The notes beneath the pieces were generated by a model. That model was not told the DNA's origin and ran no database searches. It saw nothing but the letters and a program-made list of their open reading frames with translations. From Mesorhizobium sp. (GTDB lineage: Bacteria; Pseudomonadota; Alphaproteobacteria; Rhizobiales; Rhizobiaceae): a DNA stretch of 64,000 nucleotides. Position numbers and translations under genes: made by a program. The stretch is from assembly GCA_004963905.1 (NCBI GenBank), contig SUGL01000027.1, positions 29,769 to 93,768 of the forward strand, in the 5' to 3' direction. Below are positions 1 through 64,000 of the stretch, piece after piece; within the stretch, counting starts at the first letter, position 1, and every line of letters begins with the position of its first letter.

Positions 1-798
1 GCTCGGGCTTGTCTCGATGCCGGCTGCAGCAGCGTAACGCTGTTCGGCACCACCGGCGAAGGCGCTTCCGTCGGCACTGCGGAACGGCAGGCGGTCATCG
101 ATGCCATGCTTGCGGCGGGTATTCCGGCCGACCAGCTTGTCGCCGGCGTGCTGGTCGATGCGGCGGAGGATGCCGCGGAGCAGTGCCGTCAGGCCTTGCA
201 GCGCGGTGCCCGCAACATCCTGCTCGCGCCGCCGAGCTACTTCAAGAATGTCGGCGACGATGGGCTGTTCGGCTGGTTCGGGGCCGTGTTCGCCGCGCTC
301 GGTCCGCTCGCCCGCGGCATGCTGCTCTACAACATCCCCTCGGTCACGACGGTGCAGCTGTCGCTCGATCTGATCGGCCGGCTGCGCAAGGCGTATCCGG
401 GCGTGGTTGCCGGGGTCAAGGATTCCGGCGGAGACTGGACATACAGCGAAGCGCTGCTGAAGGCGCATGGCGACCTGATAATCCTGATCGGCGACGAACG
501 GCATCTGGCGCCGGCGGTGCGGATCGGCGGCCAGGGCGCGATTTCCGGCATGGCCAATTTCGCCGCCGGCGAGCTTCGCGCGATGATCGACAGCGGTCGC
601 GACGATTCCCGCGTGGAGGGCTTCGTCCTCGAATTGCTCAGGCATCCGGTCATCCCGGCGGTGAAGGCGATGGTAGCGCGCCAGACCGGCGACGAACGCT
701 GGCTGACGGTCCGGCCGCCGCTCGAGCCGGTCGCGCCACCGGAGCGGCAGCAGCTTGGTGCCGCTTACGACCGGCTGTTCTCGACGCAAGCGGCATGA
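1..798 (+). CDS. DHDPS/N-acetylneuraminate lyase family aldolase (5' partial)
   Basis: The reading frame is open from base 1, so the N-terminus lies outside the window; 265 residues are visible. The family motif GTTGEG is at visible residues 16-21. The catalytic Tyr is in LLYNIPS (about Tyr110) and the Schiff-base Lys in AGVKDSGGD (about Lys140), with the spacing usual for this TIM-barrel family. Members condense or cleave pyruvate-containing substrates (dihydrodipicolinate, sialic acid, keto-deoxy sugar acids). The next genes are a GntR regulator and a sugar ABC importer, so a catabolic lyase acting on an imported sugar acid or a similar compound is more likely than lysine biosynthesis. The substrate cannot be read from the sequence. 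Confidence 0.9.
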   Translation, partial: ARACLDAGCSSVTLFGTTGEGASVGTAERQAVIDAMLAAGIPADQLVAGVLVDAAEDAAEQCRQALQRGARNILLAPPSYFKNVGDDGLFGWFGAVFAALGPLARGMLLYNIPSVTTVQLSLDLIGRLRKAYPGVVAGVKDSGGDWTYSEALLKAHGDLIILIGDERHLAPAVRIGGQGAISGMANFAAGELRAMIDSGRDDSRVEGFVLELLRHPVIPAVKAMVARQTGDERWLTVRPPLEPVAPPERQQLGAAYDRLFSTQAA

Positions 799-820
799 GC
801 GGCGGAGGGCGCTGATCGGC

Positions 821-1480
821 ATGGACGACACGAGCGAGCCGGCAACCCTGAGGGAAAAGGCCTATGCCAGCTTCACGCGGCATCTGCTGGCCCGCGACCT
901 CAGGCCGGGTCAATTCGTGTCGCAGCGCGAACTGGTCGCCTTCACCGGCCTGCCGCTCGGAGCCATCCGCGAGATCGTGCCGCGGCTCGAGGCGGAAGGG
1001 CTGCTGACCACTATACCGCAGCGCGGCATGCAGATCGCGCATATCGACATCAGCCTGATCCGCGAGGCCTTCCAGTTTCGCCTGTTCATGGAACGCGAGG
1101 CGGTCGCGCTGTTTGCCGTCAACGCTTCCGACGCCGAGATTGCACGGCTCCGGCGCGAACACGAGGACATGCTCGCGCAGGCGCTGGCGCAGACCCCGAC
1201 GCCGGAAATGGAAGCCAAGGCGCAGAGCATCGACTGGGCCATGCATGACACATTCATCAGCGCGCTGGGCAACGAGATCATCGCCAAGGCCTATCTGGTC
1301 AATTCGGTGAAGATCAGGCTGATCCACCAGGAGCGGTTTCGCATCGACGGTCGCGTCGTGCCGGTCATGCGCGAGCACCTGGCGGTGATCGACGCGCTGG
1401 AGAAACGCGATCCGCAGAAGGCGGTCGAGGCGATCAGCCAGCACATCGACAACGCGCGCCGGCTGGCGCTCCAGATTTGA
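821..1480 (+). CDS. GntR family (FCD domain) transcriptional regulator
   Basis: 219 residues. An N-terminal winged helix (about residues 8-72) is followed by an all-helical FCD ligand-binding domain, typical of FadR-subfamily repressors that sense carboxylates or sugar acids. The ATG at 821 is preferred to upstream in-frame starts because it lies after the stop of the lyase gene and follows GGAGGG at 803-808. It sits between the lyase and the binding-protein gene, so it probably controls this operon in response to the transported compound or its product. Confidence 0.88.
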   Translation: MDDTSEPATLREKAYASFTRHLLARDLRPGQFVSQRELVAFTGLPLGAIREIVPRLEAEGLLTTIPQRGMQIAHIDISLIREAFQFRLFMEREAVALFAVNASDAEIARLRREHEDMLAQALAQTPTPEMEAKAQSIDWAMHDTFISALGNEIIAKAYLVNSVKIRLIHQERFRIDGRVVPVMREHLAVIDALEKRDPQKAVEAISQHIDNARRLALQI

Positions 1481-1489
1481 GGAAGACCC

Positions 1490-1510
1490 GCGCCGCAATC
1501 GTCGCGGCGC
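1490..1510 (+). other. Intercistronic hairpin before binding-protein gene
   Basis: Inverted repeat GCGCCGC at 1490-1496 and GCGGCGC at 1504-1510 with a 7-nt loop. It lies between the GntR stop and the ribosome-binding site (GGGAGGAAG) of the binding-protein gene. It could stabilise or segment the operon mRNA. No U-tract follows, so it is not an intrinsic terminator. Confidence 0.45.
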
Positions 1511-1538
1511 TATCGACAACGACAACCGGGAGGAAGAA

Positions 1539-2876
1539 ATGTCGTCCAATCCATTCAGCCCAACCAGGAGGCAACTGCTCCAGGGAACAGCCGCACTCGC
1601 CGCCGCCGGCCTTGCAGGTCTTCGTCCGGGCCTCGCCGCGGGCGTCGACTGGAAGCGCTTTGCCGGCACGACGCTCGACGTCAATCTGGTCAAGAGCCCG
1701 CGCAGCGACACCATCCTGAAGAATCTCGCCGAGTTCGAGGAGCTGACCGGCATCAAGGTCAATGCCGAGGCGACGCCCGAACAGCAGCAGCGCCAGAAGA
1801 CGGTGATCGAACTCAGCTCCGGCAAGCCCAGCTTCGATGTCGTGCATCTGAGCTACCATGTGCAGAAGCGGCAGTTCGAGAAGGGCGGCTGGCTGGCCGA
1901 CATTTCCAGCTATCTTGCCGATCCGGGCCTCACCGATCCGGGGCTGGTCGCAAGCGACTTCGCCGAGGCCGGCATGCAGTTCGCCAAGGACAGCCAGGGC
2001 GTGCTGCGTTCGCTGCCGTTCTCCGTCGACTTCTGGATCCTTTACTGGAACAAGGAGCTGTTCGACGCCAAGGGGCTGAAATATCCCGAGAGCTTCGAGC
2101 AGCTGGTGGCCGCCGCGGAAGCGCTGACGGATCCGTCGAGCAACACGTTCGGCTTCGTCGCCCGCGGTCTCAAAAACGCCAACACGCCGGTCTGGACGTC
2201 GCTGATGCTCGGCTATGACATGACGCCGCTCGGCAGCGACGGCAAGCTGCGCACGACATCGCCGGAAGCGGTCGAAGCCGCCAGCCTCTACCAGCGGCTG
2301 ATGACCAAGGCCGCGCCTCCCGGTGTCACCGGCTTCAACTGGGCCGAGGCGCAATCCGCCTTCCTGCAGGGCAAGATCGGTATGTGGTTCGACGGCGTCG
2401 GCTTCGCGCCGCCCATGGAAAATCCGGAAAAATCGCGGGTGGTCGGCAAGGTCGGCTACGGCGTCATGCCAAAGGGGCCGAAAGCGCATGCCTCGGGTAC
2501 GTTCGGCGACGGCATCGGCGTGACGTCCGCCAGCTCGAAGAAGGAAGCGGCTTATCTGTTCTGCCAGTGGGCGGTATCGCCGGCCATGGGCGCGCGCCTG
2601 CTGCAGGCCGGCGCCGGCGTGCCGTTCCGCAAATCCGTGCTCGAAGACCCCAAGGTGCGTGAGGGCGTCACGATGCCGTCGAGCTGGCTGGACGCCGTGA
2701 TCGGCTCCGGCAACATCAGCCGGCTGGCGCTGCCGGTCATCATCCCGGTCACCGAGTTCCGCGATATCTATGGCGTGGCGCTGACCAACATGATTGCCGG
2801 CGCCGATCCCGCTGCGGAGCTGAAGAAGGCCACCGAGCAGTTCCAGCCGGTTCTCGACAGGAGCGAGCAGGGCTGA
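1539..2876 (+). CDS. ABC sugar transporter substrate-binding protein (Tat-type signal)
   Basis: 445 residues, the usual size for a family 1 (MalE/UgpB-like) solute-binding protein. The N-terminus has a twin-arginine motif (TRRQLL, Arg10-Arg11), a hydrophobic Ala/Gly stretch and a likely cleavage near GLAAG, so Tat export to the periplasm is likely. A strong Shine-Dalgarno (GGGAGGAAG) precedes the ATG. It is followed without a gap by two MalF/MalG-type permeases and a MalK/UgpC-type ATPase, which makes a complete CUT1 importer. The ligand is unknown; the linked DHDPS/NAL-family lyase suggests a sugar acid or amino-sugar-like compound. Confidence 0.92.
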   Translation: MSSNPFSPTRRQLLQGTAALAAAGLAGLRPGLAAGVDWKRFAGTTLDVNLVKSPRSDTILKNLAEFEELTGIKVNAEATPEQQQRQKTVIELSSGKPSFDVVHLSYHVQKRQFEKGGWLADISSYLADPGLTDPGLVASDFAEAGMQFAKDSQGVLRSLPFSVDFWILYWNKELFDAKGLKYPESFEQLVAAAEALTDPSSNTFGFVARGLKNANTPVWTSLMLGYDMTPLGSDGKLRTTSPEAVEAASLYQRLMTKAAPPGVTGFNWAEAQSAFLQGKIGMWFDGVGFAPPMENPEKSRVVGKVGYGVMPKGPKAHASGTFGDGIGVTSASSKKEAAYLFCQWAVSPAMGARLLQAGAGVPFRKSVLEDPKVREGVTMPSSWLDAVIGSGNISRLALPVIIPVTEFRDIYGVALTNMIAGADPAAELKKATEQFQPVLDRSEQG

Positions 2877-3814
2877 TGTCCGCCATCGCCCCAGAACGCG
2901 CGGGGGTGACGACGCAAGCCATCGAGGAGAGCCAGCCGGTCCGGCTGGCTCCCAACTACTGGCCCTTCGTCGTCCCTGCGCTCGTCGTCGTCGGCGCGGT
3001 GATCGTCTTTCCGTGGGCCTTCACGCTGTGGATGAGCGTCAACAGCTGGACGCTCGGCCAGTCGCGAAGCTTCGCCGGCATGGAAAACTATCTCCGCCTG
3101 GCGAGCGATCCGCGCTTCTGGGAATCGCTCTGGCATACCTTGACCTACACCTTCCTGTCGGTGGTCGCGCCGATGTTCCTCGGCACCGTCGCCGCCCTGA
3201 TCTTCGACGCCAGGTTTGCCTTGCGCGGCCTGCTACGCGGCATCTTCGTGATGCCGATGATGGCCACGCCCGTTGCCGTGGCATTGGTCTGGACCATGAT
3301 GTTCCATCCGCAGCTCGGCGTGCTCAACTATCTCTTGTCGCTGGTCGGCATTCCGGCGCAGGAGTGGATATTCAACGCCAACACCGTCATTCCTTCGCTG
3401 GTCGCGGTCGAGACCTGGCAGTGGACGCCGCTGGTGATGCTGATCGTGCTGGGCGGCCTGGCATCCGTGCCGCGCGAGCCGTTCGAGAGCGCCGAGATCG
3501 ACGGCGCCAACGCCTGGCAGCAGTTCCGCTACCTCACCTTGCCGATGATCGCGCCGTTCCTGATGATCGCGGTCATCATCCGCACGATCGATGCGCTGAA
3601 GAGCTTCGACATCATCTACGCGATGACCCAGGGCGGGCCGGGCACGGCGTCGGAAACGATCAACATCTATCTCTATAACACCGCCTTCTCCTATTACGAC
3701 ATGGGCTATGGCTCGGCCATGGCCGTGGTCTTCTTCATCGTCATCGTGGCGCTGTCCTTCACCCTCTTGATGCTGCGCCAGCGCTCGCAATGGATCGACG
3801 CGGAGGGCAAATAG
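2876..3814 (+). CDS. ABC sugar transporter permease (MalF-like)
   Basis: 312 residues with about six transmembrane segments. The EAA loop (residues about 205-225, ESAEIDGANAWQQFRYLTLPMI) contacts the ATPase in binding-protein-dependent importers. The ATG overlaps the stop of the binding-protein gene (TGATG), implying translational coupling. It forms the membrane channel with the next gene. Confidence 0.93.
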   Translation: MSAIAPERAGVTTQAIEESQPVRLAPNYWPFVVPALVVVGAVIVFPWAFTLWMSVNSWTLGQSRSFAGMENYLRLASDPRFWESLWHTLTYTFLSVVAPMFLGTVAALIFDARFALRGLLRGIFVMPMMATPVAVALVWTMMFHPQLGVLNYLLSLVGIPAQEWIFNANTVIPSLVAVETWQWTPLVMLIVLGGLASVPREPFESAEIDGANAWQQFRYLTLPMIAPFLMIAVIIRTIDALKSFDIIYAMTQGGPGTASETINIYLYNTAFSYYDMGYGSAMAVVFFIVIVALSFTLLMLRQRSQWIDAEGK

Positions 3815-4636
3815 ATGAGCTCGCGGCTGCTCAACAAGCTGGGCCTGTTCTTCGCGGCGCTGGTGCTCGTCTCGCCGGCGATCCTGTTCTTCCTCTGGAT
3901 GATCTCGCTGTCGCTCAAATTCGAGATCGACAACGGCGCGTACCCGCCGATCCTGATCCCCGAGCGCTTCGCCTGGTCGAACTACGCGAAAGTGTTCGAG
4001 GAGAACAATTTCCTGCTCTATCTCTGGAACTCGGTGCTGGTGACCGGCACGGCGACGCTGCTGGCGCTGCTGATCGGTGTCCCGGCCGGCTACGGCATCG
4101 CCAGGCTCAAGGCCGAGCGCTCGGCGGTCGTCATCATGATCGCCCGGATGACGCCGGGGCTCTCCTATCTCATCCCGCTCTTCCTGCTGTTCCAGTGGCT
4201 GGGCATCCTCGGCACGCTCTGGCCGCAGATCATCATCCATCTGGTGGTGACGGTGCCGATCGTGGTCTGGGTCATGATCGGCTATTTCGAGACGACGCCG
4301 ATGGAGTTGGAGGAGGCGGCCAACATCGACGGCGCCACCTCCTGGCAGGTGTTCCGGCTGGTGGCGCTGCCGATCGCCAAACCGGGCATCGTCGTCGCCT
4401 TCATCCTGTCGGTCATCTTCTCATGGAACAACTTCGTCTTCGGCGTGGTGCTCGCCAGCCGCGAGACGCGGACATTGCCGGTCGCAGTCTACAACATGCT
4501 GTCCTACGAACAGGTGAGCTGGGGACCGCTCGCCGCAGCGGCACTCGTGGTGACGCTGCCGGTGCTGGTCCTGACCATGTTCGCGCAACGGCAGATCGTC
4601 GCCGGGCTGACCGCCGGCGCGGTCAAGGGCGGCTGA
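3815..4636 (+). CDS. ABC sugar transporter permease (MalG-like)
   Basis: 273 residues with six predicted membrane segments and an EAA motif (LEEAANIDGATSWQVFRLVALP). The ATG directly abuts the stop codon of the preceding permease. The C-terminus ends GLTAGAVKGG, a pattern typical of MalG-type permeases. It is the second membrane subunit of the importer. Confidence 0.93.
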   Translation: MSSRLLNKLGLFFAALVLVSPAILFFLWMISLSLKFEIDNGAYPPILIPERFAWSNYAKVFEENNFLLYLWNSVLVTGTATLLALLIGVPAGYGIARLKAERSAVVIMIARMTPGLSYLIPLFLLFQWLGILGTLWPQIIIHLVVTVPIVVWVMIGYFETTPMELEEAANIDGATSWQVFRLVALPIAKPGIVVAFILSVIFSWNNFVFGVVLASRETRTLPVAVYNMLSYEQVSWGPLAAAALVVTLPVLVLTMFAQRQIVAGLTAGAVKGG

Positions 4637-4672
4637 GCGCCCCATCCGCCCTCATTCTTTTGGAGAGACGCA

Positions 4673-5731
<1,059 letters not shown>

Positions 5732-5752
5732 TCGCGGCCGGCCTCGCAGACC

Positions 5753-5856
5753 AGAGCGGTTCAGCGTTTCACGGAATCGCCGAACCGCTCTAAGTATTTG
5801 TTTTTGCGCAATTCCGGACGGAGAACCGTTACACGCTTTTCCTGGAATTGCTCTAA
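5753..5856. repeat. R1 dispersed palindromic repeat (full copy)
   Basis: This is the most complete R1 copy. The first half is an inverted repeat AGAGCGGTTC...GAACCGCTCT. The second half has arms GCAATTCC (5808-5815) and GGAATTGC (5844-5851) around a variable centre. Related copies are at 44455-44636 (interrupted), 56930-57042 (two tandem half-copies), and as partial ends near 37530-37550 and 63920-63955. All are intergenic, like other short palindromic elements of rhizobial genomes. Confidence 0.8.
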
Positions 5857-5952
5857 GCTGGACGGACGGCGCCTGGCCGTCCCGGAGTGTCCTCTTGGCA
5901 AGGCCCTACCGACAGTCGATCACGTCAGCGTGATCGAAACCAGCGATTGTTT

Positions 5953-5980
5953 GGGAATAAACCGACGGTTCCACCGGTCT
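5953..5980 (+). promoter_or_regulatory. Possible ECF sigma-dependent promoter for the sigma/anti-sigma operon
   Basis: GGGAATAA at 5953-5960 followed after about 15-17 bases by CGGTCT at 5975-5980 resembles the bipartite form of ECF promoters (GGAA-type -35 element). ECF operons are commonly autoregulated. The match is by eye only, and the distance to the first likely sigma start is long (about 350 bases). Confidence 0.25.
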
Positions 5981-6338
5981 TCCAGGCATGCGCCGCTCAC
6001 GGCGTTGCAGGAGACCGAGATGACCTATCGTGACGATGCGAATGCCGGGAGGCAGGGAGAAGGCATAAGCCGCCGCTGGCCCCTGGAGCGGCTGAGCCGG
6101 ACCAAAATGCTTTTGGCCTCGCCGTTATGCCTCCGGGCCTGACGCGGCGATGCGCCGTTCCGTTGCCAGACGCTTGACTCCGGTGACGCCAATGCCTTCA
6201 CCTCCACCAAAGCAGGCGCCTTCGCCTGCGATCGCGATCTTCTCCCGCGCAAGCAGGGACGGATCATCGCCTCCCGTTGAGGGTGGTCGCGAAGCCCTGG
6301 CGGGAGCGCCTGACGGTGGGACGGTGTTGAGCGAAAGA

Positions 6339-6863
6339 ATGCTGGCCGCGCGTTTTGCCGAGGTGGTGCTGCCGCATCTTGGCGATGCGCTGTCGCTCGC
6401 CCGCTGGCTGACCGGCAATGCCGCCGACGCCGAGGACGTGGTGCAGGAGGCTTGCCTCAAGGCGCATGCCGGTATTGCTGGGTTCGCTGGGGGAAACCCC
6501 CGCGCGTGGCTGCTCGCCATCGTGCGCAACGCCTCCTACACGTGGATGGCCCGCAACCGCCCGCGCGCCGTGGTCGCCGTCGGCGACCTCGCCGATCTCG
6601 ACGACGTGTCGCCGCCGGACAGCTCAGACAGCCCGGAGGCGGCGCTGATCGCCAAGGCGAACTCGGCCGCGATAGAGGCAGCGATTGCCAGGCTGCCGGA
6701 GGTGTTTCGCGAAACGCTGGTGCTGCGCGACATAAACGGCCTCAGCTACCGCGAGATCGCGGCCATGCTCGGCGTGCCGCAAGGCACGGTGATGTCGCGG
6801 CTGGCGCGGGCGCGCAGCCTGCTGATGACGGATATTGGAGGGCGCCACCATGAGCCCGCATGA
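6339..6863 (+). CDS. ECF-type RNA polymerase sigma factor
   Basis: 174 residues from the ATG at 6339. Region 2 (DALSLARWLTGNAADAEDVVQEA) binds core polymerase and the -10 element; region 4 (LRDINGLSYREIAAMLGVPQGTVMSRLARAR) is a helix-turn-helix for the -35 element. The frame is open upstream to 6150, but that part is Pro/Ser-rich and lacks family similarity; GTG 6324 and TTG 6327 are other possible starts. The gene overlaps the anti-sigma gene by 14 bases, so the two are coexpressed and probably coupled. Confidence 0.9.
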   Translation: MLAARFAEVVLPHLGDALSLARWLTGNAADAEDVVQEACLKAHAGIAGFAGGNPRAWLLAIVRNASYTWMARNRPRAVVAVGDLADLDDVSPPDSSDSPEAALIAKANSAAIEAAIARLPEVFRETLVLRDINGLSYREIAAMLGVPQGTVMSRLARARSLLMTDIGGRHHEPA

Positions 6864-7767
6864 AAATCGCCCGCGTGAGGACGGATTGCCGGAAGACCCG
6901 CAGGATATGAAGCTGATGATCCACGCCCTTGTCGATGGCGAGCTCGACGCCGCGGCCGCACTTGCCGTCGAGCGACGCATGGCCGCCGATCCCGAGCTTG
7001 CCGCCGAGCATGCGCGTCTTGTGGCGTTGCGCAACGCTGTCGCCAGCATGCCGCGTCCGGCGGTCAGCAACGACTTCCTGGCGCGCATCGCGGCCATCGC
7101 CGAGGTGAAAAGCCCGGAAGAAGCGGAGGCGCCGAAGGTCGGTTCCGCAGAGGCGGGGCGGCAGGCGCAACAGCAACAGGGCAAAGTCATAGAGATCCGG
7201 CCGCGCGCGGCACGCCGGTTCAACTCCTTCGACTGGCGCCAGATGGCGGCCTCGATCGTGCTGACGGCGTTTCTCGCCAGCGGCGCGACACAATGGCTGA
7301 TGGTGGAGAATGCGACCGACAGTTTCGCGGTCGACGTCGCCAACGGCCATCGCCGCAGCCTGCTTGCAGCGACGCCTGTCGATATCGTCTCATCCGACCG
7401 GCATACGGTGAAGCCGTGGCTCGACGGCCGCATCGGCGTATCGCCGCCGGCGCCCGACATGGCCAAGGACGGCTATGCGCTGCTCGGCGGACGGGTCGAG
7501 GTCATCGGCGACAGACCGATGCCGGCTCTGGTCTACCGCCATCACGAGCACCTGATCACCCTGGTGGCGGCGCCGCGGCAGAACGAAGCCAAATCCGTGC
7601 CGGTGGCGGACAACCTCTCTGCCGGCGGCTTCCTCTTGGTCCACTGGACCGACGATGCCTTCTCCTACTGGGCGATCTCGGATGCCGAACGCCCGGCGCT
7701 CGACGATTTCGTTGCCCGCTTCCGGGCGGCGATCATCGCCAATCCGGCGGCTGGCAGCCCGGGTTAG
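6850..7767 (+). CDS. Transmembrane anti-sigma factor
   Basis: 305 residues starting at the ATG with GGAGGG at 6837-6842. The N-terminal part (about residues 14-65, with HALVDGELDAAAALAVERRM) looks like the cytoplasmic sigma-binding domain of FecR/RsiW-like anti-sigma factors. A single membrane helix (about residues 135-155) precedes a periplasmic domain. The zinc-ligand cysteines of ZAS anti-sigma factors are absent, so redox sensing through that motif is unlikely. By position it should sequester the upstream sigma factor. The signal is unknown. Confidence 0.82.
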   Translation: MSPHENRPREDGLPEDPQDMKLMIHALVDGELDAAAALAVERRMAADPELAAEHARLVALRNAVASMPRPAVSNDFLARIAAIAEVKSPEEAEAPKVGSAEAGRQAQQQQGKVIEIRPRAARRFNSFDWRQMAASIVLTAFLASGATQWLMVENATDSFAVDVANGHRRSLLAATPVDIVSSDRHTVKPWLDGRIGVSPPAPDMAKDGYALLGGRVEVIGDRPMPALVYRHHEHLITLVAAPRQNEAKSVPVADNLSAGGFLLVHWTDDAFSYWAISDAERPALDDFVARFRAAIIANPAAGSPG

Positions 7768-7866
7768 GCCGATACCGTTTGGCGGGAAGGCAGATGCCTG
7801 TCCGTCCGAGACACTCGCGCCAAAGCACTTGCCCCGTTGCACCGGCCCCCTCGTGCGCAAGTAGAT

Positions 7867-7882
7867 AAGTCGAGATCGACTT
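7867..7882. promoter_or_regulatory. Palindrome upstream of the cyclase gene
   Basis: AAGTCGA-GA-TCGACTT is a perfect 7-bp inverted repeat about 45 bases before the preferred ATG (7926). It could be a protein-binding site or a small hairpin in the leader. There is no further support. Confidence 0.3.
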
Positions 7883-7925
7883 TGGTATGTTATACACGCT
7901 GCGTTCTCGGGGCGGATACGAGGCG

Positions 7926-8816
7926 ATGGATCAGGAAAGACTTCTAGCCGCAGTCCTCTTGGCTGATGTCGTGGGCAGCACGCCGCTCTATGAGCGCATC
8001 GGCGACGATGCCGCTCTGCGGCAGGTCTCGGATTGCCTCGACGCGATACGCGAGATTGTCGCCCAGCACGGCGGCGACTTCATTTACTCGAAAGGCGATG
8101 ACGTGCTCAGCCTGTTCGAGAGACCGGAGGCGGCGCTGAGGGCCGTCTGCCAAATCAACAGCGAAATGACGAGAGCGCCGTTGAACGCCCGGATCGGATT
8201 GCATTTCGGGGCGGTCATTCGCGCGCGGGGCGCGGTATTCGGCGACGTTGTCAATGTCACCGCAAGGCTGTCCACCACGGCCAACCCCGGGGAGGTGCTG
8301 ATCAGCCAGAGCTTCTTCGAAGCGCTTTCCGCGGGCAGCCGCGGTGCCTTGCGGCTCCTCGACAAAATGGCCTTCAAGGGGAAGCAGGAACTCTTCGATG
8401 TATATACTCTGGGGAGCGACGATGGGGCCCTCGGTACGCACATCGCCAGCCTGGGCACCATTATCGAAAGGCGTTCCGCGCCGCCGCGGCAGATCAATCT
8501 AATCATCCGCTATGGAGATCAGTTGGGATCCTGCCGAAACAACGAGTTCGTGACGATCGGCCGATCTCCGGAATGCAACATCGTCGTCCAGCGGCCATGG
8601 GTCTCAAGGCACCACGCGACCTTCACCATTTCGAATGGCAAGGCCCGGCTTATCGAGCGAAGCTCGTCGGGCACGTTTGTGTCGATGGGACCCGGCCATG
8701 AAGTATTCGTGCGCCGCGAAGATATTCTCCTCTTCGGCTCCGGCGTCATCTCGCCTGGACGCAGATCGTCTCTCGGCGACGCCCAGATCCTTCACTACGA
8801 AATTATCTCAGGCTGA
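7926..8816 (+). CDS. Class III adenylate/guanylate cyclase domain fused to FHA domain
   Basis: About 296 residues from the ATG at 7926; an ATG at 7887 in the same frame would add 13 residues. The cyclase homology domain (about residues 5-165) has the metal-binding ADVVGST motif near residue 13 and KGDDVL further on. The C-terminal part (about 195-290) is an FHA phosphothreonine-binding fold with VTIGRSPECNIVV and SRHHATF. Such proteins probably make cAMP or act as regulatory pseudo-cyclases, with the FHA domain linking to Ser/Thr phosphorylation. No kinase gene is adjacent. Confidence 0.88.
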   Translation: MDQERLLAAVLLADVVGSTPLYERIGDDAALRQVSDCLDAIREIVAQHGGDFIYSKGDDVLSLFERPEAALRAVCQINSEMTRAPLNARIGLHFGAVIRARGAVFGDVVNVTARLSTTANPGEVLISQSFFEALSAGSRGALRLLDKMAFKGKQELFDVYTLGSDDGALGTHIASLGTIIERRSAPPRQINLIIRYGDQLGSCRNNEFVTIGRSPECNIVVQRPWVSRHHATFTISNGKARLIERSSSGTFVSMGPGHEVFVRREDILLFGSGVISPGRRSSLGDAQILHYEIISG

Positions 8817-8956
8817 CCCGGCCGGCTCGTTAGCCGCGGACGACTTCAAGCGGCCGCACCGCTGGCGCTGCCGCTGCAGGAAGCTGTCCAGCTCGCCGAG
8901 GCATCTGGTTGCCCCGCCGCCGGCAGGCTGGATCGAGCCTTGTCATGCGCCCGATC

Positions 8957-9685
8957 TCACCGGCAGGTGTAGCCGCCGTCGATTGGGAGGTGGATGCCGG
9001 TGATCATCGAGGCGGCATCGCTGAGCAGGAAGACGATCGGGCCGGCGACCTCGTCCTCGGTCGCCCAGCGGCCGAGCGGCATCTGCTTCAGGAACGGCTC
9101 GGCGACATGCGGCTGGCTCCAGTGGCCGGACGAGATCGGCGTCATCACCACGGTCGGGTTCACGCTGTTGACGCGGATGTTGTATTTGCCCAGTTCCAGC
9201 GCCGAGCAACGGGTGATGTTTTCCAGCGCCGCCTTGGAGGAGCCGTAGGAGATGTGGCCCTCGAGCGCGACCAGAGCCGCCTGGCTGGAGACGTTGACGA
9301 TCGCGCCGCCTTTGCCGATCGCCACCATCTGCCGCGTCGCGTATTTGGTGACCAGCAGCGCGCCGCGCGCATTGACGGTGATGACCTTGTCGAAGATGGC
9401 GATGTCGGTGTCCATCGGCGTCGCGATCTCGCCGCCGAAGCCGCCGCAATTGACCACGCCCCAGAGATCGAGACCTTCGAGAGCGTCGCGGATATCGTCT
9501 TCGGAGGCGAGGTCGAAAGTGACCGTACGGCAACCCGTTTCCCTGGCAATCGCATCGAGGGCCTCTTGCGAGCGTCCTGCGGCGATCACATTGGCGTTGG
9601 CGCGCACCAGATGCCGCACCGTGGCGCCGCCAATGCCGCCGCTGCCGCCCGTCACCAGAATATTTCTGCCCTGAAAATCCGTCAT
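8957..9685 (-). CDS. SDR family oxidoreductase, L-xylulose reductase-like
   Basis: 242 residues, a complete classical short-chain dehydrogenase. The nucleotide-binding motif GGSGGIGG is at residues 13-20, the catalytic Ser at 133/134, and the YxxxK pair at Tyr147 and Lys151. The short N-terminus, DLASED, VNCGG and the VNPTVVMT loop closely recall dicarbonyl/L-xylulose reductases (DCXR), which interconvert xylitol and L-xylulose. It is the distal gene of the minus-strand ABC operon (AGAGGGG before the ATG), so a pentitol or ketose redox step on the imported compound is likely. Confidence 0.87.
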   Translation of the reverse strand: MTDFQGRNILVTGGSGGIGGATVRHLVRANANVIAAGRSQEALDAIARETGCRTVTFDLASEDDIRDALEGLDLWGVVNCGGFGGEIATPMDTDIAIFDKVITVNARGALLVTKYATRQMVAIGKGGAIVNVSSQAALVALEGHISYGSSKAALENITRCSALELGKYNIRVNSVNPTVVMTPISSGHWSQPHVAEPFLKQMPLGRWATEDEVAGPIVFLLSDAASMITGIHLPIDGGYTCR

Positions 9686-9699
9686 GGTCCCCTCTGTGG

Positions 9700-10824
9700 T
9701 CAGTTGATGCGCGCCTCGGCGACGAATTCCGCCCCTGCCGCCGCGGCGGAAATCCTGTCGCCGGCACCGTTGAAAAGATGGCAGGCGCGAGCCGGCAGGC
9801 TGATGGCGATGGGGTCTCCCGCTCGCACGATGCGGCCACGGCTGTCGCGGATGACCAGGCTTTGCTCGCGCTCGCTGGCATGGATGAAGGTGTCGCTGCC
9901 GAGGAACTCGACCATGGAAGCCCGAATGACATGAACGCCGGCCTGGCCTTCATTCGCCAGCATCACATGTTCCGGCCGGATGCCGAGAGTGACGGCGTCG
10001 CCGGGCTCGACGCGCCGCTCGACGGGAATGCCCAGCCGCGGCCCCATCGAGAGCGCGACCGTCGCGACAGGACCCTGGACGGACTCGACATAGCCCTTCA
10101 GGAAATTCATCGCCGGCGAGCCGATGAAGCCGGCGACGAACAGGTTGGCCGGCCGATGATAAAGGTCGAGCGGCGCGCCGACCTGCTCGATCCGGCCGCC
10201 ATTCATGACCACGATGCGGTCGGCCAGCGTCATCGCCTCGACCTGGTCATGCGTGACATAGACCATGGTGGAAGCGAGCTCCGCCTTCAGCCGTGCGATC
10301 TCCACCCGCATGCCGACGCGAAGTGCTGCGTCGAGGTTGGAGAGCGGCTCGTCGAGCAGGAAGAGCTTCGGCTTGCGCGTCATGGCGCGGCCGATGGCGA
10401 CGCGCTGGCGCTGGCCGCCGGAAAGCTCGCGCGGCTTGCGCTTCAGGTATGAGCCGAGCCGCAGCTTTTCGGCGGCGCGGCCGACGCGTTCGGCGATCTC
10501 GGCGCCGGGCGTGCGGGCGATCTTGAGGCCGAAGCCGATGTTGCGGCCGACATCCATATGCGGATAGAGCGCATAGGACTGGAACACCATGGCGACGCCC
10601 CGCTCCGGCGGCTCGGCGTCGCTCATGTCGACGCCGTCGACCAGGATGCGGCCCGAGCTTATCGGCTCCAGCCCGGCGATGATCCGGAGCAGCGTGGACT
10701 TGCCGCAGCCCGAAGGCCCGACCAGCACGCAGAATTCGCCGTCCTCGATGGTCAGCGACAGTTCGGGAATGACCGTGGTGTGGCCGAAGGCCTTGGTGAT
10801 TTTGTCGATCGAGAGCGTCGCCAT
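9700..10824 (-). CDS. ABC sugar/polyol transporter ATP-binding protein (MalK/UgpC-like)
   Basis: 374 residues with Walker [10 protein letters not shown] (about 36-44), signature LSGGQRQR, Walker B LFLLDEP, YVTHDQ H-loop, and a C-terminal TOBE region. It lies 4 bases after the stop of the second permease gene, so it is cotranscribed with the importer on the minus strand. It supplies ATP hydrolysis for the CUT1 system encoded by 10829-13955. Confidence 0.92.
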   Translation of the reverse strand: MATLSIDKITKAFGHTTVIPELSLTIEDGEFCVLVGPSGCGKSTLLRIIAGLEPISSGRILVDGVDMSDAEPPERGVAMVFQSYALYPHMDVGRNIGFGLKIARTPGAEIAERVGRAAEKLRLGSYLKRKPRELSGGQRQRVAIGRAMTRKPKLFLLDEPLSNLDAALRVGMRVEIARLKAELASTMVYVTHDQVEAMTLADRIVVMNGGRIEQVGAPLDLYHRPANLFVAGFIGSPAMNFLKGYVESVQGPVATVALSMGPRLGIPVERRVEPGDAVTLGIRPEHVMLANEGQAGVHVIRASMVEFLGSDTFIHASEREQSLVIRDSRGRIVRAGDPIAISLPARACHLFNGAGDRISAAAAGAEFVAEARIN

Positions 10825-10828
10825 CGGC

Positions 10829-11665
10829 CTAGCCTTTCACCGCGCCGGCGAGCAGGCCGCGCACGAAGGCGCGCTGCACCAGCACATAGAGGAGGATCAG
10901 GGGGAGCGCGATCAGCGTCAGGATCGCAAAGAGCGCGCCGGGGTTGGCCATGTAGAGGCCGGAATACTGCATCGGCACGATGGTCAGCGTCTTCATCTCG
11001 CTCTTGGTCAGCACGATGAGGGCGAGGAAGAACTCGTTCCAGGTGACGATGAACTGCCAGATGGTGACGAAGACCAGCGCCGGCCGCACCAGCGGCAGGG
11101 CCACGTGCCAGTAGGTCTGCCAGGCATTGCAGCCGTCCACGCGCGCCGCCTCGAAGAGCTCGCGCGGCGCGTCCTCCATGAAGGCCTTGAGGATGACCAT
11201 GGCGAACGGCACGCCGAGCGCCGCATAGGGCAGGATGAGGCCGATATAGGTGTTCACCCAGCCGAAGGTTTTCAGCAGGATGGCCAAGGGCAGAACCATC
11301 GAGGCGAGCGGCACCATCAGCGTGGTGAGCAGGGCCGTGTAGAGGAACATCGAGCCCTTCAGCCTGAGGATCGCGCAGGCGAAGGCAAAGAAAGAGGAAA
11401 CCGTGACCACGATGACGACGGTCGCAACGGTGATGATCAGGCTGTTCAAGAAAATGCCGCCGAGCGGGTTGTCGCGGATGACGGTGACGAAGTTGTCGAA
11501 GGTCACCGGCCAGGTGAACAGCGCGGCGTCGAAGGCCTGCGCCGGGGTGCGCAGCCCGATCGAGAGCATGTAGACCTGCGGGATCATCCAGAAGCCGAGC
11601 ACGACGAAGAGAACCGCGTGGACGACCACGCCGTGGATGCGCTTGCGGGCGAGCGGCGCCATCAT
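10829..11665 (-). CDS. ABC sugar/polyol transporter permease (MalG-like)
   Basis: 278 residues beginning at the ATG at 11665, which overlaps the stop of the upstream permease (ATGA-type coupling). The frame stays open much further upstream, but that is only the antiparallel shadow of the other permease. It has six membrane segments, EAA motif LFEAARVDGCNAWQTYWHVALP, and C-terminus GLLAGAVKG. Confidence 0.92.
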   Translation of the reverse strand: MMAPLARKRIHGVVVHAVLFVVLGFWMIPQVYMLSIGLRTPAQAFDAALFTWPVTFDNFVTVIRDNPLGGIFLNSLIITVATVVIVVTVSSFFAFACAILRLKGSMFLYTALLTTLMVPLASMVLPLAILLKTFGWVNTYIGLILPYAALGVPFAMVILKAFMEDAPRELFEAARVDGCNAWQTYWHVALPLVRPALVFVTIWQFIVTWNEFFLALIVLTKSEMKTLTIVPMQYSGLYMANPGALFAILTLIALPLILLYVLVQRAFVRGLLAGAVKG

Positions 11666-12615
11666 GGCTGCTCCTTTCCGGCGGGCGACAGGCGCGCGCC
11701 GAGCAGCGCGATCTGGATCAGCGACAGCACGAGCGCGATGACGAGCACGATGACGGAGAGTGCCGCGCCGCTGGCGGTGTCGCCCAGCACGAAACTCTGC
11801 TTGAAGATGAAGGTGCCGAACACCTCGCTCGCCCGGTTCGGGCCGCCGCCGGTCATCAGATGCACGATCGGGAACGTCTGCAGCGTGCCGATGACGCCGA
11901 GCAGGAGCAGCGATTTCGTCGCCGGCGAAAGCATCGGCACGATGACATGGACGGCAAGCCGCCAGCCCCTGGCGCCGTCGATGCGGGCGGCGTCGAGCAC
12001 TTCGCTCGGCAGGTTGGCGATGCCGGCGATGTACATCAGCATCGAGAAGCCGGTCCATTGCCAGATGTTGACGACGATCAGCGCGTAGATCGCGGTCTTC
12101 GGATCGCCGATCGGCGAGGTCATCATGACGATGCCGACATGTTTCAGATATTCCTGGGCGATGCCGTAATAGGGTGCGTAGATCTGCACCCAGACCAGGC
12201 TGATGACCGAGACCGAGGTCACCACCGGCAGGAAGAACATGGTGCGGAAGAAGCCGCGCAAGACGTGCGTGTGACGCTCGATGAAATAGGCGAGCAGCCC
12301 GCCGATCAGCATCTGCACCGGGATGGTGATGACGCCCCACAGCACCATGTTGCGCACCACGATCCAGAAGGTCGGATCGCTCAGAATGGCCGTGTAATTG
12401 GCGAAGCCGGCAAAGACGGCGCGGCCGTCCTTCGCGCCGGTGTAAAGGCTCTGCCCGGCCACCCAGAGGATCGGATAGGCAATGAAGACGACGAAGAGCA
12501 GGGTTGCCGGCAGGGCAAACAGATAGAGCGTCGAAGCTCTCGATGCCGATCGCCGTTTTACCGCCGCGACGGCGGCTCCGGCTCGCATGGCCTCTGCGCT
12601 CATGATGCTCGCCAT
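11662..12615 (-). CDS. ABC sugar/polyol transporter permease (MalF-like)
   Basis: 317 residues with a cytoplasmic N-terminus, about six membrane helices, and an EAA loop (LDAARIDGARGWRLAVHVIVPML). The start is the ATG at 12615; an ATG at 12603 is also possible, and neither has a strong ribosome-binding site. A terminator-like hairpin separates it from the binding-protein gene, which suggests lower expression of the membrane parts than of the binding protein. Confidence 0.9.
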   Translation of the reverse strand: MASIMSAEAMRAGAAVAAVKRRSASRASTLYLFALPATLLFVVFIAYPILWVAGQSLYTGAKDGRAVFAGFANYTAILSDPTFWIVVRNMVLWGVITIPVQMLIGGLLAYFIERHTHVLRGFFRTMFFLPVVTSVSVISLVWVQIYAPYYGIAQEYLKHVGIVMMTSPIGDPKTAIYALIVVNIWQWTGFSMLMYIAGIANLPSEVLDAARIDGARGWRLAVHVIVPMLSPATKSLLLLGVIGTLQTFPIVHLMTGGGPNRASEVFGTFIFKQSFVLGDTASGAALSVIVLVIALVLSLIQIALLGARLSPAGKEQP

Positions 12616-12623
12616 CTTAACTG

Positions 12624-12655
12624 AAAAAAGAGCCGGGCGCGTCTCCGCGCCCGGC
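12624..12655 (-). terminator. Intercistronic terminator/attenuator between binding protein and permeases
   Basis: On the minus strand a perfect 10-bp stem (GCCGGGCGCG/CGCGCCCGGC, 12632-12655) with a 4-nt loop is followed by TC and six U residues. This is a classical intrinsic terminator. It sits directly after the binding-protein gene and before the permease start at 12615, so it probably causes partial termination that makes the binding protein more abundant than the membrane subunits. Confidence 0.8.
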
Positions 12656-12668
12656 AGTTGGTCTTGGG

Positions 12669-13955
12669 TTATTTCGATGCCAGAGCCTTTTCGCTCGCTG
12701 CCTGGACGGCGGCTAGAGCTGCTTCCGGCTCGGTGCTGCCGGCCGCGACCCCGGCCAGCGCGTTATCCAGCGCCTCGGCGACCGCAGGCGAGGCAAAGCG
12801 CTGGTTTTCCGCCTTGGGCAGGTCAGCCATGAAGCGCGCCGACATCTCCTTCACATGGTCGGTGATGTCGCCCTTGGGCGCATTGCCGTCGAAGGCCGGA
12901 AGGTCGTTGAGGTCGTTCAGCGCTTCCTGCAGGCCGACGCCGTTGGTGAGCTCGGCCAGGAAGGTCCAGGCGTCGGGGTTCTTGCCGCCGTTCTTGGTCA
13001 GGCCGTAACCGATGTCGATGCCGCCGACGGGCGGGCTGGCGGAATTGCCGTCCTTGACCGGGGGCAGATAGAAGAAATCGAAGCCCTCCATGTTCTGCAC
13101 GAATTCCGAAAGCGGCGGCGGGAACTTGCTTTCCTGCATCCACCAGGAGCCCAGCGCCATCATGCCGACCTTGCCTTGCGCGAAGAGCTGCGCGCCGGTC
13201 GGATAGGCATGGGCGCCGAGCGCGCCCTGCTGGAAGATGCCGTCGTCGAAGAGGCCTTTCCAGGCTTTCATGGCCGCGACCAGCTCCGGCGCCGTCCAGG
13301 GCGTCTCGCCAGCCTGGGCCTTGTCGACGATGCCGGCCGAGAACTGGTTGGCGAGCATCAGGAAGACGTTCTCGTTCTGCCAGCCGTCGGCCGCGCCCTG
13401 GAACATCGGGATATAGCCGTTGTCGGTCAGCGCCTTGGCCGCCGCCTTCAGGTCGGCATAGGTCTTCGGAATGGAAAGATTGAGCTTCTCGAAGATCTTG
13501 CGGTTGTACCAGATGCACAGGACCTGGGATTCCTGCGGGATGATGTAGTAGTTGTCATCCCCCTTCGGATTGCCCATCAGCATCTGCTTGCGGTTGACGG
13601 GAAAGACCTTGTCGGCCCATTTGTCGCCCCACTGTTTGGCGGCGCGCTCGTTCACCGCTTCGAGGTGTTCGCGGTATTGCTGAGTGAGCGAGCCCGGCTG
13701 CAGGCCGATCACGTCGGGCAGGCTTCCCGAGGCGGCCGCCGCCTTCAGCGCGGTGATGTATTCGGGCGAGTAGTTGTAATAGGTGTATTTGACCTTGATG
13801 TCGGGATGCGCCTTCTCGAAGGCGGCGATCGACTTCTCCATCGTGCTTTGCACGAACCAGGACCAGACCGTCACCTCTTTCTGCTCGGCATTGGCCGACG
13901 CGGAATAAAGCGCGGCGGCGAGGATCGTCGTCGCAAGAAACAGCATTTTTCTCAT
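12669..13955 (-). CDS. ABC sugar/polyol transporter substrate-binding protein
   Basis: 428 residues from the ATG at 13955, chosen because GGGAGGAATGTG precedes it and a Sec signal peptide (MRKMLFLATTILAAALYSASANA) starts there. The mature protein is a family 1 binding protein (EVTVWSWF near the N-terminus, NYSPEYITALKAAAASGSLPDV). First gene of the importer part of the cluster, downstream of the aldolase-like gene and a hairpin array. The neighbouring SDRs and kinase suggest a polyol or ketose ligand. Confidence 0.91.
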   Translation of the reverse strand: MRKMLFLATTILAAALYSASANAEQKEVTVWSWFVQSTMEKSIAAFEKAHPDIKVKYTYYNYSPEYITALKAAAASGSLPDVIGLQPGSLTQQYREHLEAVNERAAKQWGDKWADKVFPVNRKQMLMGNPKGDDNYYIIPQESQVLCIWYNRKIFEKLNLSIPKTYADLKAAAKALTDNGYIPMFQGAADGWQNENVFLMLANQFSAGIVDKAQAGETPWTAPELVAAMKAWKGLFDDGIFQQGALGAHAYPTGAQLFAQGKVGMMALGSWWMQESKFPPPLSEFVQNMEGFDFFYLPPVKDGNSASPPVGGIDIGYGLTKNGGKNPDAWTFLAELTNGVGLQEALNDLNDLPAFDGNAPKGDITDHVKEMSARFMADLPKAENQRFASPAVAEALDNALAGVAAGSTEPEAALAAVQAASEKALASK

Positions 13956-14020
13956 CACATTCCTCCCTTTTTTGGCTTCCATACGAAGCGTGCCGCGAGC
14001 CTCCATCCCGCGGGCGCCGC

Positions 14021-14090
14021 GACCCGCTGCCGGGTCACATTCAGGCGCGACGGTTTGCCGTCGCCGCCACCGCGACGGCGTGCCGTCGCG
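14021..14090 (-). other. Array of three hairpins between aldolase and binding-protein genes
   Basis: Three consecutive inverted repeats with short loops: GACCCG/CGGGTC (14021-14036), GCGACGG/CCGTCGC (14047-14064) and CGCGACGG/CCGTCGCG (14071-14090). They fill most of the 140-base gap upstream of the binding-protein gene. Likely roles are mRNA stabilisation of the binding-protein transcript or segmentation of the operon. No U-tract is present. Confidence 0.6.
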
Positions 14091-14095
14091 CTTGG

Positions 14096-15112
14096 TCAGG
14101 CCGCCTTGGCGGCCGCGACCGTCAGCACCTCTTCCGTGATCACCCGGTCATCGGCGAGCGGCCGGTTCGGCGTCAGCCCGAGCTTCTGCAGTTCACCATG
14201 ATAGGCGCGCACCGCTTCCTCCGGCGTGATCGCGCCGTCGGCGACGGCGCGCATCAGGACAATGAGCTGCAGCGGCGCCTCGGCGAGGTTGATCTTGCGG
14301 CCGAAGAGGGCTAAGCGGGCGCCATAGCGCTCCGACTGGGCGACGAGCTCGAATGTGTCGCGCGTCGTGCCGGCGCCGCCGCCGAGCACGCCGACGATCA
14401 GCTCGGAATCGAAGCTCGCGAGTTCCTCCAGCGCCTTCGGACCGTTATAGGCGGTCTTCAGGAACAGCGGGCGCTCGGCCTTCGGCACGCTCGCCAGCGA
14501 CTTGATGATGTTGTCGTTGACGAACTCGCCGATCTGCTCGCGACTGAAGCCGAGATCGATGCTCGGATTGAAGACCTCGTAAAAATACTTGAAGTTGACC
14601 CGGGCCGCCTCGGCGCGGAATTCGGCGAAGGCGTTCAACGTGCGAACATCGAGCTCGACATCGTTGCTGAACGAGACCGAATAAAGGGCAAGGTCAGTGC
14701 CGCGCGACGGATAGTTGGCGATGGCGCGCGAAAGATTGGTGTCGCGGAAGGGCACGGACGGCGTCTGCGTGTAGGTGCCGTGGCGCACGGCGCCCCAGCA
14801 CATGGTTTCCAGATTGCCGCGTATCGCCGGCTTCACTTCGCTGCCGAAAAAGGCGCCGCGCTCGTCGAGAAGATCGAGGTTGGACTGCGACACCAGCATG
14901 ATGTCGACGATGCCCTGTTTGATGATCTCTTCGATCTGGGCGATGAATTCCTGGCGGCTGCGGCGGCGCGGCGGCCTGACCGAATAATCGAAGCCCGTGG
15001 CGGTCACGCCGGCGCCGACGTCGCTGTCCTTGGCGTCGGCAATGACGAAATCCGCCCGCGTGTAACGGCCAGCGCGGATATTCGCCAGCTTCCTGTCCAG
15101 CCTCGTGACCAT
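14096..15112 (-). CDS. DhnA-type class I aldolase-like TIM-barrel protein
   Basis: 338 residues, likely cytoplasmic. The C-terminal half has the order of features of DhnA (archaeal-type class IA) aldolases: a strand ending in a candidate Schiff-base lysine (PLFLKTAYNG, Lys219), then a Gly-rich phosphate-binding stretch (GVLGGGAGTTRDTF), then ALFGRKI, matching the usual VGR motif. The family cleaves ketose phosphates such as fructose 1,6-bisphosphate. The long N-terminal extension with FDYSVRPPRRRSRQEF is unusual. First gene of the minus-strand operon and divergent from an ADP-dependent kinase, so it may cleave that kinase's product. The assignment is by motif, without a search. Confidence 0.65.
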   Translation of the reverse strand: MVTRLDRKLANIRAGRYTRADFVIADAKDSDVGAGVTATGFDYSVRPPRRRSRQEFIAQIEEIIKQGIVDIMLVSQSNLDLLDERGAFFGSEVKPAIRGNLETMCWGAVRHGTYTQTPSVPFRDTNLSRAIANYPSRGTDLALYSVSFSNDVELDVRTLNAFAEFRAEAARVNFKYFYEVFNPSIDLGFSREQIGEFVNDNIIKSLASVPKAERPLFLKTAYNGPKALEELASFDSELIVGVLGGGAGTTRDTFELVAQSERYGARLALFGRKINLAEAPLQLIVLMRAVADGAITPEEAVRAYHGELQKLGLTPNRPLADDRVITEEVLTVAAAKAA

Positions 15113-15522
15113 CGTGTTCCTCGGTGAAATTGTTGTGCGGCGGAGCCGCCGCCCTGTCTCTTCGCCGCCGTGGGCGTATCAGGACTATGCGGATAATTCT
15201 CATAATCTGTCAATAGCTATCTAAATCTATCTAATTTGAACGCCGATGACGCTTGATGGCACTGCGATATGCCAACGAAGCTTTCCACCCAGAACGATGA
15301 AGGATTGCAAACCGTTGATTTAAAAGAAAAAGTCATAAGAAAGGCGATCGGGTAGGACACGATTCTTCCTGACGAAAGCTCCGGTTGCAGCGGGCTTGGC
15401 ACTTAGCCGAGGCCTGCGACCGTCGCGCAATTCCAGTGCGCGAAAGCAAAAACCGCATTGACGCTTTGGAAGATAATGATAGCAATTGACAGCGCGGTCA
15501 GGCGAGGAGGAAGCCCCGGGCC
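15113..15522. other. Divergent promoter region between aldolase and ADP-kinase genes
   Basis: 410 bases, visibly AT-richer than the surroundings around 15180-15240. It holds a TTGACA -35-like box for the minus strand and an adjacent direct repeat (see 15208-15233). On the plus side GAGGAGGAAG (15505-15513) is the ribosome-binding site of the kinase gene. No coding frame is credible here. Confidence 0.6.
15208..15233 (-). promoter_or_regulatory. Candidate -35 box with adjacent direct-repeat operator
   Basis: On the minus strand TTGACA lies at 15213-15208, with CATAGT about 18 bases further as a possible -10. Immediately upstream of the -35 box is a direct repeat of CTATCTA (plus-strand 15217-15223 and 15227-15233, 10-bp period), which puts both copies on one face of the helix. 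It could bind the DeoR-family regulator encoded at 17616. Confidence 0.4.
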
Positions 15523-16788
15523 ATGAGTGATGTTTTCAGCGGATCGTTCGCGGATCGCTATGCCGCGCTGACCGATCGGTCGGGTCCGTTCAGCGCCGAC
15601 GCGCTGTCGTCGGCGGGGCTTTTCCTGTGCGGCATCAGCGCCTGCGTCGACGCGCGGGTCGAGATGCATGAGATCCAGCCGCTGCTGGACGGGCCGCCCG
15701 ACACGCCGGCGGGGCGGCTTGCCAGTCTTCTTCTTTCGCGCGCCGCGCGCGGGGTGGGCGGCGAGGTGCGCTTCGACTGGCCGGAGGGCCCGGCATGGCT
15801 GCGCGAGCGTCTGCGTCCGCGCTATGCGCTGGGCGGCACCGGACCGCAGGCGGCGTGGGTGCTCGGGCAGTTCGGCGTCCGCTCATTGGTCGCCTTGGAA
15901 GATCGCTATGCGGCGATGCTGCGGCAAATGCCGGACGGTGTCCTGCTGGCGGAAAGAGGCACGCTCAAAACCGCCGATCAGGTGCTGGCGTCGGGCCCGC
16001 ATCCGCCGGAAATCTTCATCTTCGAGTTCACCGCCGGCCGCGCGATCGGCGCCACCGTGCCGACCCGTTCCTCGCGGGTCATCGTCCGTTTCGGCGACCG
16101 CGGCATCCAGCATGACGGGGAGTTCGAAGCCATGTCGCGGCGGCTGGCGCCGTCGGCCGCCGCCGGGCTGCTGGCCGGGCTGAACGACGAGGCGGCGGAC
16201 AATGTCGGCGCCGCCAGCCGGCACGTCTTCGGTCTCAGCCGCGACTGGAAGGCGGCCGGTCTCGCGACAATCCATTTCGAGCTGGCGGGCTACGCATCGC
16301 AGCAGGCGGTCGAGGAATTGCTTTCCCACGCCCGTGGCGCGATCAGCTCGCTCGGCATGAGCCATTCCGAGCTGCTCGCCATGAACCCTTCCATGGATCA
16401 TCCGATGGAGGCTCTCATGGCGCTCGGCGAGCGGCTTGGTCTCGACAGGGTCTGTGTTCACGCCGATACCTGGGCGGCCGCGGTGACGCTCAACGATCCG
16501 CAAGAAGAGGAGCTGGCGCTGATGGCCGGTTGCGCGATCGCCAGCGCCAGGGCCGCCAATGGCGCGCCCGCGCGGGATATAGCGATCTCCCCCGCCGCGG
16601 AGTTCCATCCGCTTCCCTTCGAAACGCCGGTACGCCGGGGACGCTGGGCATTCGTCGCCTGCGCGTCGCCCTATCTGAGCCAGCCGGTAACGACGCTCGG
16701 CCTGGGCGACAGTTTCACCGCCGGCTGCCTGCTCATCCTCGGCCGAACCCGGCACGCCAGCACCGGTTCCAGCCTCCAACACGCCTGA
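15523..16788 (+). CDS. ADP-dependent sugar kinase (ADP-glucokinase/phosphofructokinase family)
   Basis: 421 residues, close to the 450 of archaeal ADP-dependent kinases. Visible family marks in order: a substrate-site GGTGPQAAWVL (Gly104 onwards, the counterpart of the archaeal GGN(A) motif), HFELAGYASQQAVEELL (His251-Phe-Glu253), SSLGMSHSELLAMNP matching the SLGLNEQEL region, and LGLGDSFTAG with the catalytic base Asp396. Members phosphorylate glucose or fructose 6-phosphate using ADP and are chiefly archaeal. Here the gene heads an operon with an SDR and a DeoR regulator, so a ketose or sugar phosphate from the imported substrate is the likely acceptor. The acceptor and the actual ADP dependence are inferred. 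Confidence 0.8.
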   Translation: MSDVFSGSFADRYAALTDRSGPFSADALSSAGLFLCGISACVDARVEMHEIQPLLDGPPDTPAGRLASLLLSRAARGVGGEVRFDWPEGPAWLRERLRPRYALGGTGPQAAWVLGQFGVRSLVALEDRYAAMLRQMPDGVLLAERGTLKTADQVLASGPHPPEIFIFEFTAGRAIGATVPTRSSRVIVRFGDRGIQHDGEFEAMSRRLAPSAAAGLLAGLNDEAADNVGAASRHVFGLSRDWKAAGLATIHFELAGYASQQAVEELLSHARGAISSLGMSHSELLAMNPSMDHPMEALMALGERLGLDRVCVHADTWAAAVTLNDPQEEELALMAGCAIASARAANGAPARDIAISPAAEFHPLPFETPVRRGRWAFVACASPYLSQPVTTLGLGDSFTAGCLLILGRTRHASTGSSLQHA

Positions 16789-16799
16789 AGGAAATTGCC

Positions 16800-17573
16800 A
16801 TGTTTCTCGAACGCTTCCGCCTCGACGGCAAAACGGCCTTCATCACCGGCGGTGGCCGCGGCATCGGCCTTTCGACGGCCGAGGCGCTGGCCGAGGCCGG
16901 CGCGAAGGTCATCATCTCGGATTTGGATCGCCAGGTGCTGGCGGCCGGACGCGAGGAGCTGAAGCAGAAAGGCCACGACGTTGACGCAGTGCAGCTCGAC
17001 GTCACCGATTCCAAGGCCGTCGCCGCGGCCGCGCGGGCGGCCAACGAGCGCCACGGCGCCGTCGATATCCTGATCGCCAATGCCGGCATCGCCTGGCCCG
17101 ACACGGGCGGGGAGGAGATGAGCGACGAGGTGTGGCTGAAGGTGGTCGACGTCGACCTCAACGGCGCCTACTGGTCGTGCCGCGAGTTTGCGAGACCCAT
17201 GCTCGAACGCGGCCGTGGCTCGATCGTGACCCTCGGCTCGATGTCTGGGCTGATCTCCAACAAGCCGCAGCGCCAGGTGCATTACAACGCGGCGAAGGCC
17301 GCCGTCCATCATATGACGCGCTCGCTTGCCGGCGAATGGGCCGCACGCGGCGTCCGGGTGAACTGCGTCGCGCCGACCTATGTCGACACGGCGATGTCGC
17401 GCGGCGGCTTCACGGACGAGAAACTGATGCCGATCTGGATGGACATGACACCGATGAGGCGCGTCGCGCGCCCGGACGAGATCGCCGCGCCCATCCTCTT
17501 CCTCGCGTCGGACGCCGCCAGCGCCATGACCGGGGCGGTGGTGGTTGTGGATTGCGGCTATACGATTTGGTAG
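16800..17573 (+). CDS. SDR family polyol/sugar dehydrogenase
   Basis: 257 residues from the ATG at 16800, which follows AAGGA at 16788-16792; the frame is open further upstream inside the kinase gene but that part is a shadow. The cofactor motif TGGGRGIG is at about residues 16-23, NAG at about 94-96, catalytic Ser147/149, Tyr162 and Lys166. The overall pattern matches NAD(P)-dependent polyol dehydrogenases or gluconate 5-dehydrogenases. Twelve bases separate it from the ADP-kinase. With the SDR at 8957 it gives the cluster two redox steps. Confidence 0.88.
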   Translation: MFLERFRLDGKTAFITGGGRGIGLSTAEALAEAGAKVIISDLDRQVLAAGREELKQKGHDVDAVQLDVTDSKAVAAAARAANERHGAVDILIANAGIAWPDTGGEEMSDEVWLKVVDVDLNGAYWSCREFARPMLERGRGSIVTLGSMSGLISNKPQRQVHYNAAKAAVHHMTRSLAGEWAARGVRVNCVAPTYVDTAMSRGGFTDEKLMPIWMDMTPMRRVARPDEIAAPILFLASDAASAMTGAVVVVDCGYTIW

Positions 17574-17615
17574 GGATTGCCGATTTGGCGCGGCCGGCGC
17601 CGGGCGGGTTGAAAC

Positions 17616-18464
17616 ATGGATACTCCGAGCAAGCGCGTCGATATGGTTCCCGCCAAGCGGCAGGCGCTCATCCTGGAGCATCTGCGCGTCAACGGCGCGG
17701 CCTCGATCCAGGAGCTTGCCGACACGATCGGCGGCTCGCAGTCGACGGTGCGGCGCGACCTCGAGCATCTGGTCGAAAAAGGCTATCTCGAACGCACGCA
17801 TGGCGGCGCGCATCTGTTGCAGCCGATGCGCGCGACCTTCGAGCGCGAGACGACGGTCAATGCCGAATTGCAGCACGCGGAAAAGGTCGCGATCGGCCGC
17901 GAGGCAGCCGGGCGGCTGAGCGCCCGCGACAGCGTCATCTTCGACAGCTCCTCGACCGTCATGGAGGCGGTCCGCGCCGCCGCCGAGCGGGACCTGCCGC
18001 TGACCGTGGTGACGAACAGCCTGGAGATCGCCGATTTTGCCGTCGACATCAAATCCTGGCGCATCATCCTGCCGGGCGGCACCGTGCGTCCCGGCTACCG
18101 GCATCTGGCCGGGGAGCCCGGCGAAAGCTTCATCAAGACGCTGCATGCCGATCTCTGCATGACCGGCGCGTCGGCGGTCACCGGCGCGCTGCTGACCGAG
18201 ACGTCGCTGGAAGTGGCCTCGCTCAAGCGCGCCATGATCGGCTCCGCCCGCAAGACGATCCTGCTCGTCGACAGCTCGAAGTTCACCGCGCCCGGTTTCT
18301 GCACGCTTTCGGACATTTCCGAGATCAACGAGGTGATCACCGACGAGGGCGTGTCGCAGGACGCGCTATCTTCGCTATACGCCGCCGAGCGAAAGGTGAC
18401 GGTGGTGCGCGTCGGCGGCCTGACAGGGACGCGTCGCCCGGTCGGCAGCCTTCGGCCACTGTAA
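17616..18464 (+). CDS. DeoR family transcriptional regulator
   Basis: 282 residues. An N-terminal DeoR helix-turn-helix (KRQALILEHLRVNGAASIQELADTI, STVRRDLEHL) is followed by the sugar-phosphate isomerase-like DeoRC domain with FDSSSTVMEAV and the usual C-terminal Asp/Ser/Lys patch (LLVDSSKF). These regulators respond to phosphorylated sugars. As the last gene of the kinase operon it probably senses the kinase product and represses both arms of the divergent cluster. Confidence 0.9.
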   Translation: MDTPSKRVDMVPAKRQALILEHLRVNGAASIQELADTIGGSQSTVRRDLEHLVEKGYLERTHGGAHLLQPMRATFERETTVNAELQHAEKVAIGREAAGRLSARDSVIFDSSSTVMEAVRAAAERDLPLTVVTNSLEIADFAVDIKSWRIILPGGTVRPGYRHLAGEPGESFIKTLHADLCMTGASAVTGALLTETSLEVASLKRAMIGSARKTILLVDSSKFTAPGFCTLSDISEINEVITDEGVSQDALSSLYAAERKVTVVRVGGLTGTRRPVGSLRPL

Positions 18465-18468
18465 ACGT

Positions 18469-19572
18469 CTACTCCACCATGAACCGCGAGCTGAAGGGAA
18501 GGCTCGCCGCTCCTACCGCCTTGGGCGAACGCTCGATGTTGCCGGCAATCGCGGTAATGCCGGGCATGGCCTGCTCCAGCTCGCGGCAGATCGCCTTGCA
18601 GACCGCCTGCGGCGCGTAGGAGGACAGGACGACCGAGGTTACGGGAACGAACTGCTTCAGCGCCCCTATCGACAACTTCATCTGCTCCACCAGGTCGCGT
18701 TGCCATGCGGTCTCGGCATCGCCAAACGACGGCCAGTCGGCGCCTCGTTCCCAGAGTTCGGAGGGCGAGCTGCCTGTCTTCCGGATCTCCTCCTCCAGAC
18801 GCAGGATGCCGACGTCGAAGCTCACCGCGGCGGCGGTGTTGTAGATTTGATGATTGAGGACCAGGCGGCTGTGCAGGCGCGCGCCGAGATAGAAGAAAAG
18901 GTAGTCCGAAAGGTGCTTCGCGACGCCGAACATGCTTTCGCCGCCGGCCGCCGCGGTGATGTCGTTCTGGACATAGACAGGGTAGCCGATTTCCCTTTCG
19001 ACCTCCTCCTGCAGGGCGTCGAACCGCTCGCGGGCCGCCTTCGGCGTCAGCTCGAGCTCGGCCTGATCGCCGGGCAAGGCAAGGCCGATGCCGGCGATGC
19101 GCGGGTGAAGGTGCTGCGGCAGATTGGCGATGGCCGTGGCGATGGCGCTCATGAATTGCGGATGGTTGGTGTCCTGCGCGGTCGCCGAGAACGGCAGCAC
19201 CGTGCGCGAGCGGATCGAGCCGACGAAGTCGACGAGCACGACCTCCACCTGCCGATGGCCGACGCTGATGCCGACGGAGTAGGCGCCTTCCGGGTTGAGG
19301 GAGATCGGCACTGTCGGCGGCCCGACACGACCACGCTGGGCCTCGCCTTTGGCGATCAGCCCTTCCTGCTCGAGCGATCGGACGATGACGGACACCGTCT
19401 GCGCCGACAGGCCGGTCCGCTCGCCGATCTCGAGACGGGTGATGCCTTTGCTCTGGAGCAGCAGCGACAGCACGAGACGCTCGTTGTAGCCGCGCACGCT
19501 GACGGCATTGAGGCCGCTGGCGCGGTCCGCGATGCGAAGCGGGTTGGGCGGCGCAAAGCGCATGTCAGGCAT
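18469..19572 (-). CDS. ROK family transcriptional regulator
   Basis: 367 residues starting after GAGAGG. An N-terminal winged helix (about residues 25-85, ERTGLSAQTVSVIVRSLEQEGLI) is joined to a ROK fold with SVGISVGHRQVEVVLVDF and VQNDITAAAGGESMF. The CxCGxxGC zinc motif of typical ROK proteins is missing, so it is a regulator with a degenerate sugar-binding domain rather than a kinase. Convergent with the DeoR gene and just upstream of the SGNH hydrolase gene on the same strand, it may regulate the 19620-26002 region. Confidence 0.86.
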   Translation of the reverse strand: MPDMRFAPPNPLRIADRASGLNAVSVRGYNERLVLSLLLQSKGITRLEIGERTGLSAQTVSVIVRSLEQEGLIAKGEAQRGRVGPPTVPISLNPEGAYSVGISVGHRQVEVVLVDFVGSIRSRTVLPFSATAQDTNHPQFMSAIATAIANLPQHLHPRIAGIGLALPGDQAELELTPKAARERFDALQEEVEREIGYPVYVQNDITAAAGGESMFGVAKHLSDYLFFYLGARLHSRLVLNHQIYNTAAAVSFDVGILRLEEEIRKTGSSPSELWERGADWPSFGDAETAWQRDLVEQMKLSIGALKQFVPVTSVVLSSYAPQAVCKAICRELEQAMPGITAIAGNIERSPKAVGAASLPFSSRFMVE

Positions 19573-19619
19573 GGTGCGTCCTCTCGCAATCGGTCGTGGG
19601 GGACATCCCTATGCCGCGG

Positions 19620-20270
19620 TCACTTCTCATCCGGCCACCCGATTGCCTCGACCTCGCGGGCCAGCGCGCTGCCCAGCAGCGCATGCGCCTGCCTGTTGAT
19701 GTGGAACCCGTCGAGCGGGTCGCAGGTGACGACCGAGCCCGCGTCGAAGAAATGCACTTCGAGCGAATCGGCGATGATCTCGAACTCGAGCGCCAGCTGC
19801 CGCGACTTCTCCGGCGCGCCGGCGAAGATCGACCGCCATTCCTTGATGTCGTCCAGCATCGGCGGTGGAGAGACGATCATGATCTCTGGCACGCTGCCGC
19901 CCGGGCCGGGCTTCAGCTCCTTGATGTCGTAGACAAGGCAGCCCATGGCCATCGCGACTTCCGAGGCCGGCTGGTTGAAGCGCGCCTTGAGGTCGTTGGT
20001 GCCCAGCATGATGATGACCAGATCGAGAACGGCGTGACTCTGCAGGCAGGGTTTGAGGTAGGTGCGCCCGTTCTTGTGGGCACCCTCGATCGGATCGTCG
20101 CGCACGGTCGTGCGGCCGCTCAGGCCCTCCTCGATGACATGCCAGCCGGCTCCCAATTCCTTTGCCATGACGCCGGGCCAACGTTCCGAAAGACCATAAC
20201 GGTCCAGCGGCGTGCCGCCGGGTACCTGCCCATGCGTGTTGGAGTCGCCGTAGCACAAGACCGATCGCAT
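19620..20270 (-). CDS. SGNH/GDSL hydrolase (arylesterase-like)
   Basis: 216 residues. Block I GDSNTHG carries the nucleophile (Ser10), block III is GTND, and the C-terminal DPLDGFHIN gives the Asp-His pair. It resembles the second SGNH protein at 25322 across its length (VIEEGLSGRTT, DLVIIMLGTND) but lacks the tryptophans after the nucleophile. No signal peptide, so cytoplasmic. Divergent from the RbsBAC-like operon, so it may deacylate the transported compound. Confidence 0.87.
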   Translation of the reverse strand: MRSVLCYGDSNTHGQVPGGTPLDRYGLSERWPGVMAKELGAGWHVIEEGLSGRTTVRDDPIEGAHKNGRTYLKPCLQSHAVLDLVIIMLGTNDLKARFNQPASEVAMAMGCLVYDIKELKPGPGGSVPEIMIVSPPPMLDDIKEWRSIFAGAPEKSRQLALEFEIIADSLEVHFFDAGSVVTCDPLDGFHINRQAHALLGSALAREVEAIGWPDEK

Positions 20271-20667
20271 GCTCCTCCTCCGATGCAGCCAAGGTTCTGA
20301 TTTGCAGAGGTTAATCGGACGAGAGTCCGTCGTCCGTCATTCAGCGACCCTGCCATTTGGCGGAAAGGTAGCGCAAGCCGCAAAGATAATCCATCACTCT
20401 GAATAATTATTGACAGCCGTTCGGATCGATGGTTGAAGTGAGCCTGGGAGGAATGCCCCGAACCTTTTGCGCCGACGGGCCGCCATGACGCATGGCGGCA
20501 ACGCTGGAGCCATGTCTCCAGCGCGCCCTGGCGCGCAGGTTGCGCAATGAACTGCAGCAGTGCCGGAGTCTCCGGCAGATGCGGCGTTCGGCCATGGCCG
20601 GACGCCGCAGGGGAAGTCGTGACCCTGACATCCAGGGTCGGTGGAGCTTGAGAAGGAGGATGGCTCA
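20271..20667. other. Divergent intergenic region with structured leader
   Basis: About 400 bases between the SGNH gene (minus) and the binding-protein gene (plus). It holds an AT-rich palindrome AATAATTATT (20402-20411) next to a TTGACA box (20410-20415), then a run of hairpins (20479-20639), then the ribosome-binding site GAAGGAGG at 20652-20659. No coding frame is credible. Confidence 0.6.
20479..20639 (+). other. Tandem hairpin array in the leader of the RbsB-like gene
   Basis: Consecutive inverted repeats in 160 bases: A, GCCGCCATG/CATGGCGGC (20479-20499); B, CGCTGGAG/CTCCAGCG (20502-20523); C, GCGCGC/GCGCGC (20521-20536, shares 3 bases with B); D, TGCCGG/CCGGCA (20561-20577); E, a 13-bp arm pair with one G-U (20581-20608); F, GACCCTG/CAGGGTC (20621-20639). 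The last hairpin ends 12 bases before the Shine-Dalgarno. The stems differ in sequence, so this is not a simple repeat array. Confidence 0.7.
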
Positions 20668-21741
20668 GTGAGACGGATTATCCAATCAATCGCAGCGGCG
20701 GTGATCGCGACAACGATGTTGTGCGCTCCCTCGTTTGCCGACGACGTGTCCCTGCTGGATGGGGTTGCCGCCCGCGCGGGCGACAACCCGACGGTCGAGG
20801 CCGGCAAGTTCAAGAAGGATGCGCCCTGGGTCATCGGCATGAGCCATTTCGGCGTCAACGCGAACACCTGGACGGTGCAGGTCGCGCACGAAGCCGAGGC
20901 TGCCGCCGCCAAGGACAAGCGCATCGCCAAGTTCATCCTGCTCGATGCCGGCTTCGACCAGAAGAAGCAGGTCGCCGACATCGAGGACCTGATCGCGCAG
21001 AAGGTCGACGCCATCATCGTCCAGCCGGTCACGTCCACTTCGGCGGACGCCAGCATCGCCAAGGCCGTCGCGGCGGGCATCCCTGTCATCGTGCACACCG
21101 GCCGCATCGAATCCGACGCCTTCACGACCGAGATCCAAGGCGGCGCCGAGCATTTCGGCAAGGTGATGGGCGATTTCCTGGTCAAGGACCTCGGCGGCAA
21201 GGGCAACATCTGGGTGCTGCGCGGGCTCGCCGGCCATCCGGAGGACACCAACCGCTACAACGGCTTGCTGCAGGCGCTGAAGGGAACCGACGTCAAGATC
21301 ATCGCCGAGGAGCATGGCGACTGGCAGTACGACAAGGCCAAGAAGCTTTGCGAGACACTCTACCTGAACAACCCCGAGGTGGACGGCATCTGGTCCTCCG
21401 GCGCCGACATGACGCGCGCCTGCGTCGACGTCTTCAAGCAGTTCGGCGCCAAGATCCCGCCGATCACCGGCGAGGGCAACAACGGCTTCTTCGGCCAATG
21501 GATCGCCGACGGCTTCAAGTCGATCTCGGCGGAATACAGCCCGGCCCAGGGCGCGGCCGGCATCCGCGCCGCCGTGGCCCTGCTCGAAGGCAAGGAGCTG
21601 AAGAAGCACTACGACTACAACCCACCCGGCTGGGATCTCGAGAAGGTCAAGAAATACTATCGCGACGATCTCTCGGCCAATGTCTGGTGGCCGTCGGAGC
21701 TGCCGGAAGACAAGCTCAAGGAGTTCTACGCCAAGAAGTAA
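20668..21741 (+). CDS. ABC sugar transporter substrate-binding protein (RbsB-like)
   Basis: 357 residues from the GTG at 20668, chosen for GAAGGAGG eight bases upstream and for the Sec signal peptide that starts there (cleavage near SFADD). The mature protein is a periplasmic-binding/LacI-fold protein: GMSHFGVNANTWTVQ, QPVTSTSADASIAKAVAAGIPVIVHTG, DGIWSSGADMTRA. First gene of a CUT2 importer with the ATPase and two permeases. The ligand is unknown. Confidence 0.9.
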   Translation: MRRIIQSIAAAVIATTMLCAPSFADDVSLLDGVAARAGDNPTVEAGKFKKDAPWVIGMSHFGVNANTWTVQVAHEAEAAAAKDKRIAKFILLDAGFDQKKQVADIEDLIAQKVDAIIVQPVTSTSADASIAKAVAAGIPVIVHTGRIESDAFTTEIQGGAEHFGKVMGDFLVKDLGGKGNIWVLRGLAGHPEDTNRYNGLLQALKGTDVKIIAEEHGDWQYDKAKKLCETLYLNNPEVDGIWSSGADMTRACVDVFKQFGAKIPPITGEGNNGFFGQWIADGFKSISAEYSPAQGAAGIRAAVALLEGKELKKHYDYNPPGWDLEKVKKYYRDDLSANVWWPSELPEDKLKEFYAKK

Positions 21742-21821
21742 AGGGTGGCGCCATCGCGGCGCGGGCGGCGGCGACGCCGCCCGCGCCGCGGAAATCTCCT
21801 GAATGCATCGGTGCTTGCTTC

Positions 21822-23335
<1,514 letters not shown>

Positions 23336-23339
<4 letters not shown>

Positions 23340-24298
23340 CAGCCATAAGCAGACGCCTGACGGGCGCAAGGGGATCGCGCCAGGGCATGTGGATGCTGCC
23401 CTTGCTGATCGCGCTGGCGATCGCGCTCTGGCTGAGCCTCGAGACCGCGCAGTTCCTCAACGGGGAGAACCTGCTCAATCTGGTGCCGCAGGCGATGCCG
23501 CTCGTCATTACCGCGGTCGGCCAGATGTTCGTCATCCTGCTCGGCGGGCTCGATCTTTCGGTCGGCTCGATGATCAGCTTCACAACGGCAGTGCTTGCGC
23601 TTGGCGGACCCGCCTGGCTGCTGATCCCGGCCGTGTTCGTGCTGGCTGCGCTGGTCGGCTTCACCAACGGCTTCATCATCACGCGCTTCAACGTGCATCC
23701 GATCATCGCGACCCTGTCGATGCAGTACATTTTGCTCGGCATCACGCGGGTGCTGCGGCCAGTGTCCGGCGGCACGGTGCCGGATATCGTCATCAGCGCC
23801 GTCGCCGGCTCGTTCCTCGGAGTGCCGATGCCGGTATTCTGGGGGATTTTCACCCTCGCGTTTGCCTGGAAGCTCGTCTACGGCTCGCGCTTCGGGCTGC
23901 ACCTTTTCGCGATCGGCGGCGGCGTGTCGTCCGGCGTGGAGGATGCGGCGCATAATTTCGGCATTGCCGACAGGCGCAACGTCATCCTCGCTTATGTGAT
24001 CTGCGCATGTTTCGCGGCCCTTGCCGGCCTCTTCCTCGCCGGGCGCATCGTCTCGGGCGACCCGAATGTCGGGCTGCTTTTCGAGCTCGACGCGATCACG
24101 GCCGTTGCTATCGGCGGCACCCAGCTTTCCGGCGGCATCGGCAGCCTGCACGGCACGGTCATCGGCGCGCTCGTCATGGCGCTGCTCGCCAACGGCATGA
24201 ACCTGACGAATGTGTCGCCCTTCATCCAGACCACCATAAAGGGCGCGATCCTGCTTCTGGTGGTCGCCCTGCAATCGCGCAAGAAAATGGGGTTGTAA
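23336..24298 (+). CDS. ABC sugar transporter permease (RbsC-like) 1
   Basis: 320 residues from the ATG at 23336, overlapping the ATPase stop (ATGA) after GGCAGGAGAG. About eight membrane helices and the RbsC signatures ILLGGLDLSVGSM and AIGGTQLSGGIGSLHGTVIGALVM. It forms the channel with the next gene. Use of two different permeases rather than a homodimer is common in rhizobial CUT2 systems. Confidence 0.92.
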
Positions 24299-25252
24299 GT
24301 GGCTGCCGCTCTCGCCAACCCCGTCATGCGCCGGCTGCTTCGCATCCCGCCGGCCTACTACGTCTTTGCCGTGCTGCTTTTGGTTTTGTGGATCGCGCGG
24401 CCGAACATGCTCAACCTCAATGTCATGGGCATATTCGTGCGCCAGATCGTGCCCCTCGGCATATTGGTGCTCGGCCAGCTGCTGGTGATGCGGGTGAGAA
24501 GCATCGACCTGTCGGGCGGCGGCGTCATCCTGCTCATCAACTACACCATCTCGTCCGGCGTCTTTCCGGGCGCCTCCATGATTTTCTTCATTGTCCTGGC
24601 GTTGGCCATCGGCCTCGCCGTCGGATTCTTCAACGGCCTGATGGTCGGGGTCAGGCGGGTCTCGGCCGTCATCGTCACGCTTGCGATCGGCATCGTTCTC
24701 GTCGGGATCGTGCAGTATCTGTCCAGCGGCAAGCCGCCCGGCGATGTGCCCGGCATGTTCGGCGACATCTACAACACCAAGCTCGGCCAGGTGCCGACGC
24801 CCGTGATCTTCTGGGTGGCGGTTTCGGCCGCGCTGTCGCTGTTCCTGTCACGCACGGTCTTCGGCCGCTATGTGACCTCGGTCGGCGAGAACGTGCAGGC
24901 GGCGCATTTCTCCGGCGTTCCGGTGGCTCGCACCGTGGTGCTTGCGCATACGCTCGCCGGCCTGTTCGCGGGGGTGGCGGCGCTGGTCCAGACGGCGTCG
25001 ATCGCGGTCGGCAGCGTCAGGGTCGGCCTCGACCTGCCGATCCTGGCGGTCGCCGCAACCATCCTTGGCGGCGTCGTCTTCGGCCGCGGGGAAGGTGGCG
25101 TCTGGGGTCCCTTCTTCGGCGTGCTGTCGTTCGCGCTGCTGTTCGTCGTGATGACTACCTTCGGCGTCGATGAGCCCGGCAAGCTGATCGCGCAGGGCCT
25201 CATCATCCTGCTTGCGGCCATCCTTTACGGGATCAGGAGCAGGTCGACGTGA
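24299..25252 (+). CDS. ABC sugar transporter permease (RbsC-like) 2
   Basis: 317 residues, starting at a GTG that directly abuts the stop of permease 1 (an in-frame ATG near 24326 is also possible). RbsC-like, with VMRVRSIDLSGGGVILL in the position of the GGLDLSVG loop and AATILGGVVFGRGEGGVWGPFFGVL near the C-terminus. Second membrane subunit of the importer. Confidence 0.9.
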   Translation: MAAALANPVMRRLLRIPPAYYVFAVLLLVLWIARPNMLNLNVMGIFVRQIVPLGILVLGQLLVMRVRSIDLSGGGVILLINYTISSGVFPGASMIFFIVLALAIGLAVGFFNGLMVGVRRVSAVIVTLAIGIVLVGIVQYLSSGKPPGDVPGMFGDIYNTKLGQVPTPVIFWVAVSAALSLFLSRTVFGRYVTSVGENVQAAHFSGVPVARTVVLAHTLAGLFAGVAALVQTASIAVGSVRVGLDLPILAVAATILGGVVFGRGEGGVWGPFFGVLSFALLFVVMTTFGVDEPGKLIAQGLIILLAAILYGIRSRST

Positions 25253-25321
25253 CGGCATTTTTGAGGGGACGAGGCCGGAACGGCCAATGATCAATCGCAT
25301 ACGGGAAAATGGATTGGAGAC

Positions 25322-26002
25322 ATGACCAAGAGATCGATTTTGTGCTTTGGAGATTCGCTGACCTGGGGATGGATCCCGGTCATGGAGGGATCGCCGACAC
25401 ATCGCTACGCCTATCAGGACCGCTGGACGGGTGCGATGGCTTCGCATCTTGGCGACGGATACCATGTGATCGAGGAAGGCTTGAGCGCCCGCACCACCAG
25501 CCTCGACGATCCCAACGATCCGCGCCTCAACGGCAGCGCCTATCTGCCCTCGGCCATCGCCAGCCACCTGCCGCTCGATCTCGTCATCGTCATGCTCGGT
25601 ACCAACGACACCAAGTCGTTCTTCCGCCGCACACCCTATGAGATCGCCAACGGCATGGCCAAGCTCGTCGGCCAGATCCTCACCAGCGCCGGCGGCGTCG
25701 GCACGCCTTATCCGGCGCCGCAAGCGCTGGTGGTCGCGCCGCCGCCGCTGACCCCGATGCCTCATCCCTTCTTCCAGGGCATGTTCGCTGGCGGCCACGA
25801 GAAGACCGCCGCGCTCGCGGCCGAGTATCGCGCCATGGCCGATTTCATGAAGGTCGATTTCCTCGACGCCGGGGATTTCATCACCACCGACGGCTGCGAC
25901 GGCATCCACTTCACTGCTGAGAACAACCACGACCTCGGCAAGGCGATAGCCGCCAAGGTCCAGGAGATATTCGCGCGCCGGTCCGATCGCAAGGTTGCTT
26001 GA
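25322..26002 (+). CDS. SGNH hydrolase/acyltransferase, MsAcT-like
   Basis: 226 residues, no signal peptide. GDSLTWGW (nucleophile Ser12, Trp17), GLSARTT, LGTNDTK, PPPLTPMPHPFF and DGIHFT (Asp193, His196) follow almost word for word the Mycobacterium smegmatis octameric aryl esterase/acyltransferase MsAcT, including the tryptophan linked to transferase and perhydrolase activity. GGAG lies just before the ATG. Last gene of the CUT2 operon, 70 bases after the second permease, so its natural substrate may be an acylated form of the imported sugar. Confidence 0.92.
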   Translation: MTKRSILCFGDSLTWGWIPVMEGSPTHRYAYQDRWTGAMASHLGDGYHVIEEGLSARTTSLDDPNDPRLNGSAYLPSAIASHLPLDLVIVMLGTNDTKSFFRRTPYEIANGMAKLVGQILTSAGGVGTPYPAPQALVVAPPPLTPMPHPFFQGMFAGGHEKTAALAAEYRAMADFMKVDFLDAGDFITTDGCDGIHFTAENNHDLGKAIAAKVQEIFARRSDRKVA

Positions 26003-26053
26003 GGGCGGAGTGTTTTTGCCGCGTATCGGCCCCTCCAGACCGATGCGCCGATT

Positions 26054-26089
26054 GCGGGACCGGCGCGGCACCGCCGGCCCGCATTTTTT
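26054..26089 (+). terminator. Intrinsic terminator of the CUT2/MsAcT-like operon
   Basis: An 11-bp GC-rich stem with a single bulged A (GCGGG-A-CCGGCG paired with CGCCGG-CCCGC), a 6-nt loop, then ATTTTTT. It lies 52 bases after the stop of the MsAcT-like gene and fits a Rho-independent terminator on the plus strand. Confidence 0.85.
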
Positions 26090-26452
26090 CAACAGCCTGT
26101 TGATCGGAGACAGGTCGGGTCCGCGCCGACGGCGGACCGCAGTCCTGGCTGAAGGCGAACGAAGGAAGCGAGGACGAAATCCTTCCGTCGGCATGGAAGC
26201 GCGCCGACGTCTCGGACTGCCGATACCGTCGGATGACGGTTCCTTCGGAACGTTGACGGGCCCCTAACTCGTTTGGATTAGCTGTCGCTAAATTATTGCA
26301 TTGACGAACGTGTCCAATCGAAGCGCGATGCCAGCCATGCCGTATGCTCCCTTGGCACGCGGCAGAGGCCCTGGTGGACCCACCCAACAGTACAGCACCG
26401 GGTCGGGCTGGCTCGCGTCTTGTGGAAGCAGGCGCGAGCCAGTTTGGCAACA

Positions 26453-26536
26453 AAAAAGCCCACCAGCAAAGCTGGGGGCAGCTTTTGGGGTAAATAGTTG
26501 GCCAGCCTGCGCAAAGGGGAGGAGCGCAGGCTGGCG
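26453..26536 (-). ncRNA. Candidate small RNA with anti-Shine-Dalgarno loop
   Basis: On the minus strand a perfect 12-bp hairpin (GCCAGCCTGCGC/GCGCAGGCTGGC, plus 26502-26536) presents the loop TCCTCCCCTTT, complementary to ribosome-binding sites. A short unpaired linker is followed by a second hairpin (GCCCCCAGC/GCTGGTGGGC with one bulge, plus 26459-26480) and six U residues, a textbook intrinsic terminator. A TATTCT -10-like box (plus 26542-26547) would start the RNA at the first stem; GGGAAC lies 17 bases upstream of it. The layout matches alphaproteobacterial sRNAs that carry CCUCC loops. The family is not identified. Confidence 0.65.
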
Positions 26537-26730
26537 CTAGAGAATACCTTGACGAGGAAGAATGTTCCCTACCTCTTTCGAGTGAGCCCTCGCCTCATCC
26601 AAATGGCCGTGAACAAAAAACATTAGCGGTCACTCATGGCGGAACGTGGCGCGAACGAAAGAGAACCTTGCGGGCGACGTGCCCACGGCGCGGCACGCTG
26701 GCGAAACGGCATCCAACCCATTTGAAAGAT

Positions 26731-26807
26731 TGGTGATCCCGACAGGAATCGAACCTGTGACCTACAGATTAGGAATCTGCCGCTCTATCCTACTGAGCTA
26801 CGGGACC
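26731..26807 (-). tRNA. tRNA-Arg(CCT)
   Basis: All cloverleaf parts can be paired: acceptor GGTCCCG/CGGGATC, D-arm GCTC...GAGC, anticodon stem GCAGA/TCTGT with loop TTCCTAA (anticodon CCT, reads AGG), and T-arm ACAGG-TTCGATT-CCTGT. The 3' CCA is encoded (plus 26731-26733). 77 bases including CCA. tRNA-Arg(CCT) is a frequent integration site, but no integrase or att duplication is seen here. Confidence 0.97.
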
Positions 26808-26937
26808 ACGCGGCCAGACACATAGCCGCTTCGGGCCGGTTCGCCAAGAGGTGATGCTGTCCGGTCGCGCGGCGCCTTGCCAAGCGACGTCAGCCAGGCG
26901 GGGCGGCGAGGCGAACGCTCGCTGCCGCAAAAGGCGG

Positions 26938-28101
26938 TCAGGCGGCCAGCGCCGTCTCCGCCAGCCTCACCCAGTAGCTCATGCCGTGCGGGATGACCTC
27001 GTCGTTGAAGTCGTAGGCCGGATGGTGGAGGCCGGCCGAGTCGCCGTTGCCGATGAAGATGAAGGCGCCGGGGCGCGCTTCCAGCATATAGGAAAAGTCC
27101 TCGCCGCCCATCACCGGCTGGATGGCGCGGTGGACATGGGCGTCGCCGGCGACGTCGGCGGCGATATCGCTGGCGAAGACCGTTTCTTCCGGATGGTTGA
27201 ACGTGACCGGATAGTTGGCGTCGTAGTCGACCTCGATCGTCGCGCCGAAGGCCGCCGCAAGGCCCGCGCAGATGGCGCGAATACGCTCTTCCGCCTTCCT
27301 GGCCACTTCTTTCTTCAGCGTGCGCACGGTGCCGGCGATCTCGGCTTTCTCCGGAATGACGTTGTAGGCATCGCCGGCGTGGAATTTGGTCACCGACACC
27401 ACGACGGCCTCGACCGGATCGGTGCTGCGCGAGGCGATGGTCTGCAGCGCGCTCACCAGCTGGCTGGTGATGACGATCGGGTCGATGGTGCCGTGCGGCA
27501 TGGCAGCGTGGCCGCCATGCCCCTTGACCGTGATGGTGAATTCGGCGGTCGCGGCCATGATCGGGCCGGGCTTGATGGCGAATTCGCCTACGGGCAGGCC
27601 GGGCATGTTATGCATGCCGAACACCTTCGAGATGCCGAAGCGCTCCATCATGCCGTCCTTGACCATCTCGTTGCCGCCCCCGCCGCCTTCCTCGGCCGGC
27701 TGGAAGATCACCGCCACGGAGCCGGCGAAATTGCGCGTCTCGGCGAGATATTTGGCGGCGCCGAGCAGCATGGCCGTGTGGCCGTCGTGACCGCAGGCAT
27801 GCATCTTGCCGGCAACGGTCGACGCATAGGGCTTGCCGGTGATCTCGTTGATGGGCAACGCGTCCATGTCGGCGCGCAGCCCGATGGTCGGACCTTCGCC
27901 CTTGCGGCCGTGAATGATGCCGACGACGCCAGTCTTGCCAAGCCCCGTCACAACCTCGTCGCAGCCGAAGGCCTTCAGCTTGTCGGTGACGAAAGCGGCG
28001 GTCTGGAAGACGTCGAAGTTCAGTTCCGGCGTCTGGTGCAGATGGCGTCGCCAGCCGGCGACTTCTTCCTGCATTTCCGCGGCACGGTTGAGAATCGGCA
28101 T
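26938..28101 (-). CDS. M20 family metallo-amidohydrolase (hippurate hydrolase-like)
   Basis: 387 residues from the ATG at 28101, where family similarity begins (EMQEEVAGWRRHLHQTPELNF). Metal-site motifs: MHACGHDGHTAML, EPAEEGGGG-type FQPAEEGG, and MGGEDFSYML near the C-terminus. A dimerisation domain (FTITVKGHGGHAAMPHG) lies between. The family hydrolyses N-acyl amino acids (hippurate, N-acetyl amino acids, indoleacetyl conjugates). Monocistronic beside the tRNA gene. Exact substrate open. Confidence 0.93.
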   Translation of the reverse strand: MPILNRAAEMQEEVAGWRRHLHQTPELNFDVFQTAAFVTDKLKAFGCDEVVTGLGKTGVVGIIHGRKGEGPTIGLRADMDALPINEITGKPYASTVAGKMHACGHDGHTAMLLGAAKYLAETRNFAGSVAVIFQPAEEGGGGGNEMVKDGMMERFGISKVFGMHNMPGLPVGEFAIKPGPIMAATAEFTITVKGHGGHAAMPHGTIDPIVITSQLVSALQTIASRSTDPVEAVVVSVTKFHAGDAYNVIPEKAEIAGTVRTLKKEVARKAEERIRAICAGLAAAFGATIEVDYDANYPVTFNHPEETVFASDIAADVAGDAHVHRAIQPVMGGEDFSYMLEARPGAFIFIGNGDSAGLHHPAYDFNDEVIPHGMSYWVRLAETALAA

Positions 28102-28317
28102 AGTCGGTCCATTTCTTTGTTGGGGCAGGCGACTCAGGTCCGCTTGCTCAGCGATTGTGATTGCCTGGCGTTTTGCCATTTTGGCGTCACATAGGGTAAA
28201 TAGCACCACATAGTGCGGTCCGGGGTCGAGGATCGGTCCGCACCATGCTGGCCATCGCGTAACGAAATCTTACGGAGCCAGCGGCGATTACGGCAAGAGG
28301 CGATTTCGGAATAGATC

Positions 28318-29490
28318 ATGCGGCAAAGGCATTTCCTCAACCTATTGCTTGCGGGGGCACTGGCGCTACCGATGTTTTGCGGCGCGGCGCGCGCCAATCC
28401 GGTCGTGCTGTTCGACCTGAAGAGCGGCAAGGTGCTCGAGCATCAGGATGCCTTCAAGCGCTGGTATCCGGCCTCGCTCAGCAAACTGATGACGGCCTAT
28501 GTCACGTTCCGGGCGATCGCCGCCGGCGAGGTGGCGCTCGATTCGCCGGTCAAGGTGACGAAGCATTCGGCCGGCGAGCCGCCGAGCAAGATGGGCTTCA
28601 AGCCGGGTTCGGTGATGCGGCTCGACAACGCGCTGAAGATGATGCTGGTCAAATCGGCCAACGACATCGCCATGGCGGTCGGCGAGAACATCGGCGGGTC
28701 GCAGGCGGCCTTCGCCGACCGCATGAATGCCGAGGCCGCCAGGCTCGGCATGGTCGGAACGCATTTCGTCAATCCGAACGGTCTCTATTCGCCGGACCAG
28801 TACACGACCGCGCGCGACCTCGCCGTGCTGGTGACGGCGCTCCGCAATGACTTTCCACAATATGCGCCGTGGTTTTCCATCGAGGGGCTCGCCGTCGGCA
28901 AGAAGGCGATCCCGAACTACAATCTGCTCATCGGCCGCTATCCCGGCGCCGACGGCATGAAGACCGGTTTCGTCTGTTCGTCGGGCTTCAACATGATCGG
29001 CTCGGCGACGCGCAATGGCCGCACGCTGGTCGCCGTGGTGCTCGGCGAGAAATCCGCCATCAGCCGCGCCGAAACGGCGGCGAAACTGCTCGACCAGGGT
29101 TTTGACACACCGGCGGCGGGCTCGACGACGCTTGCGGCGCTCAAGCCCTATGGCGACACGCTGTCGCCCAACGACCTGCATGACGAGATCTGCAAGAAGA
29201 AGCCGAAGGACGAGCAGTCCGAGGCCGCGCCCACCGTGGAAGCCAAGGACAAGCCGAAATCACCCTATCAGGTGAAGCTCGACCATCCGACGCTGATCGC
29301 GGTCGGCCTTGGCGGCGCGACCGGACCGGCGCCCAAGGCTTTCGTCGACCAGACCGACCAGAATTACGCCGACGTGCCGCTGCCGACCTGGCGGCCCGAC
29401 ATGCCGCTGCCGGACGGTGCCGCGCCCGCGTCGACCCCGACGGCCGCCGCCGCCGCGCAGGGCGACCAGCCGGCCAAGGCCGCCAACTAA
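28318..29490 (+). CDS. Serine-type D-alanyl-D-alanine carboxypeptidase (PBP5/DacF family)
   Basis: 390 residues with a Sec signal peptide (cleavage near GAARA). The penicillin-binding motifs are complete: SxxK at Ser53-Lys56, SAN at Ser113-Asn115, KTG at Lys215. It trims the terminal D-Ala from peptidoglycan stem peptides in the periplasm. The C-terminal 130 residues form a Lys/Pro/Ala-rich tail ending in an Ala-rich stretch, unlike the compact PBP5 beta domain and without an obvious membrane anchor. Confidence 0.94.
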   Translation: MRQRHFLNLLLAGALALPMFCGAARANPVVLFDLKSGKVLEHQDAFKRWYPASLSKLMTAYVTFRAIAAGEVALDSPVKVTKHSAGEPPSKMGFKPGSVMRLDNALKMMLVKSANDIAMAVGENIGGSQAAFADRMNAEAARLGMVGTHFVNPNGLYSPDQYTTARDLAVLVTALRNDFPQYAPWFSIEGLAVGKKAIPNYNLLIGRYPGADGMKTGFVCSSGFNMIGSATRNGRTLVAVVLGEKSAISRAETAAKLLDQGFDTPAAGSTTLAALKPYGDTLSPNDLHDEICKKKPKDEQSEAAPTVEAKDKPKSPYQVKLDHPTLIAVGLGGATGPAPKAFVDQTDQNYADVPLPTWRPDMPLPDGAAPASTPTAAAAAQGDQPAKAAN

Positions 29491-29505
29491 CGGGTGAGGG
29501 AGCAG

Positions 29506-30612
29506 ATGAGCGGCTTTCCCATTCCCGTCTCGGTGCTCACCGGCTTTCTCGGCGCCGGCAAGACGACGCTGCTCAACCGGCTGCTCAAGGATCCGCAGCT
29601 TGCCGACACGGCGGTCATCATCAACGAGTTCGGCGAAGTGGCGATCGACCACCTGCTGGTCGAGCAGGCCTCCGACGGCATCATCCAGCTTTCCGACGGC
29701 TGCCTCTGCTGCACCGTGCGCGGCGACCTCGTCGATACGCTGGCCGATCTCGTCGACCGGCTGCAGACCGGCCGTATCGCCAGGCTTGCCCGCGTCGTGA
29801 TCGAAACCACCGGACTTGCCGACCCCGCGCCGGTGCTGCAGTCGATCATGGCGCATCCGGCGCTGGTGGAGGCTTTCCGGCTCGACGGCGTCGTCACGCT
29901 GGTCGATGCCGTCAACGGCGAGGCCGCGTTCGATGGCCATGTCGAGGCGGTGAAGCAGGCCGCGGTCGCCGACCGCATCGTGCTCACCAAGACCGACCTT
30001 GCCGATGCGAACGATGTCGAGGCGTTGCGGGCGAGGCTCAGGCAGATCAATCCGGGCGCGGTGCTGCTCGACGTCAATGATCCCGCTACGGGTGCTGCGT
30101 CCCTGTTCAATTGCGGCCTCTACAATCCCGAAACCAAGAGTGCCGACGTGCGGCGCTGGCTCGGCGAAGAGGCCGCGCACGATCACGATCATCATCACCA
30201 CGATGATGATGACCATGATCATCATCACCACGACCACCGCCATGACAGCCGCGTGCGCTCCCACGCGCTCATCCACGACGGACCGGTGCCGTTCTCGGCG
30301 ATCGAGATGTTCCTCGATCTCTTACGCTCGACGCACGGCGAGAAGCTGCTGCGCATGAAGGGCGTCATCGAACTCGCGGAAGATCCGTCACGGCCGTTGG
30401 TGATCCACGGCGTGCAGAAGATCCTGCATCCGCCAGCAAGGCTGCCGGCATGGCCGGATGGCCAGCGCGGTACCCGGCTGGTGCTGATCACGCTCGATAT
30501 GCCGCAAGACTATATCCAGCGGCTGTTTTCCGCCTTCACCAACAAGCCGTCTATCGACACGCCCGACCGGGCGGCGCTCGAAGCCAATCCGCTGGCGATC
30601 GCCGGGCTGTAG
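29506..30612 (+). CDS. CobW/COG0523 family zinc-binding GTPase
   Basis: 368 residues from the ATG at 29506 (GAGGGAG just upstream; a GTG at 29494 is less likely). P-loop GFLGAGKTT at about 12-20, the family CxCC metal site GCLCCTVR (Cys66, Cys68, Cys69), and ETTGLADP. A His/Asp-rich stretch at about 225-247 is a likely zinc-binding loop, followed by the CobW C-terminal domain. These G3E GTPases act as metallochaperones or insertases. It lies 15 bases after the carboxypeptidase gene; the metal target is unknown. Confidence 0.92.
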   Translation: MSGFPIPVSVLTGFLGAGKTTLLNRLLKDPQLADTAVIINEFGEVAIDHLLVEQASDGIIQLSDGCLCCTVRGDLVDTLADLVDRLQTGRIARLARVVIETTGLADPAPVLQSIMAHPALVEAFRLDGVVTLVDAVNGEAAFDGHVEAVKQAAVADRIVLTKTDLADANDVEALRARLRQINPGAVLLDVNDPATGAASLFNCGLYNPETKSADVRRWLGEEAAHDHDHHHHDDDDHDHHHHDHRHDSRVRSHALIHDGPVPFSAIEMFLDLLRSTHGEKLLRMKGVIELAEDPSRPLVIHGVQKILHPPARLPAWPDGQRGTRLVLITLDMPQDYIQRLFSAFTNKPSIDTPDRAALEANPLAIAGL

Positions 30613-30631
30613 ACTAAGGAAGCAGGCAGGT

Positions 30632-30871
30632 TCAGGCCGCGCCGCCGCGCTCGACCAGGAAGCGATGGCCGCCGGCAACCGCGGCCGTCTCGACCAGCCG
30701 ATGGCCGGCATCGGCGCAGAAGGCCGGAATGTCGATCACGGCCAGCGGGTCGGTGGTTTCGAGCCACAGACGGCTGCCGGGACGCATCGCGGCAAGGCGC
30801 TTGCGGGCCTTGAGCACCGGCAGCGGGCAGTTCAGGCCCTTGAGATCGTAAGTGACGGCGTGCTTTGCCAA
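30632..30871 (-). CDS. TusA/SirA-like sulfurtransferase-family protein
   Basis: 79 residues. The N-terminal LKGLNCPLPVLKARK contains the family Cys-Pro-x-Pro motif (Cys15). TusA-like proteins relay persulfide sulfur for tRNA thiolation or other pathways; several paralogues have no known job. A second Cys (in FCADAG) is present. It lies between the GTPase gene and an L,D-transpeptidase and may be cotranscribed with the latter. Confidence 0.9.
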   Translation of the reverse strand: MAKHAVTYDLKGLNCPLPVLKARKRLAAMRPGSRLWLETTDPLAVIDIPAFCADAGHRLVETAAVAGGHRFLVERGGAA

Positions 30872-30882
30872 GCTAAAGGATC

Positions 30883-32175
30883 TCAGCCACCGAACATGCC
30901 GAGCAGCTTCTTCTTCAGCTTCGAGACCGTGCCCTCATCGGCGCTTGCCGCCTGTGTCTCAGCCGGCTGGGCCGGCGCCGCCTCGACGCCCGCGGTGGCC
31001 ACCTGCTGCTGGGCTGCCTGCTTGGCGGCTTCCTTCTCGGCCAGAGCCTGCGCCTTGGCTTGCTCCTTGGCGGCCTTGGCCGCCTCGATCGCCGCCAGGC
31101 GCTGTTCCTCGGCCTTGCGCTTTGCCTCTTTCTCGGCGTCGAGCGCCGCCATCTTGCGGCCGAGCGGCGAATCGATGCGGCCCATGCGCACCGTCTCGGT
31201 CACCGAGCCGTCGGCATTCATCGACGGCGGGTCGATCGGCACCCGCTCGCCACGTGCGCGGCGCTTCGACCAGTCGGAAACGAGGCTGGCTTCCTTGATG
31301 CCGGCGATGGTCGGCTTGGGCGCCACCGAGCTCGACTTCACTGCCGAACTGAAGGCCGCGTCGTAGCTCTTCTCATAGTTGGCATAGGCCGTCTTCAGCG
31401 AGTCGGGCTGCGTCGTTGCCGGGCAGGGGCCGGTCGGGTCGAAGGTCGTGCCTTCGGGCGCCACCTGGTTGAAGACGTAGCGCTTCTCGCAGACGTCGAC
31501 CTTGGGCGGCACCTTGGTGATCTCGAAATTGTCATAGCCGACCTTCAGCATCTTCCAGAACTCGTAGTTCGGGTCGTTGCGATAGCGCGCCATGTTGGCG
31601 GCGGTCATGCGGAACGGGAAGGCCTGGATCTGGAACTCGGTCTGGCCGCCCTGGAAGGCGTCACGGCCGAAGGCATAGATCTGCTCGATCTGCGCGTCGG
31701 TCATCGAATAGCAGCCGGAAGACGAACAGGCGCCATGCACCATCAGATTGGCGCCGGTGCGGCCGTTGGCGCGGTCATAGGCATTGGGGAAGCCGATGTT
31801 GAAGGACAGATGATAGTTCGAGCGCGGATTCATCTGCGACGGACGCACCGTGTAGAAGCCTTCCGGCGCCTGGCGGTCGCCCTCGGTGTATTTGGGGCCG
31901 AGCTTGCCCGACCATTTGCAGATGTCGTAGGTGGCGACGAGATCGTAGCGGCCGTTGGTCTTGGCCTTCCAGATCTCCAGCTTGCCCTCTTCCTTGAAGA
32001 TGCGCGCCATCACCGAGGAGGTGCGCACCATGCCTTTGGCCTTCATGTCGGCCAGAATCTTGTCCGGCAGCGGCTTGTTGGCCTCCGGCGCGAAATCCTT
32101 CATCGACGAATCATTGCAGCCGGCGACGCCTATCGCGGCGATCAGGACTCCGGTGCGGGCAAGCTTGGCAAACAT
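30883..32175 (-). CDS. YafK-like L,D-transpeptidase family lipoprotein
   Basis: 430 residues. A lipoprotein signal with lipobox VAGC (Cys20) predicts membrane anchoring. The YkuD/ErfK-type catalytic segment runs from His147 to Cys155 (HGACSSSGC), as in YafK-like proteins that cross-link or remodel peptidoglycan. The last 110 residues form an Ala/Lys/Glu-rich, probably coiled-coil tail (EAKRKAEEQRLAAIEAAKAAK). Cell-envelope role, in keeping with the carboxypeptidase gene nearby. Confidence 0.9.
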   Translation of the reverse strand: MFAKLARTGVLIAAIGVAGCNDSSMKDFAPEANKPLPDKILADMKAKGMVRTSSVMARIFKEEGKLEIWKAKTNGRYDLVATYDICKWSGKLGPKYTEGDRQAPEGFYTVRPSQMNPRSNYHLSFNIGFPNAYDRANGRTGANLMVHGACSSSGCYSMTDAQIEQIYAFGRDAFQGGQTEFQIQAFPFRMTAANMARYRNDPNYEFWKMLKVGYDNFEITKVPPKVDVCEKRYVFNQVAPEGTTFDPTGPCPATTQPDSLKTAYANYEKSYDAAFSSAVKSSSVAPKPTIAGIKEASLVSDWSKRRARGERVPIDPPSMNADGSVTETVRMGRIDSPLGRKMAALDAEKEAKRKAEEQRLAAIEAAKAAKEQAKAQALAEKEAAKQAAQQQVATAGVEAAPAQPAETQAASADEGTVSKLKKKLLGMFGG

Positions 32176-32490
32176 CGATACGGCTATGTCTTTTCTCTCG
32201 GGTCAACGGCTTCGGCTTGGCCGGCCCCGCAGGCTGAACACCAATGGACCGTAAGCCCGTTAACCTTGAAAATTCCTTACCGCAAGCTTCGACGAACCCC
32301 TCACGGCGATTTTCATTGAGCCGAATCCAGCGGCATTTTTGTGGCGAAATTGTTCATTGCCGCCACAGTTTACCGCGGGCAGCCCGATTAAAGCGCGTCG
32401 CGTTGAAACGGATTCAGGCGACGCGCTTCAAATCCTTGTCTTGATGCATGTCTTGTCCCGAAACCGGTTCCCACTTTCGGGAGACATGCC
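32176..32490. other. Intergenic region ending in an R2 repeat
   Basis: Between the L,D-transpeptidase start and the accA stop, both on the minus strand. The right part (from 32390) is an R2 element. The first 200 bases, AT-richer than the genes, should carry the transpeptidase promoter. Nothing else is recognisable. Confidence 0.5.
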
Positions 32491-32495
32491 TTAAA
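32390..32495. repeat. R2 dispersed palindromic repeat
   Basis: Two linked palindromes: AAGCGCGTCGCG...CGACGCGCTT, then GCATGTC...CCGAAACCGG...CGGGAGACATGC. The same arrangement occurs at 62892-62998 and 62996-63100, and with changes at 37450-37520 and 59064-59181. The end of this copy runs into the accA stop codon. Confidence 0.85.
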
Positions 32496-33441
32496 GGCTA
32501 CGGCCCATCGCCAGATATTTCTCGCGGCGCTGTTCGCGGAAATCGATGTTGGCGCCGGCAAAGTCCTTCATCGTCTTGGCGATGAGGTCGCCGGTGGCGG
32601 CGATCACCTTTTCCGGTGCCCGCTGGGCGCCGCCCATCGGCTCGGGAACGATGGCGTCGATGATCTTCATCTCGAGAAGATCCTGGGCGGTGATCTTCAT
32701 GCTCGTCGCCGCGTCCTTGGAGCGGGTGGTGTCGCGCCACAGGATCGAGGCGGCGCCCTCCGGTGAAATCACCGAATAGATGGCATGCTCCAGCATATAG
32801 ACCCGGTTGGCGGTGGCGATGGCGATGGCGCCGCCCGAGCCGCCTTCGCCGATGACGACCGAGATCGACGGCACCTTGAGCGCCAGGCAGGCGGAGGTGG
32901 AGCGCGCGATGGCCTCGGCCTGGCCTCGCTCCTCGGCGCCGACGCCGGGATAGGCGCCGGCCGTGTCCACCAGCGTCAGAAGCGGGATCTTGAAACGGTC
33001 GGCAAGCTCCATCAGGCGCACCGCCTTGCGGTAGCCTTCCGGCCGCACCGAGCCGAAATTGTGCTTGATGCGGCTTGCCGTATCCGAGCCCTTCTCCTGG
33101 CCGATCACCGCCACCGGCTCGCCGCGGAAGCGGGCGAAGCCGCCGACGATCGCCTGGTCGTCGCCGAAATTGCGGTCGCCGGCCAAAGGCGTGAAATCGC
33201 TGAACAGGCCCTTGATGTAGTCGACGCAGTGCGGCCTGTCGGGATGGCGGGCGACTTGCACCTTCTGCCAGGGGGTGAGCGCCTTGTAGAGGTCGCGCAA
33301 CGCATCGCGCGAACGCTTTTCCAGCCGGCTGATCTCGTCGGCGACATCGACCGCCTCGCCGTTCTCCGCGAGCTTCTTCAGCTCAAGGATCTTGAGTTCC
33401 AGATCCTGCACCGGCTTTTCGAAATCGAGGTAATTGTACAT
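32491..33441 (-). CDS. accA: Acetyl-CoA carboxylase carboxyltransferase subunit alpha
   Basis: 316 residues from the ATG at 33441 (MYNYLDFEKPVQDLELKI), the standard length and N-terminus of AccA. Family stretches include HPDRPHCVDYI, GEGGSGGAIAI and YSVISPEGAASILWRD. With AccD it transfers the carboxyl group from biotin carrier protein to acetyl-CoA in the first step of fatty acid synthesis. Its TAA stop lies at the boundary with an R2 repeat. In rhizobia it often follows xerD, as here. Confidence 0.97.
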   Translation of the reverse strand: MYNYLDFEKPVQDLELKILELKKLAENGEAVDVADEISRLEKRSRDALRDLYKALTPWQKVQVARHPDRPHCVDYIKGLFSDFTPLAGDRNFGDDQAIVGGFARFRGEPVAVIGQEKGSDTASRIKHNFGSVRPEGYRKAVRLMELADRFKIPLLTLVDTAGAYPGVGAEERGQAEAIARSTSACLALKVPSISVVIGEGGSGGAIAIATANRVYMLEHAIYSVISPEGAASILWRDTTRSKDAATSMKITAQDLLEMKIIDAIVPEPMGGAQRAPEKVIAATGDLIAKTMKDFAGANIDFREQRREKYLAMGRSL

Positions 33442-33540
33442 GCTTGGGCGGACCGATCCGTCGGAAGGCAATGGCTGGCGGAACCCTGGAAATGCTGGCT
33501 CCGGGCGGAGGAACGTCGCCCTCACATAGCGATATGAGGC

Positions 33541-34455
33541 CTAGTCGGCAAGCGGATGATGATCGTTGACCAGCCGCACCAGCCGCTCCTCCAGCACATG
33601 GGTATAGATCTGCGTGGTGGAGATATCGGCGTGGCCAAGCAGTTGCTGCACGGCTCTCAGATCGGCCCCGTTCTGCAGCAGATGGCTGGCGAAGGCATGG
33701 CGAAGCACATGCGGCGAGATCTTGGCCGAGGCGATGCCGGCCCGAGCCGCTAGACCCTTGAGGTCGCGGGCAAAGACCTGCCGGGAGAGATGGCCGCTTT
33801 CGGAAGAAGCCGGAAACAGATAGGAGCTCTCGGCAAAGGCCGGGCGCTCGGCCCTGGCTTCAAGCCACGCCCGCATCGCGGCGCGTGCCTTGGCCGACAG
33901 CGGCACCATGCGCTCCTTGTCACCCTTGCCGCGCACCATGAAGAAACGGTCGTCGCGCTGCGCCACCGTCACCGGCAGGCCGACCAGCTCGGAAACACGC
34001 AAGCCAGTGGCGTAGAGCACCTCGACGAGGGCATGCAGGCGCAGCGCCGCCAGCCGGTCGCCGTCCGGCGCGGTGCCGCCCGCCTCTTCCGCCGCGCGGT
34101 CGAGCAGGCGGCCGGTCTCGGCCTCGGTCATGGTCTTCGGCAGCGGCCGGCCCTTCCTCGGGCTGTCCAGCGTGCCGGTCGGGTCGTCGCCGCGCAAGCC
34201 TTCCGTATAGAGGAATTTGAAGAACTGGCGGATCGCAGACAGTTTGCGCGCCTGCGAGGTTGGGGCGAAGCCGCGCGCGGCGATGTCGTCGAGATAGGCA
34301 CGGATATCGGCCACGCCCGCTCGCGCCAGCCCGCCGCCGATGGCTTCGGAGGCGTCCTCGAGGTCGCGGCGGTAGGAGGAAAGCGTGTTCTCGGCCGCCC
34401 CCCGCTCGGCGCTCATCATCTCCAGAAAGGCTTCGATGCGGGCGGCGCTGTTCAT
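33541..34455 (-). CDS. xerD: Site-specific tyrosine recombinase XerD
   Basis: 304 residues. An N-terminal SAM-like core-binding domain (about 5-90) is followed by the catalytic domain with Arg in [40 protein letters not shown] and the nucleophile Tyr284. With XerC it resolves chromosome dimers at dif. The accA-aroK neighbourhood is the normal core position, which argues against a mobile-element integrase. Confidence 0.94.
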
Positions 34456-34464
34456 CTGGCCGGG

Positions 34465-34617
34465 TCAGTTCTTCTTCGGATTGAGCTTCTCGGCGGGAAT
34501 ACGCACGCTCATTTCCGCCTGCTTCGGCTCCACGAACATCGCCAGGGCAAACATCACGCCATAGGCAATGCCTGCAAGAACCGCCAGCGTCACGACAAAG
34601 CGAAACAATGTCGGCAT
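34465..34617 (-). CDS. Small single-pass membrane protein (50 residues)
   Basis: The frame runs from an ATG at 34617 to TGA at 34465, beginning MPTLFRFVVTLAVLAGIAYG and ending PAEKLNPKKN. One clear transmembrane helix (about residues 5-28) precedes a charged 22-residue tail. It lies 10 bases upstream of xerD on the same strand, so it is probably cotranscribed. Small proteins of this type occur at this position in Rhizobiales; the function is unknown. Confidence 0.78.
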   Translation of the reverse strand: MPTLFRFVVTLAVLAGIAYGVMFALAMFVEPKQAEMSVRIPAEKLNPKKN

Positions 34618-34811
34618 TCAGTCTTCGCCCGTCTTCTTGTTCTGCGATTCCAACCCCTGTGCCCTTATGGGACGCCAATCCGGCCAATTCAAGGACGAAG
34701 GATTTGGTCGAGAAAGGTTCCCGGTGAAAAGCGCACGATGCGGTCTGCTCGCGGCGCCGTGCTTGACGCAAACTGGCTTTTGATGTCGATACGGCGCAAA
34801 GAGGGTTCCGC

Positions 34812-35423
34812 ATGAACGCGCTGCCAGCAAATCCACCGGACGAAGGCCGTGTCGCTCTGCTCGAGCGGCTCGGCAGCCGTTCCATCGTCTTTGTCGGCCT
34901 GATGGGCGCCGGCAAGACGGCGATCGGCCGCAAGGTGGCGACGATGCTTTCGCTGCCCTTCATCGACAGCGACCAGGAGATCGAAAGCGTGTCGCGCATG
35001 ACGGTGCCGGAGCTGTTCGAGCGCTATGGCGAGCCGGAGTTCCGGGCGCTGGAGCAGCGGGTGATCCTGCGTCTGCTCGAAAATGGACCGCAGGTGCTGT
35101 CGACCGGCGGCGGCGCCTTCATGAACGCGCAGACGCGAGAGGCGATCGCCGCTCACGGCGTCTCGGTCTGGCTGAAGGCCGATCTCGATCTGTTGATGGA
35201 GCGGGTGTCGAAGAAGCAGAACCGACCGCTGTTGAAGAATCCCGATCCGCGCGGCGTGTTGGAGAAGCTGATGGACGAGCGTTATCCGGTCTACGCCGCG
35301 GCCGACATCACGGTTCCGACCCGCGACGACCGCAAGGAAGTCATCGCCGGCGAGGTGGTGTGCGCGGTTTGCGCCTATCTCGGTGTCGCCGCGATCGCGA
35401 CCAGCGACGAGGTGGAACAGTGA
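34812..35423 (+). CDS. aroK: Shikimate kinase
   Basis: 203 residues. Walker [12 protein letters not shown] is near residues 28-38, FIDSDQEIE near 55-63, and the shikimate-binding STGGGAF near 98-104. It phosphorylates shikimate in the chorismate pathway. Divergent from the small membrane protein and xerD; overlaps aroB by four bases. Confidence 0.96.
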
Positions 35424-36565
35424 GCCAGACCGAACCGGTAAAGGTCGAGGTCGGACTTGGCGACCGTGCCTATGACATTTTGATCGGGCCTGGCCTGCTC
35501 TTCGGCGCCGGAGCGGAAATTGCCGGCCGCCTTCCCGGCACGCGCGCGGCCATCATCACCGACGAGAATGTCGCCGCCGCGCATCTCGAAACGCTGAAGT
35601 CCGGCTTGGAAAAAGGCGGCATCCAGGCGGCCGTCATCACGCTCCCGGCCGGCGAGAAGACCAAGAGTTTCGCCCATCTCGAAGAAGTGGTCGACGGCGT
35701 GCTCGCCGCCAAGCTCGAACGCCGCGATGTCGTCGTGGCGCTTGGCGGCGGCGTCATCGGCGACCTGGCCGGCTTCGCCGCCGGCATCGTGCGCCGCGGG
35801 ATGAACTTCGTGCAGGTGCCGACCTCGCTGCTGGCGCAGGTCGATTCTTCGGTCGGCGGCAAGACCGGCATCAACAGCGCTCGCGGCAAGAACCTGGTCG
35901 GCGTCTTCAACCAGCCCAAGCTGGTGCTGGCCGACACCTGCGTGCTCGACACGCTGCCGATCCGTGAGTTCCGCGCCGGCTATGCCGAGCTTGCCAAATA
36001 CGGGCTGATCGACCGGCCCCGCTTCTTCGCCTGGCTGGAGGAGAACTGGCAAAAAGTGTTCGCTGGCGGCCAGGAGCGGACGGAAGCCATCGCCGAGGCC
36101 TGCCGCGCCAAGGCCGACGTCGTCGCGCGCGACGAATTCGAGACAGGCGACCGCGCCCTGCTCAACCTCGGACACACATTCGGCCATGCGCTCGAAGCGG
36201 CCACGAATTATGACGGCGCCCGCCTCGTCCATGGCGAGGGCGTCGCCATCGGCATGGCGCTGGCGCACCGTTTCTCGGCGCGCCTCAACCTGGCGAGCCC
36301 GGACGATGCCGAGCGCGTGGAAGCACATCTTCGCGCCGTCGGCCTGCCCTGGCGGATGGCCGACATATCGGGCGATCTGCCGGACGCCGACGCGCTGCTC
36401 GGCTTCATCACCCAGGACAAGAAAGTCTCGCGCGGCGCGCTCACCTTCATCCTGACGCGCGGCGTCGGCCAGGCCTTCATCGCCAAGGACGTGCCGCCCT
36501 CGGAAGTGCTGGCGTTCCTGAAGGCGAGCCATCCCGAACGGCTCAAGATGAGCCATTCCAGATGA
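35420..36565 (+). CDS. aroB: 3-dehydroquinate synthase
   Basis: 381 residues from the GTG at 35420, which overlaps the aroK stop. NAD-binding [38 protein letters not shown], and the metal ligands in [12 protein letters not shown] and HGEGVAIGM are all present. It converts DAHP to 3-dehydroquinate. The aroK-aroB pair is translationally coupled. Confidence 0.97.
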
Positions 36566-37452
36566 TCGACGCCGGCTGGATCGCCGCAGCCGTCCTTGCC
36601 GCCGTCGTCCTGCTGGCGTTTCTTTTGCGCACGCGCCTCTTCGCCGCGCTCGGCTACCGTCTGCAACCGATCGAGCCGATGGCGCCCGAGGACGATGAAT
36701 CGGACGAGAACGGCGACGACACCCGCCGCAACGGGCAGCCGCGCGAGGACCGCAACCGGCTGGGCGAGCTTTTCGAACTCGAGGAGCTCGAAGTGTCGGA
36801 TGTGATGGTCCATCGCACCAACATGCGCTCGGTCAACGCCGACGATCCGCCGGAAATGGTGGTGCGCGAGATCCTGCAGAGCCCGCATACACGCATGCCG
36901 CTGTGGAAAGGTTCGCTGGACAACATCGTCGGCGTGCTGCACGCCAAGGATCTGCTGAGGGCGCTTAACGAGGTCGGCAACGACTTTTCCAAGATCGACG
37001 TGACAAAAATCGCGTCGAAGCCATGGTTCGTGCCCGACACCACCACCTTGCAGGAGCAGCTCAACGCCTTCCTGCGCCGCAAGGCGCACTTCGCTATCGT
37101 CGTCGACGAATATGGCGAGATGGAAGGGCTGGTGACGCTGGAGGACATCATCGAGGAGATCGTCGGCGAGATCGCCGACGAGCACGATGTCGACATGCAG
37201 GGCGTCAAGCAGGAGGCCGACGGCTCGGTCGTCGTGGACGGCACGGTGCCGATCCGCGATCTCAACCGGGCGCTCGACTGGGACCTGCCGGACGAGGAGG
37301 CCACGACGATCGCCGGCCTCGTCATCCACGAGACACAGACCATCCCCGAGGAGAAGCAGGCCTTTACCTTCCACGGCAAGCGATTCGTCGTGATGAAGCG
37401 CGACAAAAACCGTATCGCAAGGTTGAGGATCCGGCCCGCCGGCGACGGCTAA
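36562..37452 (+). CDS. CorC/HlyC-like CBS-domain protein lacking the DUF21 membrane domain
   Basis: 296 residues. One membrane helix at residues 3-24 and a variable acidic linker are followed by a full CBS pair (about 72-190, [35 protein letters not shown]) and the CorC/HlyC C-terminal domain. Usual relatives have about 430 residues with a four-helix DUF21 domain at the N-terminus; that domain is missing. The ATG overlaps the aroB stop, so the short form is the intact gene here. Related proteins act in magnesium/cobalt transport or tolerance. Confidence 0.87.
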
Positions 37453-37555
37453 AGCGCCTCGCGCTCAAACGGATTCATGCGACGCGCTTTAAGTCGTTGC
37501 TTTGATGCATGTCGTTTTCCCAAAACTGCTGCGCTTTTCCTGGAATTGCCATCGG
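37450..37555. repeat. R2 copy joined to the end of an R1 element
   Basis: Starts with TAAAGCGCCTCGCG, whose TAA is the stop of the CBS-domain gene, continues with GGATTCATGCGACGCGCTTTAA and TGATGCATGTCG as in R2, then switches to the R1-like end CTTTTCCTGGAATTGCC. It looks like a recombinant of the two families. It lies between convergent genes. Confidence 0.7.
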
Positions 37556-37563
37556 GGCCGAGG

Positions 37564-39108
37564 TCAGAGCTCCTTTGTCGAGCGCTCGCTGAGCATCGCA
37601 CCCGTTTCAGTGTCGATCGCCGCCAGGCTGACGTCGTAGCCCCACAGGGTTCGGATATGGCGCAGGGTCGCGTCGCGGCTTTCGTCTTCGAGCAGGATGC
37701 CGTTCTTGACATTGTGCTGCAGCCGCAGATGCCGGTCGCCCAAGAGGTCCACGTCAACCACCTGGACGTCGGGCCGGCTCGCTCCCACGTCGTAGCTTTG
37801 GGCCAGCGCGGACCGAATCTTGCTGTAGCCGCGTTCATTGTGGATCGAGGCGACTTCGTAGTGCGGCTCGTCGGCGCCGTCGGCCAGCACGAAGAGCCGC
37901 CATTTGCGGATCAGGGTCGGGCTCAGATATTGGCGGATGAAGGATTCGTCACGGTGATTGGCCCAGGCATCGAGCAGGGTGTCGCGCCAGTCGCCACGGC
38001 CGGCGATGTCCGGAAACCAGTCGCGGTCCTCCGCCGTCGGTTCGGTCGACATGCGCTGGATGTCCTGCATCATGTCGAGCCCGAGGGCATAGGGATTGAT
38101 GCCGGAGAAGCGCGGGTCGTCGAAGGCCGGCTGGAAGACCACGTTCGAATGGTTGCGCAGGATCTCGAGCATGGCGCCTTCGCTGATGCGGCCACGGTCG
38201 AAAAGCGTGTTCATGATCGTGTAGTGCACGAAGGTGGCGCAGCCTTCGTTCATCACCTGGGTTTGGCGCTGCGGATAAAAATATTGCGCAATGACGCGGA
38301 CGATCCTGACGATCTCGCGCTGCCAGGGCTCGAGGACGAGACTGTTCTTCTCGAGGAAATAGAGCAGGTTTTCTTCCGGCAAGTTGAGCGATTTCTTCCG
38401 CTCCGCCACGCCGTCGCCGCGTGTTCCGGTCTTGTCGGCCTCATGCGAAGGCGGCAGCGTGCGCCACAAGTCGTTGTAGGACCGCTCCTCGTATTCGAGC
38501 CGCTCGCGGAGCCCCTCGCGCTGCTGCTCCGACGACAGCTTCGGGGGTCGATGGTAGCGGAAGACGCCCTGCTCCATCAGCGCGTGGGCGGAATCGACAA
38601 TCGCCTCCACCGCTGCCAGGCCGTGCCGTTCCTCGCATCGGGCTATGTAGCTCTTGGCAAAATCGAGATAGCTCAGGATTCCCCCGGCGTCGGTCCATTG
38701 CCGGAAGAGATGGTTGTTCTTGAAGAAGTGGTTGTGCCCTAGCGCGGCGTGGGCGGTCACCAGAGCCTGCAGGGCCATGGTGTTCTCTTCCATCAGGTAG
38801 ACGATGCAGGGATTGGAATTGATGACCAATTCATAGGCCAGCCCGCGTGCGCCCTTGCGGTAGAGAAGTTCGTCATAGAGGAAGCGTTTGCCGAACGACC
38901 AGTGCCGATACATCAGCGGCATGCCGACCGATGAATAGGCGTCGAGCATCTGCTCGGAGGAAATGACCTCCATCTGCACCGGATAGATGTCGAGGCGTAG
39001 CTCTTCCTTGCCGATCGCCTCGATCTCTTCGTAGGCGCGCGACAACTTGGCAAAATCCCAGTCCGACCCGGAAAACAGCAGCTCGGATTTGCGCGCCTGA
39101 CTGACCAT
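37564..39108 (-). CDS. SpoVR family protein (YcgB-like)
   Basis: 514 residues, full length for the family. Characteristic stretches are SSVGMPLMYRHWSFGK, NSNPCIVYLMEENTMALQALVTAHAALGHNHFFKNN and MNEGCATFVHYTIMN. The biochemical role is unknown; SpoVR is linked to spore cortex formation in Bacillus and to stress survival in Gram-negatives. Last gene of the prkA-yeaH-spoVR operon, 15 bases after the yeaH homologue. Confidence 0.95.
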   Translation of the reverse strand: MVSQARKSELLFSGSDWDFAKLSRAYEEIEAIGKEELRLDIYPVQMEVISSEQMLDAYSSVGMPLMYRHWSFGKRFLYDELLYRKGARGLAYELVINSNPCIVYLMEENTMALQALVTAHAALGHNHFFKNNHLFRQWTDAGGILSYLDFAKSYIARCEERHGLAAVEAIVDSAHALMEQGVFRYHRPPKLSSEQQREGLRERLEYEERSYNDLWRTLPPSHEADKTGTRGDGVAERKKSLNLPEENLLYFLEKNSLVLEPWQREIVRIVRVIAQYFYPQRQTQVMNEGCATFVHYTIMNTLFDRGRISEGAMLEILRNHSNVVFQPAFDDPRFSGINPYALGLDMMQDIQRMSTEPTAEDRDWFPDIAGRGDWRDTLLDAWANHRDESFIRQYLSPTLIRKWRLFVLADGADEPHYEVASIHNERGYSKIRSALAQSYDVGASRPDVQVVDVDLLGDRHLRLQHNVKNGILLEDESRDATLRHIRTLWGYDVSLAAIDTETGAMLSERSTKEL

Positions 39109-39123
39109 CGGCTGCCCCCGCCT

Positions 39124-40434
39124 TCACGCGCTCTTGCGCAGGTCGGGCTGCCTGGCGAACAGCTCGCGAAAGACCGGATAGATATCGGCCGGAGCAGCGA
39201 TGCGCCGCATCTGGAAATTCGGCCATTTGCCGTCGACAGCGTTGTAGGCGCGCCAGAGCGATGTCCCGTTCTCGGTCGAGCCGAAAATGTGGCTTTCCCG
39301 TTCGTCGATGATCTCCACATAGGCGAAATACTGGCAAAGGCGCATGAGCTTGCGGTCGAGGAGTTCTATGCAGCGCTCGGAATCGGTGGCGAAGTTGTCG
39401 CCGTCGGAAGCCTGGGCAGCGTAAATATTCCATTCCGCGACCGGATAGCGCTCCTCGATGATGCGGTGCATTTCCTCGAGCGCCGTGGAAACCACGGTGC
39501 CGCCGCTTTGCGTGTGGTAGAAGAACGTATGCTCGTCCACCTCCTTGGCCTCGTGGGTGTGGCGAATGAAGACGATCTCGGTGCGCTCATAACGCCGCGA
39601 CAGGAACAGATGCAGCAGCACGAAGAAGCGTTTGGCCAAATCCTTCTCGCGCTCTCCCATCGATCCAGAGACGTCCATCAGGCAGAACATGACTGCGCTG
39701 GCATTCGGCACCGGCTGGGGATCGAAGCGATTGAAGCGGATATCGACCGGGTCGACATAGGCAATTCGCTTGCGCCGGCGTTCAAGCCGATCAAATTCCT
39801 TGCGCAGGGCCGCGAGGCGTTCTCGTATCGCCGGGCTTGGCGGCTTCGATTCCAACGCGGCAATCTGCTTGGCGATCGCGTCCAGCTCCGCCTGCTTGGG
39901 ACGCCTGAGCGCGATGCGGCGCCCATGGCTGTTTCGCATCGTGCGTCCGACATTGATGTTGGTCGGCGCCCCGCTTGCCGTGAAGCCCGCCCGTCTTGGC
40001 TTGAAACTCAGTATCTGCTTGAGATTGAGCTTGACCAGATCGGGCAGTTCGAGGTCCTCGAAGAAGAGGTCGAGCACTTCCTCGCGCGACAGCACGAAGC
40101 GAAAGTCGTCCTCGGATTCCGTGTTCCCCGGACCCGAAGGGCCCGCGCCCCCGCCGCCAGGCTTGGGGATCAGATCGCCGGGGCTGAACGACCTGTTGCC
40201 TGGCAGGACGTGCTGGCGCTGTCCGCTGTCCTTGGCGTTGTTGAAGGTTGGTTCGCCGGTGCCTTTGCGGGGCATCGGCACGGCATGCTCGCGGTCGATC
40301 TCGGCGATGCCACCCGTGCGAACCTTATCGCGGATGCTGCGCTTGAGCTCTTCCCGGGCGCGCCTGAGGAAGCGCTGACGATTGCCCAGGCTTTTGTCCT
40401 TCGGGTTGAGGCGGCGGTCGATGAAGATCGGCAT
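39124..40434 (-). CDS. YeaH/YhbH family protein (DUF444)
   Basis: 436 residues. An N-terminal region with FIDRRLNPKDKS and NRQRFLRRAREELKRSIRD, and a C-terminal vWA-like domain starting VMFCLMDVSGSMGEREKDLAKRFF, define the DUF444 family. It is a conserved partner of PrkA/YeaG in nutrient stress. It is 18 bases downstream of prkA. Confidence 0.95.
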   Translation of the reverse strand: MPIFIDRRLNPKDKSLGNRQRFLRRAREELKRSIRDKVRTGGIAEIDREHAVPMPRKGTGEPTFNNAKDSGQRQHVLPGNRSFSPGDLIPKPGGGGAGPSGPGNTESEDDFRFVLSREEVLDLFFEDLELPDLVKLNLKQILSFKPRRAGFTASGAPTNINVGRTMRNSHGRRIALRRPKQAELDAIAKQIAALESKPPSPAIRERLAALRKEFDRLERRRKRIAYVDPVDIRFNRFDPQPVPNASAVMFCLMDVSGSMGEREKDLAKRFFVLLHLFLSRRYERTEIVFIRHTHEAKEVDEHTFFYHTQSGGTVVSTALEEMHRIIEERYPVAEWNIYAAQASDGDNFATDSERCIELLDRKLMRLCQYFAYVEIIDERESHIFGSTENGTSLWRAYNAVDGKWPNFQMRRIAAPADIYPVFRELFARQPDLRKSA

Positions 40435-40452
40435 GGAACCGTTCGGGCTTGC

Positions 40453-42402
40453 TCAGCCCGCCTTGTTCACGCGCATGTACCAGTCGACCAGCCGGCGCAC
40501 CTGCCGCTGGGTATAGCCGCGCTCCACCATCCGCTGCACGAACTCGTTATGCCGCTTCTCCGTGACGCTGTCCTGTTTTGAGCCGAAGCTGATCACCGGC
40601 AGCAGATCTTCGACCTGTCCGAACATGCGCTTCTCGATGACTTCGCGAAGCTTTTCATAGCTCGTCCAGGATGGGTTGCGGCCGTGATTTCGCGCGCGTG
40701 CGCGCAAGGTGAATTTGACCACTTCGTTGCGGAAGTCCTTGGGATTGGCGATGCCAGCCGGTTTCTCGACCTGCGACAACTCCTTTTCCAGGACCTCGCG
40801 ATTGAGGATCTGGCCTGTATCGGGGTCCTTGAAGTCCTGATCCTCGATCCAGGCATCGGCGTAGGCGATATAGCGGTCGAAAAGGTTCTGGCCGTATTCG
40901 CTGTACGATTCCAGATAGGCCTTCTGGATCTCATGACCGATGAACTCGGCATAGCGTGTCGCCAGTTCCGACTTGATGAATTCGAGATAGGCGGCTTCCG
41001 TTTCCTTCGGGAATTGCTCGCGCTTGATCGCCTCCTCGAGGATGTACATCAGGTGCACGGGATCGGCGGCAACCTCCTTGGTGTCGTAGTTGAAAGTCTG
41101 GGACAGGATCTTGAAGGCGAAGCGCGTGCTGACCCCGGTCATGCCTTCGTCGACACCGGCGGCATCGCGATATTCCTGGACCGACTTCGCCTTCGGGTCG
41201 ATCTCCTTGAGGTTCTCGCCATCATAGGCGCGCATCTTGGTGTAGAGCGGCGAATTCTCGTGCTCGGCAAGGCGGGTCGAGACGGTGAAGCGGCTGAGAA
41301 TGTCCAGCACCTCGGGCGCGCAGGGACTGTTCGCCAACTCGCTCTCGCGCAGCAGCTTCTCGTAGATGTGCCTTTCCTCGGTGATGCGAAGGCAATACGG
41401 CACCTTGACCACGAGGATACGGTCGAGGAAGGCCTCGTTGTTCTTGTTGTTCTTGAATTGCTGCCATTCCGATTCGTTGGAGTGCGCTACGACGATGCCC
41501 TGATAGGGGAAGGAGCCGAAATTCTCGGTGCCGTTGTAGCTGCCTTCCTGGGTTGCCGTCAGCAACGGGTGCAGGACCTTGATCGGCGCCTTGAACATTT
41601 CGACGAATTCGAGCAGGCCCTGCGTGGTCCGGTTCAAGCCGCCGCTGTAGGAATAAGCATCCGGATCGGACTGGCTGAAGTGTTCCAATTGCCTGATGTC
41701 GACCTTGCCTACCAGGGCGGAAACATCCTGATTGTTCTCGTCGCCAGGCTCGGTCTTGGCGATGGCGATCTGACGCAGACGCGACGGCGACAGCTTGACC
41801 ACGCTGAATTTGGAAATGTCGCCGGAAAGCTCGTCGAGGCGCTTGGCCGCCCAAGGCGAGATGAGGCCGTACAAGCGACGGCGGGCTATCCCGTATTTAT
41901 CTTCCAGCAAATCGCCCATCCGGTCGGGATGGAAAAGGCCGAGCGGCGATTCGAAAATCGGGCTGATCTGGTTGCCGACCTTCAGCGTATAGATAGGACG
42001 CTGCTCCATCAGCTTCTTCAGCCGTTCGGCGAGCGAGGACTTGCCGCCGCCGACCGGGCCGAGGAGGTAGAGGATCTGCTTGCGCTCCTCGAGACCCTGC
42101 GAGGCATAGCGGAAATATCCGGCGATGCGCTCGATCGTATCCTCCATTCCGTAGAAGTCGGAGAAGGAGGGGTAAATCTTGACGGTGCGGTTCGAGAAGA
42201 TGCGGCCGAGTCGCTCGTCCTTGCTGGTGTCGACCAGGTTCGGCTCGCCGATAGCCTCGACCATCCGCTCAGGTGCCGAGGCATACATGGATTTGTCCTC
42301 TCGGCATCCAAGCAGATACTGTTGGAGGCTGATCTCTTCCTGGGCCGCGTTGGCGTAAATCTCCGAAAACAGATCGAAGACGTCTGATTGGTTCTCGCGC
42401 AT
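40453..42402 (-). CDS. prkA: PrkA family serine protein kinase (YeaG-like)
   Basis: 649 residues. An AAA-type N-terminal domain with Walker A GPVGGGKSSLAERL (about 113-126) and a C-terminal kinase-like PrkA domain. The family phosphorylates proteins under starvation and stress; in Enterobacteria yeaG-yeaH is RpoS-dependent. First gene of the operon; a candidate EcfG promoter is 50 to 75 bases upstream, which fits control by the alphaproteobacterial general stress response. Confidence 0.95.
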   Translation of the reverse strand: MRENQSDVFDLFSEIYANAAQEEISLQQYLLGCREDKSMYASAPERMVEAIGEPNLVDTSKDERLGRIFSNRTVKIYPSFSDFYGMEDTIERIAGYFRYASQGLEERKQILYLLGPVGGGKSSLAERLKKLMEQRPIYTLKVGNQISPIFESPLGLFHPDRMGDLLEDKYGIARRRLYGLISPWAAKRLDELSGDISKFSVVKLSPSRLRQIAIAKTEPGDENNQDVSALVGKVDIRQLEHFSQSDPDAYSYSGGLNRTTQGLLEFVEMFKAPIKVLHPLLTATQEGSYNGTENFGSFPYQGIVVAHSNESEWQQFKNNKNNEAFLDRILVVKVPYCLRITEERHIYEKLLRESELANSPCAPEVLDILSRFTVSTRLAEHENSPLYTKMRAYDGENLKEIDPKAKSVQEYRDAAGVDEGMTGVSTRFAFKILSQTFNYDTKEVAADPVHLMYILEEAIKREQFPKETEAAYLEFIKSELATRYAEFIGHEIQKAYLESYSEYGQNLFDRYIAYADAWIEDQDFKDPDTGQILNREVLEKELSQVEKPAGIANPKDFRNEVVKFTLRARARNHGRNPSWTSYEKLREVIEKRMFGQVEDLLPVISFGSKQDSVTEKRHNEFVQRMVERGYTQRQVRRLVDWYMRVNKAG

Positions 42403-42864
42403 GATGTTTTGCCTCGGAGCCGATAGGCTGCCAATCGGCTCATCGTTCCTTCAACTGTCGGAAAGCGTCGTTTGTTCCCGACAAACGCAATAAGCCAGCT
42501 GCGATCACTGGGGTTTGAAGAACCGCGCCGCGTGGCCGGAAAGAAGCGCCGCGTTGCGCGTCCCGATGCAGACTAAAATCGCCCACCCGAATCAACAGCC
42601 AAGATCAGTGTGCGCTCGGTCGACCCATTTGCCAACCCATAACGGACGCGTCGACGCTGCGGTGCATTGTCGCCGCGAGGCGCCTGGGGAAAACCGGTTA
42701 CGGATCGCCGGCGGTGCGATGCTGACTGCTCCGCATCTGCCGCCTGAAGGCTGCCGGAGCCAACGCTGTGGAGGTCCGATCGGGCACCCGAGGTTTGGCA
42801 AAGCACCCGATGCGAACGGCATGCCCACCCAGAGCTTCAGGGGGATCTTGACCGGGCCTGACAC
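42403..42864. other. Intergenic region upstream of prkA
   Basis: It contains the hairpin GAGCCGAT...ATCGGCTC (about 42417-42441) in the prkA leader and the EcfG-like promoter (42453-42478). The remaining 380 bases hold no credible gene or repeat. Confidence 0.5.
42453..42478 (-). promoter_or_regulatory. Candidate EcfG (general stress) promoter for prkA-yeaH-spoVR
   Basis: On the minus strand GGAAC (42478-42474), then 17 bases, then AGTT (42456-42453). This fits the GGAAC-N16/17-cGTT consensus of EcfG/SigT/RpoE2 promoters at all -35 bases and at three of four -10 bases. It lies about 51 bases before the prkA ATG. Confidence 0.6.
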
Positions 42865-43221
42865 CTACATGTCGTGGTCGGGAACATAGAGGCAGAACGA
42901 ATGCTGAGACTTCGCGTCGCCGCCTGGCTTGCATTCGTGAAAGAACTCGTCGCGCGAGCGCTTGATCCGGCTGTCGGAGTAGGGGATGACCTCTCCGGTG
43001 GAGAGCTGGTATCCATACTTCGTTTCCTTAACATCGGACGTGGGTGCCTGGTAGCAGTCCATTCCCGAGCAACATGAGCTGTCGTACTGCCAGCCCTTGG
43101 GCGCCTGATGCGCGGTCGCCGGAGCCGGAAGGAAGGCCGCGAGCGCAATTGCCGCAAGAAGCCGCAAGCCGCCTCGGCGCCCGTTGCTGTGCGCGGCTGG
43201 AACTCGATACGTCTTCATCAT
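42865..43221 (-). CDS. Small secreted cysteine-rich protein
   Basis: 118 residues starting MM (either Met possible). A Sec signal peptide (hydrophobic AIALAAFLPAPATA) predicts export. The mature part of about 80 residues has Cys-rich motifs SCCSGMDCYQ, HECKPGG and SFCLYVPDHDM, suggesting disulfides or metal binding. Monocistronic. I recognise the pattern from rhizobial hypothetical proteins but not a function. Confidence 0.8.
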   Translation of the reverse strand: MMKTYRVPAAHSNGRRGGLRLLAAIALAAFLPAPATAHQAPKGWQYDSSCCSGMDCYQAPTSDVKETKYGYQLSTGEVIPYSDSRIKRSRDEFFHECKPGGDAKSQHSFCLYVPDHDM

Positions 43222-43515
43222 TGGTGGTCACCGTTCGGAAGCGCCGGCCGAGGGCATCGGCTCTCCGGTCTGACTAGCAATCCGCCCGGCAATCAAACTG
43301 CCAGACCGGGGAAATGTTCCATGGTCCTGCTCGGGCGGCCGGGTTGCGCGCCGGCGCATTTGACGGTGCGAAAGGGATGCCGGCCCACCGCTGACGAGCC
43401 GGCCGTGCGGCCGATGAACAATCCTTAACTGGACGCCCGCCGAGCTTGCATGCACTCTGTTCTTGTCTGGGTGGGGCAGAGGCGGTCGGGGCAGAGGGGC
43501 AGTCAGGAGATGATG

Positions 43516-44328
43516 ATGATCGATCGGCGCCACTTTGTCCTTGCGTCCGTTGCCGCGCTCATGCCGATGGCAGCGTCGGCAGCCTGGCGCTTGCGCCAGC
43601 CGGCGCCACGGACGCTCGACTATGGACCGGCCAAGCTCGACGTCTACGCGCGGGAGGGTGCCAAGGGCGATCCAGTCGTCTTCTTCATCCATGGCGGCGC
43701 CTGGCGGATCGGCAACCGCTCCAATGTCAATGCCAAGCCGGGCTTCCTGCTCGCCGACGGCTTCCTGTTCGTCTCGATCGACTACCGCATGCTGCCCGCG
43801 GCCGATGTCGCGACCCAGGCAAGCGACGTCGAAAAGGCTTACGGCTATGTGCGGGCCAACATCGCCGAATATGGCGGCGATCCCGACCGCATCGTGGTGA
43901 TGGGCCACTCGGCCGGTTGCCATCTCGCGGCATTGACGGGGTTTCGCGGCGGCTTGCCCGGCGTTGCCGGGCTGGTGCTCGACGACACCGAGGCCTATGA
44001 CATCGAGGCCCTGGCCAAGGCGCAGGGCGGCAAGCTGCGGCCGATCTACGCGCAGGCGTTTTCGGATCCGAGCCAATGGCGGGCGTTGTCGCCCGCAACC
44101 TATATCGGCAAGGGCAAGCATCCGCCCGTGTTCATCGCCTATTCGAACGCGCCGATCCGCGCGGCCATGGCCCATGATCTCGCGGACCGGCTGCGGACAG
44201 GGGGCACCAAGGTCACGCTGTTCGACGGCAGCGCCTATTCGCATATGGCGATCAACCGCCGCGTCGGTGAGGACGGCGATGCGCTGACTGCAGCGGTTAT
44301 GGCCTTCCTGAAGGCAACGGTCGCCTGA
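43516..44328 (+). CDS. Alpha/beta hydrolase (carboxylesterase type) with Tat signal
   Basis: 270 residues from the ATG at 43516, six bases after GGAG (three ATGs in a row at 43510-43516 are all possible). The N-terminus DRRHFVLAS followed by a hydrophobic stretch is a Tat-type signal. The oxyanion motif HGGAW and the nucleophile elbow GHSAG mark an HSL-like esterase; the catalytic His is probably in SAYSHMAINR. Substrate unknown. Confidence 0.87.
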   Translation: MIDRRHFVLASVAALMPMAASAAWRLRQPAPRTLDYGPAKLDVYAREGAKGDPVVFFIHGGAWRIGNRSNVNAKPGFLLADGFLFVSIDYRMLPAADVATQASDVEKAYGYVRANIAEYGGDPDRIVVMGHSAGCHLAALTGFRGGLPGVAGLVLDDTEAYDIEALAKAQGGKLRPIYAQAFSDPSQWRALSPATYIGKGKHPPVFIAYSNAPIRAAMAHDLADRLRTGGTKVTLFDGSAYSHMAINRRVGEDGDALTAAVMAFLKATVA

Positions 44329-44454
44329 TCGCCGGCGAAACTGGATCACGTCAAGGTCGGTGGAAGCGGCCCGCGCCGATACATGAGAACGCTTCGAGGC
44401 GCTGCTCGACGGCGCGCTGTCGCGCCTGGGGCCGTCCCCCACCGAAGCGATGAT

Positions 44455-44636
44455 CTGGGTCGTTCATCGTTTCGCGGAAACGCTGAACCGCTCTATCCCT
44501 TTGTTTTTGACGCAATTCCAGACGGGGGCTACGGCGAAGTCGCCGAGCCTAGCTACGGCGAAGTCGTCGAGCCTAGCTACGGCGAAGTCGCCGAGCCTAA
44601 GCGTTTCGCACTTTTCCTGGAACTGCTCAGAGCGGG
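44455..44636. repeat. R1 repeat interrupted by a tandem repeat
   Basis: The left part (GTTTCGCGGAAACGCTGAACCGCTCTA, then TTTGTTTTTGACGCAATTCCAGACGG) and the right part (TTTCGCACTTTTCCTGGAACTGCTC) match R1; between them the usual short centre is replaced by three 24-bp units. Confidence 0.7.
44528..44599. repeat. 24-bp tandem repeat, three units
   Basis: Units GCTACGGCGAAGTCG(C/T)CGAGCCTA at 44528-44551, 44552-44575 and 44576-44599; only the middle unit differs, by one base. It sits in the loop region of an R1 element. Three direct units without spacers, so not CRISPR. Confidence 0.9.
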
Positions 44637-44700
44637 CTCGGGCAGCATCGGTCAAGCTCCGCCGAGGAGTTCGACGGCATGGTTCGGATGCCGGTCGATC

Positions 44701-44732
44701 CATCTTGATGATTGGCCATCTTGATGATTGGC
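44701..44732. repeat. 16-bp tandem duplication
   Basis: CATCTTGATGATTGGC occurs twice in a row (44701-44716 and 44717-44732). It is a short recent duplication in intergenic DNA. Confidence 0.85.
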
Positions 44733-44833
44733 CAGCCACGCCGCGACCAATTGTGGGTGAGGCGGTGCAACCTTTGGAAGGAAGGGGCGTTCGCGTTCTA
44801 GTTGAGCGTCACCCCTGAAAGGTCCTGCCCGAG

Positions 44834-45898
44834 ATGATTGATAAACGCGTGCAAGCAACCCTGACGGCCGCATTGTTGCTCGTCATCGGGTTCGCTGCCT
44901 GGCCAACATATGCTGCCGAGCCAGCCTTGAAGAATGCCCGGCTGATCGGACGGTTTCTCGACGCCGGCGATCAGGCGGCTTTCGAGTGGCCCGGCAGCGC
45001 GATCGAGTTCGCGTTCGCGGGCAGTTGGCTGGACGTCGTGCTCGACGATCACGGCAGGAACAGCCTGGTGCTGGATGTCGACGGCAAACTGTCGCGGATC
45101 GATCTGAAGAAGGGCCCCAACACCTACCGTCTCGTCGCGACGCAGGGCGCGGATCGCCACTCCGTCCGGCTCGTGCGCCGTACCGAGGCGTTTTTCGGAA
45201 CCACCACTCTCAAGGATGTGCGCACCGATGGCACGCTTCTGCGGCCTGAGCCGAAGAAGCGCAGCCTGTTGGTGATCGGCGACTCGATTTCCGCCGGTTA
45301 CGGCATCGAGGGCAAGGACGCGAAATGCAAGTTCAGCGCCGATACGGAAAATCAGTACCTGACCTATGCCGCGATCGCGGCGCGACGCTACGATGCGGAC
45401 GTAATCACCCTGGCCGCTTCGGGAAAGGGGCTCGTTCGCAACTTTCGGGGAGCCAAGGGGCGCACAATGGCGGATTTGTACGACCGGGTTCTGCCCTCGC
45501 GGCAGGATCGCGAAGCGCTGCCCAAAACCGACGTCATCATCGTTCATCTCGGGACGAACGATTTCAGCGGCGGCGCCAGGCCGGCCAATTTTGCCGCCAG
45601 CTATGCCGAATTGCTGGCGAAACTGCGCGCCAATGCACCTGATGCGATGATCTACGCCGGGTTCGGGCCATTGCTAACGGGGAAAGACTTCGCCGCGGCG
45701 GACAAGGCGGTGGACGACGTGGTCAAGAGGCGGCGTGATGCCGGCGACAGCAAGACGGCGATGATCCGCTTCACCGAACCGCCTGGGGCATCGTCACGCG
45801 GCTGCGACTGGCATCCCAACGAGGCCGGCCAGCAACGCATGGCCAATCAGCTTGAGGACAGGATCGAGGCGGACCTCGGCTGGACGCAAGCCCGATGA
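44834..45898 (+). CDS. SGNH carbohydrate esterase, CE2-like, secreted
   Basis: 354 residues with a Sec signal peptide (cleavage near TYAAE). An N-terminal beta-sandwich (about 35-140) precedes an SGNH domain with GDSISAGYGIEG (Ser151), HLGTNDFSGG and DWHPNEAGQ (Asp325, His327). This two-domain order is that of CE2 acetyl esterases, which remove acetyl groups from polysaccharides. It overlaps the acyltransferase gene by four bases, so the two probably act on the same exported glycan. Confidence 0.86.
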   Translation: MIDKRVQATLTAALLLVIGFAAWPTYAAEPALKNARLIGRFLDAGDQAAFEWPGSAIEFAFAGSWLDVVLDDHGRNSLVLDVDGKLSRIDLKKGPNTYRLVATQGADRHSVRLVRRTEAFFGTTTLKDVRTDGTLLRPEPKKRSLLVIGDSISAGYGIEGKDAKCKFSADTENQYLTYAAIAARRYDADVITLAASGKGLVRNFRGAKGRTMADLYDRVLPSRQDREALPKTDVIIVHLGTNDFSGGARPANFAASYAELLAKLRANAPDAMIYAGFGPLLTGKDFAAADKAVDDVVKRRRDAGDSKTAMIRFTEPPGASSRGCDWHPNEAGQQRMANQLEDRIEADLGWTQAR

Positions 45899-46959
45899 AG
45901 GCAGCATCCGCTGCTGGCTTGCAAGACGCCGCCGCGCCGGCGCGCGGGCGGACCATCCATTCCAAACTGCTCGGCCTGCAGGTGCTGCGGTTTGCAGCTG
46001 CCTTTTTCGTGGTCCTGTTCCATCTTGGCGTCAGCTTGCAGATCGAATTTGGAAACCGAACCAACGTCTTTCACAACGGAGCGATTGGGGTCGACATCTT
46101 CTTCGTCATCAGTGGCTTCATCATCGCCTACACGACCGATCCCCAAAAAGGCGCGCTGTATTTCGTCAGGCGTCGGCTCATGCGCATCGTCCCACTCTAC
46201 TGGACGCTGACGGCGGGCATTGCGGTCCTGGCCATGCTGAAGCCCGGTCTGCTGAATTCGACCGTGATCAACGGCGAGACCTTGATCAAGTCCCTGTTGT
46301 TCGTCCCGTTCGCAAAAGCGAATGGAGCCGTGCAGCCGATCCTGTTTCTGGGTTGGACGCTGAATTATGAGATGTTCTTCTACGGCATCTATGCCGCGTG
46401 CCTGGCGTTCGGCCTGCGCAGCCCGCTCGTGCCGGCCGCGATCATCGCGCTTCTCGTCGCCGCCACGAGTCTCATGAAGCTGGATTACGTCCCATGGCGG
46501 TTCTACACCAGTCCCTTGATGCTCGAATTCGTGCTCGGCATCGGCCTTTATCTTCTTTACAGGCGCAGCCCCGCGATCTTTCGCGGGCGCTCGCTGCCGA
46601 TATTCCTCATGTTCGTGGCGGCTATGGCGTTGCGCGCGCCGCTGCTCGAGATCCATTGGCTGGTGGCCAACGGCATTCCGGCGGTGCTGCTGGTCGCCGC
46701 CGTCCTGCCATGGGCGCCGGCCCCGACGCCAATCGTCCTGTTCATGGTTCTGCTGGGGAACGTGTCCTATTCGCTCTATCTCTCGCACCCTTACGTGCTT
46801 CAACTCGCCGTCAAACTGATGCCGGACCATGCGGGAACCGCCGCGCAGGTCTTGCTGGGCGGTGCCGCCTGCGTGCTTTCAGTTGCCCTGTCGATCGTGC
46901 TGTACTTTACGATCGAACGGCCGGCGCAGCTTGCCGCGCCTGTCCCGAAGCGTCGATGA
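45895..46959 (+). CDS. Acyltransferase 3 family membrane protein
   Basis: 354 residues with about ten membrane helices. Family marks are LQVLRFAAAFFVVLFHLG near the N-terminus (with the active-site His), IGVDIFFVISGFIIAY and RRLMRIVPLYW. These proteins O-acetylate exopolysaccharide, LPS or Nod-factor-like sugars, or succinylate glucans. Its ATG overlaps the CE2-like esterase stop. Confidence 0.92.
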   Translation: MKAASAAGLQDAAAPARGRTIHSKLLGLQVLRFAAAFFVVLFHLGVSLQIEFGNRTNVFHNGAIGVDIFFVISGFIIAYTTDPQKGALYFVRRRLMRIVPLYWTLTAGIAVLAMLKPGLLNSTVINGETLIKSLLFVPFAKANGAVQPILFLGWTLNYEMFFYGIYAACLAFGLRSPLVPAAIIALLVAATSLMKLDYVPWRFYTSPLMLEFVLGIGLYLLYRRSPAIFRGRSLPIFLMFVAAMALRAPLLEIHWLVANGIPAVLLVAAVLPWAPAPTPIVLFMVLLGNVSYSLYLSHPYVLQLAVKLMPDHAGTAAQVLLGGAACVLSVALSIVLYFTIERPAQLAAPVPKRR

Positions 46960-46971
46960 CAAGGCTCGCTG

Positions 46972-47274
46972 CTACCAGGGGGTCTTCTCGCCGGGCGCGG
47001 CCGGCTCGATCGCCAGCGCGTGCACGCCGGCCTTGAGTTCGTCGGCAAGCAGCTGGTTGACGGCGCGGTGGCGGTCGATGCGGCTCATGCCGGCGAAATC
47101 CGGCGAGACGATGCGGACGCGGAAATGCGTCTCGCCGGTGCCGTCGAAAGTGGCGTGGTGGCCCGACTCGACATGATGATGGCCGGCGTGAAGGTGGCTT
47201 TCGTTGATGACGGTGAGCCTCTCCGGCGAAAATGCAGCCTTCAGCTTGTTTTCGATCGTCGACTGTATGGACAT
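46972..47274 (-). CDS. bolA: BolA family protein
   Basis: 100 residues. The class II KH-like BolA fold is marked by LTVINESHLHAGH, THFRVRIVSPDFAG and RHRAVNQLLADEL with the conserved C-terminal His (VHALAI). BolA proteins bind monothiol glutaredoxins and [2Fe-2S] clusters and influence morphology and stress. Divergent from the J-domain gene, as in many Rhizobiales. Confidence 0.94.
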   Translation of the reverse strand: MSIQSTIENKLKAAFSPERLTVINESHLHAGHHHVESGHHATFDGTGETHFRVRIVSPDFAGMSRIDRHRAVNQLLADELKAGVHALAIEPAAPGEKTPW

Positions 47275-47430
47275 CGGGGCTTCCCTTCACCACATGACGG
47301 CGTAGCCGCATGTTATCTGCGGCACTGCCGCAAAATCTGCATTTTCGACCGCTTTAAGCCGCGATTCAGCGGTTAGGGCGATCATCGGCGAAATGTCAAT
47401 TCTTGTTTCGCACTAGCGAACAGCCCATAA

Positions 47431-48054
47431 ATGGGTGAGATGAAACCGTATCCCAAATATTTCGAGAAAATCCGTATCCGGCCGGAAAAGGACGTGGAGC
47501 TGAAGTCGCGCGCCCCGATCTGCCAGTGGGACGGTTGCAGCGAGGCCGGCACGCATCGCGCGCCGGTCGGACGCCTGAAGGAGGGCGAGTATTTCCGCTT
47601 CTGCTTCGATCACGTGCGTGAATACAACAAGAGCTTCAATTACTTCTCGGGCGTGTCGGACAGCGAGATCGCCCGCTTCCAGAAGGAGGCGCTGACCGGC
47701 CACCGGCCGACCTGGCGCATGGGCGCCAATGGCGGCGGAATGCGTTCGGCGCCCGATTTCGCGCAGCAGCGTTCAGGGCGCGCCGGCTACTACAATCGCA
47801 TGCGCGACCCCTTCAACCTGTTCGGCGGCGGCTCGCGGGAGGTGCGCGAACGCAAGGCGAAGCCGCTTGAGGCCAAGGCGCTGGAAACGCTTGGCCTTGA
47901 TACAAAGGCGACTGGCAAGGATATCAAGGCGCGCTATAAGGAACTCGTAAAGCGCCACCATCCGGATGCGAATGGCGGCGACAGAGGTTCGGAAGACCGG
48001 TTCCGCGATGTGCTGCAGGCCTATCGCGTGCTCAAGCAAGCAGGTTTGTGCTGA
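47431..48054 (+). CDS. J-domain (DnaJ-like) protein with N-terminal Cys/His motif
   Basis: 207 residues (an ATG at 47440 is an alternative). The C-terminal 60 residues form a J domain with the HPD tripeptide at His177-Asp179. The N-terminal part has CQWDGCSEAGTHRAP and FRFCFDHVREYNK, a possible zinc site. It should stimulate an Hsp70 ATPase; the clients are unknown. It lies between bolA (divergent) and cobS. Confidence 0.88.
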   Translation: MGEMKPYPKYFEKIRIRPEKDVELKSRAPICQWDGCSEAGTHRAPVGRLKEGEYFRFCFDHVREYNKSFNYFSGVSDSEIARFQKEALTGHRPTWRMGANGGGMRSAPDFAQQRSGRAGYYNRMRDPFNLFGGGSREVRERKAKPLEAKALETLGLDTKATGKDIKARYKELVKRHHPDANGGDRGSEDRFRDVLQAYRVLKQAGLC

Positions 48055-48177
48055 GCGGCCCTACGGTCCGTGTCGTTTTCCAACTTTCATAAGGTTGGAA
48101 AAGGCTCTAAGACCGCCCCCGGACAAAATCGATTGCCGGCGAAACGCGGCGTTTCGCCCGTGGAGACGTTGATAGTG

Positions 48178-49164
48178 ATGAACAAGGTCGATCGCGACAT
48201 CGCCAACCTGCCCGACACGACGGTGTCGGTGAAGGAGAAATTCGGCTTCGATTCCAAGATGGTGGTTCCCGCCTATTCGGTCTCGACCGAGCATGTGCCC
48301 GACATCGACCCGGACTATCTGTTCGACAAGGCGACGACATTGGCGATCCTCGCCGGCTTCGCCTACAACCGCCGCGTCATGGTGTCGGGCTATCACGGCA
48401 CCGGCAAGTCGACCCATATCGAGCAGGTCGCCGCGCGGCTCAACTGGCCCTGCGTGCGCGTCAACCTCGACAGCCACGTCAGCCGCATCGACCTCGTCGG
48501 CAAGGACGCCATCGTCGTCAAGGAAGGCCTGCAGATCACCGAATTCCGCGACGGCATCCTGCCCTGGGCCTATCAGCACAATGTGGCGCTCTGCTTCGAC
48601 GAATACGACGCCGGCCGCCCGGACGTGATGTTCGTCATCCAGCGCGTTCTGGAATCGTCGGGCCGGCTGACGCTGCTCGACCAGAGCCGGGTCATCCGTC
48701 CGCATCCGGCCTTCCGGCTGTTTGCCACCGCCAACACGGTCGGCCTCGGCGACACCACAGGCCTCTATCACGGCACGCAGCAGATCAACCAGGCGCAGAT
48801 GGATCGCTGGTCGATCGTCACCACGCTCAACTACCTGCCTCATGACAATGAGGTGAGCATCGTGCTGGCCAAGGCCAAGCACTATCGCGACAGCAAGGGC
48901 AAGGAGATCGTCAACAAGATGGTGCGGGTCGCCGACATGACGCGCTCGGCCTTCATCAATGGCGACCTGTCGACGGTGATGAGCCCGCGTACCGTCATCA
49001 CCTGGGCCGAGAACGCCGAGATCTTCGGCGATATCGGCATGGCGTTCCGGCTGACCTTCCTCAACAAATGCGACGAGCTCGAACGTTCGGTGGTCGCCGA
49101 ATTCTATCAGCGCGCCTTCGGCGAGGACCTGCCGGAGAGTGCCGCCAACGTGGTGCTGGGGTAG
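48178..49164 (+). CDS. cobS: Aerobic cobaltochelatase subunit CobS
   Basis: 328 residues from the ATG at 48178, where family similarity begins ([17 protein letters not shown]) after TGGAGAC; the frame is open to 48070 but that part looks unrelated. AAA+ domain with Walker [10 protein letters not shown] at about 71-79 and Walker B CFDEYDAG. With CobT and CobN it inserts cobalt into hydrogenobyrinic acid diamide in the oxygen-dependent B12 pathway. Confidence 0.97.
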
Positions 49165-49216
49165 GCGCGTGCCGGAAGGCCTGGCCTTTCGGACCAGAAC
49201 GCGCAGGGAATGATCG

Positions 49217-51115
49217 ATGGCGGGTCCGGGCGACAACACGCGCAACAAGCCGAAGAACGGGTCTGAAGCCGACAGCTTCAAGCGCGCCGTCACCGTCTGC
49301 ATGCGCGCCGTCGCCGGTGACAAGGACCTCGAGGTAAGCTTCGCCAAGGACCGGCCGGCACTGGCCGGGAATCGCGCCCGCCTGCCCGAACTGCCGAAAA
49401 AGGCTTCCCGCAGCGACGTCGCGATCACCCGCGGCATCGGCGATTCCATGGCGCTGAAGCGCGCCTGCCATGACGCGCGCATCCACGCGAAGCTGGCGCC
49501 GGAAGGCAAGCTCGCGCGGGCGATCTACGACGCGGTCGAACAAGCGCGCGTCGAGGCGATCGGCAGCCGCGCCATGCAGGGCGTGGCCGACAATATCGGC
49601 TCCATGCTCGAGGACAAATACGCAAGGGCAAACCTCGTCGACGTCAAGGACAAGGCCGACGCGCCGCTCGAGGAGGCGGTGGCGCTAATGGTGCGCGAGA
49701 AGCTCACTGGCCGCCCAGTGCCGAAGAGCGGAGAGCGGCTGGTCGATCTGTGGCGCCCCTGGGTCGAGGAAAAGGCCAGCGGCGATCTCGACGGCCTGTC
49801 GTCCAAGCTCGATGACCAGCAGGCTTTCGCGCGCGTCGTGCGCGACATGCTCGTCTCCATGGAAATGGCCGAGGAGCTCGGCGACGACCAGGAAACGGAA
49901 GACTCCGAGGACAACGAGGAGAACGAGCAGCAGGGCGAGCAGCAGAGCGAGGAAGGTGGCGAGGACGATTCCGGCTCGGATCAGTCGCAGTCAGAGGACG
50001 CCGAAGCTTCGGCCGACGAGGAAGAGTCCGCCGAGACGGAAGCGACGGACGCCACATCGGACGACCTCTCCGACGAGGACGATTCCGACGCCGAGACGCC
50101 TGGCGAGGCACGCCGCAACGACAATCCGTTCCTCAACCTGCCGAAGGAGATCGACTACAAGGTCTTCACCACCGCCTTCGACGAGACGGTCGGCGCCGAG
50201 GACCTGTGCGAGGAAGAGGAACTCGACCGGCTGCGCGCCTTCCTCGACAAGCAGCTCGCCAATCTCTCCGGCGTCGTGGGGCGCCTGGCCAACCGGCTGC
50301 AGCGCCGCCTGATGGCGCAGCAGAACCGCTCCTGGGATTTCGACCTGGAGGAGGGCTATCTCGATCCGGCGCGGCTGGTCCGTGTCGTCATCGATCCGAT
50401 GCAGCCGCTCTCCTTCAAACAGGAGCGCGACACCAAGTTCCGCGACACGGTGGTGTCGCTGGTGCTCGACAATTCGGGCTCGATGCGCGGCCGGCCGATC
50501 ACGGTCGCCGCGACCTGCGCCGACATTCTGGCGCGCACGCTGGAGCGCTGCGGCGTTTCGGTGGAAATCCTCGGCTTCACCACCCGCGCCTGGAAGGGCG
50601 GGCAGGCACGCGAGAAATGGCTGAAGGACGGCAAGCCGCCGAATCCCGGCCGGCTCAACGATCTGCGCCACATCATCTACAAGTCCGCCGACCATCCGTG
50701 GCGGCGCGCGCGCCGCAATCTCGGCCTGATGATGCGCGAGGGCCTGCTCAAGGAGAACATCGACGGCGAGGCGCTGCTGTGGGCGCACAACCGGCTGATC
50801 GGCCGGCCGGAGCAGCGCAAGATCCTGATGATGATCTCGGACGGCGCGCCGGTCGACGATTCCACCTTGTCGGTCAATCCCGGCAACTATCTGGAGCGCC
50901 ACCTGCGCGCGGTGATCGACCTCATCGAGACGCGCTCGCCGGTCGAATTGCTCGCCATCGGCATCGGCCACGACGTGACCCGCTACTACCGGCGCGCCGT
51001 CACCATCGTCGATGCCGAGGAACTGGCGGGCGCCATGACCGAGCAACTGGCCTCGCTGTTCGACGAGGAGAGCGCGCGCGACATGCGCCGCGGCGGCTTG
51101 CGGCGCGCCGGATGA
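49217..51115 (+). CDS. cobT: Aerobic cobaltochelatase subunit CobT
   Basis: 632 residues. A long acidic Glu/Asp/Ser-rich linker (about 225-298) separates the N-terminal part from a C-terminal vWA domain with the MIDAS motif DNSGSM at about 418-423. It forms the CobST chaperone complex of the cobalt chelatase. It is 52 bases downstream of cobS; the next gene overlaps its stop. Confidence 0.97.
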
Positions 51116-52134
51116 TCTTTTCGCGGGGCGGGATCCGGCGGACGGTTTTCGCCTGCACGCTGACCTGCGCGGCGGTTTCGCCGGCGATTGCGGCCCAGCG
51201 AGCTCCGGTCGAGGCGATAGAGATTTCGGCGCGACCGATCACAGAGTTCCGCGTCGGCCGCGACCAGAAACAGTTCGGGCCGCTCGAGTTCGTCGGCGGG
51301 CTGGAGATGACCTCGCCGTCGCGCGATTTCGGCGCGCTGTCGGCGCTTCGCTTTCTCAAGCCCGGCAGCGATTTCATCGGCGTCGCCGACACCGGCATCT
51401 GGTTCTTCGGCACCATCACCCATGATGCCGACAAGCGCCCGTCGGGCGTGTCGAATTTCCGCATGCAGCAGATGGTCGACGCGTCGGGCCAGCCGATCGA
51501 CGAGAAATGGGAGGTCGACGCCGAAGGCCTCGCCGTCAAGGACGGTATCGCCACGGTCGGATTCGAGCGCGAGCAGCGCGTCGTCCAGTTCAAGATCGAG
51601 CCGGACGACATGAAGGCGCCGTTCAAGACGCTCGACTATCTGGTCCCGGCCCGGGAGCTGCGCCAGAACCGCGGCTTCGAGACGGTCACGCATGCCAATC
51701 CTTACGGCCAGCACGAGGGTGGCCTGGTCGTGGTGTCGGAAAAGAGCCTCGACAAGGCCGGCAACATCTATGCGGCGATTATCGAGGGACCGAAGAAGGG
51801 CGTCTTCACCGTCAAGCGCAACGGCGATTTCGACATCACCGACGGCGCTTTCCTGCCGGACGGCGACCTGCTTCTGCTCGAACGCAGCTTCTCGATGGCG
51901 CGCGGGGTGAAGATGCGGCTGAGGCGCATTTACGGCGAAAGCGTCGAGAAGGACGCGGTCGCCGACGGCCCGGTGCTGTTGGAAGCCGACATGGGCTACC
52001 AGATCGACAATATGGAAGGGCTCGACGTCTGGACCCGCGACGACGGCGCGCTGATGGTGTCGCTGGTGTCGGACGACAACCACTCGATCCTGCAGCGGAA
52101 CGTTTATCTGGAATTCATCCTGCATCAGGACTGA
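51112..52134 (+). CDS. Esterase-like activity of phytase family protein, secreted
   Basis: 340 residues from the ATG at 51112, which overlaps the cobT stop (ATGA). Sec signal peptide with cleavage near AIAAQ. The rest is a repeated beta-strand pattern with [39 protein letters not shown] and DNMEGLDVW, as in the phytase-like family (beta-propeller). Enzymatic activity of this family is poorly established. A link to cobalamin is only positional. Confidence 0.83.
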
Positions 52135-52176
52135 ACAGCGCTCAGTTTCTGTTTCAGGCGATCCCTGAAATTGACC

Positions 52177-53997
52177 TCAGCGGACCTTGTAGATCTCGAC
52201 CGGCTTGTTCGCCGTCGCGCCGTCCAATTCCAGCCAGTCGGGGACGTCTCGCCTCAGCAGCCGTGCGGCCAGGCCCGTGGGAGCCTCGACGGCGAGCGAC
52301 AGCTCTTCCGAATTGCCGCGGCATATGGCGACCAGCCCGACATGCTCGCGCTGGACGATGGCGCGGGCCGCGTCCGGCGTTCCCATGAAGGCGTCAAGCA
52401 TGGCGAGGTTGCCGCCGACATTGCGATGATAGGGGCCGGCCAATGCCCGGTGGCCGGTAAACATCACGATGGCGGAGCCGAGATTGGAAGACGCAAGCAC
52501 CGTCGTCGCCGGCATGGCGGCAAGATCGCTGAAGTCTTCGGCCTTGCCGCAGGTCAGCGCATGATCCGCGTCGGAATTGATGCCCGTGGGCGCCCTCTGG
52601 ACCACGGACTGCGCCGCGACCGCGACGCCGGCCCAGGTCGCGTTGAGCGACACCAGCCATGCCGCCGCGATGCGGGTGGAGACGCGCCATGACTGGGCGG
52701 AGTTTGCCTGCAGGCGAATCCCGGCGATCCAGGTCGAGAGCGGCAGCACCGCGAAGGCGACCGAGAAGGTCGAGCCGCGCACCTGCCAGAGGCTGACGAC
52801 GAAAGCGACGATCAGCAATGCGGCGGCAAGGACTTCCTCGCGGCGCAGGCGGCGGCCGCGCAGCTGAAGGCCGATCAAGAGGATCGCGATGAAAGGCGTC
52901 ACATAGCGCGCCGCCATCAGCTTCGGCTGATTGACGGCGACGCTGAGGAAGGGCTGCGCCTCGACGACGTCATTCAGCCAATAGGTGCGGACGCGCTCGT
53001 CCATGCCGGCATAGGGCGATGCCAGGCATTGCGGGAAGAAGACGGTCGCAACGGCCGCGACCGCCAATGCCAAAGCCGACATCCAGACAAACCGCTTCCT
53101 GGCCGTCGACGGTCTGGACAGGCCGGCAATCGCCGCCAGGCCGAAGCCGGACAGCGCCGCTATGACAAATTGGAAGGCCGAGAAGGCATCGCACTGGGCT
53201 ACGCCCCAGGCCGATGGCGGTATGGTGGCGACAAGGACCACCGAGGCCATTGCGGCAAATCCTATGCCGAAGCCGCGCGCGGTCTGGCGCTCCCTTTCGT
53301 CAAGGACGAAGAGCACCGCAGCACAGGCGCCAAGTGCGGCCACATAAGGCGCGGTCTCCATGCCGACGGCAAGGGTGAGGCCAGCGCACAGGCCGGACAG
53401 AAGGGCCGCGGGCCGCCAGAAGGGAGCCTCCATCAAAAGGTAAAGGCTGGCCGCCGTCAAAAGGAGCTGGACGTTGTGGTGGTCGAGCGTGCCGGGGTTG
53501 AAAATGCCGAGAAAGAACAGCGCCGCGGTCGCCAGCACCACCGACGGCATCGCTACGTCCGCGCTGGCGAAACGCCGCGAGGCGCGCAGGATGACGAATA
53601 TGGCGAGTCCATAAAGCGAGAGCGGCCAGATGATCTGCGCGGCTCTTTCAGCGGCTGCCGTGCTGGTGCCCAGCGCCTGGAAGGCGAGGATGATCAGCGC
53701 GATCGGCGTGTCGACCAGCCGCGACCAGTGCATGACGAAGCCGCCGGCGAGACCCATCCGGTATTGGTGAAGATCGAACCAGCTCTGTCCTGCCAGCAGG
53801 TCGCGGACCTCGACCAGCCTCAGCATGCTGTCGTTGTCGGCGCCAAGGTCCGCGATCGTCGGGAAGCCGGAGACCGCATTGATCGCCAGCACGACCAGCA
53901 TCGCGCAGAGCGCGAGCAGGAGATCATGTTTCCAACCGGTGCCCTGGATGGCCATGCCGTCGCGATGTCCTGGATCGTTTTCGCGATCCTGCATCAT
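52177..53997 (-). CDS. GT-C type integral membrane glycosyltransferase-like protein
   Basis: About 606 residues from the ATG pair at 53997 (an ATG at 53955 is another option). About 12 membrane helices cover the first 470 residues. The first periplasmic loop has ADNDSMLRLVEVRDLL and a later one GTLDHHNVQLLL; this acidic loop pattern is typical of GT-C enzymes such as STT3/PglB-like oligosaccharyltransferases or PMTs. The last 130 residues look soluble. Target and lipid-linked donor unknown. Confidence 0.65.
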   Translation of the reverse strand: MMQDRENDPGHRDGMAIQGTGWKHDLLLALCAMLVVLAINAVSGFPTIADLGADNDSMLRLVEVRDLLAGQSWFDLHQYRMGLAGGFVMHWSRLVDTPIALIILAFQALGTSTAAAERAAQIIWPLSLYGLAIFVILRASRRFASADVAMPSVVLATAALFFLGIFNPGTLDHHNVQLLLTAASLYLLMEAPFWRPAALLSGLCAGLTLAVGMETAPYVAALGACAAVLFVLDERERQTARGFGIGFAAMASVVLVATIPPSAWGVAQCDAFSAFQFVIAALSGFGLAAIAGLSRPSTARKRFVWMSALALAVAAVATVFFPQCLASPYAGMDERVRTYWLNDVVEAQPFLSVAVNQPKLMAARYVTPFIAILLIGLQLRGRRLRREEVLAAALLIVAFVVSLWQVRGSTFSVAFAVLPLSTWIAGIRLQANSAQSWRVSTRIAAAWLVSLNATWAGVAVAAQSVVQRAPTGINSDADHALTCGKAEDFSDLAAMPATTVLASSNLGSAIVMFTGHRALAGPYHRNVGGNLAMLDAFMGTPDAARAIVQREHVGLVAICRGNSEELSLAVEAPTGLAARLLRRDVPDWLELDGATANKPVEIYKVR

Positions 53998-54086
53998 CGG
54001 CCGTAACAAAGCGTAAAGCTGCGTGGGTATTCCGGCGGTTGAATGCGCCAGCCGATGGTCGACCAGCGGCGAGCGACCGGCACGGA

Positions 54087-54761
54087 TCACCGCCCGTTGG
54101 TCGCGATCCAGATCACGTGGCGGGCACCGCGCTTGCCGTTGGCGCGCGTGCTGATCTCCTCGACCGCGAAGCCGGCCTGCTTCAGCCGCCGCGTGAAGCC
54201 GCTGTCCGGTCCCTGCGACCAGACCGCCAGCACGCCGCCGGGTCTCAACGCGGCGCGCGCGGCTGCGAGGCCGGCCGCGCCGTAGAGCGAGTCATTGCCC
54301 TTGTAGACGATGCCTTCGGGACCATTGTCGACGTCGAGCAGGATGGCGTCCCAAGCGGCTGCGTCCGCCTTTATCAGTTGACCGACGTCAGCCTCGCGAA
54401 CGGTGACGCGGGGATCGTCGAGGCAGCCGTCGAAAATCCTGGACATCGGGCCGCGTGCCCAGGCGACGACTTCGGGGACAAGTTCTGCGACGGTGACGGC
54501 CGCGTCTCCATCAAGCGCCGCGAGAGCGGCGCGCAAGGTGAAGCCCATGCCGAGCCCACCGATAAGGAGTCTTGGCTGCTTGCGGCCAGCGATCCGTTCG
54601 CAGGAAAGTCTGGCGAGCGCCTCCTCGGAGCCGCTCAGGCGGCTGTTCATCAGCTCGTTGGTGCCCAGCATGATCGAGAATTCATTGCCGCGCCGTTTCA
54701 GGCGAAGTTCCTGAGCGCCATCGGGCGTGCGGGCTGAGGCAAGCTGAACCCAGGGTATCAC
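54087..54761 (-). CDS. Spermidine synthase-like SAM-fold protein
   Basis: 224 residues. The Rossmann fold begins with RLLIGGLGMGFTLRAAL; VAELVPEVVAW supplies the acidic residue after strand 2, and LLDVDNGPEG lies where spermidine synthases bind the amine. It is shorter than true SpeE and has no SpeD partner here, so a methyltransferase or aminopropyltransferase of unknown substrate is more likely. Only three bases separate it from the YhhQ gene upstream, so the two form an operon behind the riboswitch. Confidence 0.82.
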   Translation of the reverse strand: MIPWVQLASARTPDGAQELRLKRRGNEFSIMLGTNELMNSRLSGSEEALARLSCERIAGRKQPRLLIGGLGMGFTLRAALAALDGDAAVTVAELVPEVVAWARGPMSRIFDGCLDDPRVTVREADVGQLIKADAAAWDAILLDVDNGPEGIVYKGNDSLYGAAGLAAARAALRPGGVLAVWSQGPDSGFTRRLKQAGFAVEEISTRANGKRGARHVIWIATNGR

Positions 54762-54764
54762 GGC

Positions 54765-55445
54765 TTAGACCGCTATTGCCGGCTGGCTCCAGCGGGCGGC
54801 AAGCAGCCGGTAGGGAATCAGCGCCACCACCGCGATGATCAGCTTGACCGACAGGTCGCCCAGCGCCCAGGAAACCCAGCGCATCGTCTCGACCGGCAGC
54901 ACGCCCATCAGTGGCGCCGTCTCCAGCGCGAAGCCGTCGTTCGGCCCGACAAAGGCGAAGGCGGCGGAGAAGGCGACGCCGAAGAAGACGACGGTATCGA
55001 AGATAGACCCGGCCAGGGTGCCGACGATCGGCGCACGCCACCAGCTCTGCCGGCGCAGACGGTTGAACACCGTCACGTCGAGCAGCTGGGCCGTGAGGAA
55101 GGCGGCGCCGGAAGCGGCCGCGATGCGCACCAACCGGTCAGCGGCGGTCTCGAATTCGATCAGGCCGTGGCGGAACAGGAAGGGCGGAACGAGGATCGAG
55201 CAGGTCACCGCCGTCATGAAGCCGACGAACACCACCTTGCGCGCCACGGCGGGACCGTAGCGGCGGTTGGCAAGGTCGGTGACCAGGAAGGAGAAGGGAT
55301 AGGTGAAGGCGCCCCAGGTGAGCAGATCGGCCAGCGACAGGCCGCCGATCTGACCTTGCATCGGGAACTGGACGAGGATGTTCGACGCCACGACGACAAG
55401 CGCCATGGCGGCCACGAAGGGCAGGTATCGCGTAAGGAAGTTCAT
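54765..55445 (-). CDS. Queuosine precursor transporter (YhhQ/COG1738 family)
   Basis: 226 residues from the ATG at 55445 (MNFLTRYLPFVAAM). Six or seven membrane helices with FTYPFSFLVTDLANRRYG, the hallmark of the VUT/YhhQ family that imports queuosine precursors (preQ0/preQ1). The start codon forms part of a candidate preQ1-I riboswitch, which supports the function. Upstream in-frame sequence to 55574 runs into the riboswitch and is not coding. Confidence 0.92.
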   Translation of the reverse strand: MNFLTRYLPFVAAMALVVVASNILVQFPMQGQIGGLSLADLLTWGAFTYPFSFLVTDLANRRYGPAVARKVVFVGFMTAVTCSILVPPFLFRHGLIEFETAADRLVRIAAASGAAFLTAQLLDVTVFNRLRRQSWWRAPIVGTLAGSIFDTVVFFGVAFSAAFAFVGPNDGFALETAPLMGVLPVETMRWVSWALGDLSVKLIIAVVALIPYRLLAARWSQPAIAV

Positions 55446-55473
55446 TTTTTTATCCTGGGTAATGGAACCAGCT
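55443..55473 (-). promoter_or_regulatory. Candidate preQ1-I riboswitch overlapping the yhhQ start codon
   Basis: Read on the minus strand: a P1 stem CUGG/CCAG encloses the loop UUCCAUUA plus the extra C that pairs with the ligand in known structures, followed by G, then AU, six A residues and the AUG. This follows the type I preQ1 layout (short P1, loop, AU-A6 tail, pseudoknot). Loop CAU is complementary to the start codon AUG, so ligand binding would hide the start. A perfect 8-bp hairpin (GAGCGTCC/GGACGCTC, 55474-55493) lies just 5' of it. Confidence 0.75.
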
Positions 55474-55581
55474 GAGCGTCCGAGCGGACGCTCGCTCTGT
55501 TTGAGAACCGGATTGATCCCAAGGCCGCATCGTGGCTTTCGGTCCAGTGCTCGAGGCGGTCGTCCCCGCCTCAAAGGCGCT

Positions 55582-55878
55582 TCAGGCGGCCGACTGCTCG
55601 GCCAGCTTCTTGGCGATCTGCTTCTTCAGGAGGCGGGCGCGCTGCGACAGCTCCTTGGCGTCGGCCTTGGCCAGGAAGGCGTCGAGACCGCCGCGGTGCT
55701 CGACCGAACGCAGCGCGTTGGCGGAAATGCGCAGGCGAACGTTCTGGTTCAGCACTTCGGAAATCAACGTCACATTGACCAGGTTCGGCAGGAAGCGACG
55801 CTTGGTCTTGTTGTTGGCATGGCTCACATTGTTGCCGGTCTGGACTGCCTTGGCAGTGAGCTCGCAGGTACGGGACAT
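55582..55878 (-). CDS. rpmB: 50S ribosomal protein L28
   Basis: 98 residues, the normal alphaproteobacterial length. [29 protein letters not shown] and [21 protein letters not shown] are characteristic. Structural protein of the large ribosomal subunit. The single Cys lies in MSRTC and no zinc-ribbon set of four Cys is present (C- form). Confidence 0.97.
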
Positions 55879-56132
55879 CTTGTCTAACCTTCAGTTCTAA
55901 ACCTGCCAAACCATTCTGCCCGCGCCAGGCGGCGCGCGGTCTCGATCAGGCGGCCTTTGGAAAAGTTGGCGTTCCATAGTTGCATTTCGCCACTACGTCA
56001 AGCTCCGGCACGTGCGCTGCGACATGGCGCGCTCCATATAAAGGTCGGATTTCGCCCTATAAGCGCTTCGCGAAGGGATTGCCAGGCTGGAACCATTGCA
56101 TTTCCGGCCAGATCAAGGACTCGCCGCCCGCC

Positions 56133-56924
56133 ATGCTTCGATCATCCCACGCCCTTGCCGCGCTTCTCGTCGTCACCTTGCCGTCGACAGGCTTCGCCGC
56201 GGCCGCACCGCAAGCCTTCAAAGGCGAATATACCGTCTCCTTCCTTGGCCTTTCGGTCGCCAGGGCGACGTTTTCGAGCCGTTACGACGGCGATACCTAT
56301 GCCATCAACGGCACGGTCTCGGCCGCCGGCATCGCCAAGCTGTTCGATGACACCAAGGGCACGATCTCATCGAAAGGCACGATTTCGGGCCAGCAGATGC
56401 GGCCGCAAGCCTTCAGGGCCGATTACACTTCCGGCAAGAAGGCGTCTGCGGTCGACATCCGCTTCGCCAATGGCGGGGTCGCCTCGACGAAGGTCGTCCC
56501 GGAGCCAGGCAAGCGCGATCCGAAGAGCTGGGTGCCGGTCGGCGACGGCGATCTGAAATCGGTGCTCGATCCGATGGCGGCGACCGTCATCCACGCCGAC
56601 AGCCTGGACAAGGTCTGCGGGCGGACCGTCAAGTTCTACGACGGCGAGATGCGCGCCAACCTGTCGCTGACCTACGCCTCGAAGGGCTCGATCTCGGTGC
56701 CCGGCTACAAGGGTGACACCGTCACCTGCAAGATGGGCTTCGAGCCGGTGGCTGGCTATCGCAAGGGCCGCAAGGCGCTGGAATTCCTCAAGAACAAGAG
56801 CCGCATGATGGTGACATTTGCACCGCTCGGCCAATCCGGCGTATATGCGCCGATCCGCGCCACGGTCGGGACCCAGATCGGTCCGCTGACCATCAGCGCG
56901 AGACGGTTCGAAGCCGTAGAGTAA
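56133..56924 (+). CDS. DUF3108 domain-containing secreted protein
   Basis: 263 residues from the ATG at 56133, where a Sec signal peptide begins (cleavage near GFAAAAP). The body has FKGEYTVSFLGLSVARATF near the start, LDPMAATVI and GRKALEFLKNKSRMMVTFAPL near the end, matching the DUF3108 family of periplasmic or outer-membrane-associated beta-rich proteins. Function unknown. Divergent from rpmB. Confidence 0.88.
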   Translation: MLRSSHALAALLVVTLPSTGFAAAAPQAFKGEYTVSFLGLSVARATFSSRYDGDTYAINGTVSAAGIAKLFDDTKGTISSKGTISGQQMRPQAFRADYTSGKKASAVDIRFANGGVASTKVVPEPGKRDPKSWVPVGDGDLKSVLDPMAATVIHADSLDKVCGRTVKFYDGEMRANLSLTYASKGSISVPGYKGDTVTCKMGFEPVAGYRKGRKALEFLKNKSRMMVTFAPLGQSGVYAPIRATVGTQIGPLTISARRFEAVE

Positions 56925-56929
56925 GTTTG

Positions 56930-57042
56930 TTTTACGCAATTCCTGACGGGAAAGTCGCAGCACGCTTTCCTGGAATTGCTCTTTGTTTTGCGCAATTCCG
57001 GACGGAAAACCGTTACACACTTTTCCTGGAATTGCTTTAGAG
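56930..57042. repeat. Two tandem R1 half-elements
   Basis: Two copies of TTTGTTTT(A/G)CGCAATTCC-centre-TTCCTGGAATTGCT lie head to tail (about 56930-56982 and 56983-57042). The second is nearly identical to the second half of the copy at 5753. They lie between the DUF3108 gene and the DMT gene. Confidence 0.85.
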
Positions 57043-57071
57043 GCGCCCCTGCGCGCCGCTGGGGGGAATGC

Positions 57072-57959
57072 ATGGGGCGCGCAACACTGATCGGCTTCTC
57101 GGCGGTCGCCATGTGGGCGCTGCTCGCGCTGCTCACCAACGCCTCCGGGCAGGTGCCGCCATTCCTTTTGTCGGCCATCACCTTCGCCATCGGCACCTGC
57201 GTCGGGCTTGCCGCCAGGCTGGTCATGCCGGCTCCCGACAAGAGCCGGAAGATTCCGCCGCAGGTATGGCTGATCGGGATTGCCGGCCTGTTCGGCTACC
57301 ATTTCTTCTACTTCACGGCGCTGCGCAACGCGCCGGCGGTCGAGGCAAGCCTGATCGCCTATCTGTGGCCGCTCTTGATCGTGCTCGGCTCGGCGCTGAT
57401 GCCGGGCGAGCGGCTGGCCTGGAACCATGTCGTCGGCGCGCTGCTCGGCCTTGCCGGCACCGTCCTCATCGTCACCAAGGGCGGCGGGCTCGCCTTCGAC
57501 GCGCGCTACGCCTTCGGCTATGCGATGGCGGGCGTCTGCGCGCTTTTGTGGTCGTCCTACTCGCTCTTGTCGCGGCGCTTCCCATTGGTGCCGACCTCGA
57601 TCGTCACATGGTTCTGCGCCGCGACATCGGTGCTCTCGCTCGCCTGCCATCTGCTGCTCGAAAAAACCGTGCTGCCTGACGGTCCGGGCCAGTGGCTGGC
57701 GGTCGCCGGGCTCGGCCTGATGCCGGTCGGCGCCGCCTTCTACGCCTGGGATATCGGCGTCAAGCGTGGCAACATCCAGGTGCTGGGGGCGGCTAGCTAT
57801 GCCGCGCCGCTTTTGTCGACGCTGGTGCTGATCGCCGCGGGCGTGGCCGAGCCGTCATTGCGCATCCTCGCGGCCTGCGTGCTCATAACCGGCGGGGCGG
57901 CGCTCGCCGCGAAGTCGCTCTTGCTGCGCAAGCCGGCGACCGGCGGAGCAAGCGCATGA
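57072..57959 (+). CDS. DMT family (EamA) transporter, YddG-like
   Basis: 295 residues from the ATG at 57072, preceded by GGGGGGAA. About ten membrane helices in two EamA repeats. The N-terminus RATLIGFSAVAMWALLALL resembles YddG-type aromatic amino acid exporters; the substrate remains uncertain. The next gene overlaps its stop (ATGATG). Confidence 0.9.
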   Translation: MGRATLIGFSAVAMWALLALLTNASGQVPPFLLSAITFAIGTCVGLAARLVMPAPDKSRKIPPQVWLIGIAGLFGYHFFYFTALRNAPAVEASLIAYLWPLLIVLGSALMPGERLAWNHVVGALLGLAGTVLIVTKGGGLAFDARYAFGYAMAGVCALLWSSYSLLSRRFPLVPTSIVTWFCAATSVLSLACHLLLEKTVLPDGPGQWLAVAGLGLMPVGAAFYAWDIGVKRGNIQVLGAASYAAPLLSTLVLIAAGVAEPSLRILAACVLITGGAALAAKSLLLRKPATGGASA

Positions 57960-58627
57960 TGCCGTTTCCGGGCGGCATCGACGCCAATCCGAATGCGACG
58001 CTTCTGTTCTCGGTCGCCGCCGCCGCGATCTATGCCCTGGCGCTCGAACTGTCGCCCCGCATCGCCCGTTCCGCCGCCAAGACTCTGGCCGTAGGCTTGC
58101 TGGCGGCGCTCGCCGTCATGCAGGGCGGTCCGCTGCTGCTCGTCGCGGCGCTGGCGCTCAGCTCGGTCGGCGACGCGTTCCTGTCGCGCGACGGCGAGAA
58201 GGCCTTCCTTGGCGGGCTGGCGAGCTTCCTCGTCGCGCATGTCGCCTACGTCGCCCTGTTCCTGGAGGTGGGTGGCGGGATCGGACTGCTCAGCACGGAA
58301 CCGTGGCGCGGCGCGGTCGCGCTGGCGATGGCTGTGTTCGCTGTCGTGATGCTCGCCACGCTGTGGCGCCGCGTCGGTCCCGCCTTGCGCGTTCCGATCG
58401 CCGTCTATGTCGCGGCGATCCTTGCCATGGGCATTGCGGCGCTCACCACGAGCTATCCCTGGGTCGTTGCCGGCGCGGTGCTGTTCATGGCCTCGGACGG
58501 GCTGCTGGCGGCGGAGCGCTTCCTGCTTGCCGCGATCTCGCCGCATCGCGTCTGGATGCGCTATGCGGTCTGGGTGCTCTATTATGCAGCCCAGCTGGCG
58601 ATCACGCTTGGTTTTCTCTTGAGTTAA
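57956..58627 (+). CDS. Lysoplasmalogenase family protein (YhhN/TMEM86)
   Basis: 223 residues with seven or eight membrane helices. LSSVGDAFLSR, FLVAHVAYVALFLE and VAGAVLFMASDGLLA match the YhhN family; the two Asp residues are the presumed catalytic pair. Animal and Legionella members hydrolyse lysoplasmalogen. It is cotranscribed with the DMT transporter; its stop overlaps the convergent cupin stop. Confidence 0.9.
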   Translation: MMPFPGGIDANPNATLLFSVAAAAIYALALELSPRIARSAAKTLAVGLLAALAVMQGGPLLLVAALALSSVGDAFLSRDGEKAFLGGLASFLVAHVAYVALFLEVGGGIGLLSTEPWRGAVALAMAVFAVVMLATLWRRVGPALRVPIAVYVAAILAMGIAALTTSYPWVVAGAVLFMASDGLLAAERFLLAAISPHRVWMRYAVWVLYYAAQLAITLGFLLS

Positions 58628-59055
58628 GCGGTTTTCGGCTGCCAGCCGGGCTCGGCCAGCTCGAAGGCGGCGAAGTCGAAGCCAGGCGCCACCGTGCAGC
58701 CGACCAGCGTCCATTCGCCCAGGCTGCGCGCCGACTGCCACCAGCCGGCCGGCACGACGATCTGCGGCCGCTCGCCTGCCGCAAGGGCTGTGCCCAGCAC
58801 CTGTTCGATGACGGCGCCGGCGCCTTCCTCATGCATGGCGAGCGCCAGCGGCGCGCCGGCATAGAAGTGCCAGACCTCCGCCGCGTCCTTCACCCGGTGC
58901 CAGGCCGAAAGCTGGCCCTGCTCCAAAAGGAAATAGATCGCGGTCGAATGGCCGCGCGGGCCTCCCGAGCCGTCGCGAAAAGTCTCGGCATACCAACCGC
59001 CTTCGGGGTGCGGCTGGAGCCCCAGCGTTGCGATGATTTCAGCGGCGCCGGTCAT
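58624..59055 (-). CDS. Cupin domain protein (DUF985)
   Basis: 143 residues from the ATG at 59055; similarity to the family starts at once (IIATLGLQPHPEGGWYAETFRD). SAWHRVKDAAEVWHFYAG supplies the cupin metal-ligand histidines, and VPAGWWQSA lies in the second cupin motif. Function unknown. The upstream region is occupied by two R2-type palindromes. Confidence 0.9.
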   Translation of the reverse strand: MTGAAEIIATLGLQPHPEGGWYAETFRDGSGGPRGHSTAIYFLLEQGQLSAWHRVKDAAEVWHFYAGAPLALAMHEEGAGAVIEQVLGTALAAGERPQIVVPAGWWQSARSLGEWTLVGCTVAPGFDFAAFELAEPGWQPKTA

Positions 59056-59063
59056 GCAAGGAA

Positions 59064-59181
59064 GTCTTTGTCTCGATGCATGTCGTGCCCCAAAACCGCT
59101 ATGCACTTTTGGGCGACATGCATTGAGCTTGATGCATGTCGTTGTCCCAAAACCGCTGCACACTTTTGGGCGACATGCATC
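59064..59181. repeat. Two R2-type palindromes between cupin and gloB genes
   Basis: Two copies of GATGCATGTCG-(T)-CCCAAAACCGCT-GCACTTTTGGGCGACATGCAT (about 59064-59124 and 59130-59181). The second runs directly into the gloB stop codon at 59180-59182. The gap between the two genes consists almost only of these elements. Confidence 0.88.
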
Positions 59182-59947
59182 AGAAATGGTCCTTGCGCTT
59201 GCGGATCTCGGCGAACACCTCGACGTCGCTTGCCCTCTCCATGCCGAGATGCCTGCGGATCGCCGGGTCATGCCAGCGCAGGAACGGATTCGTCGACAGT
59301 TCCTCGCCGATCGTCGTCGGCAGGGTCGGCTTGTTGTCGGCGCGCAGCGCCTCGATCCTGGCGGCGCGCTCCTTCAAGGCCGAATTCGTGGGGTCGACGG
59401 TCAGCGCGAAGCGGGCGTTGGCCAACGTGTATTCGTGGCCGCAATAGATCACCGTCTCGGCTGGAAGAGCGGCAAGCTTCTTCAGCGATTCGTACATCAC
59501 GGGCGGCTTGCACTCGAAGATCCGGCCACAGCCCAACGCGAACAGCGTGTCGGCGGTGAAGGCCACTTTCGAAGCCGGCAGATGGTAGGAGACATGGCCG
59601 GCGGTGTGGCCGGGCGTTTCGATCACGTCGATCCTTTCCTCGCCAAGGCGGATGACGGAGCCTTGCCTGACGGTCTCGTCGATGCCTGGGATCTTTGCCT
59701 TTTCCGCCTCCGGCCCGACGATGGTGAGCTTGAAGCGCTCCTTCAGCGCCAGATTGGCCTCGACATGGTCGCCATGATGATGCGTGGTCAGGATCATCGT
59801 CGGCGTCCAGCCGGTGCGCTTGACCGCGGCCAGGATCGGGGCTTCCTCCGGAGCGTCGACGATCGCCGTCTCGCCGCTTTCGGGGTCATGGATCAGCACG
59901 CCGAAATTGTCGGTGCGGCACATGAACTGTTCGATTTCGACCGGCAT
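59180..59947 (-). CDS. gloB: Hydroxyacylglutathione hydrolase (glyoxalase II)
   Basis: 255 residues. Metallo-beta-lactamase motif THHHGDH (residues 55-61), ETPGHTAGH, TADTLFALGCGRIFE and YCGHEYTLANARFAL, then the typical C-terminal GloB domain with RWHDPAIR. It hydrolyses S-lactoylglutathione in methylglyoxal detoxification. Confidence 0.95.
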   Translation of the reverse strand: MPVEIEQFMCRTDNFGVLIHDPESGETAIVDAPEEAPILAAVKRTGWTPTMILTTHHHGDHVEANLALKERFKLTIVGPEAEKAKIPGIDETVRQGSVIRLGEERIDVIETPGHTAGHVSYHLPASKVAFTADTLFALGCGRIFECKPPVMYESLKKLAALPAETVIYCGHEYTLANARFALTVDPTNSALKERAARIEALRADNKPTLPTTIGEELSTNPFLRWHDPAIRRHLGMERASDVEVFAEIRKRKDHF

Positions 59948-59961
59948 CTCGTCGCTCTCCG

Positions 59962-60067
59962 TTAGAGCGCCGTGCGTCCAGGTGGACGCACAAAAGGACG
60001 CTCTAACACTTTGCTACCTGCTGCATCGTGCTTTCCGAAATCGAAAACCGATTTCGGGCCGATGCAG
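59962..60067. repeat. R3 nested palindromic element
   Basis: Two neighbouring nested palindromes: TTAGAGCG...CGCTCTAA enclosing GTGCGTCC-AGGT-GGACGCAC (59962-60006), and CTGCATCG...CGATGCAG enclosing CCGAAATCG-CGATTTCGG (60021-60067). It lies in the divergent gap between gloB and the methyltransferase gene. Only one copy in the window. Confidence 0.7.
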
Positions 60068-60152
60068 GTATCGCCGCAGACATAGGGCGGCCAGCCGCCG
60101 ATGTCATCCGCCTTTGTTGAACTCGGCATTTATCGCGGCTACCGTCCGGCGC

Positions 60153-60935
60153 ATGCATTCGGATATCGTCGACCTCCGCTCCTTCTATTCGACCACGCTC
60201 GGCCGCCTGGCCGAACGCGCGATCACCATGGCGCTGTCGTCGATATGGGCAACCGTCCCGAACGAGCGTCTGGTCGGCCTCGGCTATACGCTGCCCTGGC
60301 TGGAGCGGTTCGGCACCGATGCCGAGCGGGTCTTTGCCTTCATGCCGGCGACGCAGGGGGCGGTGGTGTGGCCCGCGACCGGGCCGACGGCGACGGCGCT
60401 CGTCTTCGACGAGGAACTGCCGCTGGTCGATTCCTGCATCGACCGCATGCTGCTCGTGCATTCGCTCGAACACGTCGAAAATCCGCGCGAGACGCTGAAC
60501 GAGATCTGGCGCGTGCTGTCGCCTGCAGGCAGGGTCGTCATCGTCGTGCCCAACCGGCGCGGCGTCTGGGCGCGCTTCGAGCACACGCCCTTCGGCAACG
60601 GCCGGCCGTTCTCGCGCGGGCAGCTCACCGAACTGCTGCGCGAGGCCAATTTCACGCCCGCCGCATGGTCGGACGCGCTGTTCTTCCCGCCGTCACCGCG
60701 ACGCTTCATGATGCAGTTCCACAACGTGCTGGAGCGGGCTGGCCGGCGCCTCTGGCCAATCTTTTCCGGCGTCATCGTCGTCGAGGCGCAGAAGCGGCTC
60801 TACCAGGGCGTGCCCGTCGCGCAGCGCGCGTCACGCAGGGTTTTCGTGCCGGTGTTCTCGCCGCAGGGCGCGACAACGCTCGGGCGCCAGGCCGCCGGCT
60901 CGGTGCCGCCGGGCAGGCGGATGACGCGTTCGTGA
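60153..60935 (+). CDS. Class I SAM-dependent methyltransferase
   Basis: 260 residues from the ATG at 60153. Middle part with LVHSLEHVENPRETLNEIWRVLSPAGRVVIVVPNRRGVWARFEHTPFG matches the methyltransferase 11 family, which includes small-molecule methyltransferases. The N-terminal SAM motif is atypical (VFAFMPATQGAV). Divergent from gloB, as in many Rhizobiales. Substrate unknown. Confidence 0.87.
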   Translation: MHSDIVDLRSFYSTTLGRLAERAITMALSSIWATVPNERLVGLGYTLPWLERFGTDAERVFAFMPATQGAVVWPATGPTATALVFDEELPLVDSCIDRMLLVHSLEHVENPRETLNEIWRVLSPAGRVVIVVPNRRGVWARFEHTPFGNGRPFSRGQLTELLREANFTPAAWSDALFFPPSPRRFMMQFHNVLERAGRRLWPIFSGVIVVEAQKRLYQGVPVAQRASRRVFVPVFSPQGATTLGRQAAGSVPPGRRMTRS

Positions 60936-61042
60936 TCGGGGACAAGCCTTGCGCCGCACGGCGATCGTCACCCTATCTCAGGGGCGGGTTCGGGGTGCGA
61001 CACCACCGCCGATGATCGCTCCCGGCAGCAGGGATTTCGCAT

Positions 61043-62854
61043 ATGGATGACACGCCCAGTATCGAGCAGGCCGCGTTCTCGGTCGAGTCGAGCAGCCTCT
61101 CAGACCAGGTGGCGACGATCAGGCTGGCGCTGAAGACGTCGCCGGTACGCAGGCAACTCCTATGGGCCTCGATCGGCATTGTCGTCGTCATCGTCGCGAC
61201 CTCGATCGGGCAGGTGCTGCTCAACCGCTGGAACCAGCCTTTCTTCGATGCCCTGGCGCGGCGCGACATGCAGGGGTTCCTGCACCAGCTGATGGTGTTT
61301 GCCATGATCGCCGGCAGCCTGCTGGTGCTCAATGTCGGCCAGACCTGGCTCAACCAGACGATCCGGCTGAAGCTGCGCGAGGCGCTGACGCTCGACCTCA
61401 TCGATGAATGGATGCGGCCGGCGCGCGCCTTCCGGCTCACCCATGCCGGCGCTATCGGCGTCAATCCCGACCAGCGCATGCAGCAGGACGCGGGGCATCT
61501 TTCCGACCTGTCGACCGACCTCGGCGTCGGCCTGCTGCAATCCTTCATCCTGCTTGTGTCCTTCATCGGCGTGCTGTGGGAGCTCTCTTCCGGCTTCGTA
61601 TTCCATGTCGGCGGCCACTCGCTGGAAATACCGGGCTACATGGTCTGGGCGGCGCTCCTTTATGCCGGCATCGCGTCCTGGCTGAGCTGGCTGGTGGGCC
61701 GACCGCTGATCCACTTCAACAGCGATCGCTATACGCGCGAGGCGGAGCTGCGCTCCTCCATGGTTCGCGTCAACGAGAATGTCGACGCCATCGCGCTCGC
61801 CCATGGCGAGGCGGATGCCAGGCGGCAGCTGGAGTTCGACCTCGGCAGCGTGCTCGGCGCCATGCGGCGCATCTACAGCGCCCAGATCAACCTGTCCTGG
61901 GTTACCGATGCCTATGGCTGGATCACCGTGGTGGCGCCGATCCTTGTCGCGGCGCCGGTCTATTTCGCCGGCGACATAAGCTTCGGCGGATTGATGATGG
62001 CGGTCGGCGCCTTCAACCAGGTGAATTCCTCGCTGCGCTGGTTCATCAACAATATCGGCGCCATCGCCGATTGGCGGGCAACGCTGATGCGCGTTGCCGA
62101 CTTCCGCATCGCGCTTGGCGAAACCGACATCCTGCATGCCAAGGAAAGGCGTATCGAGTTGAGCGAGAACGCGGATGGCACGCTGACATTCGAAAAGCTC
62201 GAAGTCGCATCGCCCGACGGGTGCACGAGGCTTGCCGAGACGGATGTCGAGATAAAGGCCGGCGAGCGCGTCATGATCACCGGCGATCCGCGTGCGGGCA
62301 AGACGCTGTTCTTCCGCGCCATCGCCGGCCTCTGGCCGTGGGGAGGCGGGCGCATCGGCATGCCGGCCGGGGAGAAGCCGTTCTTCGTGCCGCGCATGCC
62401 TTATTTCCCGCTCGGCACGCTGCGCGACGTACTCAACCATACCGAAGGCGGTAAAATCGAGGACGCCGAGATTTCCGCGGTGCTCGGCGAAGTCGGGCTG
62501 GAGCGCCTGTCGTCCCAGCTCGACCGCTCGGCGCGCTGGGAGCATGAACTGGCCGACGACGAACAGCGGCTGCTCGCCTTTGCCCGGCTGGCGCTGCGAA
62601 AGCCGAAATGGGTGATCATCGACGAAGCGCTGGACACCTTCGACGGCGCCACGCTGCGGCGCGTGCTGGCAATGCTGCAGGCCAGGCTGCCGGACGCCGC
62701 CATCCTCAATATCGGGCGCGGCCTGCACAACAACCAGTTCTTCCCGCGCGCGCTCACCATCGTCAAGGACAGCGGCCGATCGGCGCTCAAGCCTGCCCGC
62801 CTCCGCGCCGGGGCGATCGAACCGCCACCGCGTGTGGTGCGCGCCAAGAAATAG
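61043..62854 (+). CDS. SbmA/BacA-related ABC transporter with fused ATPase (BclA/YddA-like)
   Basis: 603 residues. An SbmA/BacA-type membrane domain (about 25-340; NRWNQPFFDALARRD, NPDQRMQQDAGHLSDLS) is fused to an ATPase: Walker A GDPRAGKT at 414-421, signature LADDEQRLLAFARL in place of LSGGEQQR, Walker B VIIDEA (Asp527-Glu528). The H-loop reads ILNIGRG with Arg559 where His is usual. Relatives include Rv1819c, YddA and Bradyrhizobium BclA, which import peptides such as legume NCR peptides. Signature and H-loop departures are notable. Confidence 0.88.
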   Translation: MDDTPSIEQAAFSVESSSLSDQVATIRLALKTSPVRRQLLWASIGIVVVIVATSIGQVLLNRWNQPFFDALARRDMQGFLHQLMVFAMIAGSLLVLNVGQTWLNQTIRLKLREALTLDLIDEWMRPARAFRLTHAGAIGVNPDQRMQQDAGHLSDLSTDLGVGLLQSFILLVSFIGVLWELSSGFVFHVGGHSLEIPGYMVWAALLYAGIASWLSWLVGRPLIHFNSDRYTREAELRSSMVRVNENVDAIALAHGEADARRQLEFDLGSVLGAMRRIYSAQINLSWVTDAYGWITVVAPILVAAPVYFAGDISFGGLMMAVGAFNQVNSSLRWFINNIGAIADWRATLMRVADFRIALGETDILHAKERRIELSENADGTLTFEKLEVASPDGCTRLAETDVEIKAGERVMITGDPRAGKTLFFRAIAGLWPWGGGRIGMPAGEKPFFVPRMPYFPLGTLRDVLNHTEGGKIEDAEISAVLGEVGLERLSSQLDRSARWEHELADDEQRLLAFARLALRKPKWVIIDEALDTFDGATLRRVLAMLQARLPDAAILNIGRGLHNNQFFPRALTIVKDSGRSALKPARLRAGAIEPPPRVVRAKK

Positions 62855-62872
62855 CTCTATTTCGCCGCGATC

Positions 62873-62890
62873 GCCGGGAAGAATCCCGGC
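62873..62890 (+). other. Hairpin after the BclA-like gene
   Basis: GCCGGGA/TCCCGGC with loop AGAA, about 20 bases after the stop. No U-tract follows, so it is at best a weak terminator or mRNA 3'-end protector before the R2 elements. Confidence 0.4.
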
Positions 62891-62891
62891 C

Positions 62892-63100
62892 TAAAGCGCG
62901 TTGCAATCTTTCAGATTCGCTCCGTGCGCTTTAGGTTTTTGATTTTGCGCATGTCTTTGTCCCGAAACCGGTTCCCACTTTCGGGAGACATGCTTTAAAG
63001 CGCGTCGCGCTGAAACGGATTCAGGCGACGCGCTTTAAGTCTTTGTCTTGATGCATGTCGTTCGCCCAAAACCGCTGCGCAGTTTTGGGCGACATGCACC
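62892..63100. repeat. Two consecutive R2 elements
   Basis: The first copy (62892-62998) has a divergent first palindrome and the GCATGTC...CCGAAACCGG...GAGACATGC second palindrome identical to that at 32446-32490. The second (62996-63100) has AAGCGCGTCGCG...CGACGCGCTT and a second palindrome of the 59064-type. The ATG of the DUF1194 gene follows 15 bases later. Confidence 0.88.
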
Positions 63101-63114
63101 AGTCGGAGCCTGCC

Positions 63115-63915
63115 ATGCTCAAGCTGCTCAGCCTGCTTGCATGCCTTGCCTGCGCCGAGGCAGCGCCAATGCCTGCAATCGGCGACGGCACCCCTGTCGA
63201 TGTCGAACTCGTGCTGGCCGTCGACATCTCGCAATCGATGGACGAAGGGGAGTTTGCCCTGCAGCGTGCCGGCTATGTCGAGGCGCTGCGCCACCCTGAC
63301 TTCATCAGCGCTGTGCGCTCGGGCCCGAAAGGCCGCATCGCGCTCGCCTATTTCGAATGGGCGGGGGTCGTGCGCGACGACGGCGTGATTGCCTGGCAGG
63401 TCATCGACGGCGCGGACAGCGCCAACGCCTTTGCCGACAAGATCGCCGGCCGACCGTTCCGGAGCTTTCGCGGCACCTCGATCTCGGGCGCTCTCGGCTT
63501 CGGTGCGGGGCTTTTGGAGAAAAACGGCTTTTCGGCGCCGCGCCGCGTCATCGACATATCGGGCGACGGACCCAACAATGCCGGACTGCCGGTTGCCCTG
63601 ACCCGCGACGCGGCGCTCGCGAAGGGCATCGTGATCAATGGCCTGCCGATCCTGATCAGCCCGTCGCCGAGCGTCAGCCGTCTCGACCGCTATTATGCCG
63701 ATTGCGTCACCGGCGGCCCCGGCTCGTTCGTGCTGCCGATCTACGCGGCGTCCGAATTCTCGACCGCTATCCGCCGCAAGCTGATCCAGGAGGTAAGCGG
63801 CATCGATGATGCCGGAAGGTTGCGCGTCGATGCGCAGGCGCCGACCGACTGCCTGCTTGGCGAGCGGTTGCGGCAACGGTTTTCCGATCCGTATTTTCCG
63901 GAGCTGGACCGATGA
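63115..63915 (+). CDS. DUF1194 (vWA-like) secreted protein
   Basis: 266 residues from the ATG at 63115; the frame is open further upstream only through the repeat. Sec signal peptide (MLKLLSLLACLACAEA). VELVLAVDISQSMDEGEF carries a DxSxS metal-site motif, and RVIDISGDGPNN is the second vWA landmark. Family function unknown; a periplasmic protein-binding role is plausible. The C-terminal QEV/ERLRQRF region ends 85 bases before the window edge. Confidence 0.9.
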   Translation: MLKLLSLLACLACAEAAPMPAIGDGTPVDVELVLAVDISQSMDEGEFALQRAGYVEALRHPDFISAVRSGPKGRIALAYFEWAGVVRDDGVIAWQVIDGADSANAFADKIAGRPFRSFRGTSISGALGFGAGLLEKNGFSAPRRVIDISGDGPNNAGLPVALTRDAALAKGIVINGLPILISPSPSVSRLDRYYADCVTGGPGSFVLPIYAASEFSTAIRRKLIQEVSGIDDAGRLRVDAQAPTDCLLGERLRQRFSDPYFPELDR

Positions 63916-63919
63916 GCCT

Positions 63920-63955
63920 AGAGCGTTTCACCGTTTCACGGAAACGTAATTGCTC
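63920..63955. repeat. Partial R1 element at window end
   Basis: AGAGCGTTTCACCGTTTCACGGAAACG and AATTGCTC resemble the outer parts of R1 (compare 5753-5786 and 5846-5853) with the centre missing. The last 45 bases of the window show nothing else. Confidence 0.55.
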
Positions 63956-64000
63956 ACCCCCTACGCTTGAGCGCAGAGCAAAGGTCGGGCGTTGAACGTT

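Follow-up and report, generated by a model that had tools for sequence, protein, structure and literature searches.

A divergent Mesorhizobium gene cluster pairing an ADP-dependent-type sugar kinase with a putative class I aldolase: a candidate route of ketose breakdown

Which substrate route could be served by a sugar kinase of the ADP-dependent family when it is found in a rhizobial sugar-import cluster, next to an aldolase-like protein? The question is raised by a 64,000-nucleotide stretch of Mesorhizobium sp. DNA (contig SUGL01000027.1), which is the window of this analysis. The cluster consists of two divergent operons, one on the minus strand with a short-chain dehydrogenase (SDR1), a CUT1 importer and the aldolase-like protein (ALD), and one on the plus strand with the kinase (KIN), a second dehydrogenase (SDR2) and a DeoR regulator (Table 1). 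Every gene named in a preliminary description of this locus is present in the window. The junctions within the operons are short, though not always the few bases given there: permease and binding protein are 53 bp apart, the binding protein and ALD 89 bp, and DeoR is preceded by a gap of 42 bp.

Table 1. Features of the cluster, in window coordinates.
Feature	Position	Strand	Support
SDR1, short-chain dehydrogenase	8957..9685	-	PF13561 E 7e-51; PDB 1pr9 E 3.9e-46, 4egf, 4npc
ABC importer ATPase, MalK/UgpC type	9700..10824	-	NCBIfam UgpC 464 bits, cut-off 432
CUT1-type inner-membrane permease 2	10829..11665, ATG at 11665	-	PF00528 E 5.6e-20
CUT1-type inner-membrane permease 1	11662..12615	-	PF00528 E 6e-14
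SBP_bac_1 sugar-binding protein	12669..14006	-	PF01547 E 1.5e-31
ALD, putative class I aldolase	14096..15112	-	fold match, LsrF profile match, invariant columns
Motif TGTCAATAGCTATCT, ALD-operon side of promoter region	15208..15222	+	exact copy
Motif TGTCAATTGCTATCA, kinase-operon side of promoter region	15477..15491	-	exact copy
KIN, PF04587 sugar kinase	15523..16788	+	E 1.7e-12, 47.2 bits, cut-off 27
SDR2, short-chain dehydrogenase	16800..17573	+	PDB 3awd E 2.3e-84, 2wdz E 7.6e-61
DeoR/GlpR-type regulator	17616..18464	+	PF08220 and PF00455

By profile, fold and conserved residues, KIN is a member of PF04587, the ADP-dependent glucokinase/phosphofructokinase family. Indeed, the profile is matched at E 0.001 or better by 35/35 aligned KIN relatives, one of which also weakly matches PfkB, and ADP-dependent kinases fill the first 22 places among the PDB fold matches of the AlphaFold model (pLDDT 92; E 1e-23 to 1e-15), the next fold class following at E 3e-8. 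Residues E81, R185, E253, E283, H313 and D396 are invariant in all 35 relatives; when paired by eye, via the alignment, with the catalytic and ligand residues described for the family in the available text of PMC7948494, D396 corresponds to the GXGD base, E253 and E283 to the glutamates of the HXE and N/DXXE motifs, R185 to the arginine at the donor phosphate and H313 to the ribose-contacting histidine. The catalytic motifs named in the preliminary description had been given as seen in the sequence. GLGD and HxE are present, while N/DxxE reads SHSE, with its first residue changed and its Glu kept; Firmicutes relatives of KIN do not conserve the His of HxE. We infer ADP as the phosphate donor.

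The sugar site can be read in the same way. According to the accessible text of PMC7948494, specific ADP-dependent phosphofructokinases carry a Lys179/Asn181 pair and lack Glu90, a Glu that is retained only in glucokinases and bifunctional enzymes, and the Lys is critical for fructose-6-phosphate. In KIN these positions, matched by eye, hold Pro162 in place of the Lys, Ile164 and Glu81. KIN was thus rejected as a phosphofructokinase, the Lys for fructose-6-phosphate being missing, and its sugar site looks suited to an unphosphorylated sugar.

The term archaeal-type, which had been applied to both enzymes, needs qualifying. KIN relatives are widespread in bacteria, where they occur in several phyla, and the identity of KIN to the solved ADP-kinases, which are mostly archaeal, is only 15-18%. 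A recent transfer from archaea appears unlikely because the identity is this low; the KIN tree contains no archaeal rows and is hence silent on an old transfer. In the phylum sample, PF04587 occurs in 1/299 genomes, that of the window itself. Work on ADP-dependent sugar kinases has mainly addressed archaeal and mammalian enzymes. Bacterial ones have been reported (available text of PMC7948494), the portion of PMC12203962 at hand contains nothing on bacterial family members, and no role for them was found among the matches listed in a literature search.

ALD is a more distant case, as it matches no Pfam or NCBIfam family. Among 31 of its relatives the best Pfam/NCBIfam match reaches E 0.056, to unrelated families, and 0/31 match PF01791, the DeoC/LacD class I aldolases; a PF01791 search of its own genome returns two other genes. 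The predicted fold nevertheless resembles 2qjg (ADH synthase), LsrF, YihT and LacD class I aldolases, in a model of moderate quality (pLDDT 77; TM-scores by query to aldolases of about 0.42-0.57), and LsrF is the sole solved protein below E 0.01 for the ALD profile, at a weak E 0.0016. K219, E179 and Y144 are invariant across aligned ALD relatives, with K219 situated in predicted strand six (217-221) of a TIM-barrel, the strand that carries the Schiff-base Lys in the DhnA/LacD-like fold relatives. Thus, the earlier designation as a DhnA-type class I aldolase agrees with the predicted fold and, weakly, with the LsrF profile, and not with Pfam or NCBIfam. As to the term archaeal-type, ALD belongs to an unrecognised family, and no profile match to the LacD-type partners described below was detected (hhalign probability 0.05). 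We treat ALD as a putative class I aldolase whose family has no entry in Pfam or NCBIfam; this family is conserved, and its members appear as 'hypothetical protein' in public records.

Kinase and aldolase recur together beyond the window. Failure to co-occur in other genomes had been named as what would refute the pathway, and it is not what is seen: in the sampled genomes, ALD is found in 13/15 with a full-length KIN and in 23/282 others (Fisher p 1.2e-11, counting genomes as independent and leaving relatedness uncorrected), and this genome-level comparison (15 versus 282) is the unbiased test of pairing. At the level of loci, an aldolase lies within 6 kb of 74/84 non-redundant KIN genes (ALD 39, LacD-type 23, class II 12), counts that express recurrence and not unbiased enrichment, as the neighbourhood labels derive from clusters in the same loci. 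As a control, we took 16 importer permeases from those loci that are separated from KIN by over 6 kb; 2 of them have an aldolase within 6 kb. Genome co-occurrence and the 74 loci together reject a chance neighbourhood. None of the three aldolase types is seen within 6 kb of the other 10 KIN genes; 4 of these genes sit no further than 1 kb from where their sequence stops and 6 do not, two (L008 and L182) having 9 kb of sequence on either side.

The partners are exchangeable on both sides. On the KIN tree without the 10 aldolase-free genes, the aldolase type changes at least 4 times, the possible minimum being 2, and supported branches alone force 2 changes for ALD. Two LacD-type partners were tested and both exceed the cut-off of an NCBIfam tagatose-bisphosphate aldolase subfamily, LacD and YihT aldolases are among the solved structures matched by the one partner tested in this way, and K132, E168 and K208 are invariant in 17/17 aligned LacD-type partners. 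Conversely, among 34 ALD loci chosen because no KIN was near, a PfkB gene lies within 3 kb in 26, FGGY in 2 and neither in 6, and the PfkB family adjoining ALD is near 0/84 KIN genes. Such swapping, of aldolase types and of PfkB for KIN, supports a breakdown of ketose in which a kinase is followed by an aldolase.

The remaining genes bear on what enters the route. Among solved structures, SDR1 comes nearest to L-xylulose reductases and a sorbitol dehydrogenase, and SDR2 to a putative polyol dehydrogenase (3awd) and galactitol dehydrogenase (2wdz). Oxidation of an imported polyol to a ketose, as first proposed, is in keeping with both SDRs, which resemble polyol/ketose enzymes; the polyol step is not general, since an SDR is near 14/17 KIN genes in the clade to which the window belongs and 24/39 KIN genes paired with ALD. 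A cupin isomerase-like gene is near 5/84 KIN genes. Of the solved proteins, those closest to the binding protein bind chitin- and xylo-oligosaccharides or other sugars (best E 2e-15, the others weaker), and such relatives, which bind oligosaccharides rather than alditols, do not favour a polyol substrate. The match to a sulfoquinovosyl-glycerol binding protein is remote (E 2.8e-5). The true start of the binding protein may lie downstream of its first ATG.

The direct results are thus the gene set, the family and fold assignments, the recurrent kinase-aldolase pairing with partner exchange and the common promoter motif described below. The reading that we favour, and hold to be somewhat better than an even bet, is that this co-regulated cluster takes an imported sugar or sugar alcohol to a ketose that is phosphorylated by KIN and cleaved by ALD. 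In particular, the CUT1 system would, judging from its family, import the compound, and SDR1 and/or SDR2 would convert it to the ketose, as their nearest relatives suggest. KIN would phosphorylate the free ketose, with ADP as the most likely donor and C1 as the most likely position, and ALD would split the product into dihydroxyacetone phosphate and an aldehyde through a Schiff base on K219. Of the originally proposed sequence from polyol to ketose, ADP phosphorylation and aldolase, the kinase-aldolase pairing is borne out, whereas the ADP donor and the substrate are still what we infer. On a wider scale, the chances seem about equal for and against a joint reading in which several bacterial phyla share an ADP-fuelled ketose module, made of the KIN branch, any of three aldolase types and exchangeable ketose-forming enzymes, with ALD as a new class I aldolase family within it.

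Other routes would use the same genes differently. A first kinase might produce a ketose 5- or 6-phosphate, so that KIN phosphorylates C1 and ALD cleaves a bisphosphate, which we judge rather unlikely. In its favour, 6/17 clade loci have a ribulokinase-like FGGY gene no more than 9 kb from KIN, this gene adjoins the cluster in Agrobacterium, Pleomorphomonas and R. subbaraonis, a Shinella ALD-PfkB pair is adjoined by an FGGY-CUT2-ROK set, the LacD and class II partners carry bisphosphate names, and R189 of KIN may be near the phosphofructokinase Arg, in an ambiguous alignment. The window genome, however, lacks a close counterpart of this FGGY gene (best 31% identity), 63 of the 74 aldolase-paired KIN genes have no FGGY/PfkB kinase within 6 kb by the profiles used, and KIN combines the lack of a phosphate-binding Lys with an invariant glucokinase-type Glu.

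Less probable again, with perhaps a slim chance, is an inositol-like or ulosonate route in which a cyclic or oxidised sugar is the SDR substrate and KIN with its aldolase parallels IolC and the DUF2090 aldolase in cutting a keto-deoxy acid phosphate. IolE-like and Gfo/Idh genes accompany KIN in Kaistia, Aureimonas AU20 and related loci, and among profiles IolC gives the PfkB partners of ALD (4 tested) their highest score, though one far short of the cut-off. The closest solved relative of one LacD-type partner tested is the DUF2090 protein 8tnf, a domain proposed as the aldolase of the myo-inositol pathway (available text of PMC9007349). Yet an IolE-like gene is within 6 kb of 5/84 KIN genes and absent there from the other 79, Pfam and NCBIfam profiles find none in the window cluster, and the window SDRs resemble polyol dehydrogenases. 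LsrF, the weak match of ALD noted above, is a thiolase-like Schiff-base enzyme of AI-2 breakdown and not a retro-aldolase. That ALD, too, is thiolase-like or another Schiff-base enzyme, so that the product of the kinase undergoes transfer and not cleavage, is marginally less probable still: two other aldolase families adjoin KIN in other bacteria, and the fold matches of ALD include ADH synthase with fructose bisphosphate as well as YihT and LacD aldolases.

The favoured kinase-then-aldolase route resembles several known systems in part. In sulfo-EMP (YihS-YihV-YihT), a ketose is phosphorylated at C1 and cleaved by a LacD/DhnA-like class I aldolase to DHAP and an aldehyde; YihT is matched by the ALD fold and by one LacD-type KIN partner. 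The window differs in its aldolase family, which is unrecognised, in having SDRs in place of the isomerase, and in its kinase, which belongs to PF04587 and not to the PfkB-type sulfofructose kinases. No sulfonate gene was recognised in the cluster, and a sulfosugar reading was rejected as no sulfosugar gene was recognised there. Archaeal modified glycolysis employs ADP-glucokinase, ADP-phosphofructokinase and a class IA aldolase; the kinase family and the DhnA-like fold are shared with it, in contrast to the low identity of KIN, its peripheral importer-linked operon and a sugar site nearer glucokinase than phosphofructokinase. The tagatose routes (LacC-LacD/GatYZ) likewise place a kinase before an aldolase, and LacD-type and class II ketose-bisphosphate aldolases adjoin KIN elsewhere, but in the window cluster the kinase is of the ADP family and no PTS was seen, and the second FGGY/PfkB kinase is not near in the 63 loci counted above. 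Rhizobial sorbitol, galactitol and altritol pathways combine a CUT1 importer, an SDR and a DeoR-type regulator, as the window does with SDRs related to polyol dehydrogenases; to our knowledge they employ PfkB or FGGY kinases. A literature search found, among the matches listed, no PF04587 kinase in a rhizobial polyol cluster and no account of this cluster, in line with the earlier statement that no rhizobial pathway of this combination is described. With a bacterial KIN branch that recurs next to aldolases in operons for sugar import, the kinase family would gain a new role in peripheral ketose breakdown, and ALD a testable function. From the swaps one would expect each of the three aldolase types to accept products of one kinase.

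The promoter motif, finally, links the two operons. TGTCAATWGCTATC has exactly two copies in the assembled genome, one ahead of each operon, and the motif block is conserved in 12 aligned regions; the exact motif is present in 7/11 relatives on the ALD side and 2/11 on the kinase side, the others carrying substitutions. With up to two mismatches allowed, the genome holds 16 matches versus 9 for the reversed control. These patterns support a single regulon that would join both operons through the shared motif. The DeoR/GlpR-type protein is the likely regulator of both, presumably by binding the two copies, and a DeoR gene is found within 9 kb of KIN in 17/17 loci of the clade.

The window holds a conserved kinase-aldolase module, and every gene of the divergent cluster claimed in the preliminary description (CUT1 importer, two short-chain dehydrogenases, kinase, aldolase-like gene and DeoR-type regulator) was located, in an assembly of 7.06 Mb in 450 contigs. 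The operon of the aldolase-like protein (ALD) and that of the sugar kinase (KIN) diverge from a gap of 410 bp and are probably co-regulated. The ROK-type regulator and the CUT2 importer to its right were excluded from the cluster since they are not conserved across all relatives.

Genes of the cluster and its right-hand neighbour in the window
Feature	Coordinates	Strand	Place
ALD	14096-15112	-	first gene of minus-strand operon
Binding protein of the CUT1 importer	12669-14006	-	minus-strand operon
Two CUT1-type permeases and ATPase		-	minus-strand operon, between binding protein and SDR1
SDR1 (short-chain dehydrogenase)	8957-9685	-	last gene of minus-strand operon
KIN	15523-16788	+	first gene of plus-strand operon
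SDR2 (short-chain dehydrogenase)	16800-17573	+	plus-strand operon
DeoR-type regulator	17616-18464	+	plus-strand operon
ROK-type regulator	18469-19572		right of DeoR, outside the cluster

Beside the ROK regulator, two GDSL-type esterase genes (19620-20270 and 25322-26002) bracket the CUT2-type importer (20716-25252), which suggests the uptake of an acylated sugar. Immediately left of the cluster, 7887-8816 encodes an adenylate/guanylate cyclase domain fused to a C-terminal FHA domain. On a plasmid of Rhizobium sp. RCAM05350 (L006/L080), three cluster genes (ALD, ATPase and DeoR) are apparently fragmented, which appears to reflect decay or sequencing errors.

Among 297 genomes of the order, KIN was found in 16 (15 without one partial match of 67 residues) and ALD in 41 (36 without five genomes showing weak partial matches alone). 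The two go together in other genomes, which was the check proposed earlier: ALD is carried by 13 of the 15 genomes with full-length KIN versus 23 of the 282 others (Fisher p 1.2e-11, in a test that ignores kinship), and coordinates in the same sample place an ALD gene less than 3 kb from 13 of the 20 full-length KIN genes. Since neither gene occurs in the seven further genomes that this sample has from the window's genus, the cluster is accessory. PF04587, the ADP-dependent glucokinase/phosphofructokinase family to which KIN belongs, was present in 1 of 299 genomes of a phylum sample. The combination had been called possibly undescribed and, among the matches listed in the open-licence PMC literature, no description of the kinase-aldolase cluster was found.

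When 12 promoter regions (window and 11 others) are aligned, two blocks are almost constant while the remainder drifts, and both contain TGTCAATWGCTATC, one copy next to each operon. Of the 11 relatives, 7 carry the 14-mer of this motif unchanged on the ALD side and 2 do so on that of the kinase, the remaining copies having substitutions. The window has two occurrences of the 15-base pattern, each an exact match (against 0.09 expected when up to two mismatches are allowed); these are the sole exact copies in the whole assembly, where up to two mismatches give 16 matches versus 9 for the reversed control. All 17 loci of the window's clade have a DeoR gene within 9 kb of KIN. From these sequence features, we infer that both operons would form a single DeoR-controlled regulon.

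The membership of KIN in the ADP-dependent sugar kinase family, as first proposed, is borne out by profile, fold and invariant residues. KIN reaches 47.2 bits against PF04587 (cut-off 27), which is matched by all 35 rows of its alignment, drawn from several phyla, and the best 22 PDB matches of its AlphaFold model (pLDDT 92) are without exception ADP-dependent kinases (15-18% identity), the E-values of the next class being higher by seven orders of magnitude. The closest relative of KIN among the best 80 of 114 candidates is from Mesorhizobium tamadayense (85% identity), which makes Mesorhizobium the probable source genus. A study on an ancestral ADP-kinase (PMC7948494) gives as key residues the base Asp of GXGD and the Glu of HXE and DXXE, with an Arg contacting the donor phosphate and a His contacting the ribose; the KIN counterparts D396, E253, E283, R185 and H313, paired by eye (the Arg by spacing), show no variation across the 35 rows. 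According to the same study, bifunctional enzymes share one conserved Glu (E90) with glucokinases alone, and a Lys, an Asn and an Arg with phosphofructokinases alone. Since KIN has the Glu (E81, invariant), with Pro162 at the Lys position and Ile164 (His in many relatives) at that of the Asn, it is read with moderate confidence as a kinase acting on free sugar; R189, offset by two residues from the Arg, is an ambiguous match. The use of ADP is putative, as is the activity of ALD.

Of the initial assignment of ALD to the DhnA-type class I aldolases, the fold agrees while membership in PF01791 does not hold. Indeed, ALD matched no Pfam or NCBIfam family, a PF01791 search of the window's own genome did not list it, and 31 relatives scanned against families gave chance matches alone (best E 0.056). 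A 31-row profile compared with solved proteins retrieved LsrF best (E 0.0016; next other protein E 0.26). An aldolase-like fold is supported by the predicted structure (pLDDT 77, pTM 0.80, alignment of 23 rows), which resembles those of M. jannaschii ADH synthase, LsrF, YihT and LacD (59 matches with E <= 0.001, the best at 3.3e-6), with moderate TM-scores against aldolases of about 0.42-0.57 by query. The invariant residues K219, E179 and Y144 lie on predicted strands 217-221, 175-181 and 141-147, whose counterparts carry catalytic residues in DhnA-type aldolases. Profile comparison of ALD with the LacD-type partners of KIN detected no sequence relation.

Kinase and aldolase partners substitute for one another across loci, as a kinase-then-aldolase pathway predicts. 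A species-genome collection was scanned once with one peptide pattern that spans the GLGD motif, giving 78 loci from the best 80 of 114 candidates (among them Alphaproteobacteria, Verrucomicrobiota, actinobacteria, Chloroflexi, Dormibacteraeota and Firmicutes), and three plasmid loci and six further genome stretches were added. Genes were called mechanically and labelled with profiles built on clusters of these same loci, so that the counts represent recurrence, not unbiased enrichment; representatives of the LacD-type and class II labels were verified with Pfam and NCBIfam. In the resulting 87 KIN genes of at least 300 residues, 84 once near-copies were removed (scan part, best 80 of 114), the nearest aldolase within 6 kb is ALD in 39, LacD-type in 23, class II ketose-bisphosphate in 12 and none in 10, four of these last lying no more than 1 kb from where the available stretch ends. 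With the ten aldolase-less genes omitted, aldolase type changes at least 4 times on the KIN tree versus a theoretical minimum of 2, and supported branches alone force 2 changes for ALD (quick tree search, several long branches). Among 34 ALD loci chosen for having no KIN nearby, a PfkB gene lies within 3 kb in 26, FGGY in 2 and neither in 6; for all 84 ALD genes, a redundant set in part selected via KIN, the closest kinase gene up to 3 kb away is KIN in 41, PfkB in 30, FGGY in 3 and none in 10. The PfkB family that partners ALD is near 0 of the 84 KIN genes (scan part, best 80 of 114). Mesorhizobium sp. BR1-1-16 and Kaistia soli (L092, L093) each carry a pair of KIN genes separated by about 10 kb, with ALD next to one and a LacD-type aldolase next to the other.

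As to the preceding step, an SDR gene lies within 6 kb of 24 of the 39 KIN genes paired with ALD, while the same distance holds SDR (6), cupin isomerase-like (4) and IolE-like (3) genes in the 23 LacD-type loci and one cupin isomerase-like and one SDR gene in the 12 class II loci (scan part, best 80 of 114). Support for an isomerase is thin: the isomerase-like genes come from five loci, one protein tested exceeds the Pfam lyxose-isomerase cut-off, and the one mannose-isomerase-like protein tested falls under that of NCBIfam. As ketoses are made by alditol dehydrogenases and aldose isomerases alike, a ketose is the common denominator, and the module most likely acts on one that stems from a sugar or sugar alcohol taken up by the cell. 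The original proposal that a polyol is imported and oxidised to a ketose stands in part: the nearest structures are L-xylulose reductase and sorbitol dehydrogenase for SDR1 and polyol and galactitol dehydrogenase for SDR2, whereas the best solved relatives of the binding protein bind oligosaccharides, those of chitin among them (best E 2e-15), which argues against a polyol. These relatives slightly reduce our confidence in the explanation as a whole, in which a CUT1-imported substrate would be converted by an SDR to a ketose, phosphorylated by KIN and cleaved by ALD, with DeoR controlling both operons, and which we still hold to be rather probable.

A single phosphorylation of the sugar is favoured, since just 11 of 74 aldolase-linked KIN genes have an FGGY or PfkB gene no more than 6 kb away (scan part, best 80 of 114; a count limited to the profiles used, which other kinase families would escape) and the FGGY gene of related clusters has no close copy in the window genome (best 31% identity). 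Partner aldolases of established kinds release DHAP, so that by analogy C1 is the likely phosphorylated position.

Six of the 12 class II loci (scan part, best 80 of 114) encode, no more than 6 kb from KIN, a protein of 400 residues without Pfam or NCBIfam match (L133 3099-4343 and relatives in Lachnospiraceae and kin), which may be an unrecognised isomerase. In Martelella (L009) and Agrobacterium fabrum (L010), ALD relatives are accompanied by a GlpD-like dehydrogenase, an FGGY kinase, a CUT1 importer and a SorC-type regulator, and there a polyol is possibly phosphorylated first and oxidised second.
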